Part shown: positions 1-64,000 of the stretch, piece after piece
How the letters are laid out: the number at the start of each line of letters is the position of its first letter
Position numbering within the stretch: position 1 is the stretch's first letter
DNA from: Chrysogorgia sp. JL179-B06
Lineage: Eukaryota > Cnidaria > Anthozoa > Scleralcyonacea > Chrysogorgiidae
Direction of reading: 5' to 3'
Length of the DNA: 64,000 bases
NCBI GenBank assembly: GCA_035772405.1
Contig: JAYKKM010000501.1
Location: 1,016,501 to 1,080,500 of the forward strand
Notes under the pieces: model-generated
Seen by the model: only the letters and a program-made list of their open reading frames with translations
Told to the model about the DNA's origin: nothing
Database searches by the model: none
Position numbers and translations under genes: made by a program

Positions 1-180
1 AGGGAAATGACTTGTAGCGAAAGGAGTATGTAGCGAAAGGAGTTCATAGCTGTAGCGAAATGAGTTGTAGCGAAACGAGTAGTGTATGGAAACGACTTCA
101 TACGTGTAGGGAAATGACTTGTAACGAAAGGAGTATGTAGCGAAAGGAGTTCATAGCTGTAGCGAAATGAGTTGATGAGT
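1..180. repeat. Subterminal motif array, left end
   Basis: Roughly a dozen degenerate copies of GTAGCGAAA(T/G)GAGT, with variants GTAGGGAAATGACTT and GTATGGAAACGACTT, lie head to tail at the outer end of the repeat. The mirrored array is at 13405-13602. Arrays of short motifs just inside termini are typical transposase or recombinase binding regions; that role is inferred here. Confidence 0.75.
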
Positions 181-209
181 TGATTAGACAGTTAATGAGT
201 AATGGTGTT

Positions 210-437
210 TTAATAGGAGGTATAACGTTTGGAGCGAAGGCCCTCCGTGAGAGAGTTAAAGTGTGAAAGCGCGAATGGGCTGAATGAAAGAAGGGCGTTC
301 GCTCGAAATGTTAAAGATCGTAAAAACGAATACGCGATTTCAGCAGTTACCAAACACAGTGTTAGCAATAGAATATAAATTAAAAAGGTAATAGTTAACG
401 ACTGTGCCACAAAATGTCTATTGAGTGAATTGTCCAT
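210..437 (-). CDS. Hypothetical 75-aa ORF in left TIR
   Basis: A small ATG-initiated frame with one hydrophobic stretch (about residues 16-44) that could be a membrane segment. It is repeated exactly at 13149-13376 on the other strand because it lies in the inverted repeats, and both copies point outward towards the termini. A TATATA-like sequence lies just upstream of the ATG. I recognise no family; the conservation only reflects identity of the two arms, so this may be a chance ORF. Confidence 0.2.
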   Translation of the reverse strand: MDNSLNRHFVAQSLTITFLIYILLLTLCLVTAEIAYSFLRSLTFRANALLSFSPFALSHFNSLTEGLRSKRYTSY

Positions 438-746
438 ATATAAAATTTGCGTTCATACATGGCATGTGGCCAAACGAAAGAACGAATTTCGCAAAGCCGA
501 ATATAGTTAACGTTCTGTGATGGAGGGATTTGTGCTATTACCGCCTCGTTATGTGAATAGGTGCGCCATTGGCAGAACGCTTGCGCAGTGGAGTGTATTT
601 ATAACTTTGCGTGTCTGATTTTTTCAACAAAGGAAAAGGTCTGACATTTTTAGTCTGGTTATATCAGTGGCTAAAACAGTGCTTGGATGACTAATTAACG
701 GTAATAACAGAAGCGAAGTTAGCAGTGTAAAGAATGCATGTATGGG

Positions 747-1175
747 TTTTCTTTTTTAAAATTAATAGATATTGTTCATAGTGTTAATATATGTAGTAGG
801 CTTTATCTTATGAAACTGTAATTAGTTTTAAAAGTAACTTTAAGAATATATATATTGTTGTAAGAGCATTGAGACTATTGTACAATGCTCCTAATACGTC
901 TTTATTATTATTATTATTATTATATACAAGGTTACATGATCGATTCCTGTCTGTCACTCAGGATTTGAGCTTGACAATCGTCCATTTATCGTCTGATTAC
1001 TCCAAGCTGCCACCTGCATCAGTGTACAACTGTGTATATACAACAAATCCAAGCATTACTGATATAATAGCAACTTCAGCATTACTATTACGGTTACTAT
1101 TTCCTAATTTTCAATAAATGTTTAATGTTTTCTAGTTGCCATCGCTGGACCACAGTATCTTTATTGATCCCCAAC
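747..1175. other. Spacer inside the TIR element
   Basis: AT-rich sequence with a short (TTA)n run near 901-923. I see no supportable gene; the short frames here look like shadows. Confidence 0.5.
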
Positions 1176-1400
1176 TTAAAAAATCTTCAACCTCTGCAAA
1201 ATAATAAGTTCCAAAACCACATCATTCATGATAAACAAATATTGTCCAGATACTTGGCACTGATCTTCGCCAAATCGCTCAAAGAATCCAAGCACACACT
1301 TCTTAGTTACCTCCATAGCAGTGCTGTCATCTCTCGATTTCGTTATAGAAACAACTGTAGTGCCAGAATTAATGAGATCCCAGCTTGCTTTATGGCATAG
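1176..1400 (-). CDS. Possible orphan exon, unknown product
   Basis: On the minus strand about 74 codons stay open from just after a TAG at 1401-1403 to a TAA at 1176-1178, with no ATG near the start. A pyrimidine-rich stretch ending in CAG lies just upstream, so it would fit a terminal exon with its acceptor near 1405-1425. The reading includes charged and hydrophobic blocks such as KKCVLGFFERFGEDQ. I do not recognise a domain. It could be the last exon of a cargo gene of the TIR element or a chance frame. Confidence 0.25.
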   Translation of the reverse strand, partial: LCHKASWDLINSGTTVVSITKSRDDSTAMEVTKKCVLGFFERFGEDQCQVSGQYLFIMNDVVLELIILQRLKIF

Positions 1401-1639
1401 CTATGGGTTCTGGAATGCTGAAAGACCAGCTGGAAGACCACCAGAAAGCAATCTACTTGTGAAGACATCTCTCCTGCAATGGCTGCAAGCCGTGTCCATG
1501 ACATAAACAGCTCAGAGGTTTGATTCTTTTCTGGATTTGCAAAACTCTCTCTAGCTTCGTGGCTCATCAGGGGCGCCGGAATCTATCTGATGCGGAGGGG
1601 GCAGCCGTTTAAAAAGGGCACATTTTTTGTTAGCATTAA

Positions 1640-1958
1640 AGGTGCCGTCCAGTCCGTTCTGCGCATGTCCCCGTTTCTGTTTACATCGTTTGTTTACATT
1701 GCATTATATAAACATTGAACATGAAGTATTGCGGATTTTTTTCACACGCTTGAGCTTTTCTGCCTAAAAAGCGTGTTATAAGAAGCTGTTTGGTTCCCAA
1801 ATGTTGTTAATATATCAAACTACTACTCGCACCTTCGCCACCTTTAACGAATACTCGCTTTCGAACTGTCGCAAATCTGTTCCGTTAAAGTTTGTTTACA
1901 TGTGGGGTCCCCAACGTTTGAAATATCGTACATGCGCAGAACGGACTGGACTGCACCT
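1640..1958. mobile_element. MITE with TTAA target duplications
   Basis: TTAA at 1636-1639 and 1959-1962 flanks a 319-bp segment whose ends are inverted copies (about 30 bp) starting AGGTGC(C/A)GTCCAGTCC and continuing through CGTTCTGCGCATGT. TTAA duplications are characteristic of piggyBac and Kolobok elements; no transposase is present. The same end sequence occurs once more near 58219. The insertion lies directly 3' of the HECT remnant. Confidence 0.75.
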
Positions 1959-1962
1959 TTAA

Positions 1963-2461
1963 ATGGCAATATTGTGCAAACATTGTTTGCCATTTTAGAC
2001 AGTAAATTTGGGACGTGTAGGCGTAGTGTAGTACAAAACAAAATGTCTTCCATATGGGGGTTATGGACATTTCCTGGGACTGCATAATTAAGATTGCACA
2101 CATTATAATAGTAAGAATTGTAGTATTCTTGAACTAAAAAGTTTAAAAAGGAACAATAAGTATAATAACTCACAGGCAGTACTTCTAACTTATTAAAAAA
2201 TACATTCTTGTTTGTATGAATTACTGGGAGCATGATATGACCAAAACATGCCTGTGCCATAAGTAATTCATTAGATTCATGATCACTTAAATACTGTATG
2301 GATAGCATTGAACTGAGACCGAGAGGAGTTGAAAGATCCTGTTGAAAATTGCAGCAGAAGCACAAGTCTTCCTTCATAAAATTCTGAAAAATGAAACCGA
2401 TCTTTTTTACAAATGGCAAGTCAGTTTCATTCCTGTGGATGGATAGTGAACTTTTGTGCAC
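1963..2461 (-). pseudogene. HECT-type ubiquitin ligase C-terminal fragment
   Basis: Minus-strand translation shows the end of a HECT domain of the kind found in multi-copy G2E3-like genes: an LLQFSTGS block, an STPLGLSSM block matching the usual PPLGF region, and QACFGHIMLPV, matching the conserved TC..L.LP segment that carries the thioester cysteine (C in QACF). HECT domains form a thioester with ubiquitin and pass it to substrate. The LLQFSTGS and STPLGLSSM blocks are in different frames, so a frameshift lies near 2340. The N-terminal lobe is absent, and a TTAA MITE abuts the 3' side. Two other HECT fragments occur at 25345-26538 and 56748-57486. Family assignment is by motif only. Confidence 0.6.
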
Positions 2462-2477
2462 ATCATCAAGAAGGTAT

Positions 2478-2757
2478 GATCAAGCAGTGAAGAAACGTAA
2501 ACGGCTTAGCGCTTTCGAAGTATCAGAAATAATTAGAAATAATTTTATCAGAAATTCTTTGCACTACCACCAAAGTCCTTGCCTTCGCTAGTGCAAAAAG
2601 ACTCGAGGGTAAAACCGATCTTGACGAGTTTATAATCAACCGCGCAGCGAAAGTTATGGAAGAGGTCATCGCAAAAAGTGCACTTGTCAACCTGAGAATG
2701 GGTGGAAAATGCGTGCAAACGAAATACTGGCTGGCTAACAACAATATTTCTGAATAA
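2478..2757 (+). pseudogene. Fragment of a multicopy transposon-type protein, family not named
   Basis: On the plus strand two frames join across a break near 2550: KKRKRLSAFEVSEIIRNN, then a frame rich in Lys/Glu ending NLRMGGKCVQTKYW and a TAA at 2755. The alternation of basic and acidic residues and the AFEVSEIIR..K..LLAFA..R..EGK.DL..F layout resemble a family I have seen repeated in invertebrate genomes, but I cannot attach a name. It lies next to, and opposite in strand to, the HECT fragment at 1963-2461. Confidence 0.35.
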
Positions 2758-2829
2758 ACATTTTCTAATGCTGTCACTACCTTGCTGGAAAAATCCAGAG
2801 ACAAGCACTGAAACATTGTGCTGACCGGT

Positions 2830-3220
2830 CCGGCGAATTGCAGATTTATAGCACTTTCACTAACCCTGCTTCGACAAACTTCACGAAGCAGGAACGATTT
2901 TAGATGGAGTACAGAGATTATTGCATGGTATGACTTGTTGCTGAACCTTGCGAAGTGCTAAAATAGCACCATTTTTGGTGTCATAATAACCTGGATTTAA
3001 GTGTTATTTTAGCACTTAAATACGCCTTAGTGTTAATATAGCACTTGATTATGGTACTATTTCACCACACAAACTGCAATAATATTTATAAAAATATGTA
3101 TATTATCTATAGTATATGTATAAAAAACTATAATATATGCATAAAAATATGTATATTATCTACTTTATACTATCTATCCAATGAGCGAGTGGATGTTTAT
3201 GAGCTAATAGTAATGTTCAA
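2830..3220. other. Spacer with AGTGCTA(A)AATAGCAC-type hairpins
   Basis: No gene is seen. Between about 2955 and 3050 several copies of AGTGCTAAAATAGCAC and GTGTTATTTTAGCACTTAAA form short dyads, followed by an AT-rich stretch with two near-repeats of ATAAAAATATGTATATTATCTA. Confidence 0.5.
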
Positions 3221-4690
3221 TTATTTAATAAGTTTTTGCACAGAAATCCTTTTCTTTGCTTCTTGTGGCCGACTTAACATAATAGCCTCCAAGAAGGCAT
3301 AAACATTCGATACACCTGGTGTGTATTCCATGTTTAATACATAAAATGTACCAACGAGGAGTACCACTGCCATAGGTATTTGATTATTGGTTACTGAAGA
3401 TAACTCCAGGAATATTTGTCCTTCTACAGCAATGAACAGGGGATCCACGTGGGGAAGATCTCCAGATCCAACAAGCCTTCCTTGGGTAGGTTGTCTTGGA
3501 AACCTCTTCATCAATCGATTCATTGTCCTAAATATAAAAATCAAAACATTATTTATATGGCACAGTACATGGTTTACAAACATGATATTACCTTTTGTTC
3601 CAGGCCTAGAACACAAAGGGGTAGTTAAATACACTTTTAAAATGGAGACCAAAGTCAAGGCTCAGACAAGGGCTCACAGACAGTTTTATTAAATAGCTTA
3701 ACCCATTAACTGGCAGTACCCTACCCTAACAAGAAAAACACCCTGGTGTTTGACACAGTAAAACACTAAAGTAGGGCATGTCCGGGCAGCTTGCCAGCTA
3801 ATGGAATGGGTTAAAAGCAATACGTTTTAACATTATATTTATTGTTAATTGCACTTACATAACACTTACATAACAAATTTTTAGAAACAATAGTTCCGCT
3901 GCCTTCTCCTTTAATACATCTTGTAGATCAAAGCAGCCACTGTACTCTTTATTTATCTCTGTTAAGAGAAAAAGAATATGAATTAAAAATGTGTTAATTC
4001 ACAAGCAATATGCTAGTGCATGGGGGCTCTAATGAATGGTGGACCTAGGGAGGACAAGGCACCAAAGGTAAATTTTGGGAACAGGATACTTTGGGTTTTA
4101 TATGCTCATGAAAAAGTAAGAATTATTTTATTATGTACCTGGTTCTCTATCTGGCTCCTCTTCCAACAACCTCTCCATCATGCTTACTAGGGATTTTATG
4201 CTTCTTTTGGTGCACCCGGAAGCATACTTGATCATTTTCTTCTCCAGCAATTGAAAGGTACTTGCCATATCACGAACCAACTTGTTATTATTTAAAATCC
4301 TTCCAAATTCTGCCTTCACCTATAATAGAATACAGTCATGTGTTTACTAAACCATGTACTGTAGGGAATTAAAAAATGATTGCAACCTCAGCTGCATACC
4401 TCTGAAATCAACTGAAAAGCAGGGTACTCTTCCAGAATTGCCTTGACTCTCTTTGGCTCCTCCAACAATTGCGTATGAGTATGTGAGAACCATTAACTCC
4501 TTAATCAGTGGAAGGTTTTTCTTTGATCTTGCCATTTCCTTGACCAATACCTTCTTATGCTCTTCGCAAGTCTCTGGTGTTTCCCCCCTCGGGTAGTTGA
4601 GGACAATCATTTATCTTTCTCTTCTTGGTAGGTTCTGATGTAGGTGTCACAGAGTTTGATCTTTTAGGCGCCCGCGTAGCATCTTGAAAA
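3221..4690 (-). pseudogene. SAMD3-like multi-exon pseudogene
   Basis: Minus-strand pieces in order give a basic NLS-like PTKKRKIND (near 4620), then after a frameshift NYPRGETPETCEEHKKVL with a helical block (4610-4470), a second frameshift into a block ending in a KAILEEYPAFQL motif, a further piece at 4319-4131, and a C-terminal exon at about 3530-3221 with VDPLFIAVEGQIFLELSS and YVLNMEYTPGVSNVYAFLEA. This order (YP..E..E.HK..LV.EM, EYPA, then a hydrophobic C-terminal module) matches multi-copy SAMD3-like proteins of fish and cnidarians; no SAM domain is visible here. A related C-terminal exon, FIAAEQKI..KLS, lies at 19603-19935. Function of the module is unknown. Frameshifts make this copy non-functional as read. 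Exon edges are approximate. Confidence 0.5.
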
Positions 4691-4699
4691 CTCAAAATG

Positions 4700-6189
4700 C
4701 CACCAATCGCAGAGTTGTTTATGAAATCAAATCAAACTTGGCGTGTGCGTGGATTTCATGTTCCTTGCGCTTGTCGAATTTCAATTTTTAATCTTGCGTT
4801 ACGTGTGCCGTGTTTTTCGATTGACGACTTTGCGGGTCTTCAATGACCCGTTTTAACTGCGCCGGTCGGGAAAGAGTTAATTAGTGAAATTGTTGCTGAA
4901 ATTGTGTCAAAATTACACTTCACACTGCAGTCTGTTCTACATTTCAAAAACTCAAAAAGTAAGCAGTAGCAGCTACAGAACTTGTGTAAATGTTTGGCAG
5001 TAATACCATAATACAGAACAGACCACAGAAGTGGGAAGCTTGACTGTGATGTAAGTTTATTAACCTAGTTCAAAGTGATAGACAAACAAGATTATTTAAT
5101 CAGGCAATAAGTAACATGACATTTGAAAGACAATTAAGGAGATTTTGTAAGGGTCTGTTCTTATGGTTTAGCAAGATCTACAGGATATTTCAAGATTCGT
5201 TAGCATCATGTTTAGAGAAACTTCAGAATTCTATTTAGGATCCTGTTAAGGCGGCGCCCACTTACGGTATACATGGTTCAATTCTTGCTGTTACCATCGC
5301 CCGTGGGGATTTTCAAATTTAATATTACTTAATTGCACTTTCCCTGCTCCCCGGTAAGTAAAAAAAATTTAAAATGCAATTCCCCACCCCGGGGAGAAAA
5401 ACTAAAAAAGTTTTTTATATACATGTACATTTAACAAGTTGTAAAGATCACAGGAATCAGCTTAGAAATACTTTTTCTTCCAACTAGTCAGCAACAAATG
5501 CACAAGTTTTTCCAGAGAAAAATTTAAGAAACTGGTTGCTGTTTGACACCATCTTTCACCCCAATATCCTTTGTGTTCAGGTTTTATATTCCGTGGGACC
5601 AGACGGTCAACACCCACGTTTGCCCTGGGGGATTGAACCATGCATTACTGGGAGAATATTAACAGGTCCTAAGACAACTGTCAGGTTACTGTGTCCTCAT
5701 TGTCTTTACAGGGAACAAATTAGTATAAAATATTTAAGAATTAAAATACAAATTGGCAAAATGGGACTACTATTATGGTAGCCTTGTATAAACACTGTAA
5801 CTGACTGTAATGTTCTGCACCAATATATCACTTACGGTATATTTAGTATTCCTTCTAATGTCTAACTATATTTATTATATAGCTACTAGTAAGATATGAG
5901 CTATCTCACAATTTCATAAGCTCCTCTACTACTAGGCTAACACCTGATATCCTAGCAGTAGAGAAAAACAAGATGATGGTGTTTTTTTTTTTGGCCAACA
6001 AAAGCTGAAATCAATGGGGTTTTATAAAGAAACCCCAAACTGACTAAGTGTTTGGCTATATAATAAAGCAATTGTACCATTGCTCTTGTTGTAGATTAAA
6101 TAATTGCCAAAACAGGAATATGAGCTCATATACGACTCAAGCTCATGGTATACATACATACTTTATTTCACGTCCCCATGGGGACGAAT
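4700..6189. other. Spacer without recognised gene
   Basis: Mostly AT-rich non-coding sequence. Short frames near 5536-5781 show no family features. A purine/pyrimidine-biased CCCCGGTAAGT / ACCCCGGGG region near 5345-5400 hints at a decayed repeat. I see no gene. Confidence 0.45.
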
Positions 6190-6286
6190 TGTTAAATATA
6201 TAGTTATTGTTAAATTAGCTATTGTTAAATTTGTTAAATATATAGTTATTGTTAAATATATATAAGGAAATTGTTAAATATATAGC
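6190..6286. repeat. TGTTAAATATATAGTTAT tandem repeat
   Basis: Four to five imperfect copies of ATTGTTAAATATATAGTTA, some interrupted, immediately after a GTCCCCATGGGGAC palindrome at about 6172-6186. Confidence 0.7.
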
Positions 6287-6452
6287 CGAGCAAGTATTTT
6301 ATACACCACATGAGTACATGTACGAGGATGTATTGCCTCCACTGTGACTTTGACTTCAATAAGCCCATCACTTATTTTTGCAATTTGCACAATATCACAA
6401 CTGCCTTTGATTTCGAGACAGATGGTAACTTCTAGTACATTACTATATAATG

Positions 6453-6969
6453 CACTGGTCAGTGGAAAGCCCCGCACCCCCATACCTGGGGAATAGCCGG
6501 CATTTATAGGTGGATTAGACCATCTTTTACGCCATGGTACCGGGCCGGGGGCTTTTGACAACAATAGCTACATATGTCATTATTACCGGGGACTATTGGC
6601 AGACAAGGTTGGAAGACTGGGTTTGAATGCTCAGTCAGCTAAGATTTGGAATCCAATATGGAGAATATGGAGTCACAGAGAACGGTAATTGATCACATCA
6701 GATATTGTATTTAAAGCTAAACAATAGTTTATATTGATTATGACACAATTTTTAATCTTGACATTCTTGTTGATAATAAAATAATTGTTTGAATTATTTC
6801 TGATGGCTCTCATTTATATGGCCCTGGGGGCCGGGGCATTAATTGTGTTTAGATGCGTGAGAATGCCACGTATATCGGGGAATTATATCAATTTAATTTA
6901 GCACATGCCTTGGTCTAATGCCCTGGTATTCCCCGGGTAGGGGGGTGCGGGCCTTTCCACTGACTAGTG
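6453..6969. mobile_element. MITE with CACTRGTCAGTGG termini
   Basis: The left end reads CACTGGTCAGTGGAAAGCC followed by CCGCACCCCCATACC, and the right end is its inverse: GGTAGGGGGGTGCGGGCC, then TTTCCACTGACTAGTG. The 517-bp interior contains only a 96-aa minus frame (6274-6564, partly outside) that I do not recognise. CACTR termini suggest a CACTA-related element, but no clear short target duplication is visible. Confidence 0.55.
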
Positions 6970-7142
6970 TATAAGTATGCCAATACGTTGCCTAAATAAC
7001 TAGATAAATACCAACACACTGACTAATTAATAATTTGACAAATGCAATTCCACTGACTAGTGCATAAGTATGCCAATACGTTGCCTAAAAAACTAGATAA
7101 ATACCAACAGACTGACTAATTAATAATTTGACAAATGCAATA
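6958..7142. repeat. 93-bp direct tandem duplication
   Basis: Two copies of a 93-bp unit starting CACTGACTAGTG(T/C)ATAAGT sit back to back (second copy from 7051) with only a few substitutions. The first copy overlaps the right end of the CACTR MITE, so the duplication happened after that insertion. Confidence 0.85.
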
Positions 7143-7146
7143 CAAG

Positions 7147-7401
7147 TCAACTTACTATTTTGAAGTCTGTGTTCTCCTTTCTGAGCTGAGCAATTTCCAT
7201 TTGCAAATCTTTTATGGCCATGTGTATTTTCTCATTCTTATTCAGATCTGGCTCTTCACTATCTGTATCACTGACCTGATCAGTATCAGATGTAAAATCA
7301 CAGGTGGTTTTCATATTATTATCACAGGTGGTTTTCATATTATTTAGCATTTTTTTGTAGGCTTCCGTTTCTGCTTGTTGTTTGGCATTCTTAGGAACCA
7401 T
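7147..7401 (-). CDS. Coiled-coil exon, unknown product
   Basis: An 84-residue minus-strand frame starting MVPKNAKQQAETEAYKK contains an internal 8-residue duplication (NNMKTTCD twice, from a 21-24 bp repeat at 7300-7345), an acidic Asp/Ser/Glu stretch and a C-terminal heptad-rich segment (IKDLQMEIAQLRKEN) suited to a coiled coil. No stop follows directly at the 3' side in the frame before a plausible splice donor, so it could be a first exon. Such coiled coils occur N-terminal to BEN or similar domains, but no such domain is seen downstream. Confidence 0.35.
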   Translation of the reverse strand: MVPKNAKQQAETEAYKKMLNNMKTTCDNNMKTTCDFTSDTDQVSDTDSEEPDLNKNEKIHMAIKDLQMEIAQLRKENTDFKIVS

Positions 7402-8109
7402 TCTCTACAATATTAAAACAAGTATATCAAACAAACACTTCGATTGCTGGACCATTTACTGACAAGTGTCAGTCTTGGAGATAACAGAATTGATTGCAAG
7501 TGTGAATTACAGAGCTTTCTGCAGAATCCACAGAACAGATGGAACTTCGTCATTTCATGATAATGTCTTGTTTTCGCCAATAGGCAATGATAAACTTATG
7601 CAGATATTTTTATCTTATGATGAAGAAATTCGGCTATTTGTTTACCACCTGTGTCATGTTTACCATCTCAAAACCATCTCAAATATGTGATAAAGCAGGC
7701 ACGAGAGTTTTATATACACTTTACAAGCTTTCTGCATACAGACAATGTATGGCCTAAAAAATTCATAAAACATTCTCAAAACACCACCTAAAAACACAAA
7801 TAAGGTGTAGTTTCTCTAATAGTCCCTTGTTTACTCATTCGTTATCACTTCGTTTCTTCTTTCTTTTGTATTTTATTCGGTTCATCAATTGATCGACCGA
7901 AAATTTACGCATCAATTGATCGACCGAAAATTTACGCATCAATTTTTTACCTTGGCCTTGCATTGCATAGTTTTTTTTTATTTCCACCTTTGATATAGGC
8001 TTGTTCACAATCATATCCGCAAAAATCTTTTGAATACTGGTAATATGTGTTTCCGAGAAGAGGTCACTACTTCCCCATTCAGTAGGTGGAACGATACTCA
8101 GGGAGGATT
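7402..8109. other. Spacer with a 27-bp direct repeat
   Basis: No gene seen. A 27-bp direct repeat containing ATTGATCGACCGAAAATTT occurs twice at about 7883-7937. The sequence up to 8109 adjoins the hAT insertion and probably once continued directly into 11001 onward. Confidence 0.5.
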
Positions 8110-8504
8110 GTTCGTCACAGGGGCGGTTTAGGAAATTTTTTAACTATGTCCAAACTGACCGCATTTCTAGGGGGGTACGGGGGCCTGCCCCCCCGAAAAT
8201 GTTTTTAAATTTGGTTGTCTGAAATGGCATTTCCTGCATTCTGAAAACTATTCAGCAAAAATCTAATAGTTCAAACTTGTGTTTTCAATTAAATATTTTA
8301 TCGTTTTTAAGGGTTTTTGTGTTTTGGCATTATATTTTATTATTTTTGGAGACACCTTTTAACTAAGGAAATACCATGGTTTTGCTCCATTTCAGAGCTG
8401 ATGTCAGCATACCTAAGAACACTGTTGTACAGTGAAACACTGAAACCGACATGGACAGCCAAGGCTCACAGCCACTTTATTTGGCTGTTCGTCCCTATCT
8501 AACC

Positions 8505-8855
8505 TAACCTGTCTGGTTTTTAGTAGCCTGTGCACAATACCGGAGGGTTACCGGATGTGCACAGGCTAGGTTTTGAGGCACTGAGATACCCCCTTTATCT
8601 CAATCCAACCAGACATTGTCTGATTGGAAGAAGCTTTATCATACCACATGGGACATTTCATGGACATAGAGGAGCTCATCTCTCTACATCATCTTGGTCA
8701 TCCTAAGGTACACTATGCCACCTATCTAATCTGAGCTGTCTGGTTTTGAGGCACCAGATACCCCCTTACGTCTATACAACCAGAAATTGTCTGATTAGAA
8801 GAAGCTTTATCGTACCATATGTGACATTTCATGGACACATCATCCATCTAACTCA
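8505..8855. repeat. Internal duplicated block of hAT A
   Basis: Two diverged copies of a block beginning CTGTCTGGTTTT.AG and including AGAAGCTTTATC(A/G)TACCA and GACATTTCATGGACA lie at about 8505-8690 and 8725-8855. The first copy carries an inserted hairpin made by GCCTGTGCACA and its inverse TGTGCACAGGC. Confidence 0.6.
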
Positions 8856-9469
8856 CAAAAACTGGTATCTCAATAAAGAGGACCCAATCTGTATACAAAC
8901 ACACTAAAATAGTAACTGAAACTTTTCAAACTTAAAAATAGGTATGCTTGGTGTACTTTGACATACATGTACCTACTCCTCCAGTAATGTGTATGTATTA
9001 AGGTATTTGATGTGCCCACTAACTGGTATAAGCAAGTGTACCCTGCAGGTAAACTCCTGATTTTTTGGTCATGTCATCATGTCCATGTTTTGATTGTTGA
9101 TAAAAAAATGATAGAACCTTGATTAATTATATTATGTGAGGGACATAATTTGCAGACAATTAAGAAGAATAGGAGATTTATTATTACAACATACTGGTAT
9201 ATCATTATTTGTCAACATCATTATTTAACTGGTATAGCTGGTGTGCAAAAGAGGAGTTTTTTTGTTGACCTAACAGTTGATTTTGAAGTGAAGGTTCCAT
9301 ATACATTACTGTTTGCCACCACATGATTGGAAATATTTGGTCATTTGGTGTTGTTAACTTTGAATGAAATTTTATTTGAAAAAATAACAAACTATTATTG
9401 TGCATAAAATATTTATTGCTATAATACAAAATTAATTACATTAAAATGACTAAATCAACTAAATGTCTA

Positions 9470-9690
9470 AATCAGTTCAGTTATCCTACTATCAGCTGAA
9501 AATGTATCAATAACCCACTCAACCAAAGGTTCTATTTCCTGATGAATTGCCATCAGTGCCATTTTATCTGCTACCACAGTGTTCCTTGTATAATCTTTTA
9601 ACTTACGCACGGCTGAGAAAGAACGTTCACACTAACAAGATGTGACAGGTAGAGTTGAAAGAATCAAAGCTAACAGCTTTTAGTGTTGAA
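9470..9690 (-). pseudogene. hAT transposase C-terminal dimerisation domain
   Basis: Read on the minus strand, the frame contains ALILSTLPVTS, one in-frame stop, then CERSFSAVRKLKDYTR and a helical region ending in WVIDTFSADSR. LP.TS..CERSFS..R.LK.Y.R is the signature of the C-terminal hATC dimerisation domain of hAT transposases. The stop codon inside the motif and the lack of recognisable DDE blocks upstream show the gene is dead. It lies inside hAT A and supports that element's class. Confidence 0.75.
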
Positions 9691-11021
9691 GCAACACTAT
9701 TGGGATGTGAACCTTTATAATTTACCCAATATGTCTGCCACAATTCCAACTCACCTTAGGCTATAGAGGGTTTGGAAGATTGTCTTCATAAAAATTAGAG
9801 TTTTTTTAAATGTCTGCTTCCAACTAATAATACCAGTATTGGCTATCAAGGATATCATTTAATCATTTTGCTCGGTATAATAGTAATACTCAACCAATAC
9901 AGTAGATGTCATTAACAGAGAATTATCACCTACCAGGGCCAAAGAAACAGAACTGTACAAGCAATTTCCAGATGCTTCAGATCAATAAGACAGATACAAC
10001 ACTAAAGTCAAAACTCAAATATCCAATGGCCAATGCCATCGAATAAGTAAAAAAATAGAAATAAACACTATACATATGTTCGAATATTAAATATAATACT
10101 ATATTATGAATTATTCATCTTATACTGATAAGTTATAAATTATTCATCTTATACTGATAAGAATAACTGATAAGAATTATTAATTTAAATAATTCACGGC
10201 TCACAAGTAATGAGAAAGTAGATAGGATAGTATCCAGTATCCACTCACCTAATAGTCTTAAAGCAAAAAAATGTTTCTTCCCAGCTTTTACTGAGGATAT
10301 ATGGCTCGGCGTCGTCGCGTCGATACCAACCTGCGTCAGAAACTCTTGATTCGTGAGAAAAGCACAAGACTGGACTCATCGTTGTCATTCTGTAGAGTGT
10401 TATATCTACAAGTTCCGTGACATCCGTAGAAGCGATGATCGAAACCGAACTCAGTCTCAAGCAAAAGTTTGAAGTTACTGCCATAGTTTGTTCATCAGTT
10501 CAATGCCTTGTAATTCGACGTAGACCTGTACGTCCAAAAATCCAAATAACCTGTCTAGCCAATCAAAAGCCAAGATTTCGACGGGGTCTTGATCAAATTC
10601 TGACCACCCCCTATTGTCTTTGTCCAATCAGTGCTCGTTATTTCGACGTAGACGGCCATTTTGACGTACTGAAATTATACACATTTGTAAATGGTTTCCC
10701 TCTCTATCCCTACGCTATGGTCTCTTTGAAGAAGGCTACATGAAGTACAAATTATTGCGACCCAGCGTCCTCTGGCCAAAGACTGAATCAGCAATATAAT
10801 ATCCTTCGAAAACGAAATTTTCGAAAATTTCAAAAACATATTCCCAAAATTTCAAAGTTCAAGTGTAATTTTCAAAAATGTCAAATTTGAAATAAAATTG
10901 GATTTTGAAAACAAATTAATTCATGAATAAATTAGTCTGGGATTTTTGTCTCCGTCGCTTGACGTGTTTGACGTACCCTAAATCCGCCCCTGGTTCGTCA
11001 CAAGTACTATGCTCCGTTTGT

Positions 11022-12406
11022 TCACCGGAATTGGAGGCGATCATTTAAAGATTCACAAGCTTTTGGTGGTTCACATCCAACGTCTTCATTGCCTTGTGTT
11101 GCATGTTTTAACTGTTTCTTAAGCCGGTCATAGATCCTTCTTGGCGACATACCACGAAGCTGTTCGTTTTTCTCCACCTTAGCATGAACAATGTTAAGTG
11201 TAATCGTTCTAAGCTTCAACTCTTTGCTGAAGCTTTCTTGAACCTTTTGTAATTCGTCATCGCTGAAGCTTTCTTGAACTTTTGTAATTCATCATCGGTC
11301 CAAAGTATCCTTTTCTTAGATACCGACTTATCCAAAGCCGAGATGTTAACACCACTTGCGACACCACTGCTTTCCGAGGCATCCTGGTTTCGCATAAGTT
11401 TACCTAGTTTTCTCGAAGCTTCAACCGACGCTTTCGTTTTCTCCGATAAAAGGTAATACTTTTTCGCCGTGGCTTCAATTGGGCGCCATTAGTCCCGCAA
11501 GCTTTTCACTTAGCTCAGGATTGCTCTCATGTACCTTCGTCACTGCCGCTTTTCGGAGTGACGTCGATGTCACTTTGACGGAAACTTCTGCTTTTTTTAA
11601 AGACAGACTGCACTGCTCAGACGTCATACTGTGCGCATTCCACGACAAAAATACAGGGCCAGTTGTCGAGGTGGTAACCACAGGTCGCATCACTTGCACG
11701 AAAATGGACACCCAAGCCTTTCATTTCTCACTGAGCACGATATAGGCCGGCCCATGAACATGCACGGTCTTGTGCTTCATTACGGCTACCACATATTCCT
11801 CACCTTCTTCCCGCATCTTATGGAATTCGTTCATCGTCATGAACGACAAGACCCCAGGTCTGTAGGGTGCGTATACTGGCCGATTGGCTTGACAGCTTCC
11901 CGAGCTGCTTCACTTTTCTCAAATGTTTGATTGTTCTCTGGGGTTAACAAATTTCCTGTGTCCTCTTCGAGTTTTTGCCCCCTTCGGGTACAAGACTCTC
12001 TCTTGTACGATGTTGACCACAAACGCACCTTTTCTCTTGAAGCGGTAACATCCTCCACACTGAAGACAACTTCATTAGGCCTATCTGAAAGAAGGTAAGA
12101 AAAGTAGTGGCGTACACTCATCAAGTACAATTTAATTGTCCCCGCATCGTATTTCTTGCTTTCTACGTAGCTTTTCAAAAAGAAGTGTCTAACCAGCTTC
12201 ATATCCAAAAGCGAATTGATGTCACCCGAATTATCAATCGCCATTGGCAGTTTTGTCATCTTTTTGTCACCATCTGGTGAGTGCAGCCAATGTTCAAATT
12301 TTATGAGAACAGGATGGTCAGCAAATTTATCATGAGTAGTGTTTTCCTCCAAGGAACTTACAGAAGTTTCCAAACATGGTTGTTCTTCTTTTTCATCTTC
12401 GTGCAA
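11022..12406 (-). pseudogene. Decayed tyrosine recombinase of the TIR element
   Basis: The N-terminal part (12406-11837) has a core-binding-like helical domain with TIKLYLMSVRHYFSYLL. A frame change leads to MTMNEFHKMREEGEEYVV and MKHKT..VHGPA (Lys of the beta hairpin), an in-frame TGA at about 11728, then FVQVMRP, SLRKAAVTKVHES and SEKLAGLM, a one-base shift near 11480, and TAKKYYLLSEKT, where the second Tyr of KKYY is the likely nucleophile. The tail has LMRNQD and a basic region to the stop at 11022. Tyrosine recombinases cut and rejoin DNA by a 3'-phosphotyrosyl intermediate. The region where the first catalytic Arg should lie appears deleted between THPTD and MTMNEF. The start is about 430 bp from the right TIR and the gene points inward. 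Family resemblance is to multicopy metazoan recombinases. Confidence 0.75.
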
Positions 12407-12409
12407 CGA

Positions 12410-12839
12410 GCTCCCGGTGTCCTCACTTCATTCACCCGCATGGTCTGATTCACGTAACCAAGTGGCAGCTCGCGTTTTCTGTAGGAAAAGAAAAACTCTC
12501 ACCCATGCATCGTCTTACTCTGACGAACGGCTCCGCTCGAAACGTCACTATTTCGTTAATAAAAATCTTACATTGGCTGCGCAACACACTTTATTTCGAA
12601 CGCCTGTCGCACCTTTTCAATGAACCACCAAAATGTCCCACATTCACTCCTTCATCTAATCGCATATCAAGGTCAAACACTGACAGAATATGGCACATTT
12701 ATAATTCATTTAAACTCATAACAAAATTGACCTCTCTTGACACAGTGCCACCAGCACCATCTGTAAAACCTCCACGTATCCATCTCCATTGAAACATACG
12801 TCCTAAAATCAAATGATTGAAATAATTTGAAAGATATTT
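12410..12839. other. Spacer between recombinase start and right TIR
   Basis: This would hold the promoter or a first exon of the recombinase. A plus-strand frame of 138 codons (12376-12792) has no family features, and its low complexity suggests a shadow. Nothing else is recognised. Confidence 0.4.
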
Positions 12840-13585
12840 CCCATACATGCATTCTTTACACTGCTAACTTCGCTTCTGTTATTACCGTTAATTAGTCATC
12901 CAAGCACTGTTTTAGCCACTGATATAACCAGACTAAAAATGTCAGACCTTTTCCTTTGTTGAAAAAATCAGACACGCAAAGTTATAAATACACTCCACTG
13001 CGCAAGCGTTCTGCCAATGGCGCACCTATTCACATAACGAGGCGGTAATAGCACAAATCCCTCCATCACAGAACGTTAACTATATTCGGCTTTGCGAAAT
13101 TCGTTCTTTCGTTTGGCCACATGCCATGTATGAACGCAAATTTTATATATGGACAATTCACTCAATAGACATTTTGTGGCACAGTCGTTAACTATTACCT
13201 TTTTAATTTATATTCTATTGCTAACACTGTGTTTGGTAACTGCTGAAATCGCGTATTCGTTTTTACGATCTTTAACATTTCGAGCGAACGCCCTTCTTTC
13301 ATTCAGCCCATTCGCGCTTTCACACTTTAACTCTCTCACGGAGGGCCTTCGCTCCAAACGTTATACCTCCTATTAAAACACCATTACTCATTAACTGTCT
13401 AATCAACTCATCAACTCATTTCGCTACAGCTATGAACTCCTTTCGCTACATACTCCTTTCGTTACAAGTCATTTCCCTACACGTATGAAGTCGTTTCCAT
13501 ACACTACTCGTTTCGCTACAACTCATTTCGCTACAGCTATGAACTCCTTTCGCTACATACTCCTTTCGCTACAAGTCATTTCCCT
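12840..13585. repeat. Right terminal inverted repeat
   Basis: This is the inverse copy of 1-746; I compared the arms block by block and found no difference. Its outer end continues into the motif array (TTTCGCTACA, TTTCCCTACA variants) to about 13602. The tandem-motif character and the nearby 38-bp insertion at 13612 make the exact outer terminus uncertain within about 20 bp. Confidence 0.9.
13149..13376 (+). CDS. Hypothetical 75-aa ORF in right TIR
   Basis: This is the mirror copy of the frame at 210-437, identical in sequence, preceded by TTTTATATATGG about 13 bp before the ATG and pointing towards the right terminus. One hydrophobic segment is visible. Likely a chance frame preserved by arm identity. 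Confidence 0.2.
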   Translation: MDNSLNRHFVAQSLTITFLIYILLLTLCLVTAEIAYSFLRSLTFRANALLSFSPFALSHFNSLTEGLRSKRYTSY

Positions 13586-13602
13586 ACACGTATGATTCCC
13601 TA
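13405..13602. repeat. Subterminal motif array, right end
   Basis: Repeated ACTC(C/A)TTTCGCTACA units mixed with AAGTCATTTCCCTACA and AAGTCGTTTCCATACA form about a dozen degenerate 13-16 bp copies. It mirrors the left array at 1-180. Confidence 0.75.
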
Positions 13603-13611
13603 CAGCTATAT

Positions 13612-13649
13612 CAACCTCGTGGGCGGGCGGCGACCTGGGTACGAGGTTG
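13612..13649. mobile_element. 38-bp miniature foldback insertion with near-perfect 9-bp TSD
   Basis: CAACCTCGT at the left and ACGAGGTTG at the right bound only 38 bp, flanked by CAGCTATAT (13603-13611) and CAGCTATAC (13650-13658), which match at 8 of 9 positions. The termini are the same as those of the 1.16-kb foldback element at 32141-33303, which has a perfect 9-bp duplication, so this is an extreme internal-deletion copy of that family. Confidence 0.7.
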
Positions 13650-13844
13650 CAGCTATACAGTACTATATACCGCAACGCGGCGCCATTTTCCAGCAGCAAA
13701 TTTATTTGATGTCCAAAACTGAAAGATCGTTCCTCGTGGGCCGCGTGGCCGATTCGCGTCTCCCTTTAATGTCTTTAAATCATCGGTCTTTGATAATAAT
13801 CAACTCATTAAAATATAAATTACAAATAATAATAATAATAATAA

Positions 13845-14822
13845 CTAGTCCTGGGGTTTCCCCCGTTGACTCCGCAATGTCATTGAAAACACAGTTCTCT
13901 TAGGTTTTGGCATTTCACCCATCCTGATGTCTTCCCTCCATTTCTCTCTATCTCTCGCTCTCTCCTTTACATCCTTGTAATCACCAAACATCTTGGTCAC
14001 GTCCGCATCCACCTCCGTTCGCCGTCGTCCCCTCTTCATTTCTCGTTGTCCATCCCTTATCTCCCATACTCTCTTCAGCAACCGATCGTCGTTCATCCTC
14101 GATATGTGTCCCACAAACGTCGCTTTTCTTCGGATCACTCTTTTTAACAATTCACCCTGTTCCATTTCTACTTGCTCAAAGACCGATGTATTTGTCCGCA
14201 TGTCTGTCCATTTCACATTTCCTTTCAACCTCGCATAACATGACTCCACAGCATTAATCATCCTCTTTTCCAATTCATTCATTCTCCAACTCTCACACCC
14301 GTACATTAGCTTCGATAAACATATACAATTAAATATTCTATCCTTTGTATCTTTCGATACTTTCCCACTTCCGATTATCTTCGACATCCTCCATAGATCA
14401 GCCTTCACCATTGCACATCTTCTTCTCAGTTCTTTCATGTCTCCACCATCTTCACTAAAAATCCGTCCCAAATATTGGAAACTCTGCACCACTTCCACTC
14501 TCTCGTTTCCGATGTTTACTTCTTCTCGGTCGTCATCATCTCCTTGTATCACCATGACCTTTGTTTTGCCCCAGTTCACTTCCATTCCATTCCTCGTACA
14601 TACATCTCTAAACTCCTTCAGGTTCTGTTCCAACTCTTGTCGGGTCGTCATCACCAATAACACATCGTCCGCATACCTTACTTCCTGAATCAACGTCCCT
14701 CCTATCCTTACCCCGCCTTTCAGCTCCATTTGTCGGATTATTGCTTCCAGATAGCTGTTGAACAGTAGGGGGGAAAGAGGGCATCCTTGTCTACAGCCAA
14801 GTGGTGTTTTTATCCAAGATTG
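13845..14822 (-). pseudogene. Non-LTR reverse transcriptase, C-terminal part
   Basis: The long open frame has QGCPLSPLLF, RYADDVLL (the catalytic YADD of reverse transcriptase), NWGKTKVM, YLGRIFSEDG and LSKLMYGCESW, all standard blocks of the palm, thumb and C-terminal region of LINE-type RTs, then a basic Arg-rich tail and a TAG at 13845. The enzyme copies element RNA at a nicked genomic target. Frame length here is 294 codons from the first Met, about 325 if read from the junction at 14822. The frame is open but lacks its upstream half in the right orientation, so it cannot make a full protein. RTE-type affinity is suggested by the ending on a short (TTA)n tail. Confidence 0.85.
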
Positions 14823-15043
14823 TTAATGAAAGAGATATCAGAAGCAAGTATGAGAAAGAAGGAAAAGTTCTATTGCGCTTTCGTTGATTTCACCAAGGCT
14901 TTCGATAGGGTCCCGTTAAAGGAGATGTTTGAATCAATGAGGAGCATGGGAGCTCCCAAGGGAGTGGTAAATATTGTGGAGTCAGTGTACGCTGGAGCCG
15001 AAGCCAGGATGAGGGGATCATCATGCCAATCTTGGATAAAAAC
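14823..15043 (+). pseudogene. Inverted reverse transcriptase N-terminal part of the same LINE
   Basis: The plus strand reads KEKFYCAFVDFTKAFDRV, the block containing the first catalytic Asp of LINE RTs (FVDFTKAFD), followed by MGAPKGVVNIVESVYAG and QSWIKT. QSWIKT is also the first readable block of the minus-strand part, so the two pieces join in the parent element at that point. It is an open fragment without its own start. Confidence 0.8.
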
Positions 15044-15059
15044 AAATAAATAAAAAAAA

Positions 15060-15600
15060 ACTAAAAAAAAACTTTTACAATATTTTCGTGCCTATGACTC
15101 ATCGCTTATTGTCCAAAGCCAACAATACACTAAACACAAATGCCAAAATCTTTGAATAATACCTTATCAAAATAAAAATGTTGACTAATTTTTTTATTCC
15201 AATTTTGATAAATAACTCACCCGCGTTTCGGTTTTTGACAATAACCCAGATAAAATGTTTTAACCATGCTCTTTTTTGAGCGCGATTCGGTTACGCAGCC
15301 CTATTTTTCAGTTTTGGAAACAAAATAAAACTGTCCCTTTTTTAATAGAAAATGCAATTTTCACGCCTTTCGCGATTCCATAGCATTTTCATAATAACTG
15401 ATGACTTCACACCCTTACAATATTTGCTTCTTTATGAAAATACACTTTCATTCCAGAAAACGGTACCTCTTCGGTAACATAAATCTATTTCAACATTTTA
15501 GTTTACTAAAACAAGTTGTAGCGAATTCACTTCATGTCTGTAGCGTCCATTTCATGGGTGATGCCTTACTCTACACTATCTTATTTCCTTTTTGATACAA
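15060..15600. other. Spacer without recognised gene
   Basis: Begins with an A-rich stretch (15050-15075) abutting the LINE. Short frames show no family features. Confidence 0.4.
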
Positions 15601-15642
15601 TCATCAAAATAATAATCTCTATTACTAACTTCTGCAATTTAG

Positions 15643-15750
15643 GGAGATGCAAAAGTGCCTTTCATCAATTTCTGCAGGATATTATGAATCATGTTGTCGA
15701 TCTTCTTCACGTCAAGGGACATCAAACCAAACCAAATCAGTATTTCTCCC
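15643..15750 (+). pseudogene. Candidate exon of a DUF3987-like gene
   Basis: After a TTTAG acceptor-like site at about 15642 the frame reads RCKSAFHQFLQDIMNHVV. In the metazoan DUF3987-like family an exon of this type carries GxGKSA.H.FL, a Walker A-like loop; here the loop reads RCKSA, with upstream residues beyond the intron not found. The downstream relative is the exon at 17335-17567 on the same strand. The function of the family is unknown; an NTPase role is only inferred. Low confidence. Confidence 0.3.
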
Positions 15751-16002
15751 ACATTGTACGTGGGACAAGTTTGGAGATATTCTGGTAAACTCCGGTGCAT
15801 GATCAATGGGACTATTCGATCAATTGCTTTCGTTTTTTTCTACGATGAATATGTACTCATCTACGAAAATGCAACTTTCCGATACAAAGGAATATCAGGA
15901 TTTTCTCCAGATGTATACTGGAAAAACAAAACAAGGGAAACAAGTAAGCTGCTACACTTAATATGCTACTTTAACCCATCTCATCATCATTTACATGAAT
16001 AA

Positions 16003-17300
16003 AATTATCTGAATAAAATCTATAATCACAACTAATCACTTACGTCAATAAAATGTAAAGTGCACCCTTGCCCATGTCTATTTCTTCTTTTGCCCCAATT
16101 TCAATTATTTCAATTCACTAAACTAACAACCTACTATTTGGTCTCTTCGCCTCTTCACTTTACCCATCATTTTCTGCATATATCTCTTACTTGCATTACT
16201 ACGGTCACTTTACTTGCACCATCTCAATATATTGAAAAGCCTAACTTTTTTTGTGCATGCATATTCGACTACGACGACTGCAAAATTATCCCTTAAAAAG
16301 CAATTAATTACAATTACAATTATTTGCTTCAAATACTAATTACAATTACCACTCTTAAAAGGCAATTAATTACAATGACAAAATTACTCTCCAAAAAAGG
16401 TAATTAATTACAAATTCCTTTACATAATCTACACCTTCTGCCTTGGCTTTCAACTTTTAACATTTAATAACAATTGTTATTAATATGCCACATTGCATTA
16501 TTAATAGAAACAATTAAATTTGTTGTCCACAACAATGCCTTTACCTTCTACACATTTTCTAAATCTTCTGCCATATTATTGATACTAACTTCTCAGATTT
16601 CGCTTTTTAATTTATCCACAAACACGTCAAATGACATATTTGACATGTGTTCACAGTCTGCGTGACTGCAACAACCTCGCCCCAGGGTCTACTCTGTTTT
16701 CAAGAAGGCCTTTAGCCAGCATCGGCAGCATGAGCCATAATACCTACAGTGTTTCCACATCAAACTTTGTTTTCCTCTCTCCATAGCTATTTTTCGATGG
16801 TAAATAACATTTATTATATTTAAAGAAATGAACTTGTAATTTGCTTCTGCAAAAGAACACGTTCCTTTGTTTTCTAATTAATTACTTTTCCTTTCTTTAC
16901 CACCACATTTTTCTGCACATATTATTTAATTACAATTAATGTTACCTGCATGCACAACTTTATTTAAATTACATTATCTTCTATTTAACACCAACAATTC
17001 CATCACATGAAATATGCTGCCTTATACCTGTAATAATTATATGCTTCTTTCCAACAATATATGCCTCATACACCAAACAACAAAAGTGAATGTTTTTCAA
17101 TAACAATAACTTTTCAAATGCCTTCCCATCTCATATACTCATGTCAATTATACATCTTTCTTCAACATTCTCTTCCTCCACCATTTTCATCAAGGTTCCT
17201 CACAATTAATTCATGACATATTTCAACCAATCTCTTTAACAACCTACAAGTATGTCTCACACTTACTGTAAATATTAACAATTAAAATTAACAATTATTA
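16003..17300. other. Intron-like spacer
   Basis: AT-rich sequence between two candidate exons. It contains three imperfect copies of GGCAATTAATTACAATTAC at about 16298-16410. No gene is recognised. Confidence 0.5.
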
Positions 17301-17334
17301 ACAATGTCTTATGCTTTTCGCTTGTCTTTTTCAG

Positions 17335-17567
17335 TTACTGGAAATGCAAATTTTCACATGGCACAAACATCCTTCACATTAGTTGGATTTACACAGCCAC
17401 ATGCTGCCATGCCCATCATTGAGGACACACAGAATAACGAAAAAGGATTCACATCTAGGCTTTTATGGTATTTCCCAAAACCAGTTTTCTGCACACTCGA
17501 TGAAATAATGTTGAATGATGATGAAACAGAACAAGTAGAATCATTTAAAAAATACCTTGGTTGGTAA
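17335..17567 (+). CDS. DUF3987-like exon
   Basis: A clear CTTTTTCAG acceptor ends at 17334. The exon reads FTLVGFTQPHAAMPIIED, then EKGFTSRLLWYFPKPVF, which matches the conserved block G.TQPH....I.......GL..R.LW.FPKP of a large, multi-copy DUF3987-like family in cnidarians and other animals. The equivalent region of a second, more decayed family member is at 34200-34747. The last codons read SFKKYLGW and a TAA follows, but the family normally continues, so the true exon may end at a donor before the stop. Its biochemical role is not established. Confidence 0.5.
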
Positions 17568-17879
17568 TTCATTTCCATAATGTTAAATAATATTAGTGCA
17601 ATGTACATCCCACAACTCAAAACTGGCGATCGTAAATCAACTGTGACAACTGAACTCTCATATGGTTCACTGCTCCTAATTTATAGTAACGTTCACACAC
17701 ATAGTTAACAGTATACGTCTTAACAAAATAAGGTCACAATTGTGGGAATTGGGAAACCACAATAAAGCTGAAATAGGGAAATGACTAAACATATTCTACA
17801 ACACGATTCAGGTAAAGGAAGTGAGTTGCCACAGACCATGACTACGCTAATCAACCACAAACAGCTAGCTGTGTAAGGA

Positions 17880-17887
17880 AACATACA

Positions 17888-17923
<36 letters not shown>

Positions 17924-17935
17924 TAATAGACAGAC
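17880..17935. repeat. (CATA)n then (TA)n microsatellite
   Basis: About ten CATA units are followed by a short TATA run and a GACA/CAGA stretch at 17881-17940. Immediately downstream lies the candidate SAMD3-like exon. Confidence 0.85.
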
Positions 17936-17945
17936 AGATGTTTGT

Positions 17946-18104
17946 TTGATACATGAGTATGGTCAGTATGTGTCAATGCAAACCAGTGATGGCGACTTTC
18001 TGTTGTTTTGTAGAGGAGAAGGCTTGGATTGCATTTTGTTTGCTGCCATACCCCTTGAGAAGAAGACAAAGAAAACCCCTACTCCTCAGGATTACTTATA
18101 TCAG
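17946..18104 (+). CDS. SAMD3-like exon, upstream part
   Basis: The frame EYGQYVSMQTSDGDFLLF, continuing to a basic TKKTPTPQDYLYQ end, stops at a consensus donor CAG|GTAATT after 18104. Joining it in phase 0 to the exon at 19603 gives a continuous reading into FGDDEEK, which supports the splice. The start of this exon is not certain. It precedes the conserved C-terminal module of the family and is separated from it by an intron that carries a 634-bp MITE and a long palindrome. Confidence 0.4.
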
Positions 18105-18342
18105 GTAATTGCAAAATATTTATATTATATTACAAGTGCAATTAATATCAATAGTATCAATGTATACTCTAACTGTTTGTAATAGTGTAGTGGTTGTAAT
18201 GGATGAGTAATTGCAACTATCTGAAATGTTCCAATAGTAGCTTCAGCAAATTCAAAAAATATTTTGCCCCATATTTTTATGGCTTTACCAGGAGCTTTAA
18301 AACAACTTTTTGAGCTTTTTGACCAAAGAAAGCCACTTTTAA

Positions 18343-18976
18343 AGGACCAATGCAATGAATATTTACCCCAGTTTTTTATGATTGTATTTGTAAAAACAGT
18401 TAAAATAATTAAGAATGGCTTTTACAGTTCTTAATTTGTCATCCCATTCTTGAGTTATTACATTTTATGTAATTTGAACTATGATGTCACAAGTATGACA
18501 TGGTATTGTAACAAAACTGAAAATCATGCATATATGTTTGGATTGATTTAACTAAATTGACTCAAACTTTGTAGACTTACTTAAACATTATTATAGTTTG
18601 GATATTGTTGCCATGGAAACAGATCAGTTTACAGGTCTCCTTCCTTCAAACTTGTTCTTTGTTTTCAACAATATGTACATGTAAAGCAACTTTGGGCTTT
18701 TAACAAGTTGGCATCGTAATGTTTAGTTTTGTTGACTGAGTAAGTCTGCAAAGTTTGAGTCAATTTTGTAAAATCAATCCAAAGATATCGATGATTTCAA
18801 GTTTTGTTACAATGCCATGTCATACTTGTGATGTCATAGTTCAAATTACATAAAACGTAATAACTGAAGAACGGGACGACAAATGAAAGAACTGTAAAAG
18901 CCATTCATCATTATTTTAACTGTTCTTGCAAATACAATCATAAAAAACTGGGGTAAATTTTCATTGCATAGGCACT
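18343..18976. mobile_element. 634-bp foldback MITE with TTAA duplications
   Basis: TTAA at 18339-18342 and 18977-18980 flanks inverted arms of about 240 bp. The ends read AGGACCAATGCAATGAA and, inverted, AGTGCCTATGCAATGAA, followed in both by ATTTACCCCAG. The loop contains TTGCCATGGAAAC. No coding capacity is seen. TTAA fits piggyBac or Kolobok mobilisation. The arms carry several substitutions, so it is not recent. Confidence 0.8.
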
Positions 18977-19341
18977 TTAAGTGAAAACATTAATTAATAT
19001 CATAGTATCAATGTATACTCTAACTGTTTGTTGTGGTTGTACTCAAACAGATGAGGAATTGTATAGCTTTAACAAATTCAAAAAATATTTCGCCCCATAT
19101 TTTTTATGGCTTTAACATTAGCTTCAAAACAAGTTTTTGAGATTTTTTGACCTAAGAAAGCCACATTTAACTGAAAATATTTAGTCACAGATTTATGTAT
19201 ACTATACGTATACTATATTTAGATGTATGAAGTATATGTGTATATTATATTTATGTATACTTTAACTATATTTATTAATATTAGAGCGGATGTTTTTTTC
19301 ATTGATTCGGAGACCAGGGTTAGATTCCCGGTTGGGGCAGT

Positions 19342-19439
19342 CACATTTTCCATATAATTATGTATTTGACTATACTATATTTATGTATTATTATACATAA
19401 ATATAGTATAGTCAAATACATAATTATATGGAAAATGTG
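19342..19439. repeat. 98-bp near-perfect palindrome
   Basis: CACATTTTCCATATAATTAT and the rest of the 49-nt left arm is followed at once by its inverse. Only the central two pairs deviate (T-T at 19389/19392), leaving a stem of about 46 bp. It lies in the intron of the SAMD3-like gene next to an AT-rich region with repeated TATACTATATTTATG. Confidence 0.9.
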
Positions 19440-19602
19440 CAGTATATGTGTATACTATATTTATGTATAGTAATATCCCACAATTTATTCATTTCAAGGT
19501 CTTTAAAATTATGTATATCATAGTCCTCCACCAGTGTCATGTAATGTGATATGCATACAGAGTCACAAACATTTGTGTAATCCAAGTTCATTTATTTTAT
19601 AG

Positions 19603-19935
19603 TTTGGAGATGATGAGGAGAAAGTGGCTTCCTCGTCGAAATTAGGAATGCCACCATTCCTAATATTCAAAGGTTGTTCAATGCAAGAACCGGATTTGAT
19701 GACAGGAGAAATCTTTATTGCAGCTGAGCAGAAGATTATTATGAAATTGTCAACAGGAAATTTCATAGAGGCCATCAAGTGCTTTCTTTTTATTTATTAT
19801 ATTTGCAATTTGCAATATCCTGCAGAGTGTGCCAATGTGTACATATTTATGCAAAGGCAATTTTTGAAACTTTTGGACCAGCAGAAGGTCCCAACAAGGG
19901 TCATGATGCTTATGTCAGAACTTTTAAAACTTTAA
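19603..19935 (+). CDS. SAMD3-like C-terminal exon
   Basis: After a TTTTATAG acceptor at 19602 the frame reads FGDDEEKVASSSKLGMPPF, then GEIFIAAEQKIIMKLSTG and YYICNLQYPAECANVYIFM, ending LMSELLKL and TAA at about 19935. This is the C-terminal module seen in SAMD3-like multicopy proteins (FIA.E......S.......L...Y...L.YP......Y.F.). The related module at 3530-3221 has VDPLFIAVEGQIF and YVLNMEYTPGVSNVYAF. The exon is open with clean splice edges, so this gene may be intact in its 3' part. Function unknown. Confidence 0.55.
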   Translation, partial: FGDDEEKVASSSKLGMPPFLIFKGCSMQEPDLMTGEIFIAAEQKIIMKLSTGNFIEAIKCFLFIYYICNLQYPAECANVYIFMQRQFLKLLDQQKVPTRVMMLMSELLKL

Positions 19936-20029
19936 CTTTAACTTTATTAAATTTATATTAAAAGCATGTTTTATCTTTATATTATGTAGTTTGTATTTCT
20001 GATTTATTTTAAAGAATGGCATGCATACT

Positions 20030-20290
20030 TCACTGGTATACTTGAGGTGTAGTATTAATTTACACTAGTACTGTGTAAATACACACCAGTGAATTACACT
20101 AGTATGGTGTAAATAAACACCATTTTAGTGTCCACAGAGCTGCAAGCGATTTACACCAAATCAGTGTTAACCAACACTTCTACAGTGTAAAATTAACACT
20201 TTCTTGGTGTAAAATTAACACCCCATCGGTGTCCACAGAGCTGCAATGAATTTACACCATTTTGGTGTTCGCTGAACACCCAGAAATTAA
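20030..20290. repeat. Clustered GGTGTAAATTTACACC-type dyads
   Basis: About ten GTGTAAAT / ATTTACAC half-sites in both orientations sit every 15-30 bp, with two copies of GTCCACAGAGCTGCAA (about 20130 and 20231) marking a ~100-bp higher-order unit. No coding frame is seen. It may be a palindromic MITE or a minisatellite built from one. Confidence 0.75.
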
Positions 20291-20299
20291 GAGTGGAGG

Positions 20300-21430
20300 T
20301 TTGCCTACAACAGCATCTGATGGAGAATGATGGTGTGGTATTGATTATGAATGAAAAAATGGAAAACATGCTTCAATGTATACAGAGCGAAAGAGTGTGG
20401 CACCATGTGCCGGTTGTTTGATGTGATTCGTTATATAACAACAGTGGTACTAGGTAAGCTATTGAACGGACAAGCGTTTCAATAGGGGGATTCATTCAAG
20501 TAAGTTGCATAATTTGTTACAATAACGCAATAACGTGACTTTTGGAGGGAATATTATTTATTTGTAGCAAGCGGAGCAAGGGTGAAAATATTAGAAGAGA
20601 CTTGAGAGTTTTGCCATTGCGCCATTTTTCGCGGCCATCTCGTGAAAATAGCGCAGGCTTGCATGGGAAAGACTTGTCTGTTGTGCAACACAAACTTTCA
20701 GTCTGGACAAGGGCCACAAATAAACAATATGACCTGACAAAAGTCATGTTATCATCATTATCATAAATGTACAAGGCCAAATAAATACAAACGCAGATGA
20801 TGGTTTTAGCGTATTGTATTGTTTATTATATAAAATATAGTCAGTTGTATTGCCATATCACCATAATCGACACACTCAATCGTTTTGTTAGTGGTGGAAT
20901 GGTTAAAATACTGCATTTTATATAATAATAGTTTTTAATACAAAAATATTAAAATTAGCTGTGTAAAAATTATTATTAGCTGTGTCCAGTTTTACCTATA
21001 CAAGTTATAGTAAATAAAAACAGGCATGAATGGGAATTCTATTTTTTTGACCCTATGCTGTTGCTCATTTCCACGTGCAGCTAAAAATGTTGCCTGCAGA
21101 GGAGGCTAGGTAATCATGCAAATATATATAAGTTATAAAAAGATTGGATTATGTCTTAATACAACATTGATGGGGGGGGGGGGGGAGGGGCTGGATTTTT
21201 CAATAACTCAACAACACTGTCCCATGACTTTTGGCCATGATTGTATGTCAGGCAGTTCTTCAGTGACATTTACCCATCCATGGTATCTACTCAAAATAGA
21301 TTTGATGGCCACTGGAGTTGTATGATCAGTTTGATGAAAAGATATGTGGAAGGAAGGTCAATTCCTAAACAGCACATCAACAAAAGGTGGCAAGAAACGG
21401 CGTATTTAACCTCAGATAACGCTGAGGTTA
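20300..21430. other. Spacer with a poly-G tract
   Basis: No recognised gene. A run of about 16 G residues, then AGGGG, lies at 21168-21190. Opposing short frames at 20517-20780 do not look conserved. Upstream of LINE A the sequence is probably its 5' flank or UTR. Confidence 0.4.
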
Positions 21431-21439
21431 TCGGTTGTA

Positions 21440-22180
21440 TTGTTTGTGCTTTACAGTTATGTGAGGCGTCAATTGTTTCAGTCATATGGGCCAGTACCAC
21501 GAGTTGTCCCAGAGTTAAACTCAAGATGGCGGCTGCTATATTATGACGAGGGTTGTCCAATACTTGAAATCGCTTCCAAATCGCTTCCATATCGCTTCAA
21601 AATGTTTTTATTCATTGGTGAAGATATTTTTTTATGGAAAGGTGACTTAAATACGTTGAAAAACCTTGTAGGATCAATTATTCTCAAAGGAAAGTGGTCA
21701 TCGCCTGGCGGAGATATAAAGGTGTTCGAGAGTGCCGATTTTTCTCTTAAATGGTATGGACCAAAGAAGGAAAAGTTGGTTGTAGTAAAAGACAGCGAAG
21801 ACGGGTGTTTGAAGATAGCGTTAGAAAAACGTGCCCATGCGAACGACAAAAATCAAAATCAAAATAGCGTGACAGACGAGCACATGGTCGAAGTTGAAGA
21901 CACATCAAAGCCCACACACACTCAAAACAACCACACAACATGTGGAAATTGCGAACACTATGAACAACAAATCAAGGAAATTATGGCTGTAGTCACTGAA
22001 ATCAGAGATAAACAGCAGCAAGAATGCGAACACACTGTGTTACAAGCTGCAGAATCAGTCACCAAAGTAAAAATATTGTAGGATGAAAATAACAAGATAG
22101 CGGTGGAAATTCAATCACTAAAGGCAACTGTGAACGAACTATCGAGCGAAAACGCCAGTATCAGGCTGATACTAGACATA
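21440..22180 (+). pseudogene. LINE A ORF1 N-terminal region
   Basis: The frame carries a GDLNTLKNLVGSIILKGKWS block, followed by SPGGDIKVFESADFSLKWY, matching the same region of LINE C ORF1 (LSDLPELKLFLECQLKLSGEWS). After that come a Lys-rich stretch, a CGNCEHYEQQIKEI motif with possible Cys/His metal binding, and a coiled-coil tail that crosses a TAG at about 22080. ORF1 proteins of CR1/L2-type LINEs bind element RNA. Function here is inferred from position and coiled-coil character. Confidence 0.6.
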
Positions 22181-22515
22181 AAACAAAATGAATGAACAAA
22201 AGCAGAGGGGAAGAAGGCAGCTTCTAAGCAAAATACGCCAGAGACATAAAACAGAGACCAATAAAACAGAGACCAATAAAACAGAGGTCCCCCTAAACCC
22301 AGACTATGTTGACTCAGACGACAACAACAACTCACAGGAAACAATTGGAAATGAGAATGAAGTTAAGAATATCAGTTGGCAAATAAATGACTATCGTTCG
22401 AAACAAAGCTTAAAGTACGAAAGCCTAACAAACAGCCATCAACCAAAGCAAAAGAGGAATCAAAAGCAAGACAAGCTTAACCATAAAAGCAATACCAGCC
22501 AACAGCCAACCCAAT

Positions 22516-22929
22516 ATGAATGTCCTGGTGATTGGAGATTCAATGGTGAAACACATAGAAAATAGCAAAATTGGAAGAGCTGCAAGATCCAAGGCTACCT
22601 GCCACTCATACACTGGAGCAATGGTTAATCAAATTGCCCAAAAGATAGATGAGAATTGGTCTACAAATCAAAGATATGACACAGTAGTGCTTCATGTAGG
22701 AACAAATGACCTTGTACACAAAGAACCTGAAGAAGTGGCATCAAGCATGGAAAAAGTTATAAACAAAGTCAAAATTCAGACAAAGGAAATGGCAGCATCC
22801 AGTGTAATCAGAAGGTATGATGGCAAAGTTAGTAATGATAAAGTAAAAATATATAATAATTTACTTCATGGTTTATGCTCTAAACATAAAATCACATTTA
22901 TTGATAATGACAAATGCAATCCCAAATGA
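22516..22929 (+). pseudogene. LINE A ORF1 SGNH esterase-like domain
   Basis: The frame begins MNVLVIGDSMVKHIENSK, with GDS being block I of SGNH/GDSL hydrolases (Ser nucleophile), and then VVLHVGTNDLVHKEP, block III (GTND). A typical C-terminal block with DxxH is not preserved. CR1/L2-type elements encode such esterase domains in ORF1. It connects to the preceding 22188-22565 frame by a frameshift. Confidence 0.75.
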
Positions 22930-22958
22930 CAAAGGTTTCAAAATGGTTTCTCTAAATA

Positions 22959-23571
22959 TTGTTAGTTTGTTTAAAAAAAATAGATGAAATTAGTTATTCA
23001 GTGTCAAATAAATACATTGATCTAATTGCTTTTAATGAGACAAGACTGGATGCAAGCATAACAGATGGCATGATCCACCTCGATGGCTATGATATTGTCA
23101 GAAAAGACAGATCAAGGCATGGGGATGGTGTCTGTATTTATCTGCATAGCTCCATCAATTACCAGGTTAGACTAGACCAGTGCCAGATGAAATAGAGGCA
23201 GTTTGTGTCGAAATTGTTAAACCTCATAGCCGGCCATTTCTTGTTGCAACAGTTTATAGACCACCAAATGCATCATCTGAATTCTTCGAGCATTTGGAAA
23301 AACTAATTAAAACAGTTGATGATGAAAACAAAGAAATTTATATTCTTGGTGATCTGATTCAGATTTGCCAACAAAGAAAATTAGATCACTGTATGAATTA
23401 TACCAGTTATCTCAGTTAATTGATGAGGCTACTCGGGTCACTAAAACATCTGCCAGCCTGATTGATCATATAGTTACAAATACACCAGAGAAAATCTCAG
23501 ATTTAGGTATCATTCGTACAGGAATCAGTGATCATAGTGGTATTTGCCATCAGAAAAATTCATATTTCTGA
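22959..23571 (+). pseudogene. LINE A endonuclease (EEP) domain
   Basis: Three overlapping frames read in turn: IDLIAFNETRLDASITDG with the catalytic Glu of the ETxL block, DGVCIYLHSSINYQVRL, then VEIVKPHSRPFLVATVYRPP and, in the next frame, VTNTPEKISDLGI and ISDHSGI with the catalytic SDH. The GDLN block reads GDLI and continues out of frame. The domain nicks target DNA for priming. Two frameshifts (about 23185 and 23370) destroy it. Confidence 0.75.
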
Positions 23572-23579
23572 GAAACAAG

Positions 23580-25000
23580 ATGAAAACATAGTGGAAATTA
23601 GAAATATGAAAAACTTTGATGGCCAAAAATTTGTCCAAGATTTACTTAGTCAGCATTGGGAATATGTATACTTTTTGGCCGATAATCCAAATACTATGTG
23701 GGAGATTTGGAAGAAATTGTTTGAGGAAGTACTAAATAAGCATGCACCCATACAAAAAAAGAAGATCAGATAAAAATAAGTCCCTTGGATTACTAGTGAA
23801 ATAAAAAAGCTAATATATAAGAGGGATAGATTTAAGAGAAAAGCTATTGAAAAAAACCTTGAATCAGATTGGGTTGTGTATAAACAGACCAGAAATGAAG
23901 TAAATATAGAAATAAGAAAAGCCAAAAAAGAATATTACCCCAAGAGAATTGCTGGTCAAAAACATAATCCGAAAAAGGCTTGGAAAACAATAAACAACTT
24001 ATTAGGCAGACAAAACAAACTGACAAAAGTCATGAGTTGAATATAAATGGCAATAATTTGACAAATTCTGATTTGCAGAGGGCTTTAATGAATTATTTTA
24101 TTGGTCCTGACTTAGCTAGCAAAATTGACACTTCAAATTATAATTTTGAAGAATATATTAAGAAACCTAAATCAGAATTCACAGCATTTGAGTCAATTAC
24201 TGCTAACAAAGTTTATGATCTCCTACGTGGCCTTTCTAGTGCAAAAGCCACTGGCATTGACAAAATTTCAAGTAAAATTTTAAAACTAGCAGCACGTGCT
24301 ATCTCCAGTTCATTAACTTATATCTTTAATCAGGCTATTACATTATGCACTTTTCCTGATGAGTAGAAAAAGGCAAGAGTATCACCTGTATAAAAATGGC
24401 GAAACAAATTTGCCTGGTAACTACAGGCCAATTTCCGTTTTGTCAGCTGTTAGCAAGGTAATGGAAAGAATTTTATATGACCAACTATATGATTATTTTA
24501 CAAAATATCAGCTACTTAGCGATTGTCAATTTGGCTTTCGTAAATTTCACTCAACTGCTACAGCATTATTAGACGGTACTAATAGTTGGTACGTGAATAC
24601 TGACAAAAAATTGTTTAACTAAGTAGTATTAATTGACTTAAAAAAAGGCATTTGATACTGTCGACCACCAAACTCGAACTTTATGATGTAAAAGGACATG
24701 CTTTATCTCTACTAAAATCATACTTGATAAATCGCACTCAGAAAAGCCAAGTAAATGGAACTATTTCATCGGAGCGATTGATCAAGTGTGGTGTGCCACA
24801 AGGCTCTATTTTAGGGCCATTATTATTTTTGTTATATATTAATGACTTACCTCAATGTTTAAACAAAACACAACCTCGATTATTTGCTGAATCAAAGATG
24901 TTGAAGCTGCAATGAATTCTGATTTAGAAAACCTCAGGAAATGGTTAATTGCGAATAAACCTTTTATGATTGACTGGTTTGTATTGGGCACTTCTGCTAA
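23580..25000 (+). pseudogene. LINE A reverse transcriptase
   Basis: The linker (MWEIWKKLFEEVLNKHAP) is followed by LSSAKATGIDKISSKILK, then YRPISVLSAVSKVMERILY and QFGFRKFHSTATALLD, KCGVPQGSILGPLLFLLYIN, and RLFAES followed by KMLKLQ. The last should be the FADD catalytic block, but the DD is missing, replaced through a small deletion and frame change; EAAMNSDLENLRKWL picks up in another frame. Frameshifts also occur at 24366 and 24622-24652. Past about 25000 the thumb and C-terminal regions are lost. Confidence 0.8.
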
Positions 25001-25010
25001 TGATCACTAT

Positions 25011-25344
25011 AACAAGTAACTGTAACAAAGTGAGGAGGCAAAGAAGATCCAATGAAATAATAAATCTTTCTATTTCATTGTGCCTTCAACGGCATTTACA
25101 GTAGACAGTATACTACATTTGTTTTGCTAAAAATACTATGACAACTTATTCAGATAATTATACACTTTTTGTTGTGTTGTATTTTAACATTTATTACTGT
25201 ACTGTATAATTTTTTTGTATTTGGTGTTGGCAGTATCTAATTGCATACATGTGTGCGATATGATATAACTTATTGTAATTATATAGCTAAATGTAGGCCT
25301 GTTATATATTTATATTTTTATTCCTTTTAATTTTATTATCTTAG
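25011..25344. other. Spacer between LINE A and HECT exons
   Basis: AT-rich, no gene recognised. It ends in a pyrimidine-rich tract and TTAG acceptor just before 25346. Confidence 0.4.
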
Positions 25345-26538
25345 TGTTGCAAAAAATGATTGTGAGGTGTCTATTTTCAAATCTGATGAGGCACTTGAAA
25401 TGCTGGAAGCTGTGGGTTACAGAGGAGATCCGACAAAGGTATCAAAGGCAAAAATAGAGAATAAAAACAGTGTCCTGCAGTATGTTATATTGCATGTAAT
25501 TTTTATTTTGAGTAGTAGATGAAAAGATATAGCATAATTGCAAAGATGATTGCAATAATTTGATCTTATTTAGTACAAGTGGTTAACTGAAATGAAAAAT
25601 TTGTATACTTTTTTCGTAAGTGAAACATAAATTGCCAAATTTTGGTACATTTCCAGTTTCTCTAAGGTACAATTCAAGTGGCACATATCCATAAAAGGCA
25701 GGGTGGAATATAAATAAAATACTATATATAAATTACAATAAGAGGTGCATGTACTGCAAAACTAGTGTATTCATGCCATTCAACAATTAATAAATAGGGT
25801 TCCCAATATTCACTATTTTTATTTTGAATTTTATGTTCAGATCATAAAAGCAAGAATCGAACCACTGCTTACAGCACTAAACGAGATAATGTCAGGTTTG
25901 ACAAGCTACAACATGCTTCATGTTATCCAAGAGAACGTCGAACTTTTCCGTGGTGTGTTCTGTCGACCGTATATTTTTCATGGGATCATACAGCCTTCTT
26001 AGATATATTAATGCCGCAGTTCACTGGTGAAGGAAGTAATAATAAAAGTCTTTAGAAGTCACAACATATAAATGTTTTCTAGACTTTACAGAGGCTTGCT
26101 GCTATGACGGTAAAACAGAAGAATTAATTTAACCACATTAATACCGAAGTAATTTAACCTGATTTTCATATAGAATATGAATATAACATTTCAAGTGCCG
26201 CCAGCCCTTTGTAAGTACCATATGAGTAGTACAGTATTTACTCTTATTTTTCCAATATTTCAGATGCATCTGTATTACCGGTAAGTCTGAAAGAGTTGAT
26301 GCAATTTATAACTGGAACAGCAACAGCGCCTTGTCTTGGGCTCCCAAATGATTTGACAGTGGAATTTATCCATGGATGCAATATGAAATGCAAATGTCTT
26401 CCTACCGTCAGCACATGTGCAATATGCTTGCGATTGCCTGTCCACATTAATACAGAAGAAGAAATGCGAGAAGCATTTTATACAGCAATTAAAGGTGGAA
26501 CAAGACGCCCGCTAGGCGTTAACTTGGGCTACTTTTAG
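25345..26538 (+). CDS. HECT-type ubiquitin ligase C-terminal exons (HECT A)
   Basis: Three candidate exons: 25346-25480 (FKSDEALEMLEAVGYRGDP), about 25841-25990 (LTSYNMLHVIQENVELFRG) and 26264-26538, whose acceptor TTTCAG precedes DASVLPVSLKELMQFITG. The last exon holds LGLPNDLTVEFIHGC, then CLPTVSTCAICLRLPVH, where Cys of STC matches the thioester cysteine of HECT ligases, and ends in a short tail to a TAG at 26536. The layout matches the C-lobe of G2E3-like HECT proteins. The N-lobe and any start lie upstream or are lost. It faces the IS3EU-like transposase at 29002-30215, the same arrangement as at 56748-59913. I cannot tell whether it is expressed. Confidence 0.6.
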
Positions 26539-26539
26539 G

Positions 26540-27195
26540 GATGGCGGGTATGCATTGGTGGCATGTTAGACATGTTAGACAGTTGGAATTAGAAAACCCG
26601 CTCACTTGTCTTATAGAACAAAGGATAATTTTTAATGCATTGATTTCTGTAATCAGGCACTGAAGGCATTGTGCAGCGCTCGTTAGCTAGATATGCGGAC
26701 GAAGAAACGCAGGCTAGCTCCCCCAATGCAGAACGCCTGACACGCAGACGAAATTTAATGTAAACATTAAACACGGCAATGCTATTTTTTCTAATATCTG
26801 TTCGATTGAAGGTCTTCGTGTGTCAAAATTTATATAAAAAACAACGGCAAGGTATACGAAACATATCTGTTACGAAATTACATCGGTTTAATGGACATAA
26901 AAGCATTAAATCATCGGGTAAACGACGAATAGATCTTGAAGCCATGTCCTTTGATTTTAGAGACGAGTCTCGCTTCAATAATCGCTAATACGCATTTTCT
27001 CATATAACATCTGATCTTCACATTTTAAGTACACGAAACCTACAGCGTTCGATTCGCCAGATTCAAGTGATCATTTCGATATAGAATTGATTTAAATCGG
27101 ACAAAAACACAACGTTTCATAATGATAAATATTACGGAGTTTCGCGGGTAAATGTCAACACAACATAATATAATATTTCCCTGTCCTTCGGCTGT
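26540..27195. other. Spacer after HECT A
   Basis: No recognised gene; short frames on both strands lack family features. Confidence 0.4.
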
Positions 27196-27197
27196 CC

Positions 27198-27530
27198 TTT
27201 CCGTCTTCATGATTGATCTCTCATCTGTGTTTCTCTCATCTTGGAGAGAATCTTTGCAATGGTTTGCGGGTTTACAGGTCTCGGTAAACTTTTCCAACTG
27301 CGATTCATTGCCAATAAAACGAAAGTCCGAACTCGCTTCAATTCGCTTGCATGCCTTGCAACGATTATGTTGTCATGTTGACGTTTCATCCACGGTTCTG
27401 CGAGTTGTTTCTTTAATCTCTCATCTGTGTTTCTCTCATCCAGTTATCCTGGAGAGAATCTTTGCATTAGTTTGCTGGTTTACAGGTCTCGTAAATGCTT
27501 TTCCGACTGTGATTCATTGACTATAAAACT
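27198..27530. repeat. ~105-bp direct repeat pair
   Basis: A block starting ATCTCTCATCTGTGTTTCTC and containing GGAGAGAATCTTTGCA and GGTTTACAGGTCTCG occurs at about 27213-27310 and again at 27415-27525, with several substitutions and a small indel. The 122-aa plus frame covering both is a repeat artefact. Confidence 0.75.
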
Positions 27531-27879
27531 GACTATAAAACTGCCGGAAATCAAACTGCCGGAAATCGCCCACGCAATAATTACATTCTCTCGACGAAAA
27601 AACGACGACGACGACGAACACAGAAATGAAGCCGGATTTAAGACTTGTGCTTACCACAGGTAGCCCAAGTAATTAGATTTGGGCTATGTTAACATAACTT
27701 TAGATCACATAAAGTATGCCAGGAAACAATAATTACGTTGGACATTGCATTATGCAGCAACTGAAATGTGCTAGGTCACCTAAATACTCTTCACAGAAGA
27801 GCACATGTTAGCAACATTCAAATGTTAAGATTATACTATATTATTGATCATACTATATTATACATAATAGAATTTTAAC

Positions 27880-28645
27880 TTAAAAGCCCATATGCAACGA
27901 AAAAATTGTTCTTTAATATTCCTCTTTCGAAAGTAGGTTAAGAGAAATGAATAATCCAAATTCAATTGAGAGTTTATTAATTCTTGTTGTCTAGATACGA
28001 GTATTTGAAATTTGAGATTGTGGACGTAATTAGTTGTTTAGGCTTCACAAGTGCGATCTTTTTTTGGTGTATATTTCAGAAAGTATTAGTTTTGGTCTGT
28101 GACAAAACGTAAAAGCTGGAATGTTACAATTTAAATGACCAATTTGTAAGTCAACATTATTAGTTACCAAGGCAACATGTTACGTTCCAAGCATCTTGAT
28201 GTTCAGACTCCATAGCTGTTCTACATTATTATTGAATTTCAACAAGTTTTTTTACTCAGATTAATGACTTTGTAACATGAAGCAATATCACACAAGCTTA
28301 AAAGCAACCAAACCTTGAGCAGGAAACATGAAAATTGCTTTTGATTAAAAAACAAGAAAGAGTCTGGGACTGAGTGCATTTCCATGGTAACCAAAAAGAG
28401 CAATGTGACAAGGTACTGTAATCACTGATATTATAACAGTGGTCAAAAGTGATACTTCTGAAATATAGACCTAAACAGATTTCACTGATGAAGCTTGCAC
28501 AACTATACTATAGTGACAGCGTCAAACTCACTTTCGAATGTTCATAATGTACTGTAGACAATGGGAAGTGCTAAATAAAAAATGGTTTGGGATTGGAAAG
28601 AATTTTAAGACGAATATGGAGGGACAATTTCCCTACATAGGCACT
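27880..28645. mobile_element. Possible decayed TTAA-type MITE
   Basis: The left edge reads TTAAAAGCCCATATGCAACG and the right edge, inverted, TTGAAGTGCCTATGTAGGG, resembling the AGTGCCTATGCAATG terminus of the 18343-18976 element. Arms are short and diverged, and the flanks are not perfect TTAA. No gene is seen inside. Confidence 0.35.
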
Positions 28646-29001
28646 TCAAATTGACATTTATTTTTTGATATATTCTTACATTAACTGCATAATCAGCAAA
28701 AGGTTTTCACAATTTCTGAAATCTGTGGTTAAATTACATTTCCATAGTTTATGTTCCATAGTATGTTACTGTTTTGTTACATTATTTGATTTTTATGACT
28801 AAAAAAATAATAGCAACAATCATGTCATTGTCTAGAAAATCAGAATAATATTCATTTGCATTACAGTAAAATAATGCCATTTGTGCCAAATCACATTAAA
28901 ATGGCAGTGGGTTTTCATATTGTGTCCAACTTGTTTAAGTTTTTACATACAGTACCTACTGTATACAGGTTGATTACAATGCACACATTAACATTGAGTT
29001 A

Positions 29002-30215
29002 TGAGCCTGAGACTTGCATGATTTTTTCATACATGGATCTTGCTTGTACCCAGTCGTGTGGTGGATACTGAAGATTTTCATTTCTAATGACATACTGAAA
29101 ATACTCGTTGATTTCCTCATCAATATCATCATTGGTTAGTTCTGCTTCCACATGAACATCCTTCTTATTAAGCATACCAATGATGGCATCTTCAGACACT
29201 TCAATGCCACAGTTTGAATACCCATGAACTTGAGGTAAGAAGAAAAGCTCGTCAGGAACACCAGATACTTCACAATGCTTGGACTAACTTTATCCAATTC
29301 CATTTGCAATAGGCAAGAGTAGATAAACCACACACATTCCATGTGAAGGTGGTTTCCTAGTTCAACCTTCCCTTCATGAACCAGTGCTTTAAATTGGTCA
29401 ATGACCCATGCTGTAAAACGTCTTTTGCCATGGGACAACCAATTTTCAATTATTTGATTTGAATGAGATGAGCAATATTTATGTGCATTTGTGCTCCCTG
29501 CAAATGAGCATTGGATGCCAGCTAATACACCATTCTCAGTACCACAGTCTGTTTGAACAAGGGCAGGCCACATTCCATAATCCTCTACAGATCGTAAAAA
29601 GTAACTAGCAGGAACTACTGGATTGTTGTTACTTTTGGAAACTTTTAACCAAATTATTTTCCTTGAAAATCCGTCTATACAACCATGAACTGGTAAACCG
29701 TAGGGTTTTAGTTTATCGTTTCCGTCGACATGCCAAGCAGTGTTAGGTCCTGCTGACGTGTAAACTCTGCGTTTCAACTTCCTGGCCTTCCTCAAAGCAG
29801 AGGCTTCGGGATCCAACTCTTTCAAAATGCGCATTACAGTATCTCGGGGAACGGTTATATTACTTAGCTTATTCCACATCCCTCGGTACCCAAGCATACA
29901 TGAAGGACCTTGGATCTCATTTTTAATGATTAGGCGTACTGTGTCTTCAGATACAGAACCATCTCTCTTTGCCAACCCATAATCACATAGTCTTCTTTTT
30001 AACGTCCTCAGACTCAACGCCATACCATGGTACTCATTCAAGAATAAGATGATGGTTTGATAACGAAATCCTCTCCGAAAATAATACGCGATTGCTTCTC
30101 TTTCAGTTGAAAATGATGGGAATGTACTCTCCTGGCTTCTTCTTTGAGTGCCACATCGAGTACAAAATGATTCCTCATCGTTCATAAACTCTCTCCCACA
30201 TCTGCAGCAAAACAT
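29002..30215 (-). pseudogene. IS3EU-like DDE transposase (copy A)
   Basis: The minus-strand ORF starts at an ATG at 30215 with a zinc ribbon (CCRCG then CTRCG, residues 3-22), then a helix-turn-helix region (YYFRRGFRYQTIILFLNEYH), and an integrase-like catalytic core: WHVDGNDKLKPYG with the first Asp, CIDGFSRKIIWL, ALVQTDCGTENG with the second Asp, and NQIIENWLSHGK with the Glu. These are the blocks of IS3EU-type eukaryotic transposases. A small deletion and frameshift near 29290 separate the C-terminal part, which continues as EVSEDAIIGMLNKKD to a stop near 29002. It should cut and paste its own element. It converges with HECT A, and a minisatellite lies behind its start. Confidence 0.7.
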
Positions 30216-30328
30216 TTAACAAACATCGATATAATAGATAGTTCGAACATAATCGAACGTGGAACACCAAAGTACTTCAAGTAATCTTTGAGTTGGAATG
30301 ATAAAACCGCTGGCCAAATAGGATTCGG

Positions 30329-30536
30329 ATTTTGAAATATATTTTCGGATTCCGATTTGAAAAATATTTTCAGATTTGAAATATATTTTCCGATTTTGAA
30401 ATATATTTTCCGATTTGAAATATATTTTCGGATTTTGAAATATATTTTCCGATTTTAATAAATATATATTTTCGGATTTGAAATATATTTTCGGATTTGA
30501 AATATATTTTCAGATTTAAAATTTATTTTCAGATTG
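30329..30536. repeat. AT-rich minisatellite behind transposase A
   Basis: About ten imperfect copies of a 19-22 bp unit, TTTTCGGATTTGAAATATA, start roughly 110 bp upstream of the transposase ATG. A comparable array occupies the same relative position at the other IS3EU-like copy (59958-60095), suggesting a subterminal region of the element. Confidence 0.85.
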
Positions 30537-30539
30537 GCC

Positions 30540-32131
30540 CTTCTCGGCTTCCGTACATAGGGACTGTTGCTACATAACATTAGAGAAATTAAAAATGTTA
30601 CTCGCTTGTATTTTATTGTATCAGTTTATTCACTACAAATGTAATGTTAGTATTACTGTCTTTCAAAGGCGAAACAATACTCACAAAATAATTTGAGTCA
30701 AGACTCAAATTAATTTAATTATTACACATACCAAGTGTAAGACTAATTTCAGATTCAGCTATACTTCCATTACTTTCATCTTCCTCTGCATTCGGAGCTT
30801 GAAATCAAATGAAACTTAAATAATTAGTACAAATCCAATTAAATTTACCTTTTTATTTTTTTTTTTTTTTTACCTTTCGATTTAGTAAATGATTTTATAA
30901 CTCTCACATCATAGTATACATGAAGCCTAGTTTACCTTCAGAAGTCTCAGTACTAGTAATTGTACACTGGTTTGAACATGAACTGACACTTTCTTTTGAA
31001 ACAACAAAACAAAATTAATACACATAATTATGATTATCACATATGCCGATATGGCTCAATGGGAATGGGGACCCAAATTGATAACCTTTCTCAAAGGGAG
31101 ACCCAAATTTGCACATTAATTGCTGCTACACAGCAACATGCCCTAACTTTCCCAGCCCTTTTATTACTTTACTCTGTGAAATGGTGGATGAGTTTACACA
31201 TGAAGGTCAGATGCTTGCACATATATGGGTAAGAAGACACACAGGCAGATAGTTTGACCTATCAATTAAATTTAATCCCTACTGTTTTATTTTACTCTGT
31301 CAAAAGCCAAATGATTTTATTTGCCAAGAGGAGATTCTTGGGCACAAATGGGTTAATAAGCATGAGTCTCTACTTCACATGTAAAATCATTTGGTATTAG
31401 ACAGAGTAGTGGTTATCAGTACACAGCTCATTAACTGAACAGTAAACACCCTTGCGAATATAATTTTCTTGGGTGAAGCAGAATATAATACAAAGAACTA
31501 CATTGTACTTTAACCATTAATTTCCAAGAGTGTGTTCATAGTTCTGCTGTTATTTCAAGATGATTAACAAGTGGACATATATCCTAACTACTGTGCTGCT
31601 GCTGTTTTAACTTTATTAATGCTGCTGTCGTATTTGTAAGGTCAGATGTTCGGCTGGATTGCCCCTGGTATAAACCATTAAGTTATTGCTTATATTAAAT
31701 ATAAGTCTTCAGTGATCAGTGGTGGAATAAATTACGAAAGAAGTTAGACCTGAACTGCACGAAAGTTTTGCTTACAAATTTTATGGGTAGTCAGTCTATT
31801 CAAAATCAATAAATTATTCTTACCTTTGCTTGGTACTTCACTGAAACTACGTTGAGAAAAAAAAACGTTCTTAGCAATGTTTGCCTTGATTTCTTCGGGG
31901 CAGATGCCAATGTTGTTTTGGAAAATCATGAGCAAGCCTGGTAACCATTTAGTGATAAAGTCCCAGGCTCCTTGACATAGTACTCGGACGTAGGTCGGAA
32001 ATGAAATACGTACGAGGTACTCACTTTAGATGTCATTTCTTATGCTGAGGATGACTAATAAACATGTAAATAAACATTGTTTGTGGTTCAGTACATAAAG
32101 CATTGTGCGTTCTTGTCCAGGAGAAAGTCAG
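30540..32131. other. Spacer without recognised gene
   Basis: Contains a poly-T run near 30860. Two frames with GGCTCAATGGGAATGGGG near 31053 slightly resemble a tRNA-derived promoter box, too weak to call. No gene is recognised. Confidence 0.45.
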
Positions 32132-32140
32132 TTGTTAGCA

Positions 32141-33303
32141 CAACCTCGTACCCAGGGTCTTCTCAGTGCCCGGGGAGGGAGCGCCTGGGATAGGATGGGA
32201 GTGGAGCAAGGGAAGACCCTGGTAAAGGCTGGTCACGTGACTCCAAGGATATTGGATTATTTTGTGACCTGGCTTATTCTCGCTTATATCATTCGGGGGG
32301 CCGGATCGCTGTGAAAACATACCACAAACTTCTATAATTGAAAGTATAAACAGTATATGGATAATTTAAAAAGATTACAATTTATTGGAAAGATAGTACG
32401 GACTGCAGACAAGTTGAAAGCCTTGAAAGATGGTGGATTACTTCGAAAAATACGTTGATTTACTGGACATTTGTTGCTGTCATAAGATCAACATTAGGGA
32501 CTTTAAGATCTAGGACGGCAACCTAGGACGGGGACGTCGTTCAAACAAAATAATCTTCATGCGAAACAATAAGAATGAATAATTTTTATTCCCAAGAGTA
32601 ATTTCAACGCCGTTCTCGTTCTATTTACAACGCCACTGAGAGCATTTTCACGTCTTTAGGACGACGGTAACTCGTGGAGAGACTTAAGACTGACTTAAAC
32701 ACAGACACTATAATCGTTTTAGGAATATTGAAGCGTTTTGGAGATCATAAAACAAGCTTGGAGTGTCAAATACGCTACAATCGACCGTGGTTTCATTCAA
32801 ATGCTAAAATTTGTATTGCTTTTACTGCCGTCGCCGTCCTAGGTTGCCGTCGTAGATCTTAAAGTCCTTATGATCAACGCCAGAACAGTTCGAATTTACA
32901 ATTTTAATACAGTCAGACTATGACTATTATTTTAAATACTAATCATGTTTATCTTATGAGAGCAACAAATGTCCAGTAAATCAACGTATTTTTCGAAGTA
33001 ACCCACCATCTTTCAAGGCTTTTAACTTGTCTGCAGTCCGTACTATCTTTCCAATAAATTGTAATATTTTTAAATTAGCCATATACTGTTTATACTTTCA
33101 ATTATAGAAGTTTGTGGTATGTTTTCACAGCGATCCGGCCCCCCGGATGATATAAGCGAGAATAAGCCAGGTTACAAAATAATCCAATATCCTTGGAGTC
33201 ACGTGACCAGCTTTTACCAGGGTCTTCTCTTCCCTCGCTCCACTCCCCTCCCATCCCAGGCGCTCCCTCCCCGGGCACTGAGAAGACCCTGGATACGAGG
33301 TTG
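32141..33303. mobile_element. 1.16-kb foldback element with perfect 9-bp target duplication
   Basis: The left end CAACCTCGTACCCAGGGTC and right end GGATACGAGGTTG are inverse copies, with arms of roughly 400 bp, including GGTCACGTGACTCCAAGG and CAGCGATCCGGCC segments and an inner pair around GGACGGCAACCTAGG. TTGTTAGCA stands at 32132-32140 and at 33304-33312. Nine-bp duplications with long arms are typical of Mutator-like (MULE) foldback elements. No transposase is present, so it is non-autonomous. Related termini occur at 13612-13649 and near 46372-46425. Confidence 0.85.
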
Positions 33304-33312
33304 TTGTTAGCA

Positions 33313-33839
33313 AAGACGGGACAAAGTATGCAATGGAGGTGTTCAAGAAGGTGTTCAATGGAGGTGTTCACGAAGGAAAGTGACAAGTTGATCTGTAATT
33401 GAGCGAAGTTGTAGGCAAGGCAGGATATTCTTGTGAAGTTGACTCCATGTTGTTTTGTGTTGTCTTCCAAACTTTGTAATGGGCTTGGTGGTTGCCATTT
33501 AAGAATTAAAACGGTTTAAGTGAAGGAAAGTTAAGTGAGCAATGAGCGACTTGAGTGAAAGTGGATTGAGACAATCGAGCTCATAGTTTTTTGCGTGACA
33601 AAGCGGTGACAAAGCGGGAATGTCAGTGCGGGTGTCACTCGGAGTAGGACCCAATATCATTGTCATGCAACATGTTTGTTGAATGCAAGCGCAGCTGTGA
33701 CACTGTTGTTGTTGTTGTGGTGAATGAGTAAAACGTAGCTTAAAGTTGTGGATTACGAGGTGATTGTATGTTTTAGTTGGAGCATGGATAAGGCAGTTCA
33801 AGTGTGTGTTAAAGGAAGAAAGGTTCAGGGCTGTAATTA
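33313..33839. other. Spacer
   Basis: Near 33330-33375 GGAGGTGTTCA(A/C) repeats imperfectly. A (TTG)n stretch occurs near 33703-33718. No gene recognised. Confidence 0.4.
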
Positions 33840-34059
33840 ATGGCCGGTTACTTGCACATCTGGGGCCGCCTACTTTTGTCTCAGCAAAATTTATATAAGT
33901 TAAATAAACAAAACGTAGGTCGCAGTGTTACCACAAACTGTCGCTTGCTATCAACTTCCACCATGCAATCATTTCAAGATTTGATAACATTTTCTCACTT
34001 CACCACTACTGTGGATGAAACAATATTGGCCAACATGGCTGTTCAAGTCCAATGACACT

Positions 34060-34747
34060 TCTACCCAAATGAAGTTTCCGACATTGATTGGACAGGACCA
34101 CCTCCTTGTTAAACAACTAGCTTGGACTGGTAACAGCTTCCTTGTTTCCCCAGAACTTTTTGACGTTTAGAATAAACTATTAAAGTCCGACGAGGAGATA
34201 TGATTATTCCACCAAAGAACTCCAACATATCACACAGATACCAAATGCCGCGAAACTGATTGCAAGGATGGACCATGGACAAGGATTAGTCGATTGCTTT
34301 CTTCTTACAGCAACACTTGCCCCCTGCCCCACGCTAACGGAAATAGAAGAAGCTATAAACTTCCTATCCATTGGGCCCATTGAAAACATGGAAGACATTT
34401 TCACCAAAGTGCACAAAATGCATGAAAGTCAAGAGATCAAGCACACCTTCAACGACGAAGCACATGGACTTCTTACACTAACGAAGCACCAATTTGCACG
34501 CAAAGTCAACCAATGCATTTCAGATGGATTGTCTGTACCAGCTAAGTCGAAGAAGCTAGACTTCATTCCAAGGCTTGCTGTTTCCTTGCATGTTTTCATT
34601 AATGTGCTATCCAACTGCGTACATGGCCACAACAACTTGCCGATCAGTTCTGTCATTTCAAAGGAGACTGTAAAGCACGCCATTACCTATGTGGAACACC
34701 TGGAAACTCATAAAAACATGTTATATCAGGTAAGACTTTATTCATAA
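34060..34747 (+). pseudogene. DUF3987-like gene, C-terminal part
   Basis: A frame before the first Met reads QHITQIPNAAKLIARMDHGQG, then GLVDCFLLTATLAPCP (equivalent to the GF..R.LW.FPKP block at 17335-17567). After this come EAHGLLTLTKHQFARKVNQ, KSKKLDFIPRLAVSLHVF and ISKETVKHAITYVEHLE, motifs that end members of the same multicopy family. The frame runs into a donor-like CAG|GTAAGA at about 34730. Upstream, stops and frame changes around 34060-34200 break the reading. It lies head-on to the coiled-coil gene at 35215-36110. No known function can be claimed. Confidence 0.5.
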
Positions 34748-34779
34748 AAATACAACTCTACATGCCTACATCATAACCA

Positions 34780-35025
34780 TTCCTTTACAAATATTGACTC
34801 ACAATATTCTTTATATATCATTTCTCTTTTAAGTTCAGACAAAGTCTTAAAGATCGAAATCCGATGGTCCAATGTAGTGCAAAAGAAGGGCGTGTTTTCT
34901 TGTTGCATTGGTGATGTCCATGGCCAAAAGAAAGTTTTCAAATAGTTTCTTCCACTTTCGCCATCGTTGTCCAGTAGCAGTGTAGGGTCATCGTCAACGT
35001 AGAACGATGGAAGAGAAGAGGCCAT
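34780..35025 (-). pseudogene. Gag-like fragment
   Basis: From an ATG at 35025 the frame reads MASSLPSFYVDDDP, then after a small frame change WRKWKKLFENFLLAMDIT and RKHALLLHYIGP. WxxWKxxFExFLxAxxI, then RKxALLLHxxG, is a common layout of gag-like proteins of metazoan Ty3/Gypsy-like elements. The downstream nucleocapsid region is not visible. A short relic of an LTR element or a related domesticated gag. Confidence 0.45.
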
Positions 35026-35214
35026 AAAGCATCAAAATCATTAATTCTCGTCGCAAATGTAATGTTCTAATATTGCGACACAAAGATTGTAGGCTTGGTA
35101 CATGCTTCTTTTCTATCTTATTATGCCCTAAAAAACACGTTATATGAAACTATATACAAATGTGAGTGACATCACATGAAGATATGATATCACACCATTA
35201 CAAAGTCCTCCTTT

Positions 35215-36110
35215 GGGGATCTTCATTGTAAAAATTCAAACATTTGCTTGATTGCCATTTATGGTTCCTTTTTCAATAAGTGAATTGACCTCTTGGAAAA
35301 ATCTGCTGGTGTTGTTTTAAAGGTTTTGTGTTCTTCTTTGCCATTCGTGATTACTACAGTTCGATTACTCTTTGATGCCATAGCGTTTTCTGTTTGCAAT
35401 GGTGGAAGTAAAATATCATGGAATGTGTCGTCCATGACATTTGAGTGCCATCCCCACTTACTTTGACTTGAATTTTGGTTTCCTGCAGCCCTCCTTTTGG
35501 GCTAATGTAGCTTTCACATGATCTGCAAGGGTTGAGGTAAAATCAATTGTTGCACCAAGACGCTGTCCACAAGTTCTCCCTATATGGTAAGTTTTGTTTA
35601 AATCTGATCTTAGCTGTTTGATAAGGTATGACCTTGGCAGATCTTCTGAAAGAACTGTTGAATTTGTCCAACAAGAACAGAACTAAATCAAGATTGTCTT
35701 GGTCATCTTGGCTCAAATCTTGAGATACCACTGGGTGCTTTATAGTCCAGGGAGTAACTGGCGCCATTATCATCTTATAGTGGAATTCGTCTTAATTCCT
35801 CCAATTGGAATTAAGCAAGAAAGGGGAAAAAATGAAACGTGTAAAGTGAAGCAGAATTTAATTTGCGAAAGTTTGAGGCCAAAGCTCTGACAAAACCACA
35901 ATGCACACTGTGCCTTTACTTTTGTTTCTTTCCAATTTCTTGCATCTTTCCCCCTGACATTGCAAGAAGTCTACCTTTTCAAGTGTCTCAATGTAATCCA
36001 TCAAATCTTTGTTGACATCTTCTAGTTTATTTACTTCCAGAATCATTTCTTCATATAGTTTGGCTTTCTCCTTTTCCAAATCAGTGCACTACTTTTTGTA
36101 CTGCTCAAGT
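35215..36110 (-). pseudogene. Multicopy transposon-type protein with coiled-coil N-terminus
   Basis: On the minus strand a coiled coil at 36079-35950 (EKAKLYEEMILEVNKLEDV and LMDYIETLEKVDFLQ) is followed after a frameshift by a Phe/Leu-rich block, then LVLFLLDKFN, after another shift LPRSYLIKQLRSDLNKTYH, and traces of a downstream block in the region 35480-35230. The order coiled coil, LLDKF, LPRSYLIKQ matches a large repetitive protein family in cnidarian genomes that behaves like a transposon gene. I cannot give its superfamily. Several frameshifts make it a pseudogene. Confidence 0.45.
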
Positions 36111-36299
36111 TCCTGGCTACAAAGTCTTACTTCTGATTTGCACATCTCAATTGACTATCTCTCCCTTCTAACACTTAGCTTGTATAGTTTTTCGTCTAAC
36201 TCTTTTCTCTTTCTGCATGCAGAACTGACATAACTGCATTGTTTATGAAGCAATTCTCTGATAGGTTGTCACTTTTTAAAACAAACTATCAATCTACCG

Positions 36300-37700
36300 C
36301 AGTTGAATTGAGAAGGTCAACAAAATTTACATTTTCACCGAAAGTTGATGTGAGGAGCGTGTTCCATAGATACAGCAACGGCCATGGAATCTCCACACAA
36401 AACAGAATCTCGTTCAATAAATCTACCTGCCGCTTGACATAACTAAGAGGGGCTTTGGTACTTAATTTCAATTTTCATATGGAACCAGTTTGTTGTAGAA
36501 TAACTAGCACATTTTTTAGCTCTATGAATAGTGTGAATATCGACAAATACATCATGAACTCCGCACTTTGCATTGCCCATAGTGATGCTGGTGTATTTGA
36601 CAGTTTTTTCTCACAAGTATACCAAAATTACTATGGTTCATATTGTAGAATGCGTCGAATCAACAGCGAAAATAAATCGATTTCTGGAACCAATTAAACT
36701 TCGGGTAAGCGAAAATGTTTAGGTTATAAATCTTGCTTCTTTAATTGCTACAAATTTGATTTTTTTAACATTGGGCCATTCCATTTAATATCCACACACC
36801 CCCTATGGATGAGATTTTCTGAGGGGTCTCCAAAATTCGAAAATTTCCGAGGGGTCACGGTAAAATTCGATTTCCGAGGTTGCTTCGCCAACAGACAAGG
36901 TTACCAATTATTTCCGAGGGGTTTGCTTATTTTCTCCCTACCGCTTCCCACATTGTCCTCGCTTCTCCCATCACCCGCTCGCAAGCGAGGTCACAAATCG
37001 CCATGGCAGGGATGCATTTCTCATGAAAGGTTTGTATATATAAATATATATTAATATTTATTTCAGTGGAGCATGGTAGGACCAACACCTTATAAGGAAG
37101 TAAAAACTTAAACTTCCAGGTTTTAATCTAAACTGTTCAAATAATGTGATAAAGAAGTCTAATATTTTCAGTGAAGGTTCTTTGTCAGAGTGTGAAAAAA
37201 CCCACTGCCGATATATACGCAACCATTTACTTTTATATCATTATTTGGATTTTTATAATTTTAGTTTTCTTATCTTCCTCAAGTTCTTTCAATGTATCCG
37301 CAAAGTAGTAATACCCCCATCGGGCCCCCAAAGGGATGCTGCCTCATTAAATATTTATGACATCATTTCGAATTTTGGGATTACGTCATCACTTCTCGTG
37401 AACCTACACGACCCTTTAACCCTAATTATTTATTCAGAATACGTCATTAAACCTTCAGGACCCTAACCCTAGCTCGTGTACCAGTACGACCTGTCATTAT
37501 CCTTTTAAATCCCCAACCGATTCCATTATGTCATATTGGCATGATGTTATTCCCGATTAGCCGCCGGACTCCTTCCGATGATGGTATTACGTCATCAAAA
37601 GGTAGCTCTTATTTCTTTTAATAATATAAGAAACGCCTTTGTAATTATACACTTCGCCTCGCTACGGCAATGTGAATGTGGGACAGTAGGCAGCCCGAGA
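36300..37700. other. Spacer without recognised gene
   Basis: Includes repeated GAGGGGT(C/T) and TTCGAAAATTTCCGAGG motifs at 36820-36930 and a short TA-rich run at 37040-37060. No gene supported. Confidence 0.45.
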
Positions 37701-37719
37701 GCAGCGCATGCGCCATGGA

Positions 37720-38217
37720 TATGATAACTGATGAACTAAAGAGAAAGAAAAGTGTGAAGCAGACTGTTAAAGGTCGTTGCACCACAGCCGTCAAATATAT
37801 AGCTCGGCAGGGTAACTAAGTCAGCGCAGAATTATTGCTAAGTTAACCTTAGTTTATGTTGAACAGACGCCTTAATCATCATAGAGAGTTGTACGATAGC
37901 CTAAGCGTTCGACTTACTCAGCTCATTTGCAAAGCTGTTGTTACGATATTTACAATATTTATCTATTTGGGATCCGAAGGCTTATATTTAAATCACGGAG
38001 TCGAACGAATCATAACGGCTTTTACGAATATACCGGACTTAATGGCTTTACGAAGTTCATCAGGCCTCTAGTGTATAAAGTAAGCGATTCTTTAGATGAT
38101 CAAACCACTCGAGAAGCCGTACGAAAAACGAATTCAAACGTATTGATTTGCCTAAGCGAAATCAAACTTTGCTATGCATTTATAGACGTTGATATATATT
38201 ATAATAGCTATTAGATT
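37720..38217 (+). CDS. Small ORFs next to the Polinton-like segment, unknown
   Basis: A short frame at about 37726-37818 reads KRKKSVKQTVKGRCTTA. It is followed by frames with NRRLNHHRELYDSLSVRL at 37855 and a second frame with DDQTTREAVRKTNSNV that ends at 38213. They may be one broken gene. The TVKGRCTTA...RELYDSL order faintly recalls gag-type N-termini of LTR elements, but this is weak. GTATATTTAAA-type stretches near 37980 and 38570 are shared and may be promoter-like. Confidence 0.25.
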
Positions 38218-38603
38218 ATTCAAGAGATTGACTTGTCAAACGAAGCGAAGGTTGAATGCACACGTACAATAGCGCGTGGTTCGTTAAGAGTCATTAGTGG
38301 TGCAACTCACAAGGTTTGAGGGTATACATTAGGCTTTTATGGGTAAACATTAGTGAATATGAGATAATGAGGGATAGACTAAGCGGGCAAGTTCAAACGG
38401 AAAATCGGTGTTGCCATAGTAAAAAATACGTCGCGTTGAAAGAAACTGATTATAGCGAAAGGGTAACCATATTCAACTCAACTGAATAGTTTAGTTCTCT
38501 ACATAGAATTTATATGAATTAAGTTTAGATTCGGTTACTAGAACGACCCCTTGAACAACGAAGCGAGTATATTTAAACCACTGAATCGAACGAGTCAAAG
38601 CTG

Positions 38604-39052
38604 TATCAGTGTTTGCCGTGAAAAAGTGTATGTTGAATTGTCACATAAGATTTCGAAACGACGCTCTGTTCCGTGATCGGTATGAAGATATTTTGGCATG
38701 CGTCCTTCATCCAGTATATATTACGAAAAGCTCGTGCAACAACAGATCCTGTTTTGTTTTTCAGGGGTCTCACCCACGCGTATTTTGAAAAACAGTCGAT
38801 ACAAATTAGAACGAATCTATAATTGTCATTATATAACTTAAAGATTGAAAATCGGATTCGAACTGGTCGTTAATACCCCAACAAACACTCTGGTTTGCGG
38901 GAAGTTTTTACGAACATGTTTGTGTAGAGTACGTCTCCTGAGCGCGTACCCACTCATGAACATGTTTTCGTGTGTCAGTTTTATCTTGTCTTTACTAGCA
39001 TCTTTCGCTGCACGAAAAAGTTTTTCGACGTCGCTAAAACTAGCTTGGTTGT
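38604..39052 (-). pseudogene. Polinton-type integrase fragment, left arm
   Basis: It is the inverted counterpart of the right arm; on the minus strand it contains the region of the core with the first catalytic Asp and part of the second Asp block. Outside 38604 the similarity stops abruptly, so the last third (with the catalytic Glu) is missing on this side. Frameshifts and stops interrupt it. Confidence 0.6.
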
Positions 39053-39334
39053 GATTTTGTCGATAGCATTCACTTGGTTTGTCTGCAGAAAATATTATGG
39101 CGAGCGGGTAATAACTACCACCTCTATCGAACTGAATATATTGGTTTTGAACGAGAGGAAGACATTAAAAAGTCATTAGTCTGCTGTGCTTCAACAACTT
39201 TACACCTGATTTGAATATTAGTTAATTAGGTTTGAATGAGAAAGTCATTAAAAGGTCAAAAGGTAAAGGCGAATGCGTGGGTTCGAATTCGCTTCGTCTA
39301 ACGATGACAAGGCTGCGTTTTACATTAACTAGCA

Positions 39335-39466
39335 ATGGACGAGATTTTTGTGACTCCAATGAACTTTGTGCATGAAAGACCGATACTACTAAAGAAACGT
39401 GGTTCAAATGAAGTTTACGTCTATTCCGATCAGTTCTTTCAAGAGATGACAGAGTCAAATTGCTAG
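39335..39466 (+). CDS. 43-aa ORF, unknown
   Basis: A compact ATG frame, MDEIFVTPMNFVHERPIL, continuing to a TAG at 39466. Another frame directly following reads LLVEGRGITLTETVFEKNV, so the two may have been one gene broken by a frameshift. No family is recognised. Codon-rich, intronless layout fits the virus-like segment. Confidence 0.35.
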   Translation: MDEIFVTPMNFVHERPILLKKRGSNEVYVYSDQFFQEMTESNC

Positions 39467-39502
39467 TGGAAGGTAGAGGGATTACATTAACCGAAACGGT
39501 AT

Positions 39503-39793
39503 TTGAAAAAAATGTTGGACCTTATACCGATGCTTGTGGAGATTGTTGAGGAGAAGGACGCGTTAACTGAAGACATCAAGTTCTCGTTCTTAGAAGAAGA
39601 AGAAGGTGCCCTGGTTAGACCCTATCTTTCTGCCAGCGATGTTAATGGCAAAACGCGATTTAATATTGGCGTTGATAATTTCGAATGGGATCAAACGTTC
39701 GGTGGGTTAAAGCAGATCTATGATAGGAAACTCATTTCGTTCACCGAGAAAGAGCTACCTCACGTGCAGAAAGTACTGAGAGAGATGCAATGA
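39503..39793 (+). CDS. Acidic 93-96-aa ORF, unknown
   Basis: Best ATG is at 39512 (MLDLIPMLVEIVEEKD). The product has a Leu/Glu-rich start, FNIGVDNFEWDQTFGGLKQ in the middle and ends HVQKVLREMQ with a TGA at 39793. No signal peptide or TM is visible. It looks like a genuine small protein by composition, in the same orientation as its neighbours, but I recognise no family. Confidence 0.45.
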   Translation: MKKMLDLIPMLVEIVEEKDALTEDIKFSFLEEEEGALVRPYLSASDVNGKTRFNIGVDNFEWDQTFGGLKQIYDRKLISFTEKELPHVQKVLREMQ

Positions 39794-40171
39794 AAACTGG
39801 ACGAGAGAAACATTCAGAAACCACCAGACATTAAAAAAGCGCGCATTACGTTCCGAAGGCATTGGAAGATGGTCGTTGGAATTAAGGGAATGTGAAACAT
39901 GCGTTATATTAATTTTTAGTAACTGCTTTGACTACGAATAATGTGTATTATAGTGAATAAAATGAAATTAAAGTGTATTTTCATCACTTGCCTAAAGTTG
40001 ATCAGACTTGTTTCAGATAATCTGTTTTTTAATGAGTTTCGTCACAATGGCGAGCCGCACGAGTCCTGTCTTGTTCTATTGTCTCGCTTGCGAAGATTGT
40101 TGTTACTATAGGCAAACATTATAAAGAAGGGGTTTTCGTGAATATTTAATAGTTGTGTTTATTGCTATACG

Positions 40172-40786
40172 ATGGAGTGTCTACACGGCGAACCCGCAGC
40201 TTTCGTAACAACTAAGAACGGCAAGTTTTGGCTTTGCGACAACAAGAACGAGAAAAGCTGTGAGTTGTTTTGCCCAGACCAAGATCGTGGTTATTTCGAG
40301 ACTGCTCTAGTTGTTGCTGTGGGAACAAACGGAGCTCCGCGTCCACCAGAGACCAGCTAAGATGCGAGTTGTGAAAGACGTGATGAAAGCAAATTTTGGA
40401 AGACCTTTCTTCGTCTGCTGTAGAGAGAGTCCTTGTTCCTTTTGGCAGTTGGGCAATCGAGTTGAAGATCCGAAGCCGACATGCCAACACGGACTGATTT
40501 TTGTCCTAATCAAAAAGAAACGTCCTGTGGTTTTTTTGAATGGAAACCGATTGAAGACCGCAACGAGCACCGCCAGAATGTTGAGAAAGTTGGTTGTTTG
40601 TATAGCAACCCACCACAGCACAGCTACATGGTCTCCGACACAGTTATTACGTTTCAAAGCCGGAGGGAAGATCCCAACGATGCCTTCGCTGAGTATATAG
40701 GAGAACTACCTAACTTATCGATGCCCACTAACCTCATGGAAGGACGAGTGCCTGAGGACAAAAGGATTATTTTAAACAACAATTAG
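40172..40786 (+). pseudogene. Multi-GRF zinc-finger gene, broken
   Basis: The first frame (40172-40360) reads CLHGEPAAFVTTKNGKFW and SCELFCPDQDRGYF. A second block in another frame has GRPFFVCCRESPCSFWQLG, and a third in the original frame has CPNQKETSCGFFEWKPIED. Each has the C.HG...G..F..C....C.FF.W pattern of GRF-type zinc fingers, which bind single-stranded DNA in NEIL3, APEX2 and TOP3A. Three GRF-like repeats in tandem with a C-terminal acidic tail (NLMEGRVPEDKRII) are visible. Two frame changes (about 40360 and 40480) break it. It lies between the two integrase arms, so it is likely an accessory gene of the virus-like segment. Confidence 0.5.
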
Positions 40787-41079
40787 GCTGACGAATACAA
40801 AAGACAGAACTCTGAGACTGATATTTGTAAGAAACAAAACGTGTAAATACCTTATTAAACAGTAAATAAAGGTAAATTCAAATTGTTAAAATTGTTTTTT
40901 CTTTCTACGTACTGACAAGTTCACTTGTGTAACGTTTTTATAATAATAAACTTTTATAATTGTTTTTCCTTTGTGTCGAATAAAGTATCTTCCTTTGAGT
41001 CGAATAAAGTATCTTCCTCATCGGAGTTTTCATCCGTTAAATTCTCCAGTTCAATTGCCTCAATACGAACTACCTGTTC

Positions 41080-41637
41080 TTACCCTGCGTGCCAGATATA
41101 ACCACTAATTGCAGCAACAAATAGAAGTAAAAGCGACACCGACGTAAATGAAATAATCCAAATGTGCAAAGTTTTGTTGTTAGTGAGTTTCGATTTGGCG
41201 GTGGTGACTCTCGAAATAGTACCAGCAATCGTTTTCGTGTAGCTTTTTGTCCAGGTGATTGGTCTAGGTTCAGGAGACGGGTGATCCAACGGACAACTGG
41301 TTAGGATATTCTCACCATGAATGAGATCCTTTTGCGAGCAATTTAAGGGGTTTGTCAAATCGATAAGTGCGAAGTGGGTAAATACCAGGAGATCGTTCTT
41401 CTTTAATTCGGTAATCGCCTTGTGAGATAGAATTAAAACCTGACGCACTGACGTTCGGTGACTATTGGCGCAGTTGATCGTTCTTGTCTTGAGCGAGCAA
41501 GAACAGTGGATTGTGCACCCATTTACCATCCAAATGAATAATGTAACCCCAAAGAATACGAGAACCATTTTAAAAAGTGCTTTGTAATAGCAGCTATTAA
41601 AACGACGTGTCCAGTGACAGCTGGACTCATTTCTCAC
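41080..41637 (-). CDS. Signal-anchor/TM protein with Cys-rich LRR-like ectodomain
   Basis: The 185-residue frame has an N-terminal hydrophobic segment (MVLVFFGVTLFIWMVNG, about residues 24-40), then CTIHCSCSLKTRTINC, resembling a Cys-rich LRRNT cap, LILSHKAITELKKNDLLVF and FALIDLTNPLNCSQKDL, which look like one degenerate leucine-rich repeat and its capping Cys, and a C-terminal hydrophobic stretch (IISFTSVSLLLLFVAAISG). This would be a type I membrane protein. If start is the internal Met at residue 24, the signal peptide is at the N-terminus. No polymerase or capsid homology. It diverges from the ORF at 41658 with about 20 bp between starts. Confidence 0.5.
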   Translation of the reverse strand: MRNESSCHWTRRFNSCYYKALFKMVLVFFGVTLFIWMVNGCTIHCSCSLKTRTINCANSHRTSVRQVLILSHKAITELKKNDLLVFTHFALIDLTNPLNCSQKDLIHGENILTSCPLDHPSPEPRPITWTKSYTKTIAGTISRVTTAKSKLTNNKTLHIWIISFTSVSLLLLFVAAISGYIWHAG

Positions 41638-41657
41638 CCATTGCTTGACATGTCAAG

Positions 41658-41846
41658 ATGGGCCAGTGTTTTGGAAAACCAATAATCCCCAGTGTGAAAC
41701 TGACAGATATTTTTAAATGGATACGGTGTCTCTGTACGTGTTGCGGTGGAAGTGTTGTAATTGTTCAATCTGAGCTCGATGGAAAAGAAGAGACAACACC
41801 TCCTGCGGAAAATATACTACGACCCGAAACACAAAGCTATTTTTAG
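41658..41846 (+). CDS. Small MG-start Cys-rich protein
   Basis: A 62-residue frame starts MGQCFGKPI, an MGxC start that would allow N-myristoylation at Gly2 and palmitoylation at Cys4, followed by WIRCLCTCCGG and an acidic Glu-rich tail. Such small acylated proteins attach to membranes. It runs to a TAG at 41846, directly before the right integrase arm. Divergent from the TM protein gene. The family is unknown. Confidence 0.45.
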   Translation: MGQCFGKPIIPSVKLTDIFKWIRCLCTCCGGSVVIVQSELDGKEETTPPAENILRPETQSYF

Positions 41847-42372
41847 CGGCGTCGAAAATTTTTTTCGTGCGGCGAAAGATGCTAGTAAAGACAAGATAAA
41901 ACTAGATACGAAAACATGTTCGTGAGTGGGTACGCACTCAGGAGACGTACTCTCTACACAAACCTGTTCGTAAAAACTTCCCGCAAAACAGAGTGTTTGT
42001 TGGGGGTATTGACGACCAGTTCGAATCCGATTTAGCCGATTTTCAATCTCTGAGTTATATAATGACAATTATAGATTCGTTCTAATTTGTATCGACTGTT
42101 TTTCAAAATACGCGTGGGTGAGACCCCTGAAAAACAAAACAGGATCTGTTGTTGCGCAAGCTTTTCATAATATATACTGGATGGAGGATGCGTGCCAAAA
42201 TATCTTCATACCGATCACGGAACAGAGCGTCGTTTCGAAATCTTATGCGATAATTCAACATACACTTTTTCACGGCAAACACTGATATGAAAGCGAGCAT
42301 AGCCGAGAGATTTATCAGAACGTTGAAACAAAAGATTTACCGTCATTTTACGAATTCGTTTATTCAACAATA
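41834..42372 (+). pseudogene. Polinton-type integrase, right arm
   Basis: From about 41846 the frames give SGVENFFRAAKDASKDK, then after frameshifts ICIDCFSKYAWVRPLKNKTG with the first catalytic Asp, LHTDHGTER with the second, and AERFIRTLKQKIYRHFT with the Glu, ending at a TAA at 42372. This D,D(35-like)E set and the KNKTG block belong to the retroviral-type integrases of Polintons/Mavericks, which join element ends to target DNA. At least three frame changes separate the blocks. The 5' part repeats in the left arm in inverted orientation. Confidence 0.7.
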
Positions 42373-43248
42373 AGCTAATGTATTAGAAATATATATATAT
42401 AAGGACTTCGATCTACCAGAGAACGTTTTTACTCTGATCACATGCTTTTATACGCTGAGACCGCTGACCATGTATATCATCAACATTCCCCTTCTTTTCT
42501 GGATAGTAACTTTACATAATTTTTTTCTATTTTCTATCTAATGAAAAAATGACTATAAATTATATTATTACAAGTACCCATTGTCACTTTGCCAGATCGT
42601 TTTTTAAAACTCACTATTCCACTATAAAATCCTTCATCCATCCTGGTTTACGTCGCGTTCTACGACGTGGTATCCCAACTTGGCCACGCTGGAGTCCTTC
42701 GTAAATCAGCCACCTACGAGTAAGGACGATGGGCCCCCTGGTTTTTGTATTTCTTCTATTTCTGCTATTAATACATAATTAATAAAGCTATTTTCACGAT
42801 CTCAAACGTTATCATTAAAGCTGTCTGGCTGCAGCCACATGAAAAAGGTATATAATGATTGGGTTTATCGGTAGGAACACCGTTACATTTTTTTACAGTT
42901 TTTTCTTTAAAACTTTCCGTTAATAATAGAACATGGCAGGGGGAAAACTGCTGTACTGTTGAGGAATCAATTGTTCAACTACCTGAATATTATTAAAATT
43001 ACTATTTCATACGATCGGTCTCTTGAAGTAATTTAATTTCAGGTCAATGGGGAATTTTTAATTTTTTTTATGACCCTACAGATTATGCAATCATAAGATA
43101 TAGACAAAATCAAAATGAGATAAGGTGAAACCACGTCTTTTTTTCCTGCCAAAAGTGCTCTTGAAAACCGTTTAGTTGTTGATTTTCTACACTTGATTTT
43201 TTCGTAGGACCCTACAGACTTTATGATAGAAATAAGTTTGTTTCCTTG

Positions 43249-43251
<3 letters not shown>

Positions 43252-43292
<41 letters not shown>
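43252..43292. repeat. (TA)n microsatellite
   Basis: About twenty uninterrupted TA units. The minus frame passing through it is an artefact. Confidence 0.95.
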
Positions 43293-43294
<2 letters not shown>

Positions 43295-45016
43295 GGATCA
43301 ACGTCGTCGATCATGCGCGGCATCGGAAAATTTGGCCCTAGTAACTAGATATAGACAGAAGTTGATTGGTAGACCTCTGCATTTGAATTAATATTTAAAT
43401 TGCAACCGTCACATGATTGCGAATGCAAAAATTGAAACGGTATTGAAACGGTTTATTGGTGCGTTAAATTTGGCGTAATTTAAATTTAAATTGACGCCAG
43501 CGCGACAAACCGCTTTCTGGAAGAGCCGCCATTCGCTGACGGCGAAAGTTATATGCCATAAAAACCAGCCATTTCCTCACAAAATCATCGGATATTGACA
43601 TTATCAGCTGATTTCATGCTGAAGCTGTAGTGTTGAAGGACAATATAATCAAAGAAAGGCACAAGTAAAAGGTAAATAAATTAGTATTGTCAAACAATGA
43701 CTAATAATTATGTACATTTGTCACCGACTCACCGGTCTGTGTTGAGCAATTCATTTGCCTTTTCTGCATAGTTTTTTTGGTTAGGGTTAGCAATTTGGTT
43801 AGGATTAAGGTTAGGTTTAGGATTTTGGTGATATTTACCCACATTTCGTCGAATTCGAAGAGACTATAGCGTCGTACGGCTACCGTACGAATAGCCATTA
43901 CCTTCAGTTCAGTGCTTCACTTTAGTTTATCGTTTAACTTTTTGACTTGACTCGCTAATTTTAATGTAATTTAAATAATTGTACACTGTATTGTGTATTT
44001 GCTCCAAGCTCCGAAATCTAATAGACACATTTTGAAATACTTAACAGAGAGATTTGGAAAAATTTGAAGGTGTGTAATGTTTTAAATGTTTAGAATTTTC
44101 AAAACATATATGTATAATATTTTGACAGTTGGAATTAAATCCATGCAGTTTAAAATATATACCATTTGTTCTTTATAATACTGCAGAATAGTAAGTGGTA
44201 GTACAAATTTTGGAATTGCATGTACAGTATGTATATTATTTGATTAAAACCTGGCCTACAATTTTGTAGCAATAAACAAGCATTAAATACACTGCTGTAG
44301 TGAATAAGGGAGAGCTCGGGGGGAAACAGACGATACAGTACATGGATGATTGTCAAGCAAGCTCATATCCTCAGAAAAATTATTCTGTGTCCCGGATAGG
44401 GATAACTTTCTGATTTCCAGTGAGATGCACTGACCATTGAGCTACCAAGACTCAGATGGTGAGTGAAGGTTACATTGATGTACTGATTCTATTGATATAA
44501 CAGCAGTGTATATATTAACACCCAATCATTACTGATATATATAGTAACTGCTTTGCATAGGCAGTACATATATCATTAGAACAAGTACATCATTGTAACC
44601 TCTCTCCATCTGAATCTCAATGGCTCAATGGTTAGAGGCCGTCACTGGCAATAAGGTTATAATTTTTTCAACCAGGAATATTATGTTTCTGACGATATGA
44701 TCTTGACGTCCATGTTTTGTATACTGGCATGTATTCCATATATAATCTGTGTTTACAGTACTCCATCCATTATGGAACATGTTAGACCTACATTACTTAG
44801 CTGGCTTAGTGGGTCACAACTTATTATGTCAATGTAAAATACAGCTTATTATTATTATGTTCACATTGGGTATAGGCATGGCATCCTGAATATAGGTTAT
44901 AATATATATGTGCATGGTGATATAATTTAGATACTATAGTACACAATGCCATATATATGCTTTGTTACATGGTAAATATGGTATCTGCAATCTGCATTAG
45001 GCATTATTATAATTAG

Positions 45017-45100
45017 TATTATTATTATTATTAATGCATTATTATTATTAGTATTAATAAAAATAATATTAATAAAAATAATAATAATATAATAATACAA
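45017..45100. repeat. Compound (TTA)n/(AAT)n microsatellite
   Basis: TTA units pass into AAT units, so the array can fold on itself. Confidence 0.85.
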
Positions 45101-45915
45101 TAATATTTATACAGGATAGCCCCTTCAATGCTAACACTGGTATCAATATATGGGGGGTTTTCTAACAAATTACAGTTGTTACACATTTCAACACATATTC
45201 ATATTTGTACAGTACAATGTTACAAAAACTAATTTTAACTCAAAAGTTGTATATCCTTCACATATTGTCAATTAAGGCAATAGATAATGGTGCTAATAAC
45301 ATGCATGAACAGATTAATTGAAACATGGCAAATAGCTCTTGACTGGTAGATATGATGTTAAAATGCCATGGAATTTCCTAACTAGCATATAACACAATGT
45401 AACTTTTAATTGCTTCTAATACAAGAGGTACAAAACTTGGGATTTCTATTAACCAATCAGTTTCAAGTCCCGACTTAGGAAAGATCGGTTTCCCTGACAT
45501 GCATAGAGACCTGATTATGACCATCAATATTTAGTTATCAATATTCCTGCCAGCTCCACATCACAGTAGTCCAATGTGGGTAGAATTATCAACTTACAGA
45601 ACACTCATGTATGATAGAGATGCATTTTCTTCCTTCAACAGCCTTTGGTGTCTATATACTAAATACTGCATTGATTATTTCGTGAGTTATCAATTTGTGA
45701 TAAAAGTAATTTCTTTCTTAGTGATTGATGGTAGAAACAGCAGTAGACCCCCAACTGTTCTGTTGCTGCACTCAAAAATTAAAACGTTTGGGCTACATGT
45801 ATTTATTTTGATGTCCTATGAAAGATATTGTCCACTGAAAATTTATTTAGTTTGGCAAATGAAGTGGCTATTATCTAATTCAAGTAATTTATAACTAAAA
45901 GAAGTATTGTACTGT

Positions 45916-46823
45916 AAGTTTCAAACAGCAATTGGGCGAGGGGTTGTTGCGTATACGTATTTCTAGTGTTATGGTTAATACTATACATGACAAAAAGTGT
46001 TTATTTTTAATGGATGAGCAGTTTCGAGGAAATACAGTGAAGAAAAAAGGAAACCCGTGCTATTTTGATAGTCTTTGAAAAACTCACTTGTTCATGCTAT
46101 TACCCATACAAATTAACTGTTGAGAATAAAAATAAGAAAACGTTTGAAAGATTGACTTCTCAGGTTTTGTTGATAAAAATATTTTATTATGCACCATAGT
46201 TACATCATGCTGCTATGGCAAAATATTCCGATAAACTTGAATTGGTTCACGTTTAGTCGCTTACTAACAAACTAACCAACCTCTTCGATAAATTCTTCAA
46301 TAAAAAAATGACGGCTGGTTGGGGTGGCTATCCACATGGATTATCAAAAATATTGATGAGTGTAATGCTGGTAACAACTCCGTACCCGGCGAGTGGAGAT
46401 AAGACCCTGGGTATGAGGTTGGGTTGGCAAGCCAGCGTATGTGCCCTATCATCCCGCATATAAGCGCATGCGTCTAGAAGCGGAAATTCACGATTTTTCG
46501 AGTCAAAATCGCCGTTTAGAGGCGCATGCGCCTATGAAAATTCGCATTTAGTCAATAGACAATTTTCGTAAGAAGCACGTATACATATGTATCCATTAAA
46601 AGTATTCTGGTATGGTACTTGTTCTCGTCTATTAAACTCAGATTTTGATCATTAAAGGGTGCATGCGCCCATAACCGGGGGTGCTTATATGCGGGGTAAT
46701 AGGGTATTTTGTCCATTCGCCCAGGCAGAGATCCATTTCTCGTAAAAAGTTTGTATATATATATATATATATATATAAATACGTATACGCAACAACCCCT
46801 CGCCCAATTGCTGTTTGAAACTT
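45916..46823. repeat. 47-bp inverted repeat bounding ~0.9 kb
   Basis: AAGTTTCAAACAGCAATTGG to CGTATACGTATTT at 45916-45962 is repeated inverted at 46777-46823 with no difference that I can see. The right copy ends only 30 bp before LINE B ORF start. Inside are a CCGTACCCGG...GGTATGAGGTTG piece of the foldback family (46372-46425), a MITE and a TA run. It could be a TIR element or an inversion. Confidence 0.7.
46443..46706. mobile_element. 264-bp MITE with CCCTAT(C/T)A(T/C)CCCGCATATAAG ends
   Basis: The left end reads GCCCTATCATCCCGCATATAA and the right inverted end ACCCTATTACCCCGCATATAA. GCGCATGCGC palindromes lie subterminally on both sides. No coding capacity. Target duplication not clear. 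Confidence 0.7.
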
Positions 46824-46853
46824 CTTTAGTTCTAAAGGCTCATAGATGACAAG

Positions 46854-48383
46854 ATGGCGGGTGGTTGGCTTTATTGTCGCTCCGCATATCTGGTTCTACT
46901 TTTATTTATTGTTTTACTCTTGGAGTCCCAAAAACCATATGTAATTTTTCCAAATGGTTCTTTCTCAATGTTGCTCACTCTAAAGCTAGACGTTAGACAG
47001 TATCCGGATAGAAATTCATCGGGTTTACCTCGACATTCGCACAATGTGGGTTTATCGTCATCTTACAAGCTAAAGACTGGACTGCAACTACTAAATATTA
47101 CCTTGGTAGCACTGATATTACTATCTGGTGATGTGAGCTTAAATCCTGGACCCGTTATTGACCCATGTGGACTGTGTTTAAAAGGCTGTCGAGTAAATCG
47201 GAAAGCGGTTCAATGTGATGAATGCGACGTTTGGTTTCATGCCAAATATACTGGTATGACAAACCATGAATATATAGAACTTTGTGAACCGTCTACTAAC
47301 TGGTCCTGTTTAAATTGCTTGTTCCCTGGTCTAACTTCTTCTGAAGAAAACACTCCTACGGATTTAACGAATGAAAATCTTCAGCCGACATTTCCTAAAC
47401 TCTTAAGCGTTTTTAAAATTGGTCATCTGAATGTTAATAGACTCTACAACAAAATGGACAGTATAAAAGATCTGCTACTGGATTTTCAGCTTGACATATT
47501 CTCTCTTTCAGAAACTTGGCTCTCTCCCGATATCCAAGAAAATGAGATTTTGGTACCAGGATATAGTCTTGTAAGAAAGGACACAGTAAATAATAATCGG
47601 AAAACCAAAGGAGGAGGTATTCTTGTTTACATAAGAAATGGAATAAATTATACTTCTCGGGATGACCTAACAAACGGCGAAGAATGCATCTGGATAGAAG
47701 TTAAACGTACTAAAGGAAAACTTCTACTTATTGGATCTTATTATAGACCTCCTGATACTAATCTTGATAAATTCATCACTGCTTTTGATCAGTCATTGAA
47801 ACTTGCAAATCCTGACTCGTATGAAATTACCGTTCTCGGTGATTTCAATATTGACTTCAGTTCTGTTGCACGTATGAATTCACCTAAACAAAAGCTTCGC
47901 TCATGTTTACTGTTAAACGGTCTCGAACAAGTTATTAAGAAGTCTACTAGGGTTACTGAACATAGTAACACACAAATAGATCTCATTTGTGTTAATAATG
48001 AGCATAAAATCGTGCAGTGTGATGTTATTGATACTTTCATTAGTGATCACTGTATAATATTTTGCATGGTAAAGGCTGGAGTCCCGAAAATGCCAGCGCA
48101 TGTTTGCGAATCGAGATCGTATGACAAGTACGTCAAAGAAGCTTTTATACAAGACCTCTCAAATGTCCCGTTGAACATTATTGATACAGCAGTTTGCGTT
48201 GATGACGCGGTGCACTCATGGGAGCGTTTATTTACTGATGTTGCTGATATTCATGCCCCAGTCAAAAAGCGGAGGACGAAGGGTCATTCAACACCCTGGA
48301 TAACAAATAAGTTAGTGGAAATTCGCCGTGACCCTAATTATCATCAAAAGAAATCTCGACAAACAAATTCACAGTACCACTGA
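46854..48383 (+). pseudogene. LINE B ORF: 2A-like, PHD finger, endonuclease
   Basis: The 509-codon frame has an N-terminal hydrophobic region (AYLVLLLFIVLLLE), a 2A-like SGDVSLNPGP at residues 91-100 (47124-47153) with likely ribosomal skipping before the last Pro, a PHD-type zinc finger (CGLCLKGC, CDECDVWFH, WSCLNC, about residues 105-155) and an EEP endonuclease (IGHLNVNRLYNKM, SETWLSP, YYRPPDTN, GDFNID, ISDHCI). The product would start retrotransposition by nicking DNA. A TGA at 48381-48383 cuts the frame; the next ATG at 48387 is in the same frame, so a nonsense change interrupts one ORF. 2A-like sequences in invertebrate LINEs are known; the Ser in place of Glu is a variation. Confidence 0.85.
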
Positions 48384-48386
48384 AGT

Positions 48387-48766
48387 ATGTATAGGAAACT
48401 AAGGAACTATGTAAATCGTGAGGAAAGACGACTTAAATCTGAATATTTTTGCAATCTCATTAACGATACCAAATCGGACAGTGCACTCATGTGGAAAAAT
48501 TTGAAACAAGTACTACCAAATTCAAAGAGTGTCATTGGTGTTCAGGCAATTAACTCCAAGAATAAACGTTTTACCAAACTTGAAGATATTGTTGAAATTT
48601 TCAACAAGCACTTCTCGACCGTTGGTCAAAAATTGGGTAAAATGTTTAGTAATGTTATTGATGATGAACAGTTTCCATTGAAAACTGACCTGGAATTTAC
48701 CCTAAACTTTGTCTCTGAAGAATTTGTCTCTACTCAACTTAACAATCTAAAGCCAAATAAATCAAT
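48387..48766 (+). pseudogene. LINE B linker to reverse transcriptase, 3'-truncated
   Basis: It continues in frame after the nonsense codon: YRKLRNYVNREERRLKSEYF, KNLKQVLPNSKSV and FVSTQLNNLKPNKSIA, which is the block just before the RT's LxxxKAxGxD region. The coding sequence then runs directly into TATC/TCTG microsatellite at 48767. RT is absent. LINEs usually lose their 5' ends, so the loss of the 3' half points to later recombination at the microsatellite. Confidence 0.75.
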
Positions 48767-48897
48767 AGCTATATATCTATATATATCTATATATATCTAT
48801 ATATATCTATATATATATCTGTCTGTCTGTCTGTCTGTCTGTCTGTGTGTCTGTGTGTCTGTCTGTTTTTCTATATCTCTCTATATATCTCTATATA

Positions 48898-48935
<38 letters not shown>

Positions 48936-48944
48936 GATCTATCT
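48767..48944. repeat. TATC/TCTG compound microsatellite (left flank of LINE C)
   Basis: TATATC units, then (TCTG)n, TCTATATA and (TATC)n fill the space between LINE B and the start of LINE C. The array resumes at the 3' end of LINE C (55885). Confidence 0.9.
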
Positions 48945-48947
48945 AAG

Positions 48948-49368
48948 ATGGCGGACGGTCATGCTGTTGAGTGCTCCGTAAACGATGACCTTCTAGCTTC
49001 TTGTTCAAAGCTTCCCACATCACAAATTCCCCTCTCAATTGAGAAGGGACGTAGTGGGACTAAAATTAAATGGCTCAGCGATCTGCCTGAGCTAAAATTG
49101 TTCTTGGAATGCCAACTTAAGTTATCAGGCGAGTGGTCGTTTTACAAAGAATAACGGCGGCTTTCATGTGTTGAAATGTGATACGGTCACGATTTCATTC
49201 TACCCGACTACGAAGACAGTAAACGTACAAGGTGCAATGAAGGATGTAGTGAAGAAAAATATTCTAAGCTATGCTACTTTAGCTGAAGATTCTAGTGCCG
49301 AAACAACTGCGCTAGTCAACCATGCAAATTATGGCAACTTCGAAGACGAAGCTAAAAGCGAAGCATGT
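48948..49368 (+). pseudogene. LINE C ORF1, 5' part
   Basis: The frame from ATG at 48948 reads LSDLPELKLFLECQLKLSGE and stops at TAA at 49154; a one-base shift at about 49150 restores the frame into NNGGFHVLKCDTVTISFYP, which continues to 49368. LINE A has the same block. Immediately after, hAT B interrupts ORF1; the reading frame resumes at 51739 with the expected AAGKQTQDKD sequence. Confidence 0.75.
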
Positions 49369-49733
49369 GATGCCAGGGGCGGATCTAGGAATTTTATCCC
49401 ATTAGGCATAAGTGACGATATAACTAGGGGGGTGGGGGGGCATGACCCCCCGAAAATATTTTGAATCTTGGGTCTCTGAAATGGCATTTCCTGCAATTTG
49501 AGAGCACTTTTAAGCAAAATCTAAAGATCTTAAATCACGTTTTTGTATAGCATGTCCCATAATTTTTAAGAAACATTTTGTCCAAATGAAAATTTTTATT
49601 AAGTATTAAATGCCTCCATTTGAAAAACTAATAAAATAACAATATAATTGGCCATTTTTCTCTATGTCAGAGATCATCAGCATGCCTAGGAAGCATCAAA
49701 ACATGATGTGTTTGATGAGTCCAACATGGATGG

Positions 49734-49875
49734 TCTGGCCTAATTGAAAAGTATACCCTTACAAAAAAATTCAATAGGAATTGCTATTAGATTTTTGGCC
49801 AATTCCTATAGGAAATGCAATTTTCCTATAGAAATTCCTATAGGATGTTAAGGGTATACTTTTCAATTAGGCCAG
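49734..49875. mobile_element. Small palindromic MITE inside hAT B
   Basis: CTGGCCTAATTGAAAAGTAT followed by ACCCTTA is repeated inverted at the right end. The loop contains three CCTATAGGAA-type dyads. Confidence 0.7.
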
Positions 49876-51240
49876 GCCCAGTCAATGTGCCAGGCCGTCC
49901 ATAAGGGTACCCCTTCAGGGGGTTTAAAATCATAGTTTTCCATCTCCTAGGTTACCCAAAGCCGTCTGGTTTTACCTGCCTGTCACTTGGTTAGAAGAGG
50001 CTGTAAAAGCCGCAGACCATTTGGGATATTTCATGGATGTGAAGTAGCTCAGTTCTTCACACCATCCCAGTCATTCTAACACTTTCTGGACCCCTCCCCA
50101 TGGGATCCTCACCTTATCCTACTTTAATCTACTCTAATTAACTATCCAGTTAAACGAACCTACATATCCAATAAATTAAATGTAGCGACCATCAAGTGTT
50201 TGGAAACTTTACAATGTCTGCTAGTGCTGCGCACAATATACATTATAGATTTATATAAGTAATAATAATAAAACATATTATGAGCATTATACAATAGTCT
50301 CAATGCGCTCTTACATTGTAATACAACAATATACAATACTCATATAATCTCGATTTTGATTGGCTAAAAACCTACAGACAATTCTTGATGTCTTCTCAGA
50401 AGTAATTGTCTTTGTGCGGCTTTACTTCCTAAACTCCCTAAAGGCTTCTACATTTACACACGATATCAAGAATTATCCAGATCTCTGTCAATGTTATCTG
50501 CCTCAGCCTTTGGCTTCAGCAGAAAACATTGACCTGGGTCTGGATAATTTTTGACATCATGCTCAGCCTCATCCAATAATTGTCTATTACTACTACATAT
50601 AATTATACTAGTTTATTATTATCAAAACTACAGTACTACATATATTATATTACCAATAAAACCATGATAAACAGATGTGCATAGATAATCTTTGTTCTTA
50701 TGCAGTGCAGTATAAATGTAGACTATTAACAGTATTGTGAAATACTATAAATCAAGGGAAATAATTTATAATTGTAGATAAGAATTGTAGTAAGAATTAT
50801 TTTTATAAAGATAAACAGTGGAGAATATAAGTTTAAAAGGTGCAGATCAAAACATCAAGACCATCAAGATAAATCCATTCTTCTGTTGACAGAAGAATAT
50901 TTATGAATAACCTGTGGAACATTCAATTTCCTGATGAATAAATTAACAACGCTTTACACCCGCAGTTTATGTTAACAAATCAATATAAATACACAACTTA
51001 TTACTAAACATAAACAGAAAACAGAGACAATCTGCGAGATGAAATATATTATATATTTATCAACAAAAATTATACACAATTAATATCCAGCAGTCGGCTT
51101 GTCGGTTTATAATAAAAACTTTGAAATTTAGGAGCATTAATAGGCAAACTATAAAGCTTACCTTGGAGTGAGCCTTGGGTTCTTGTCACTTTTCGCGTAA
51201 AGAGGAACATACAGTAGCTCTCGATCGGCGCTAAAATTCT
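49876..51240. other. Interior of hAT B without gene
   Basis: AT-rich, no recognised coding sequence. AACATTGACCTGGGTCTGGA pairs with GATCTCTGTCAATGTT as a ~26-bp hairpin arm at about 50470-50555. Confidence 0.5.
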
Positions 51241-51420
51241 TGCAGCGAGCATTTTCTCGCAAAGGCAAATGAGGCAAAGCAGCTAGGCAAAGCAAGGCAA
51301 ATGAGGCAAAGCAAGGCAAATGAGCTCGGAGCAACTTCGGAGCAACTTCGTAGCTTCGGCAAGTAAGGCAAAATGGCGCAGAGATAAGGCAAACCAATCA
51401 GCGCTCAATACAGATAAGGC
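51240..51420. repeat. GGCAAATGAGGCAAAGCA minisatellite
   Basis: About six imperfect copies of AAGGCAAATGAGGCAAAGCA in hAT B, followed by two GGAGCAACTTC units. Confidence 0.75.
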
Positions 51421-51738
51421 AAAATTCACTCACAAAATTTCCGAATGGTCGAAGGATCCCGAAGCTGCAGGTAGCCTGCAGTGCAGGCGTTTTGGGTTTG
51501 TGGGCTCAAAAAAGAACCTGGGGACGAGGTTGGAGACGAAAATACCCGATCGAGGAACTGCAATAAATTATAGAAATTGATTTCGCTCATCGTTGTTTGT
51601 GAGCAAATGCTAATCTCATTTTCTGAATTATATTATTATTTACGCCTTTCTCTTCCCTACATCGCGTAAAAATTATCGTCATTTGAGTTTGTCACCTTAG
51701 GCGGCTGCCTTATTTGCCTAACGTTAAATCCGCCCCTG

Positions 51739-52779
51739 GATGCTGCTGGTAAACAGACCCAAGACAAAGATTTGGAGTCAAATATAGATGCATACGAAGA
51801 CACTTATCTCAACGACAGTGTCCCGAACGAATTAGAGAAACTACAGTTCTGTTCTGGTTGTAAAAAAAATTCGGTTTACATAAATTCGCTCGCGACTCGG
51901 TTAGAAGAACTTGAACAAAAGCTAAAACCGAAATCTGAATATACCGGTGTATTAACGTACGACGAACTACAGACAAAGCTGTTAACCGTTACAGAGGAAA
52001 GGGACAGTCTGTTAACAACCCTAAAATTACTAGCGAAGGAAAACACTTCAATACCAACTGTCTCGCATAGTGGCGACTATAAAAACGGAAAAGATGGCCG
52101 AAACGATATCATTAAGGGTAAAGGCAAAGCAAGTAAAGGTAAACAGGGCAATGTCGACATGGGAGAACTACAACATGGAAACATCGATAATTCAAAGCTT
52201 CCCACTTCGAATGTTACAAGTGATGGCAGTAAAGAACACGATAATGCTAAAACTGAATTTTCACAACATAATCGTGTTCAAAATGGGTGCGACGTTGTTA
52301 TTATTGGGGATTCTATAACGAAGCACATTCATGGTCATCGCTTATCTCGGAAACACAAAGTTAATAACATGTCATTTCCTGGCGCAACTGTTGAGGACAT
52401 GGTGGATTTTGTGAAGCCTATCATCAGGAAAAGGCCGAAGAAAATAATACTTCACGTAGGTACAAATAACTTAAAGCGAGACAATCCCAAGAAAATAGGT
52501 AAGAAAATCATTGATCTGGCAAATGATTTAAAAAAACAGCATTCCTCGGTACAAATTGCGATTTCATCAATTATACATCGAACTGATGATTCATTGCTCA
52601 ATGCTAAAGTTGATAAGGTTAATGAGTCCTTAGAGAAATCATGCGTAGATAATAGCTTTGGGTTTATATGCAATGACAATATTAAACATGATTGCCTTAA
52701 CGTCGGGGGACTTAATTTAATTCTAAAAGGAACAATTAATCTTGCCGCAAACTTTAGAAAACATATTAATTTAGAGTGA
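51739..52779 (+). pseudogene. LINE C ORF1, 3' part with SGNH esterase domain
   Basis: It resumes after hAT B. It contains CSGCKKNSVYINSL (possible metal site), a coiled coil (LATRLEELEQKLKPK), a basic/polar linker, and an SGNH esterase domain with CDVVIIGDSITKHIHG (block I) and IILHVGTNNLKRDNP (block III, GTN). It ends at TGA 52779 with NLAANFRKHINLE. As in LINE A, the esterase domain sits just upstream of the endonuclease ORF. Frame is otherwise open over more than 330 codons. Confidence 0.8.
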
Positions 52780-52860
52780 AATTTAAATGGTGCAGATAGT
52801 AGAAATAGCAATAATCAACCTTCTCAGCCGGCTCAGAGCCAAAAATCATTTGATGATGTA

Positions 52861-53580
52861 ATGTCTCTCAATAAAGGATTTAAGATGGCTTTGCTAAACA
52901 TTAACAGCCTCAGTAAACATATTGATGAACTTGTAGTTTTAATGCATAGCAAACCACTTGATATCCTAGCTATAAATGAATCAAAGCTTGATCAGACCGA
53001 TACTAATAACTCGGTTGTGTTGTCAGGTTATAATTTAGAACGACGAGACAGAGATAAGCATGGCGGAGGGGTTTGTGTATACTTGCGTAACTCTATAAAC
53101 TATAATAGGCGGACTGATTTAGAAGATAGTAATTTAGAAATGATTGTTTTAGAGATTTCTAAACCAAATTCAAAACCATTTCTTATAACTACATGGTATC
53201 GACCTCCAAAAAGTTCTTTAGAGTTATTTGATAAGTTTGAACTTTTCTTAAAGAAAGTTGACGGAAAGTTTAAAGAAATATATATTCTGGGTGATTTGAA
53301 TTGTAATTTTCGATCAAACCCCCCAGAGAATCATACTAAACATATCATAAACATAATGATCAATTACCAACTTACTCAATTAATTACTGATTCGACAAGA
53401 GTAAGCAGTAATTCAAATTCTTTAATTGATGTGTTTATAACCAACTCAAGCGAATCGATTATATCCTCAAAGGTTTACCCACTTTCAATTAGTGATCATG
53501 ATTTAATATATGCAATTAGAAAAATTGGTCTACCCAAGGGAAAACCGCGTTATATTGAATGCCGTAATTTTAAAAACTGA
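52861..53580 (+). pseudogene. LINE C endonuclease (EEP) domain
   Basis: The frame reads MALLNINSLSKHIDELVVLM, LAINESKLDQTDTNN with the catalytic Glu, GGGVCVYLRNSINY, WYRPPKSSLELFD, YILGDLNCNFRSN and PLSISDHDLIY (SDH). All EEP blocks (N, E, GGG, YRPP, GDLN, SDH) are present in a single open frame. A frame change near 53570 leads into the linker. Confidence 0.85.
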
Positions 53581-54247
53581 CGAAAAACAATTTACGTCAA
53601 GTTTAAAATCTACAAAGTGGCCTTTGATAAATGAATTTGATGATATTAATAAAGCTTGCGATGCATGGAAATCAATCTTCCTTGAAGTAATTGATAAACA
53701 TGCGCCTTGTCGTAGTTTTAGAGTTCGCAATAAGCCTTGCCCGTGGATAAATGCTGAGATAAAACAGAAAATGTTTAATCGAGACAGCCTAAAGAAAAAA
53801 GCCATGCTGACAAATAATCCTAAAACCTGGCTGGCTTATAGAAGACAACGTAATGTTGTATCTGGTGAGATTAAGAAAGTTAAAAAGCAGTATTTTCAGA
53901 ACGAAATTAATACAAATCGCGGCAATTCAAAGGAAACATGGAAAATTTTGAATGACGCGATGGGGAGAAAATCTGAAAATACTGAAATTAATAAAATATC
54001 AACTGATTCAGATCAAGACTTGACTGAATCGGTTGATATAGCAAATTACTTTAATACTCATTTTGTTGAAATTGGCCCAAAATTAGCATCTAATGTTCCC
54101 ACAATAAGTGGAAGGAAACCAGATGATTTTATGACAAAAGTTGCATCTAAATTCAATTTTAAAAAAATTGATACAAAAGATGTAATAAAACTAATAAAGA
54201 AATTAAATTTGCGTAAGGCCATGATAAAATATCTAATAAGTTATTGA
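53510..54247 (+). pseudogene. LINE C linker region
   Basis: The frame contains ACRSFRVRNKPCPWINAEIK, KTWLAYRRQRNVVSGEI and IANYFNTHFVEIGPKLAS, the standard endonuclease-to-RT linker, and ends at KLNLRKAMIKYL. An apparent small deletion around 54220, where KATGxD would be, moves the reading frame into the RT. Confidence 0.75.
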
Positions 54248-55722
54248 AACTTGCCGGTCCTTATATTTACCAGTCACTCACGGACCTCTTCAATCTTTCT
54301 ATCAAATTGAGGAGCTTTGCAAGTGATTGGAAAATTGCAAAAGTATTTCCTATACATAAATCTGGCGAAAGAGTTGATGCAAATAATTATAGGCCAATTT
54401 CAGTCTTATCTACTATAGCTCGTCTATTCGAACGATTAATGTATGATCAATTCTACAGTTATTTAACTGAATATGATCTCATCGATACCAGACAATCAGG
54501 TTTTCGTTCACTCCATTCAACGTTGACCGCACTACTTGATATGTCAAACCAGTGGTGTTTCAACATTGATAGGGGAATGGTTAATGGTGTCATATTCTTA
54601 GATTTAAAAAAAGCATTTGATACCATTGACCACGAAATTTTATTGATGAAATTAGCATGCTATGGTGTCGATGATCAAAGTTTATTGTGGTTTAGATCAT
54701 ATTTAAATGATAGGCAACAGGTCTGCCATGTAAATGGAGTCTATTCTAATAAGGACTTCATCACATGTGGAGTACCGCAGGGCTCCATTCTTGGTCCAGT
54801 CTTATTCTTGTTATATATAAATGATTTACCGAAATGCCTGGACCATAGTATTGCCAGACTATTTGCTGACGATACAAATATGACCTTTACAGGTTGCAAC
54901 ACTGAATCAATTCAAGAGCAAATGACAAGTGATCTAAACAACATATTTCAATGGCTTTGTTCTAATAAATTGACGTTAAACGTCCTAAAAACAGATTTTA
55001 TGCTAATTGGCTCACGGCAAAAATTATCGGCGCTTGATAATCCAATAGTATTATCGGCTGATAATGTGACATTAAGTAAAGTTCGATCTGTAAAGTGTTT
55101 GGGAGTCGATATTGACGAGAACATAACATGGGAAATACACATCCAGAGCATCCGTTTAAAGGTATCCCGTAATATTGCAGCCCTCCGTAAAGTGAAGAAA
55201 CTCTTTAGTCGGAAAAATCTTGTGTCTCTGTATAGAGCATTAATTGAACCGTATTTTATTTACTGTTCAATTGTTTGGGACAATATAAGTGAGACATTAG
55301 AAAAACAATTGCAAGTTCTTCAAAACAGAGCGGCGCGCATAATTACGGGAGCACCTTTATTAAAATCATCTTCGTTGATTTTGGCGGAATTAAACTGGAT
55401 GAATATAAAAGAAATGCGAGAAAAACAAAAAGCTATTATGATGTATAAAATAGTACATGGTCTTGCACCAGAATATTTAACGGAAATGTTTACTTTTCAT
55501 AGTAGCTTAAATGATTATAGCCTTCGTCAATCCAAATTAAATTTGGAGCTTCCCGCAAATCGAACAGATTATTATAATTCAAGTTTTGCTTTCACTGGAG
55601 CAAAGCTGTGGAATTCTTTACCAGACGAACTTAAACACGAGCCTTCATTAAAAAGGTTCATAAAAAGATTAGAACATCTGCTATCTGTACCAACATATAG
55701 TCAGTCATTATTCTTTGAATAA
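54244..55722 (+). pseudogene. LINE C reverse transcriptase
   Basis: 492 codons are open: YRPISVLSTIARLFERLMY, QSGFRSLHSTLTALLD, FLDLKKAFDTIDHEILL (first catalytic Asp), CGVPQGSILGPVLFLLYIND, RLFADDTNMTFTG (catalytic FADD), KCLGVDIDENITWEIHIQ and LQNRAARIITGAP of the C-terminal domain. The stop is at 55720. This is the best preserved RT in the window. Only the frame change before it prevents a continuous ORF2. Confidence 0.9.
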
Positions 55723-55884
55723 TTGTAAATAGTTTCTTTTCTTTCAAAAATTTCAAAAATGTAAAAATGTACGTATATTGTAAATTATACACGGCTTTTA
55801 GGAAGAACAAATTGTAAATAATTATTATTTATTCCATTTGATAAAACCACCGTGTTTAAATAAAGATTTCAATCAATCAACCAA

Positions 55885-55965
55885 TCTATCTATATATCTA
55901 TATCTATATATAGATATATAGATATATAGATATATAGAGATATAGAGATATAGAGATATAGAGAT

Positions 55966-56048
<83 letters not shown>

Positions 56049-56372
56049 TAGAGATAGATATAGAGATAGATATATAGAGATAGATATATAGAGATAGATA
56101 TATAGATATATAGAGATAGAGATAGATATATAGATATATAGAGATAGATAGATAGATATAGATATAGATATAGAGATAGATATATAGATATATAGATATA
56201 TAGATATATAGAGATAGATATATAGATATATAGATATATAGATATATAGATATATAGAGATAGATATATAGAGATAGATATATAGATATAGATATATAGA
56301 TATATAGATATAGATATAGATATATCTATAGATATAGATATATCTATATATCTATATATCTCTATATCTCTA

Positions 56373-56407
<35 letters not shown>

Positions 56408-56414
56408 ATCTCTA

Positions 56415-56453
<39 letters not shown>

Positions 56454-56515
56454 AGATATATAGATATATAGATATATAGATATATAGATATATAGATATA
56501 TATATATATATATAA
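55885..56515. repeat. Long GATA/TATC compound microsatellite with strand switches
   Basis: TATC units turn to GATA/TAGATA units, then back to TATC (about 56320-56450), then GATATA repeats again. Several hundred bp are GATA-rich, and the switch points can fold into large hairpins. It directly follows the LINE C tail. Confidence 0.95.
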
Positions 56516-56747
56516 GGATTGATGGTGAAGGAAAATTTTAAGTGTTGGAATATATACATTTTAAGACCAAACCGGGACCAGTTGCGAAAAATGCATCTTC
56601 AGGTTGCTCAGTGGTCAGAGCACTGCATACATATAGATTATATCGATCTATCTATTTATCTATCTATCTAACTTACATGGCCTTCCATGGAAACATGGAT
56701 ATTTTATATCTACAATTTACCCAATTTCCTTCTGTTGAATGATTTTA

Positions 56748-57486
56748 GATCGATATGTATGAAGGAGCAATTAGAAGGTGTTCTCCCACAACTGGGGCAG
56801 ATTGAAGAAGGGCTGAATGTTTATGCACTGGTTAATGTTATCAGAGAGTGTAACAATTTATGGGAACCAGTATTTGTTCCAGATAAAGGAAGCTGTGTGA
56901 ATGCGACCATACTAATAGACAGCATTGAGATTGTTTATAGCTCAAACCAACAGAATAGAGAAATTGAAGCAGATGTGTTCACATATTTTTGTGATTTTTT
57001 ACACAGCACAAGTACAAACAGTGAGTGTAATAGGCCACAGAATGTTTTGTATAGTTTTAAACATAGGAAAAAGGATAATTTTCAAATTTGCTTTTCTGAG
57101 TTTGGAATAATTTATCTGAAATACTATTTGTTCATACTAAAACAGTTGGGCAACTCACCCTTATTTTCTATGAGCTACAGTCAACTTGTTTACCTAACTT
57201 AGGTTAACTGATGTGTCTTTCCTTTTTTACCAGGAGTTGAGGGGGTCTGCGCATTCAAGACTTTTTGCAGTGGCTTACAGGATCACGGAATATGCCTCCT
57301 TTCGGCTTTCCAAAGAAAATCGAATGTCAGTTCTTACATGGTTGCAAGGAGAATTGCCAATACAGGCCAACAACCTCTACTTGTGATTTGGTGATCACTT
57401 TATCTGTCCATCTGGAGAGCCATGAACACATGCAGGAAATTATGGTATCTGCTCTGAAAGACTGCATAGGTTTTGGCTTCATATAG
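56748..57486 (+). CDS. HECT-type ubiquitin ligase C-terminal exons (HECT B)
   Basis: A first exon at about 56748-57050 reads MKEQLEGVLPQLGQIEEG and NVIRECNNLWEPVFV, HECT C-lobe-linker type like HECT A. After an intron with TTTTTACCAG acceptor at about 57234, the last exon gives FLQWLTGSRNMPPFGF, then CQYRPTTSTCDLVITL, where Cys in STC aligns with the thioester Cys, and ends at a TAG near 57486. The residues before the acceptor are not in the frame of the first exon, so there may be another exon or a break. It converges on the transposase at 58781-59913. Confidence 0.6.
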
Positions 57487-57489
57487 ATG

Positions 57490-58780
57490 AAAGTTTTAAT
57501 ATTTTTTTATTGTGCATCAGCATGTACAACAACTACAGTACTTATTTTGATTTTCCTGTTCATATAGTTGTTTTATTATATTCCTGCAAATGTAATATTA
57601 CAGTTCTACTCTAAAAGAAAAACTACATAGACTCTGGCTTATTATATGCTGAGAAAAGACTTTGTGCTGTAAAAAGAAAATTGCTTTGCCTTCTAATATG
57701 TTTATCAACTATAGGAACTCTGTGTGCCATGAGACTGCAGCACCCCAATATATATCTTGTTGATATTGCTCTGACCCCCCCCCCCCCCTCCCCAATATGT
57801 TATGGATTTTTACCCAACTATTGTTATTTGTTTGAGATCAAATGGGACAAATAATATATTTCTAGTAATAAATTTCAAACTAAACCATAACACAATAAAA
57901 AGTGAATTATGAGATACATTTGTGTATCTGTGTTCGATTTAACACGGACAAGTAGAATCATTAACTTTTAGCACTTTTCAGTTTAAATTAATTTCAAACT
58001 ACAAAATTTAAGGGCCGATTACATGAGGCGAGATTCATATTGCGATTACATGAGGCGGGCTAGCTCGGTAAAGCCAGGATGAGTTTTGAGTTGATGACGA
58101 TGATTTCAACCCAAAATTTGCAATTACCAAGCAAATGTTGCTTCACTTAGGCAAAGTTACGTTAGTTTTACTGCAGTTTTACACTGTTATTTATGCTGAT
58201 GATATTTTTGTTAGTATCGGTGCCGTCCAGTCCGTTCTGCGCATGTGTGATATTTCAAACGTGCATCGAATGTGAAACCAACAATAATAGTCTAATTGTA
58301 AAAAGCATAACAAAAGTTTGAATTTAATAGTAGGATTTCTTTTTTCGTCAGCTTTTTCATCTGAAGCGTCTGATCATGCTAAATCGATTAAAGATCGATG
58401 TTTGTTAAAACCTTGTATTTCTCCGGCAAAGTCCCGGGATCGGCTTTTACGTTCTGTTTTTATTTTCGACTTTCTTACAAACAGTTCGTGGCTATGTATA
58501 TAACAAGGCCTCTAGCATAAATGATTTTTTTATTTGATAGCGATGCTGCTTGTCACATACATGTATCGTATTTTAGAAAAAAGACGGTGCTTAAATTTTC
58601 CGTTTCAAATGTTACCTTATCAAACAAGATGACAGTTACAGCTCACCATAGAGCATCAAACCATGATTGCAATAGCTACTATTTACATGTTGCTTTATCG
58701 TTATTTGGTTTATTCAAAAGATTATCTAGCTCTTGCAACTGCAATAAGATTACAATATAGAGCTTCAGCTTCACTCCAAC
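57490..58780. other. Spacer between HECT B and transposase B
   Basis: It contains a poly-C run at 57775-57790, two GATTACATGAGGCG copies (about 58017 and 58044), and a single end of the AGGTGC-type MITE, GGTGCCGTCCAGTCCGTTCT, at about 58219. No gene recognised. Confidence 0.5.
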
Positions 58781-59913
58781 TTATGGCATCTGAAAATCAC
58801 TGTTATGCAGTATATATTGAAAATATTCCTGGTAAATGTTTGTTTCCTTCTCACAATACATTGCATGATTCATCTGATTGATTCTATCTTCAGAAATGTG
58901 CATCAGCAAATTATCTTGCCCACCATGACATTCTGGAAGAAGGTACAACTCATCTGGTGTGCCCGAAATTGTGTCATGCTTAGAATCTCTGATAAGATGA
59001 CTGTTCCAGTGAGCTTTCACTTTGTCCAAATCTTCTTGCAGGATGGTAGAAAAGCAAAACCACATGCACTCTTTCTCTAACTCATTGGATGGATTAAATA
59101 GTTCTCTCTCATTCAAATCTTTAAAATAATTTATCCACCAGGTTGACCTGTTTCTTCTAAGGTATGACCACCAAGCCTCAATTCTTTGGTTTGCTGAGGA
59201 TGTACCATAAATATGTGCATCTTGCCCACGAAATTCACACTGAATAGCTGCAATAAGACAATTTTCTGTCCCACAATCAGTTCTTAATTTCACGGGACAT
59301 CCTTGTTGGGTTACGGTTTCCAAATAGAATTGTGTTAGATCTGACAACCTTTAACCACAGTATCTTTCTACTCCACCCGTCAATGCATCCATGTACCGGA
59401 AATCCGTATGGTTTGAGTTTGTCATATCCATCTACGTGCCAGCAATGGTCAGGGCCTGGTGATCTATATTGTCGTCTTCGTAACCTTTTGCTCGTCTTGT
59501 TTCGCATCCTTCTGGGTCAAGTTCTCGAATAATTTCCTCCACTATTTTCCGGATACCTGAATGCCTTCCATTCGAAGTGTGTGCCAAACAGAGCGATACC
59601 CTCCCATACAACCAGGACCATTCAGTTCAGTTTGTATCCTGCCATGAACTGAGGCGAGATCATAATCAGTTGATCTCCTGTTCAATGAATACTGCTTAAG
59701 ACGGTTTCTTAAAGTCCTTTCTGACATGTTTAGCCCATGTTCTTTCTCGAGCAAACGAACGATTACCTTATACGTATAACCTCTCAAAAAGTAGAATGAA
59801 ATTATTCTTTCGTCTGTACTATCTGCTCCACAAAACGGACAGTATTTATATGTAGTTGGAAGTATTTCTCCGCAATTTTCACCATCACAGACATTGTTCA
59901 GTTGTTCCGCCAT
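58781..59913 (-). pseudogene. IS3EU-like DDE transposase (copy B)
   Basis: From an ATG at 59913 the frame has CDGENCGEI and CPFCGADS (zinc ribbon), FYFLRGYTYKVIVRLLE (HTH) and GPGCMGGYRSVWHTLRM. After frame changes at about 59540 and 59340 it continues as CWHVDGYDKLKPYGFPVHG (first Asp), LRTDCGTENCLIAA (second Asp) and NQRIEAWWSYLRR (Glu), then a C-terminal helical region to a stop at 58781. It matches copy A block by block, with fewer gaps in the C-terminus. Frameshifts make it dead. Confidence 0.7.
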
Positions 59914-59957
59914 ATTTGTACACGTTCTTTCAGGAGGACTGGAAACTAATTGTACTG

Positions 59958-60095
59958 CATTTGTGCTGGAATAAATATATTTGTACTGCGAAAAAATATA
60001 TTTGTACTGGAATAAATATATTTGTATTGCGAAAAAATATATTTGTACTAGAATAAATATATTTGTACTGGAATAAATATATTTATATTGCCGTT
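59958..60095. repeat. AT-rich minisatellite behind transposase B
   Basis: About seven copies of AATAAATATATTTGTACTGG or CGAAAAAATATATTTGTA, starting 45 bp upstream of the transposase ATG. Sequence differs from the array at 30329-30536, but position and unit length (~19 bp) are the same. Confidence 0.85.
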
Positions 60096-60161
60096 ATGGA
60101 CCACCGTATAATTCAACAGTGTTTGTTATTTTAACATTATTTTTCAATATTGTTATATTAG

Positions 60162-61167
60162 GTGCGAGAGCTAATGAAATTAAGCAGGGGTTTGAGGAAA
60201 AAAGAGGTTTCCCCATGTTATTGGTGCTCTAGATGGGACACATAAAAATAAGAACACCTGGTGATTATCCTGACAGTTACCTGAACAGAAAAAGATCCCA
60301 TTCTGTAATTTTGCAGGTGATCATATTTATGTTAATATACTTAATAAAGCCAGAAAGCAAGCATCTACATGTGTATTTAAATTGCCCTGTCTAACCTCTT
60401 TCGTGTCCAAAAAACACAATGATGAGGCTCCTCAGGCTCAAAATGCTAAATATTTAAATGCACATAAATGTGATGAAAGAAATATATTATTCCTGAAAGA
60501 GTAAATAAGTACTACAGTAAAACACTCAAACTGGGCTGATATTTTTTTTATATAATATTATAGGCAGTTTGTGCTCATGACCTCACATTTACAGATGTAT
60601 ATGCAGGTTGGCCAGGGTCCGTACATGATTCCAGAGTACTAATAAATCATCAGAGGCTTTACCCTGGTGATGCTCACTTACTTGCAGATTCTGGTTACCC
60701 TTTGTTAAGGTATCCAATGATTTGTCAAACAATTTACTGCATATATACATAAACAACATACAGAGTTGAGGTAATAGTAATATTGATGGTTTATTACTTT
60801 ATTTATATTCAGGTGGGTGATGGTACCATACAGAGACAATGGCCATCTTACAGCAGCACAACGAACATACAACTTTAAACAGTCCTCAACTAGACCGGTC
60901 ATAGAGCGAGCATTTGGCTTATTAAAGGGGAGATGGAGGAAATTATTTTATTTAGACATGTTTTGTCAGACGAAAATTGTTTCTGTGATTATTGCAGCAT
61001 GTGTTCTACACAACTTCTGTTTAATGTTAGAGGAAAACTATGAAGAATTTCTTGATAACAACAGAGCTGACAACATCAATGACAATGGTGAGCATGCAAA
61101 GAACCAAGATGCAAACAACCAAGCGGCTGGAGTAAAAAGAGACGTTCTTAGGGATTATCTTTTGTAG
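60162..61167 (+). pseudogene. Harbinger transposase, three exons
   Basis: Exon 60162-60316 contains VIGALDGTH (first catalytic Asp), then after a small frame slip RTPGDYPDSYLNRKRSHS, and ends TTGCAG|GTGATC. Exon 60564-60709 has DVYAGWPGSVHDSRVL (second Asp) and LADSGYPLL, ending AAG|GTATCC. Exon 60813-61167 has MVPYRDNGHLTAAQRTYN and RPVIERAFGLLKGRWRKL (Glu), ending at TAG 61167. These are the DDE blocks of HARBI1/PIF-Harbinger transposases. The N-terminal third and a Myb-like partner are not seen. GT-AG introns between catalytic blocks are visible. One frame slip near 60245 breaks the first exon. Confidence 0.75.
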
Positions 61168-61169
61168 TA

Positions 61170-61400
61170 TGCTACTGATATTAATTCTTGAGCACTATCA
61201 GTTTCAGAAATTAATGAAACCCAATGCTGTTTAAAAAAACTTATTTATTCCATAACCTGAATGAAACTGGTAACTTGTTACACCACTGAACAATATAATT
61301 ATAAATATTTAAATTTTAACACAATGTGAAATATAATGTACATACAATGTTTGGTTATTTATATATATATAATTGAATGTATGATAAATAAATAAAGCAT
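61170..61400. other. Spacer after the Harbinger gene
   Basis: No gene seen. An AATAAA-type signal and AT run lie near 61390. Confidence 0.5.
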
Positions 61401-61479
61401 TATGAAAGCTGAGGAGGCTCACTCATCAGAAGTTAAATGGCCGTTAGACATTTCATTTGTTCAAATCACAAAAGCAAAG

Positions 61480-61825
61480 TGCCGTTTTGCAAAAACAAAA
61501 TGCTGTTTAGCGAAAGCAAAATGCTGTTTAGCGAAAGCACATTGCTGTTTAGCGAAAGCACATTGCTGTTTAGCGAAAGCAAAATACTGTTTAGCGAAAA
61601 GAGAATACCGTACAGGAATCGCAAAAGCAAAATGTTATTTAGCAAAAGCAAAATGCCGTTTAGGAGGCGTAAAAGCTAAATCCTGTTTCGCAAAAGTAAA
61701 ATACCGTTTAGGAATCGTAAAAGCAGAATGCCGTTTAGCAAAAGTGAAATGCTGTTTAGCAAAACGCTATTTAGCAAAAGTAAAATGCCGTTTGGGAATC
61801 GTAAAAGCTAAATGCGGAAAATCGC
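61480..61825 (+). repeat. 21-bp minisatellite, AAATGCTGTTTAGCGAAAGC
   Basis: About 14 units of AAA(T/G)GC(T/C)GTTTAGCGAAAGCA and diverged AAATGCCGTTTAGGAATCGT variants. One frame reads a CCLAKAK heptad over 143 codons; because the period is a multiple of 3, all frames stay open, so this is not evidence of a protein. Units drift gradually along the array. Confidence 0.9.
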
Positions 61826-61854
61826 AAAAGTAAATTTCAACGAATTCTCTGTTC

Positions 61855-62227
61855 ACCTTTCGACTTTTACTTTTCCCGTTCCTCTGGAATCTATTCAACG
61901 TCGTGCAACCCGTTTGATCTGTGGTCCTGATGGATCATGTGGAGAGACTTTCTAACCTTAATTGGATGACCCTGGAGCTTTGGAGAAAATATTTATGTAT
62001 TGTTCAACTATATAAAATTATTTTCGGCTATTGTGACATTGATTACACCAGTTTATTTGAAAGAACAAATCATGACTTTAAGTTGCGCCCCAAAACCTTA
62101 CACACAAACTATTTTAAATTTTCTTTTTTCAATCGATATATCTGATTGGAATTCATTACCTGCAGATGTTGTCAATACATCTTCTTTGGATAAGGCCAGG
62201 TTATTGTTATTTTTACGATCTCATTAG
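61855..62227 (+). pseudogene. LINE reverse transcriptase C-terminal tail
   Basis: Frames give ESIQRRATRLICGPD, LNWMTLELWRKYLCIVQLYK and, after a frame slip, DWNSLPADVVNTSSLDKAR, the C-terminal tail of CR1/L2/Jockey-like RTs (LE.IQRRATRLI, LNW..L..RR......K, WN.LP...V...S). A TAG ends it at about 62225. It is a 5'-truncated LINE relic whose remaining sequence is the last ~120 codons and a short 3' UTR. Confidence 0.7.
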
Positions 62228-62420
62228 AAGTACGTACAATCGTGCATGCCTAGTATATTGTAATTGCTTCTTGTATTTTTATACTTTTCTTTTTATTTGT
62301 TTGGGAGTAGCTTTTAAATGATAATTAAGTTTCCCCCTGCTAAATACCCATCCATTCATGTATTTTTATTCTCTTTTTTTTTGTATTATGAGTGGTAAAG
62401 TGTTATTAAACTATTAAACT
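62228..62420. other. LINE 3' UTR and junction
   Basis: Poly-T-rich sequence and repeated TATTAAACTATTAAACTA at 62402-62421 lead into the retroelement at 62420. No gene. Confidence 0.4.
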
Positions 62421-63836
62421 ATCACAAGCCATTAACATATGTCTTCAACTATAATTCTGACAAGTACACACCAAGAGAAACTCGACAACTCGGATACATC
62501 TCAGAGTTCACGACAGATATTCGACACATCCCAGGCAAGGCTAACACAGCAGCAGATGCCCTTTCCCGTATACAAGTCAACACTTCAGACACGCCTAACC
62601 TTGTTCTCGACTATGACAAACTCGCAGAAGCTCAAGCTACAGATCAAGAAATTCAAGATATCGCACAGTGCAAAAACTCCATTTCCGTACCGTCAACCTA
62701 CCAATGACGGCAAAGCCTCTTAAGGCGTTCAGAAGGGCCGCATTCCATTCCCTGCATGGATTAGCCCACCCAGGAATCAATTAAAAAATAACGGTTATCG
62801 TGTCCCGCTTTATTTGGCCCAAAATTAACATTGATGTTCGGAAATGGGCAAAAGAATGTCTAATATGTCAACAAGCGAAGATACATCGCCATACTTCAAC
62901 ACCACTAGGAAGATTTTACCTGCCCCAAAGTCGATTTAATAATGTACATATCGACCTCGTCGGACCGCTACCAATGGTTTCACTTACCTGCTCACCTGCA
63001 TCGATCGTTTCACACGTTGGCCGGAAGCGATTGCGATTAGCGATGCTTCAGACGAAACAGTCGCCAGAGCCTTCTTGTCTGGATGGATCGCCCGATTTGG
63101 AGTGCCATTTACGATCACTACAGACAGGGGAGGCCAGTTTCAGTCACATCTGTGTCAGGAACTTCCGCACAACAGCATATCATCCCATTGCAAACAGATC
63201 CGCACAACAGCATATCATCCCATTGCAAACGGGATCATTGAACTTTCCACCGTCAACTGAAAGCAGCCCTCAAAACCAAAACCCAATATGTGGACTGACT
63301 CCTCGGCTTGCACTGCAGAGCTCGTCTACGGCACAACGTTATGTCTACCGGGATAATTTGTGGATACCCACTCTCACGATTCAGCAGGGTGGAAGCTCAA
63401 GGAAACCATGCAAAACCTCAAAGAAACTCCTAAGTCGCATTCACAACCAACTTACATCAACAAAGCATTAGATTCCTGTACGCATGTTTTCGTTCGACAG
63501 GACCATGTACAGAAACCATTGGCCATGTCATATAAGGGTCCTTACCGAGTTCTGGAGAGATCAGATAAATTTCTTGATCTAGACGGGCGTCGCGACACTG
63601 TATCTCTGGATCAGCTGAAACCAGCATTTATAGACATTTTCTTTGGCCAAGATGAGGACACAGTAATTCCACTGACCACTGACCGTAACAATGCAGCTGC
63701 TGATGAGAGACCATTTTCACCCCCGAGTCATACCAAACAAAATCGGGTAGAAAGGTGCAAGTACCAAAACGTTATACAACGTGACGTTGACACTAAAGGG
63801 GGTATTGTACCCAACATTATATCCTTTGGTAACTAA
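62420..63836 (+). pseudogene. Ty3/Gypsy-type RNase H-integrase fragment
   Basis: It starts inside the RNase H domain (HKPLTYVFNYNSDKYTPRE, IRHIPGKANTAADALSR) and continues through a zinc-binding linker with CLICQQAKIH, integrase blocks with HIDLVGPLP (first Asp), [13 protein letters not shown] (second Asp) and NGIIE (Glu) in changing frames, and a C-terminal block HVQKPLAMSYKGPYRVLERS. Stop at 63834. This is the pol 3' end of a Ty3/Gypsy-like LTR element; the 5' part is lost. A 35-bp tandem duplication at 63165-63235 and several other frame changes break it. It is an endogenous old copy, described here only as a relic. Confidence 0.8.
63165..63235. repeat. 35-bp tandem duplication in integrase
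   Basis: CCGCACAACAGCATATCATC begins both units, 63165-63199 and 63200-63235. A period not divisible by 3 shifts the frame just before the catalytic Glu. Confidence 0.9.
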
Positions 63837-64000
63837 TTCTTGGTTACCTGTGATAAATAAGAACATTGCCTCGTGATATCCTAGAGGATGGATGACATGT
63901 AAACATTGTAAGTTGTAACTGTTTTGTTAAGTTGTTCTATGTACAGCAAAGTATTGTATTGTGTTATTTTGGATTAAAGTGATTAACGTGACTCCACGTA
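63808..64000 (+). repeat. Start of a 3' LTR
   Basis: A purine tract ACTAAAGGGGGTATTG precedes TGTACCCAACATTATATCC, the usual polypurine tract followed by a TG start. The LTR runs off the window at 64000; the polyadenylation and right end are not visible. Confidence 0.5.

Follow-up and report, generated by a model that had tools for sequence, protein, structure and literature searches.

A family of transposons with two genes, one of them encoding a HECT-type ubiquitin ligase, is widespread in the genome of Chrysogorgia sp. JL179-B06. Two decayed copies, A and B, are located in the window, the whole stretch of 64,000 nucleotides that was analysed (Table 1). With a probability of roughly 90%, these copies are DNA transposons of the IS3EU type, in which a gene for a DDE transposase and one for a HECT-type ligase are normally found together in this genome, converging on each other, and the HECT gene is almost certainly carried as a working gene. 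An earlier note on this DNA had proposed that HECT is carried by the element, and six complete elements of 5.2-7.2 kb bear this out, as both genes lie inside matching terminal repeats and exact 6-bp target duplications. Since the ends enclose both genes, and do not fall between them, HECT is the second gene of the element and not a neighbour.

Table 1. Features of copies A and B (positions in the window) and the complete elements of the genome (length)
Feature	Position or length	Strand	Support or remark
Element A, upstream frame, uncertain as HECT exon	25331-25522	+	open frame; no Pfam match
Element A, HECT C-lobe exon	26230-26535 (HMM stretch 26284-26493)	+	PF00632, 9.8e-11
Element A, insertion of ~1.17 kb in tail of HECT gene (C-lobe tail)	26501-27671		absent from C105 and C70 (blastn)
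Element A, Zn-ribbon DDE transposase with truncated frame	29136-30215	-	PF24764, 2.6e-25
Element A, subterminal array of 19-20-bp tandem repeats	30324-30535	+	TRF scores 238-239
Element A, right terminus ...GGCCCTTCTCGGCTTCCGTA, IS3EU-like CCRTA end	30536-30555		also in relative C105
Element B, HECT exon upstream of C-lobe	56672-57202	+	open frame; by-eye comparison with C185 exon
Element B, HECT C-lobe	ORF 57241-57483 (domain 57250-57459)	+	PF00632, 1.5e-6
Element B, transposase, broken frames 58781-59347, 59313-59483, 59542-59913	58781-59913	-	Pfam and HMM pieces
Element B, subterminal array of 20-bp tandem repeats	59959-60084	+	TRF score 199
Element B, right terminus, reading inwards TACGGTGGTCCATAACGGC	60085-60108		resembles complete-element ends C226 (TACGGTGGCCCATAGG) and C185 (TACGGTGGCCCACAGC)
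Complete element L039	5176 bp		duplication AAGAAT
Complete element L040	6874 bp		duplication GTCGGC
Complete element L045	5229 bp		duplication GATGTC
Complete element L048	6002 bp		duplication CTCCTC
Complete element L052 (C226)	6276 bp		duplication GGTTTA
Complete element C185	7202 bp		duplication TGTTCG

The arrangement described earlier for cassette A, a HECT C-lobe on the forward strand converging on a transposase on the reverse strand, was found again on analysis, and the same order with the array behind the transposase recurs in cassette B. Using an in-house HECT C-lobe HMM that has both copies among its seeds, the C-lobe of A scored 7.2e-23 and that of B 2.8e-24; both carry the active-site cysteine (STC), and a genome-wide search also placed the A C-lobe at C501:1042742-1042999. 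Several C-lobe exons had been described for A: one exon is supported by Pfam, and the further frames (25331-25522, 25766-26002 and 25828-26055) gave no Pfam match, leaving the C-lobe exon as the Pfam support for HECT in this cassette. The upstream exon of B gave no HECT match in Pfam. A third HECT-like match, at 2174-2365 of the window, was rejected, as it was seen with an iterated in-house profile only and nothing was found there in Pfam.

The transposase ORF of A is 359 aa in length (the nearest database protein has 417 aa) and is 76% identical to P0002 with 86% of the query covered. For B, frame 58781-59347 matched PF24764 at 5.8e-21, and frame 59542-59913 matched Clr5 above the cut-off (4.2e-5) and Zn_Ribbon_1 (9.9e-5) and HTH_21 (0.0032) below their cut-offs. 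The AT-rich array of A, which the earlier note put 110 bp upstream of the transposase start, begins upstream of the A ORF at a distance of 109 bp from its start. Compared by blastn with its relatives C105 and C70, A lacks approximately 1.33 kb at 24961/24962, a segment that in C105 holds, by eye, a LINE end and a piece of HECT N-lobe; C70 is without a stretch matching the right terminus of A. The three A copies (window, C105 and C70) have flanks in common at 94-99.8% identity, and so are not three independent insertions. Taken alone, the two of two window copies in which HECT faces a transposase are thin evidence for carriage.

Element ends were scanned at 16 loci taken at at least 7.5 kb, and exact duplications were present in six. 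The six elements end in TATGG or TACGG (TAYGG...CCRTA), inverted, with 30/30 bp matching, and none of their six target duplications is a palindrome. The 6-bp duplications together with these ends are the signature of IS3EU, and A and B have right ends of the same type; their left ends were not found when the window was scanned for patterns and inverted repeats. IS3EU elements are described as having TA..TA termini and, as a rule, target duplications of 6 bp (PMC10045372), and rust-fungus IS3EU families as having TAYGG..CCRTA termini and repeats longer than 30 bp (PMC12730594). The Chrysogorgia elements are like this superfamily in their termini and 6-bp duplications, and probably also in having an integrase-like DDE transposase; in Pfam, their transposases match PF24764 and, more weakly, rve. 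A seventh element, L047, has matching outer terminal repeats (2601-9247) around both genes, with flanking duplications that do not match. Ends were not convincing at nine of the 16 scanned loci (L041, L042, L043, L044, L046, L049, L050, L051 and L053), and none were found for the partial elements C310 and C82. Some candidate ends were discarded: a pair at L041/L042 with an exact CACGTA/TACGTG flank matches at just 17/30 bp and lies inside sequence common to both loci, and the TATATA pair of L047, like the AGCGCT pair of L040 and the TGATCA pair of L048, is a palindrome from within the repeat. The stretch common to L041 and L042 is long and starts at TATGAGGGG, its other end lying outside the retrieved sequence.

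An enrichment check had also been proposed, and a HECT was listed within 5 kb of 55 of the 250 listed transposase loci, where 0.55 would be expected from density; the orientation is convergent in all 55 pairs. When the 30 best-scoring transposase loci were searched with an in-house profile, a convergent HECT was found at 22 and none at the other eight. Twenty of these are found no more than 1.5 kb away, always downstream of the transposase, and two just outside this flank; a four-seed profile alone detected HECT at 14/30, again always convergent, with L009 and L015 being places of the seeds. Because HECT is present at 22/30 score-ranked loci and in both transposase types, "cargo" is too weak a term, and HECT looks like a standing component of the element. 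In a control ranked by HECT (the eight best loci, L001-L008, with 1.5-kb flanks), a transposase was found only at L007, which is the same place as complete element L039. Among the matches listed, no transposase lies within 5 kb of 102 of the 130 Pfam HECT places or of 46 of the 79 HECT loci of the clade.

A HECT domain above the Pfam cut-off is present in A, B, L039, L052 and L053. In 20 aligned C-lobes the sole invariant column is a cysteine, kept in 20/20 including A and B, which we take to be the catalytic cysteine of HECT. A CUE domain (PF02845) was detected in L052 (5.5e-8) and L040 (1.2e-5), that is in two of six elements with HECT parts scanned, some of them just partially. In L052 the first 37 residues of the HECT protein and the transposase are identical, as both proteins begin inside the terminal inverted repeat, which encodes the same zinc ribbon for each; this is one complete element (n=1). 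The HECT frame also begins in a zinc-ribbon-like manner in L053 (by eye) and C185 (below the Pfam cut-off), the transposase frames of these two showing no zinc-ribbon start, and no zinc ribbon was seen by eye in HTH-type elements. From other sources, HECT proteins P0122, P0123 and P0125 start MFCxxCG, as does transposase P0059, and transposase P0116 has this motif further inside its frame.

The minisatellite behind the transposase was confirmed as an array, though not as a separate feature, since it sits inside the terminal inverted repeat. In L045, L048 and L052 an array is found at both ends, in inverted orientation, within this repeat. Array sequences differ between families and the period stays nearly constant at about 20 bp, which points to spacing as the conserved property of element ends.

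Carriage of the ligase suggests that the elements use protein-tagging machinery of their own. Judging from the sequences, the ligase may serve the element through ubiquitination, a mode that we regard as tentative: its substrate at the ends of the element would be the transposase, the transposition complex or a host factor, and both enzymes would be recruited to one and the same DNA by the zinc ribbon that they share and by the arrays. It is conceivable, if rather unlikely, that the repeat fuses one zinc-ribbon DNA-address module to both transposase and ligase and keeps the two alike by its symmetry, so that the element would bring the ubiquitin system to its own ends with the arrays (about two helical turns per unit) as landing sites.

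Viral ligases mark host factors for destruction, and it is possible, although we lean against it, that the HECT ligase acts as counter-defence, directing the degradation of a host factor for silencing or repair at any nuclear site, without being tied to element ends. The retained cysteine and the CUE domain of some elements agree with such a role, and the strong divergence of HECT between families would suit changing targets, but the zinc ribbon common to ligase and transposase in L052 suggests addressing to the element itself. A parallel for counter-defence is the TET/JBP dioxygenase of fungal IS3EU elements, read in PMC12730594 as aiding the escape of transposons from methylation.

It is very unlikely, and already disfavoured, that a host HECT piece was simply picked up and multiplied while being useless to the element. 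Such passive carriage could explain the decayed HECT of A, the HECT trees that cross transposase types, and a dN/dS above 1 in two of 22 codon comparisons (L033-L034 and L033-L032), but HECT accompanies the transposase at the 22/30 loci over diverged lineages, always convergent within 5 kb, the cysteine is invariant, and in 11 of the 22 listed comparisons non-synonymous change (pN 0.21-0.38) is well below synonymous change (pS 0.74-0.86, which is saturated and limits the test), these 11 stemming from few families. The HECT tree conflicts at some points with that of the transposase, indicating that HECT can be exchanged. Two L046 codon rows (0.53) were discarded as invalid because the stretch contains a stop, taken as shifting the codon register. 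That HECT lies beside the transposase by chance, or by segmental duplication of one region as the flanking DNA common to the three A copies and the stretch common to L041 and L042 might suggest, has next to no probability and is refuted by the element ends, the six complete elements differing in terminal repeats and target duplications and the pairs being convergent in 55/55.

A close likeness is that to fungal TET+ IS3EU elements, in which, according to PMC12730594, a transposase and an enzyme gene are oppositely oriented inside one element; the fungal accessory genes encode an alpha-kinase and a TET/JBP dioxygenase, whereas here the gene is a HECT ubiquitin ligase. Bacterial IS3/IS481 are compared with IS3EU in PMC10045372, and transposase B recalls them in its weak, below-cut-off match to HTH_21. 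Unlike these, the elements described here are eukaryotic, with intron-like split frames in some copies, a second gene and long array-bearing inverted repeats. The word HECT was absent on term search from the main text of PMC10045372 and PMC12730594, no paper of the library searched contained both IS3EU and HECT, and among the titles and abstract openings listed no description of an IS3EU element with HECT was found. Should the two-gene plan hold, the elements would be transposons equipped with an E3 ligase of their own, and the role of ubiquitin in DNA transposition would become testable; a ligase evolved for transposition, if that is what it is, would be a tool for studying it.

In soft corals, fishes, mussel, oyster, sea cucumber and sponge, relatives of the L053 HECT carry the name "G2/M phase-specific E3 ubiquitin-protein ligase-like". 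The proteins matched by 27 unclassified candidate repeats of Cottus fish include G2E3 (PMC5638112). Location inside transposons is shown for the Chrysogorgia copies; some "cell-cycle ligase" annotations in other animals may really be transposon genes. For annotators this is a warning that some apparent expansions of the gene family may be transposon copies.

Both cassettes described from sequence in the earlier note, A and B, are real: in each, Pfam and TRF place a HECT C-lobe facing an IS3EU-like transposase with a minisatellite array behind it. A pattern scan found CCGTA ends directly outside the arrays, at 30555 in A and 60108 in B; the B end, read inwards, is TACGGTGGTCCATAACGGC and resembles the ends of complete elements elsewhere in the genome. 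Pattern and inverted-repeat scans of the window found no left end for A or B. Among the matches listed, contigs C105 and C70 carry the nearest relatives of the A transposase, and since the flanks of A, C105 and C70 are shared at 94-99.8%, these copies are not independent insertions. Relative to C105 and C70, A lacks approximately 1.33 kb at 24961/24962 and has an insertion of approximately 1.17 kb in the C-lobe tail; in C105 the segment absent from A contains, by eye, a LINE end and a piece of the HECT N-lobe. C70 has neither the array nor the right end, and its transposase lacks the start. The window copies are dead, and the argument depends on loci elsewhere in the genome.

Features of the window copies (window coordinates) and complete elements elsewhere in the genome (lengths)
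Copy	Feature	Position or length	Strand	Support	Target duplication
A	HECT C-lobe exon	26230-26535	+	PF00632 9.8e-11	
A	Transposase	29136-30215	-	PF24764 2.6e-25	
A	Array, period 19-20 bp	30324-30535		TRF	
B	HECT C-lobe	57241-57483	+	PF00632 1.5e-6	
B	Transposase, broken frames	58781-59913	-		
B	Array, period 20 bp	59959-60084		TRF	
L039	Complete element	5176 bp			AAGAAT
L040	Complete element	6874 bp			GTCGGC
L045	Complete element	5229 bp			GATGTC
L048	Complete element	6002 bp			CTCCTC
L052	Complete element	6276 bp			GGTTTA
C185	Complete element	7202 bp			TGTTCG

Sixteen loci were scanned for element ends, and six complete elements were obtained, with ends matching at 30/30 bp and exact 6-bp duplications. 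HECT and transposase both lie inside the ends in all six, in agreement with the proposal, made from A and B, that HECT is carried by the element. The A family aside, L052, one of the six, ranked first among the Zn-ribbon transposase loci, and no HECT was listed there when it was chosen. Inner duplication-like pairs in L040, L047 and L048 are accounted for by the fact that any palindrome inside a perfect inverted repeat imitates a duplication; none of the six counted target duplications is palindromic. At L047 the terminal repeats match at 2601-9247 and the flanks differ, and nine of the scanned loci (L041-L044, L046, L049-L051 and L053) gave no convincing ends.

The association was then scored across the genome (781 Mb, 522 contigs). 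Searches gave at least 130 places for Pfam HECT (best 129 of 539 candidates scored), at least 150 for the transposase domain PF24764 (best 150 of 1738), at least 105 for a Zn-ribbon transposase query (best 100 of 1757), merged to 100 loci, and at least 94 for a HECT query from the clade (best 90 of 690). Among those listed, 250 merged transposase loci were compared with 171 merged HECT loci, near-identical copies being counted separately. The enrichment anticipated in the earlier note was found: a listed HECT lies within 5 kb of 55 of the 250 listed transposase loci, convergent in 55/55, against 0.55 expected at uniform density in any orientation. By subset, again among those listed, these were 26/100 Zn-ribbon and 29/150 PF24764 loci, compared with 10/100 and 18/150 before the clade HECT query. 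Between 5 and 10 kb, the 150 listed PF24764 loci gave six more pairs. One is convergent; in the other five the two genes share an orientation, and these five are one amplified family with HECT and transposase approximately 6.9 kb apart. The copies of this family (C263:1428990, C428:5800387, C437:3348986, C450:3347694 and C494:671913) are unlike the other listed pairs within 10 kb. Counted in reverse, 28 of the 130 listed Pfam HECT places had a listed transposase within 5 kb, as did 33 of the 79 listed loci from the clade HECT query, and the others were without one.

Transposase score alone decided the choice of the 30 best PF24764 loci, L009-L038. They were examined with an in-house profile of the HECT C-lobe whose seeds were A, B, L039 and L040 and which was then iterated on fetched loci, these 30 among them. 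Within 1.5-kb flanks the iterated profile matched HECT at 20/30 loci, all on the downstream side and convergent, and gave no match at the other ten. The four-seed profile alone matched 14/30, all convergent, two of these being seed places. Two families without a match were then sampled by reading a single locus of each, C310 and C82, beyond the flanks; HECT was present in both (2.1e-19 and 1.1e-13), for a total of 22/30. For the remaining eight (L014, L017, L018, L025, L027, L029, L030 and L036) the reading covered the 1.5-kb flanks. Among the eight best HECT-ranked loci (L001-L008, 1.5-kb flanks), a transposase was found only in L007, the place of element L039.

The HECT of L039 is a single frame of 644 aa (PF00632 4.4e-21). 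That of L052 has Zn_Ribbon_1 (1.1e-5), CUE (5.5e-8) and HECT (2.5e-11) domains; CUE was also matched in L040 (1.2e-5), and Pfam gave none in the scanned parts of L039, L045, L053 and C185. The L052 transposase begins at 1501 and the HECT frame of this element, on the opposite strand, at 6722. Both proteins open with the same 37 residues, MFCRSCGNELQETNVFCPTCGRQVDGRGPQAAAEEVS; the DNA coding both starts belongs to an inverted repeat with arms at 1156-1625 and 6598-7066. The HECT relatives P0122, P0123 and P0125 (database proteins) likewise begin MFCxxCG. L053 and C185 have a zinc-ribbon-like start, recognised by eye in L053 and below the Pfam cut-off in C185, on HECT only.

Across 20 aligned C-lobes the sole invariant column is the cysteine, which we take to be catalytic. 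The codon comparisons listed are the 22 most similar. Eleven of them, which are between families and in part non-independent, gave pS of 0.74-0.86 and pN of 0.21-0.38; seven are near-identical copies, dN/dS exceeds 1 for L033 vs L034 and L033 vs L032, and two L046 comparisons are invalid owing to a stop within that stretch. It is unlikely that HECT is passive cargo. The sequences show the structure and gene content of the element, the conserved catalytic residue of the ligase and, in one element, the shared start. We suggest tentatively (probability about 0.4) that the ligase would serve transposition at the element's own ends. Removal of a host factor by the ligase is an only slightly less probable alternative.

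Trees were built from 21 loci, the C-lobe alignment being short (approximately 70 residues). The transposase tree has a Zn-ribbon clade (A, B, L044, L052, L053, L054; support 1.00) apart from the HTH type, while in the HECT tree L044 and L053 group with HTH-type L026 and L043 (0.98), L052 with L023 and L031 (0.86), and L040 with A, B and L054 (0.82). The correlation between HECT and transposase distances, computed without L012 and the duplicate places L007, L009 and L015, is weak for the 18 dereplicated pairs (Mantel r 0.25, p 0.016) and stronger (r 0.65) when all 25 pairs, near-identical copies included, are used. From these sequences, we read the two genes as having probably coexisted for a long time with occasional exchange.

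IS3EU elements are described with TA..TA ends and usually 6-bp duplications (PMC10045372), and fungal ones with TAYGG..CCRTA ends and a TET/JBP with alpha-kinase gene opposite in orientation to the transposase (PMC12730594). Our literature search, which left Repbase and Dfam entries aside, found no paper joining IS3EU and HECT. HECT relatives in other animals bear the name 'G2/M phase-specific E3 ubiquitin-protein ligase-like' (at least 81 matches), and for Cottus the protein matches given for unclassified repeats include G2E3 (PMC5638112).

TRF found arrays of approximately 20-21 bp in both terminal repeats of L045, L048 and L052, in inverted orientation, and likewise in L047. Of the 30 loci L009-L038, 17 have an array of period 20-23 on the upstream side of the transposase, and none was found there in L039, L040 and some others. 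The unit sequence varies among families and the period stays near two helical turns, mostly at 19-21 bp, with 17 bp in C185 and 23 bp in two copies. By eye, the upstream parts of the predicted proteins P0066, P0116 and P0136 contain short repeats, which suggests that these end arrays also occur in other organisms; the 7-residue repeats of P0066 and P0116 are as expected if a 21-bp array lay upstream of the gene.

Elsewhere in the window, LINE-like reverse transcriptase/endonuclease frames are located at 22516-25040 and 46854-55722 (PF03372 in 46854-48383, the remainder by eye), and the LINE-like stretch left of HECT A is also present in its relatives. A HECT-like match at 1847-2479 (-), scoring 6.1e-12 with the iterated in-house profile, has neither Pfam support nor a transposase close to it in the window; it may represent a decayed copy or a spurious match. 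Finally, a 21-bp array of 13 copies at 61471-61764, with no ends recognised, has the period typical of the ends of these elements and adjoins what by eye looks like a Harbinger-type transposase.
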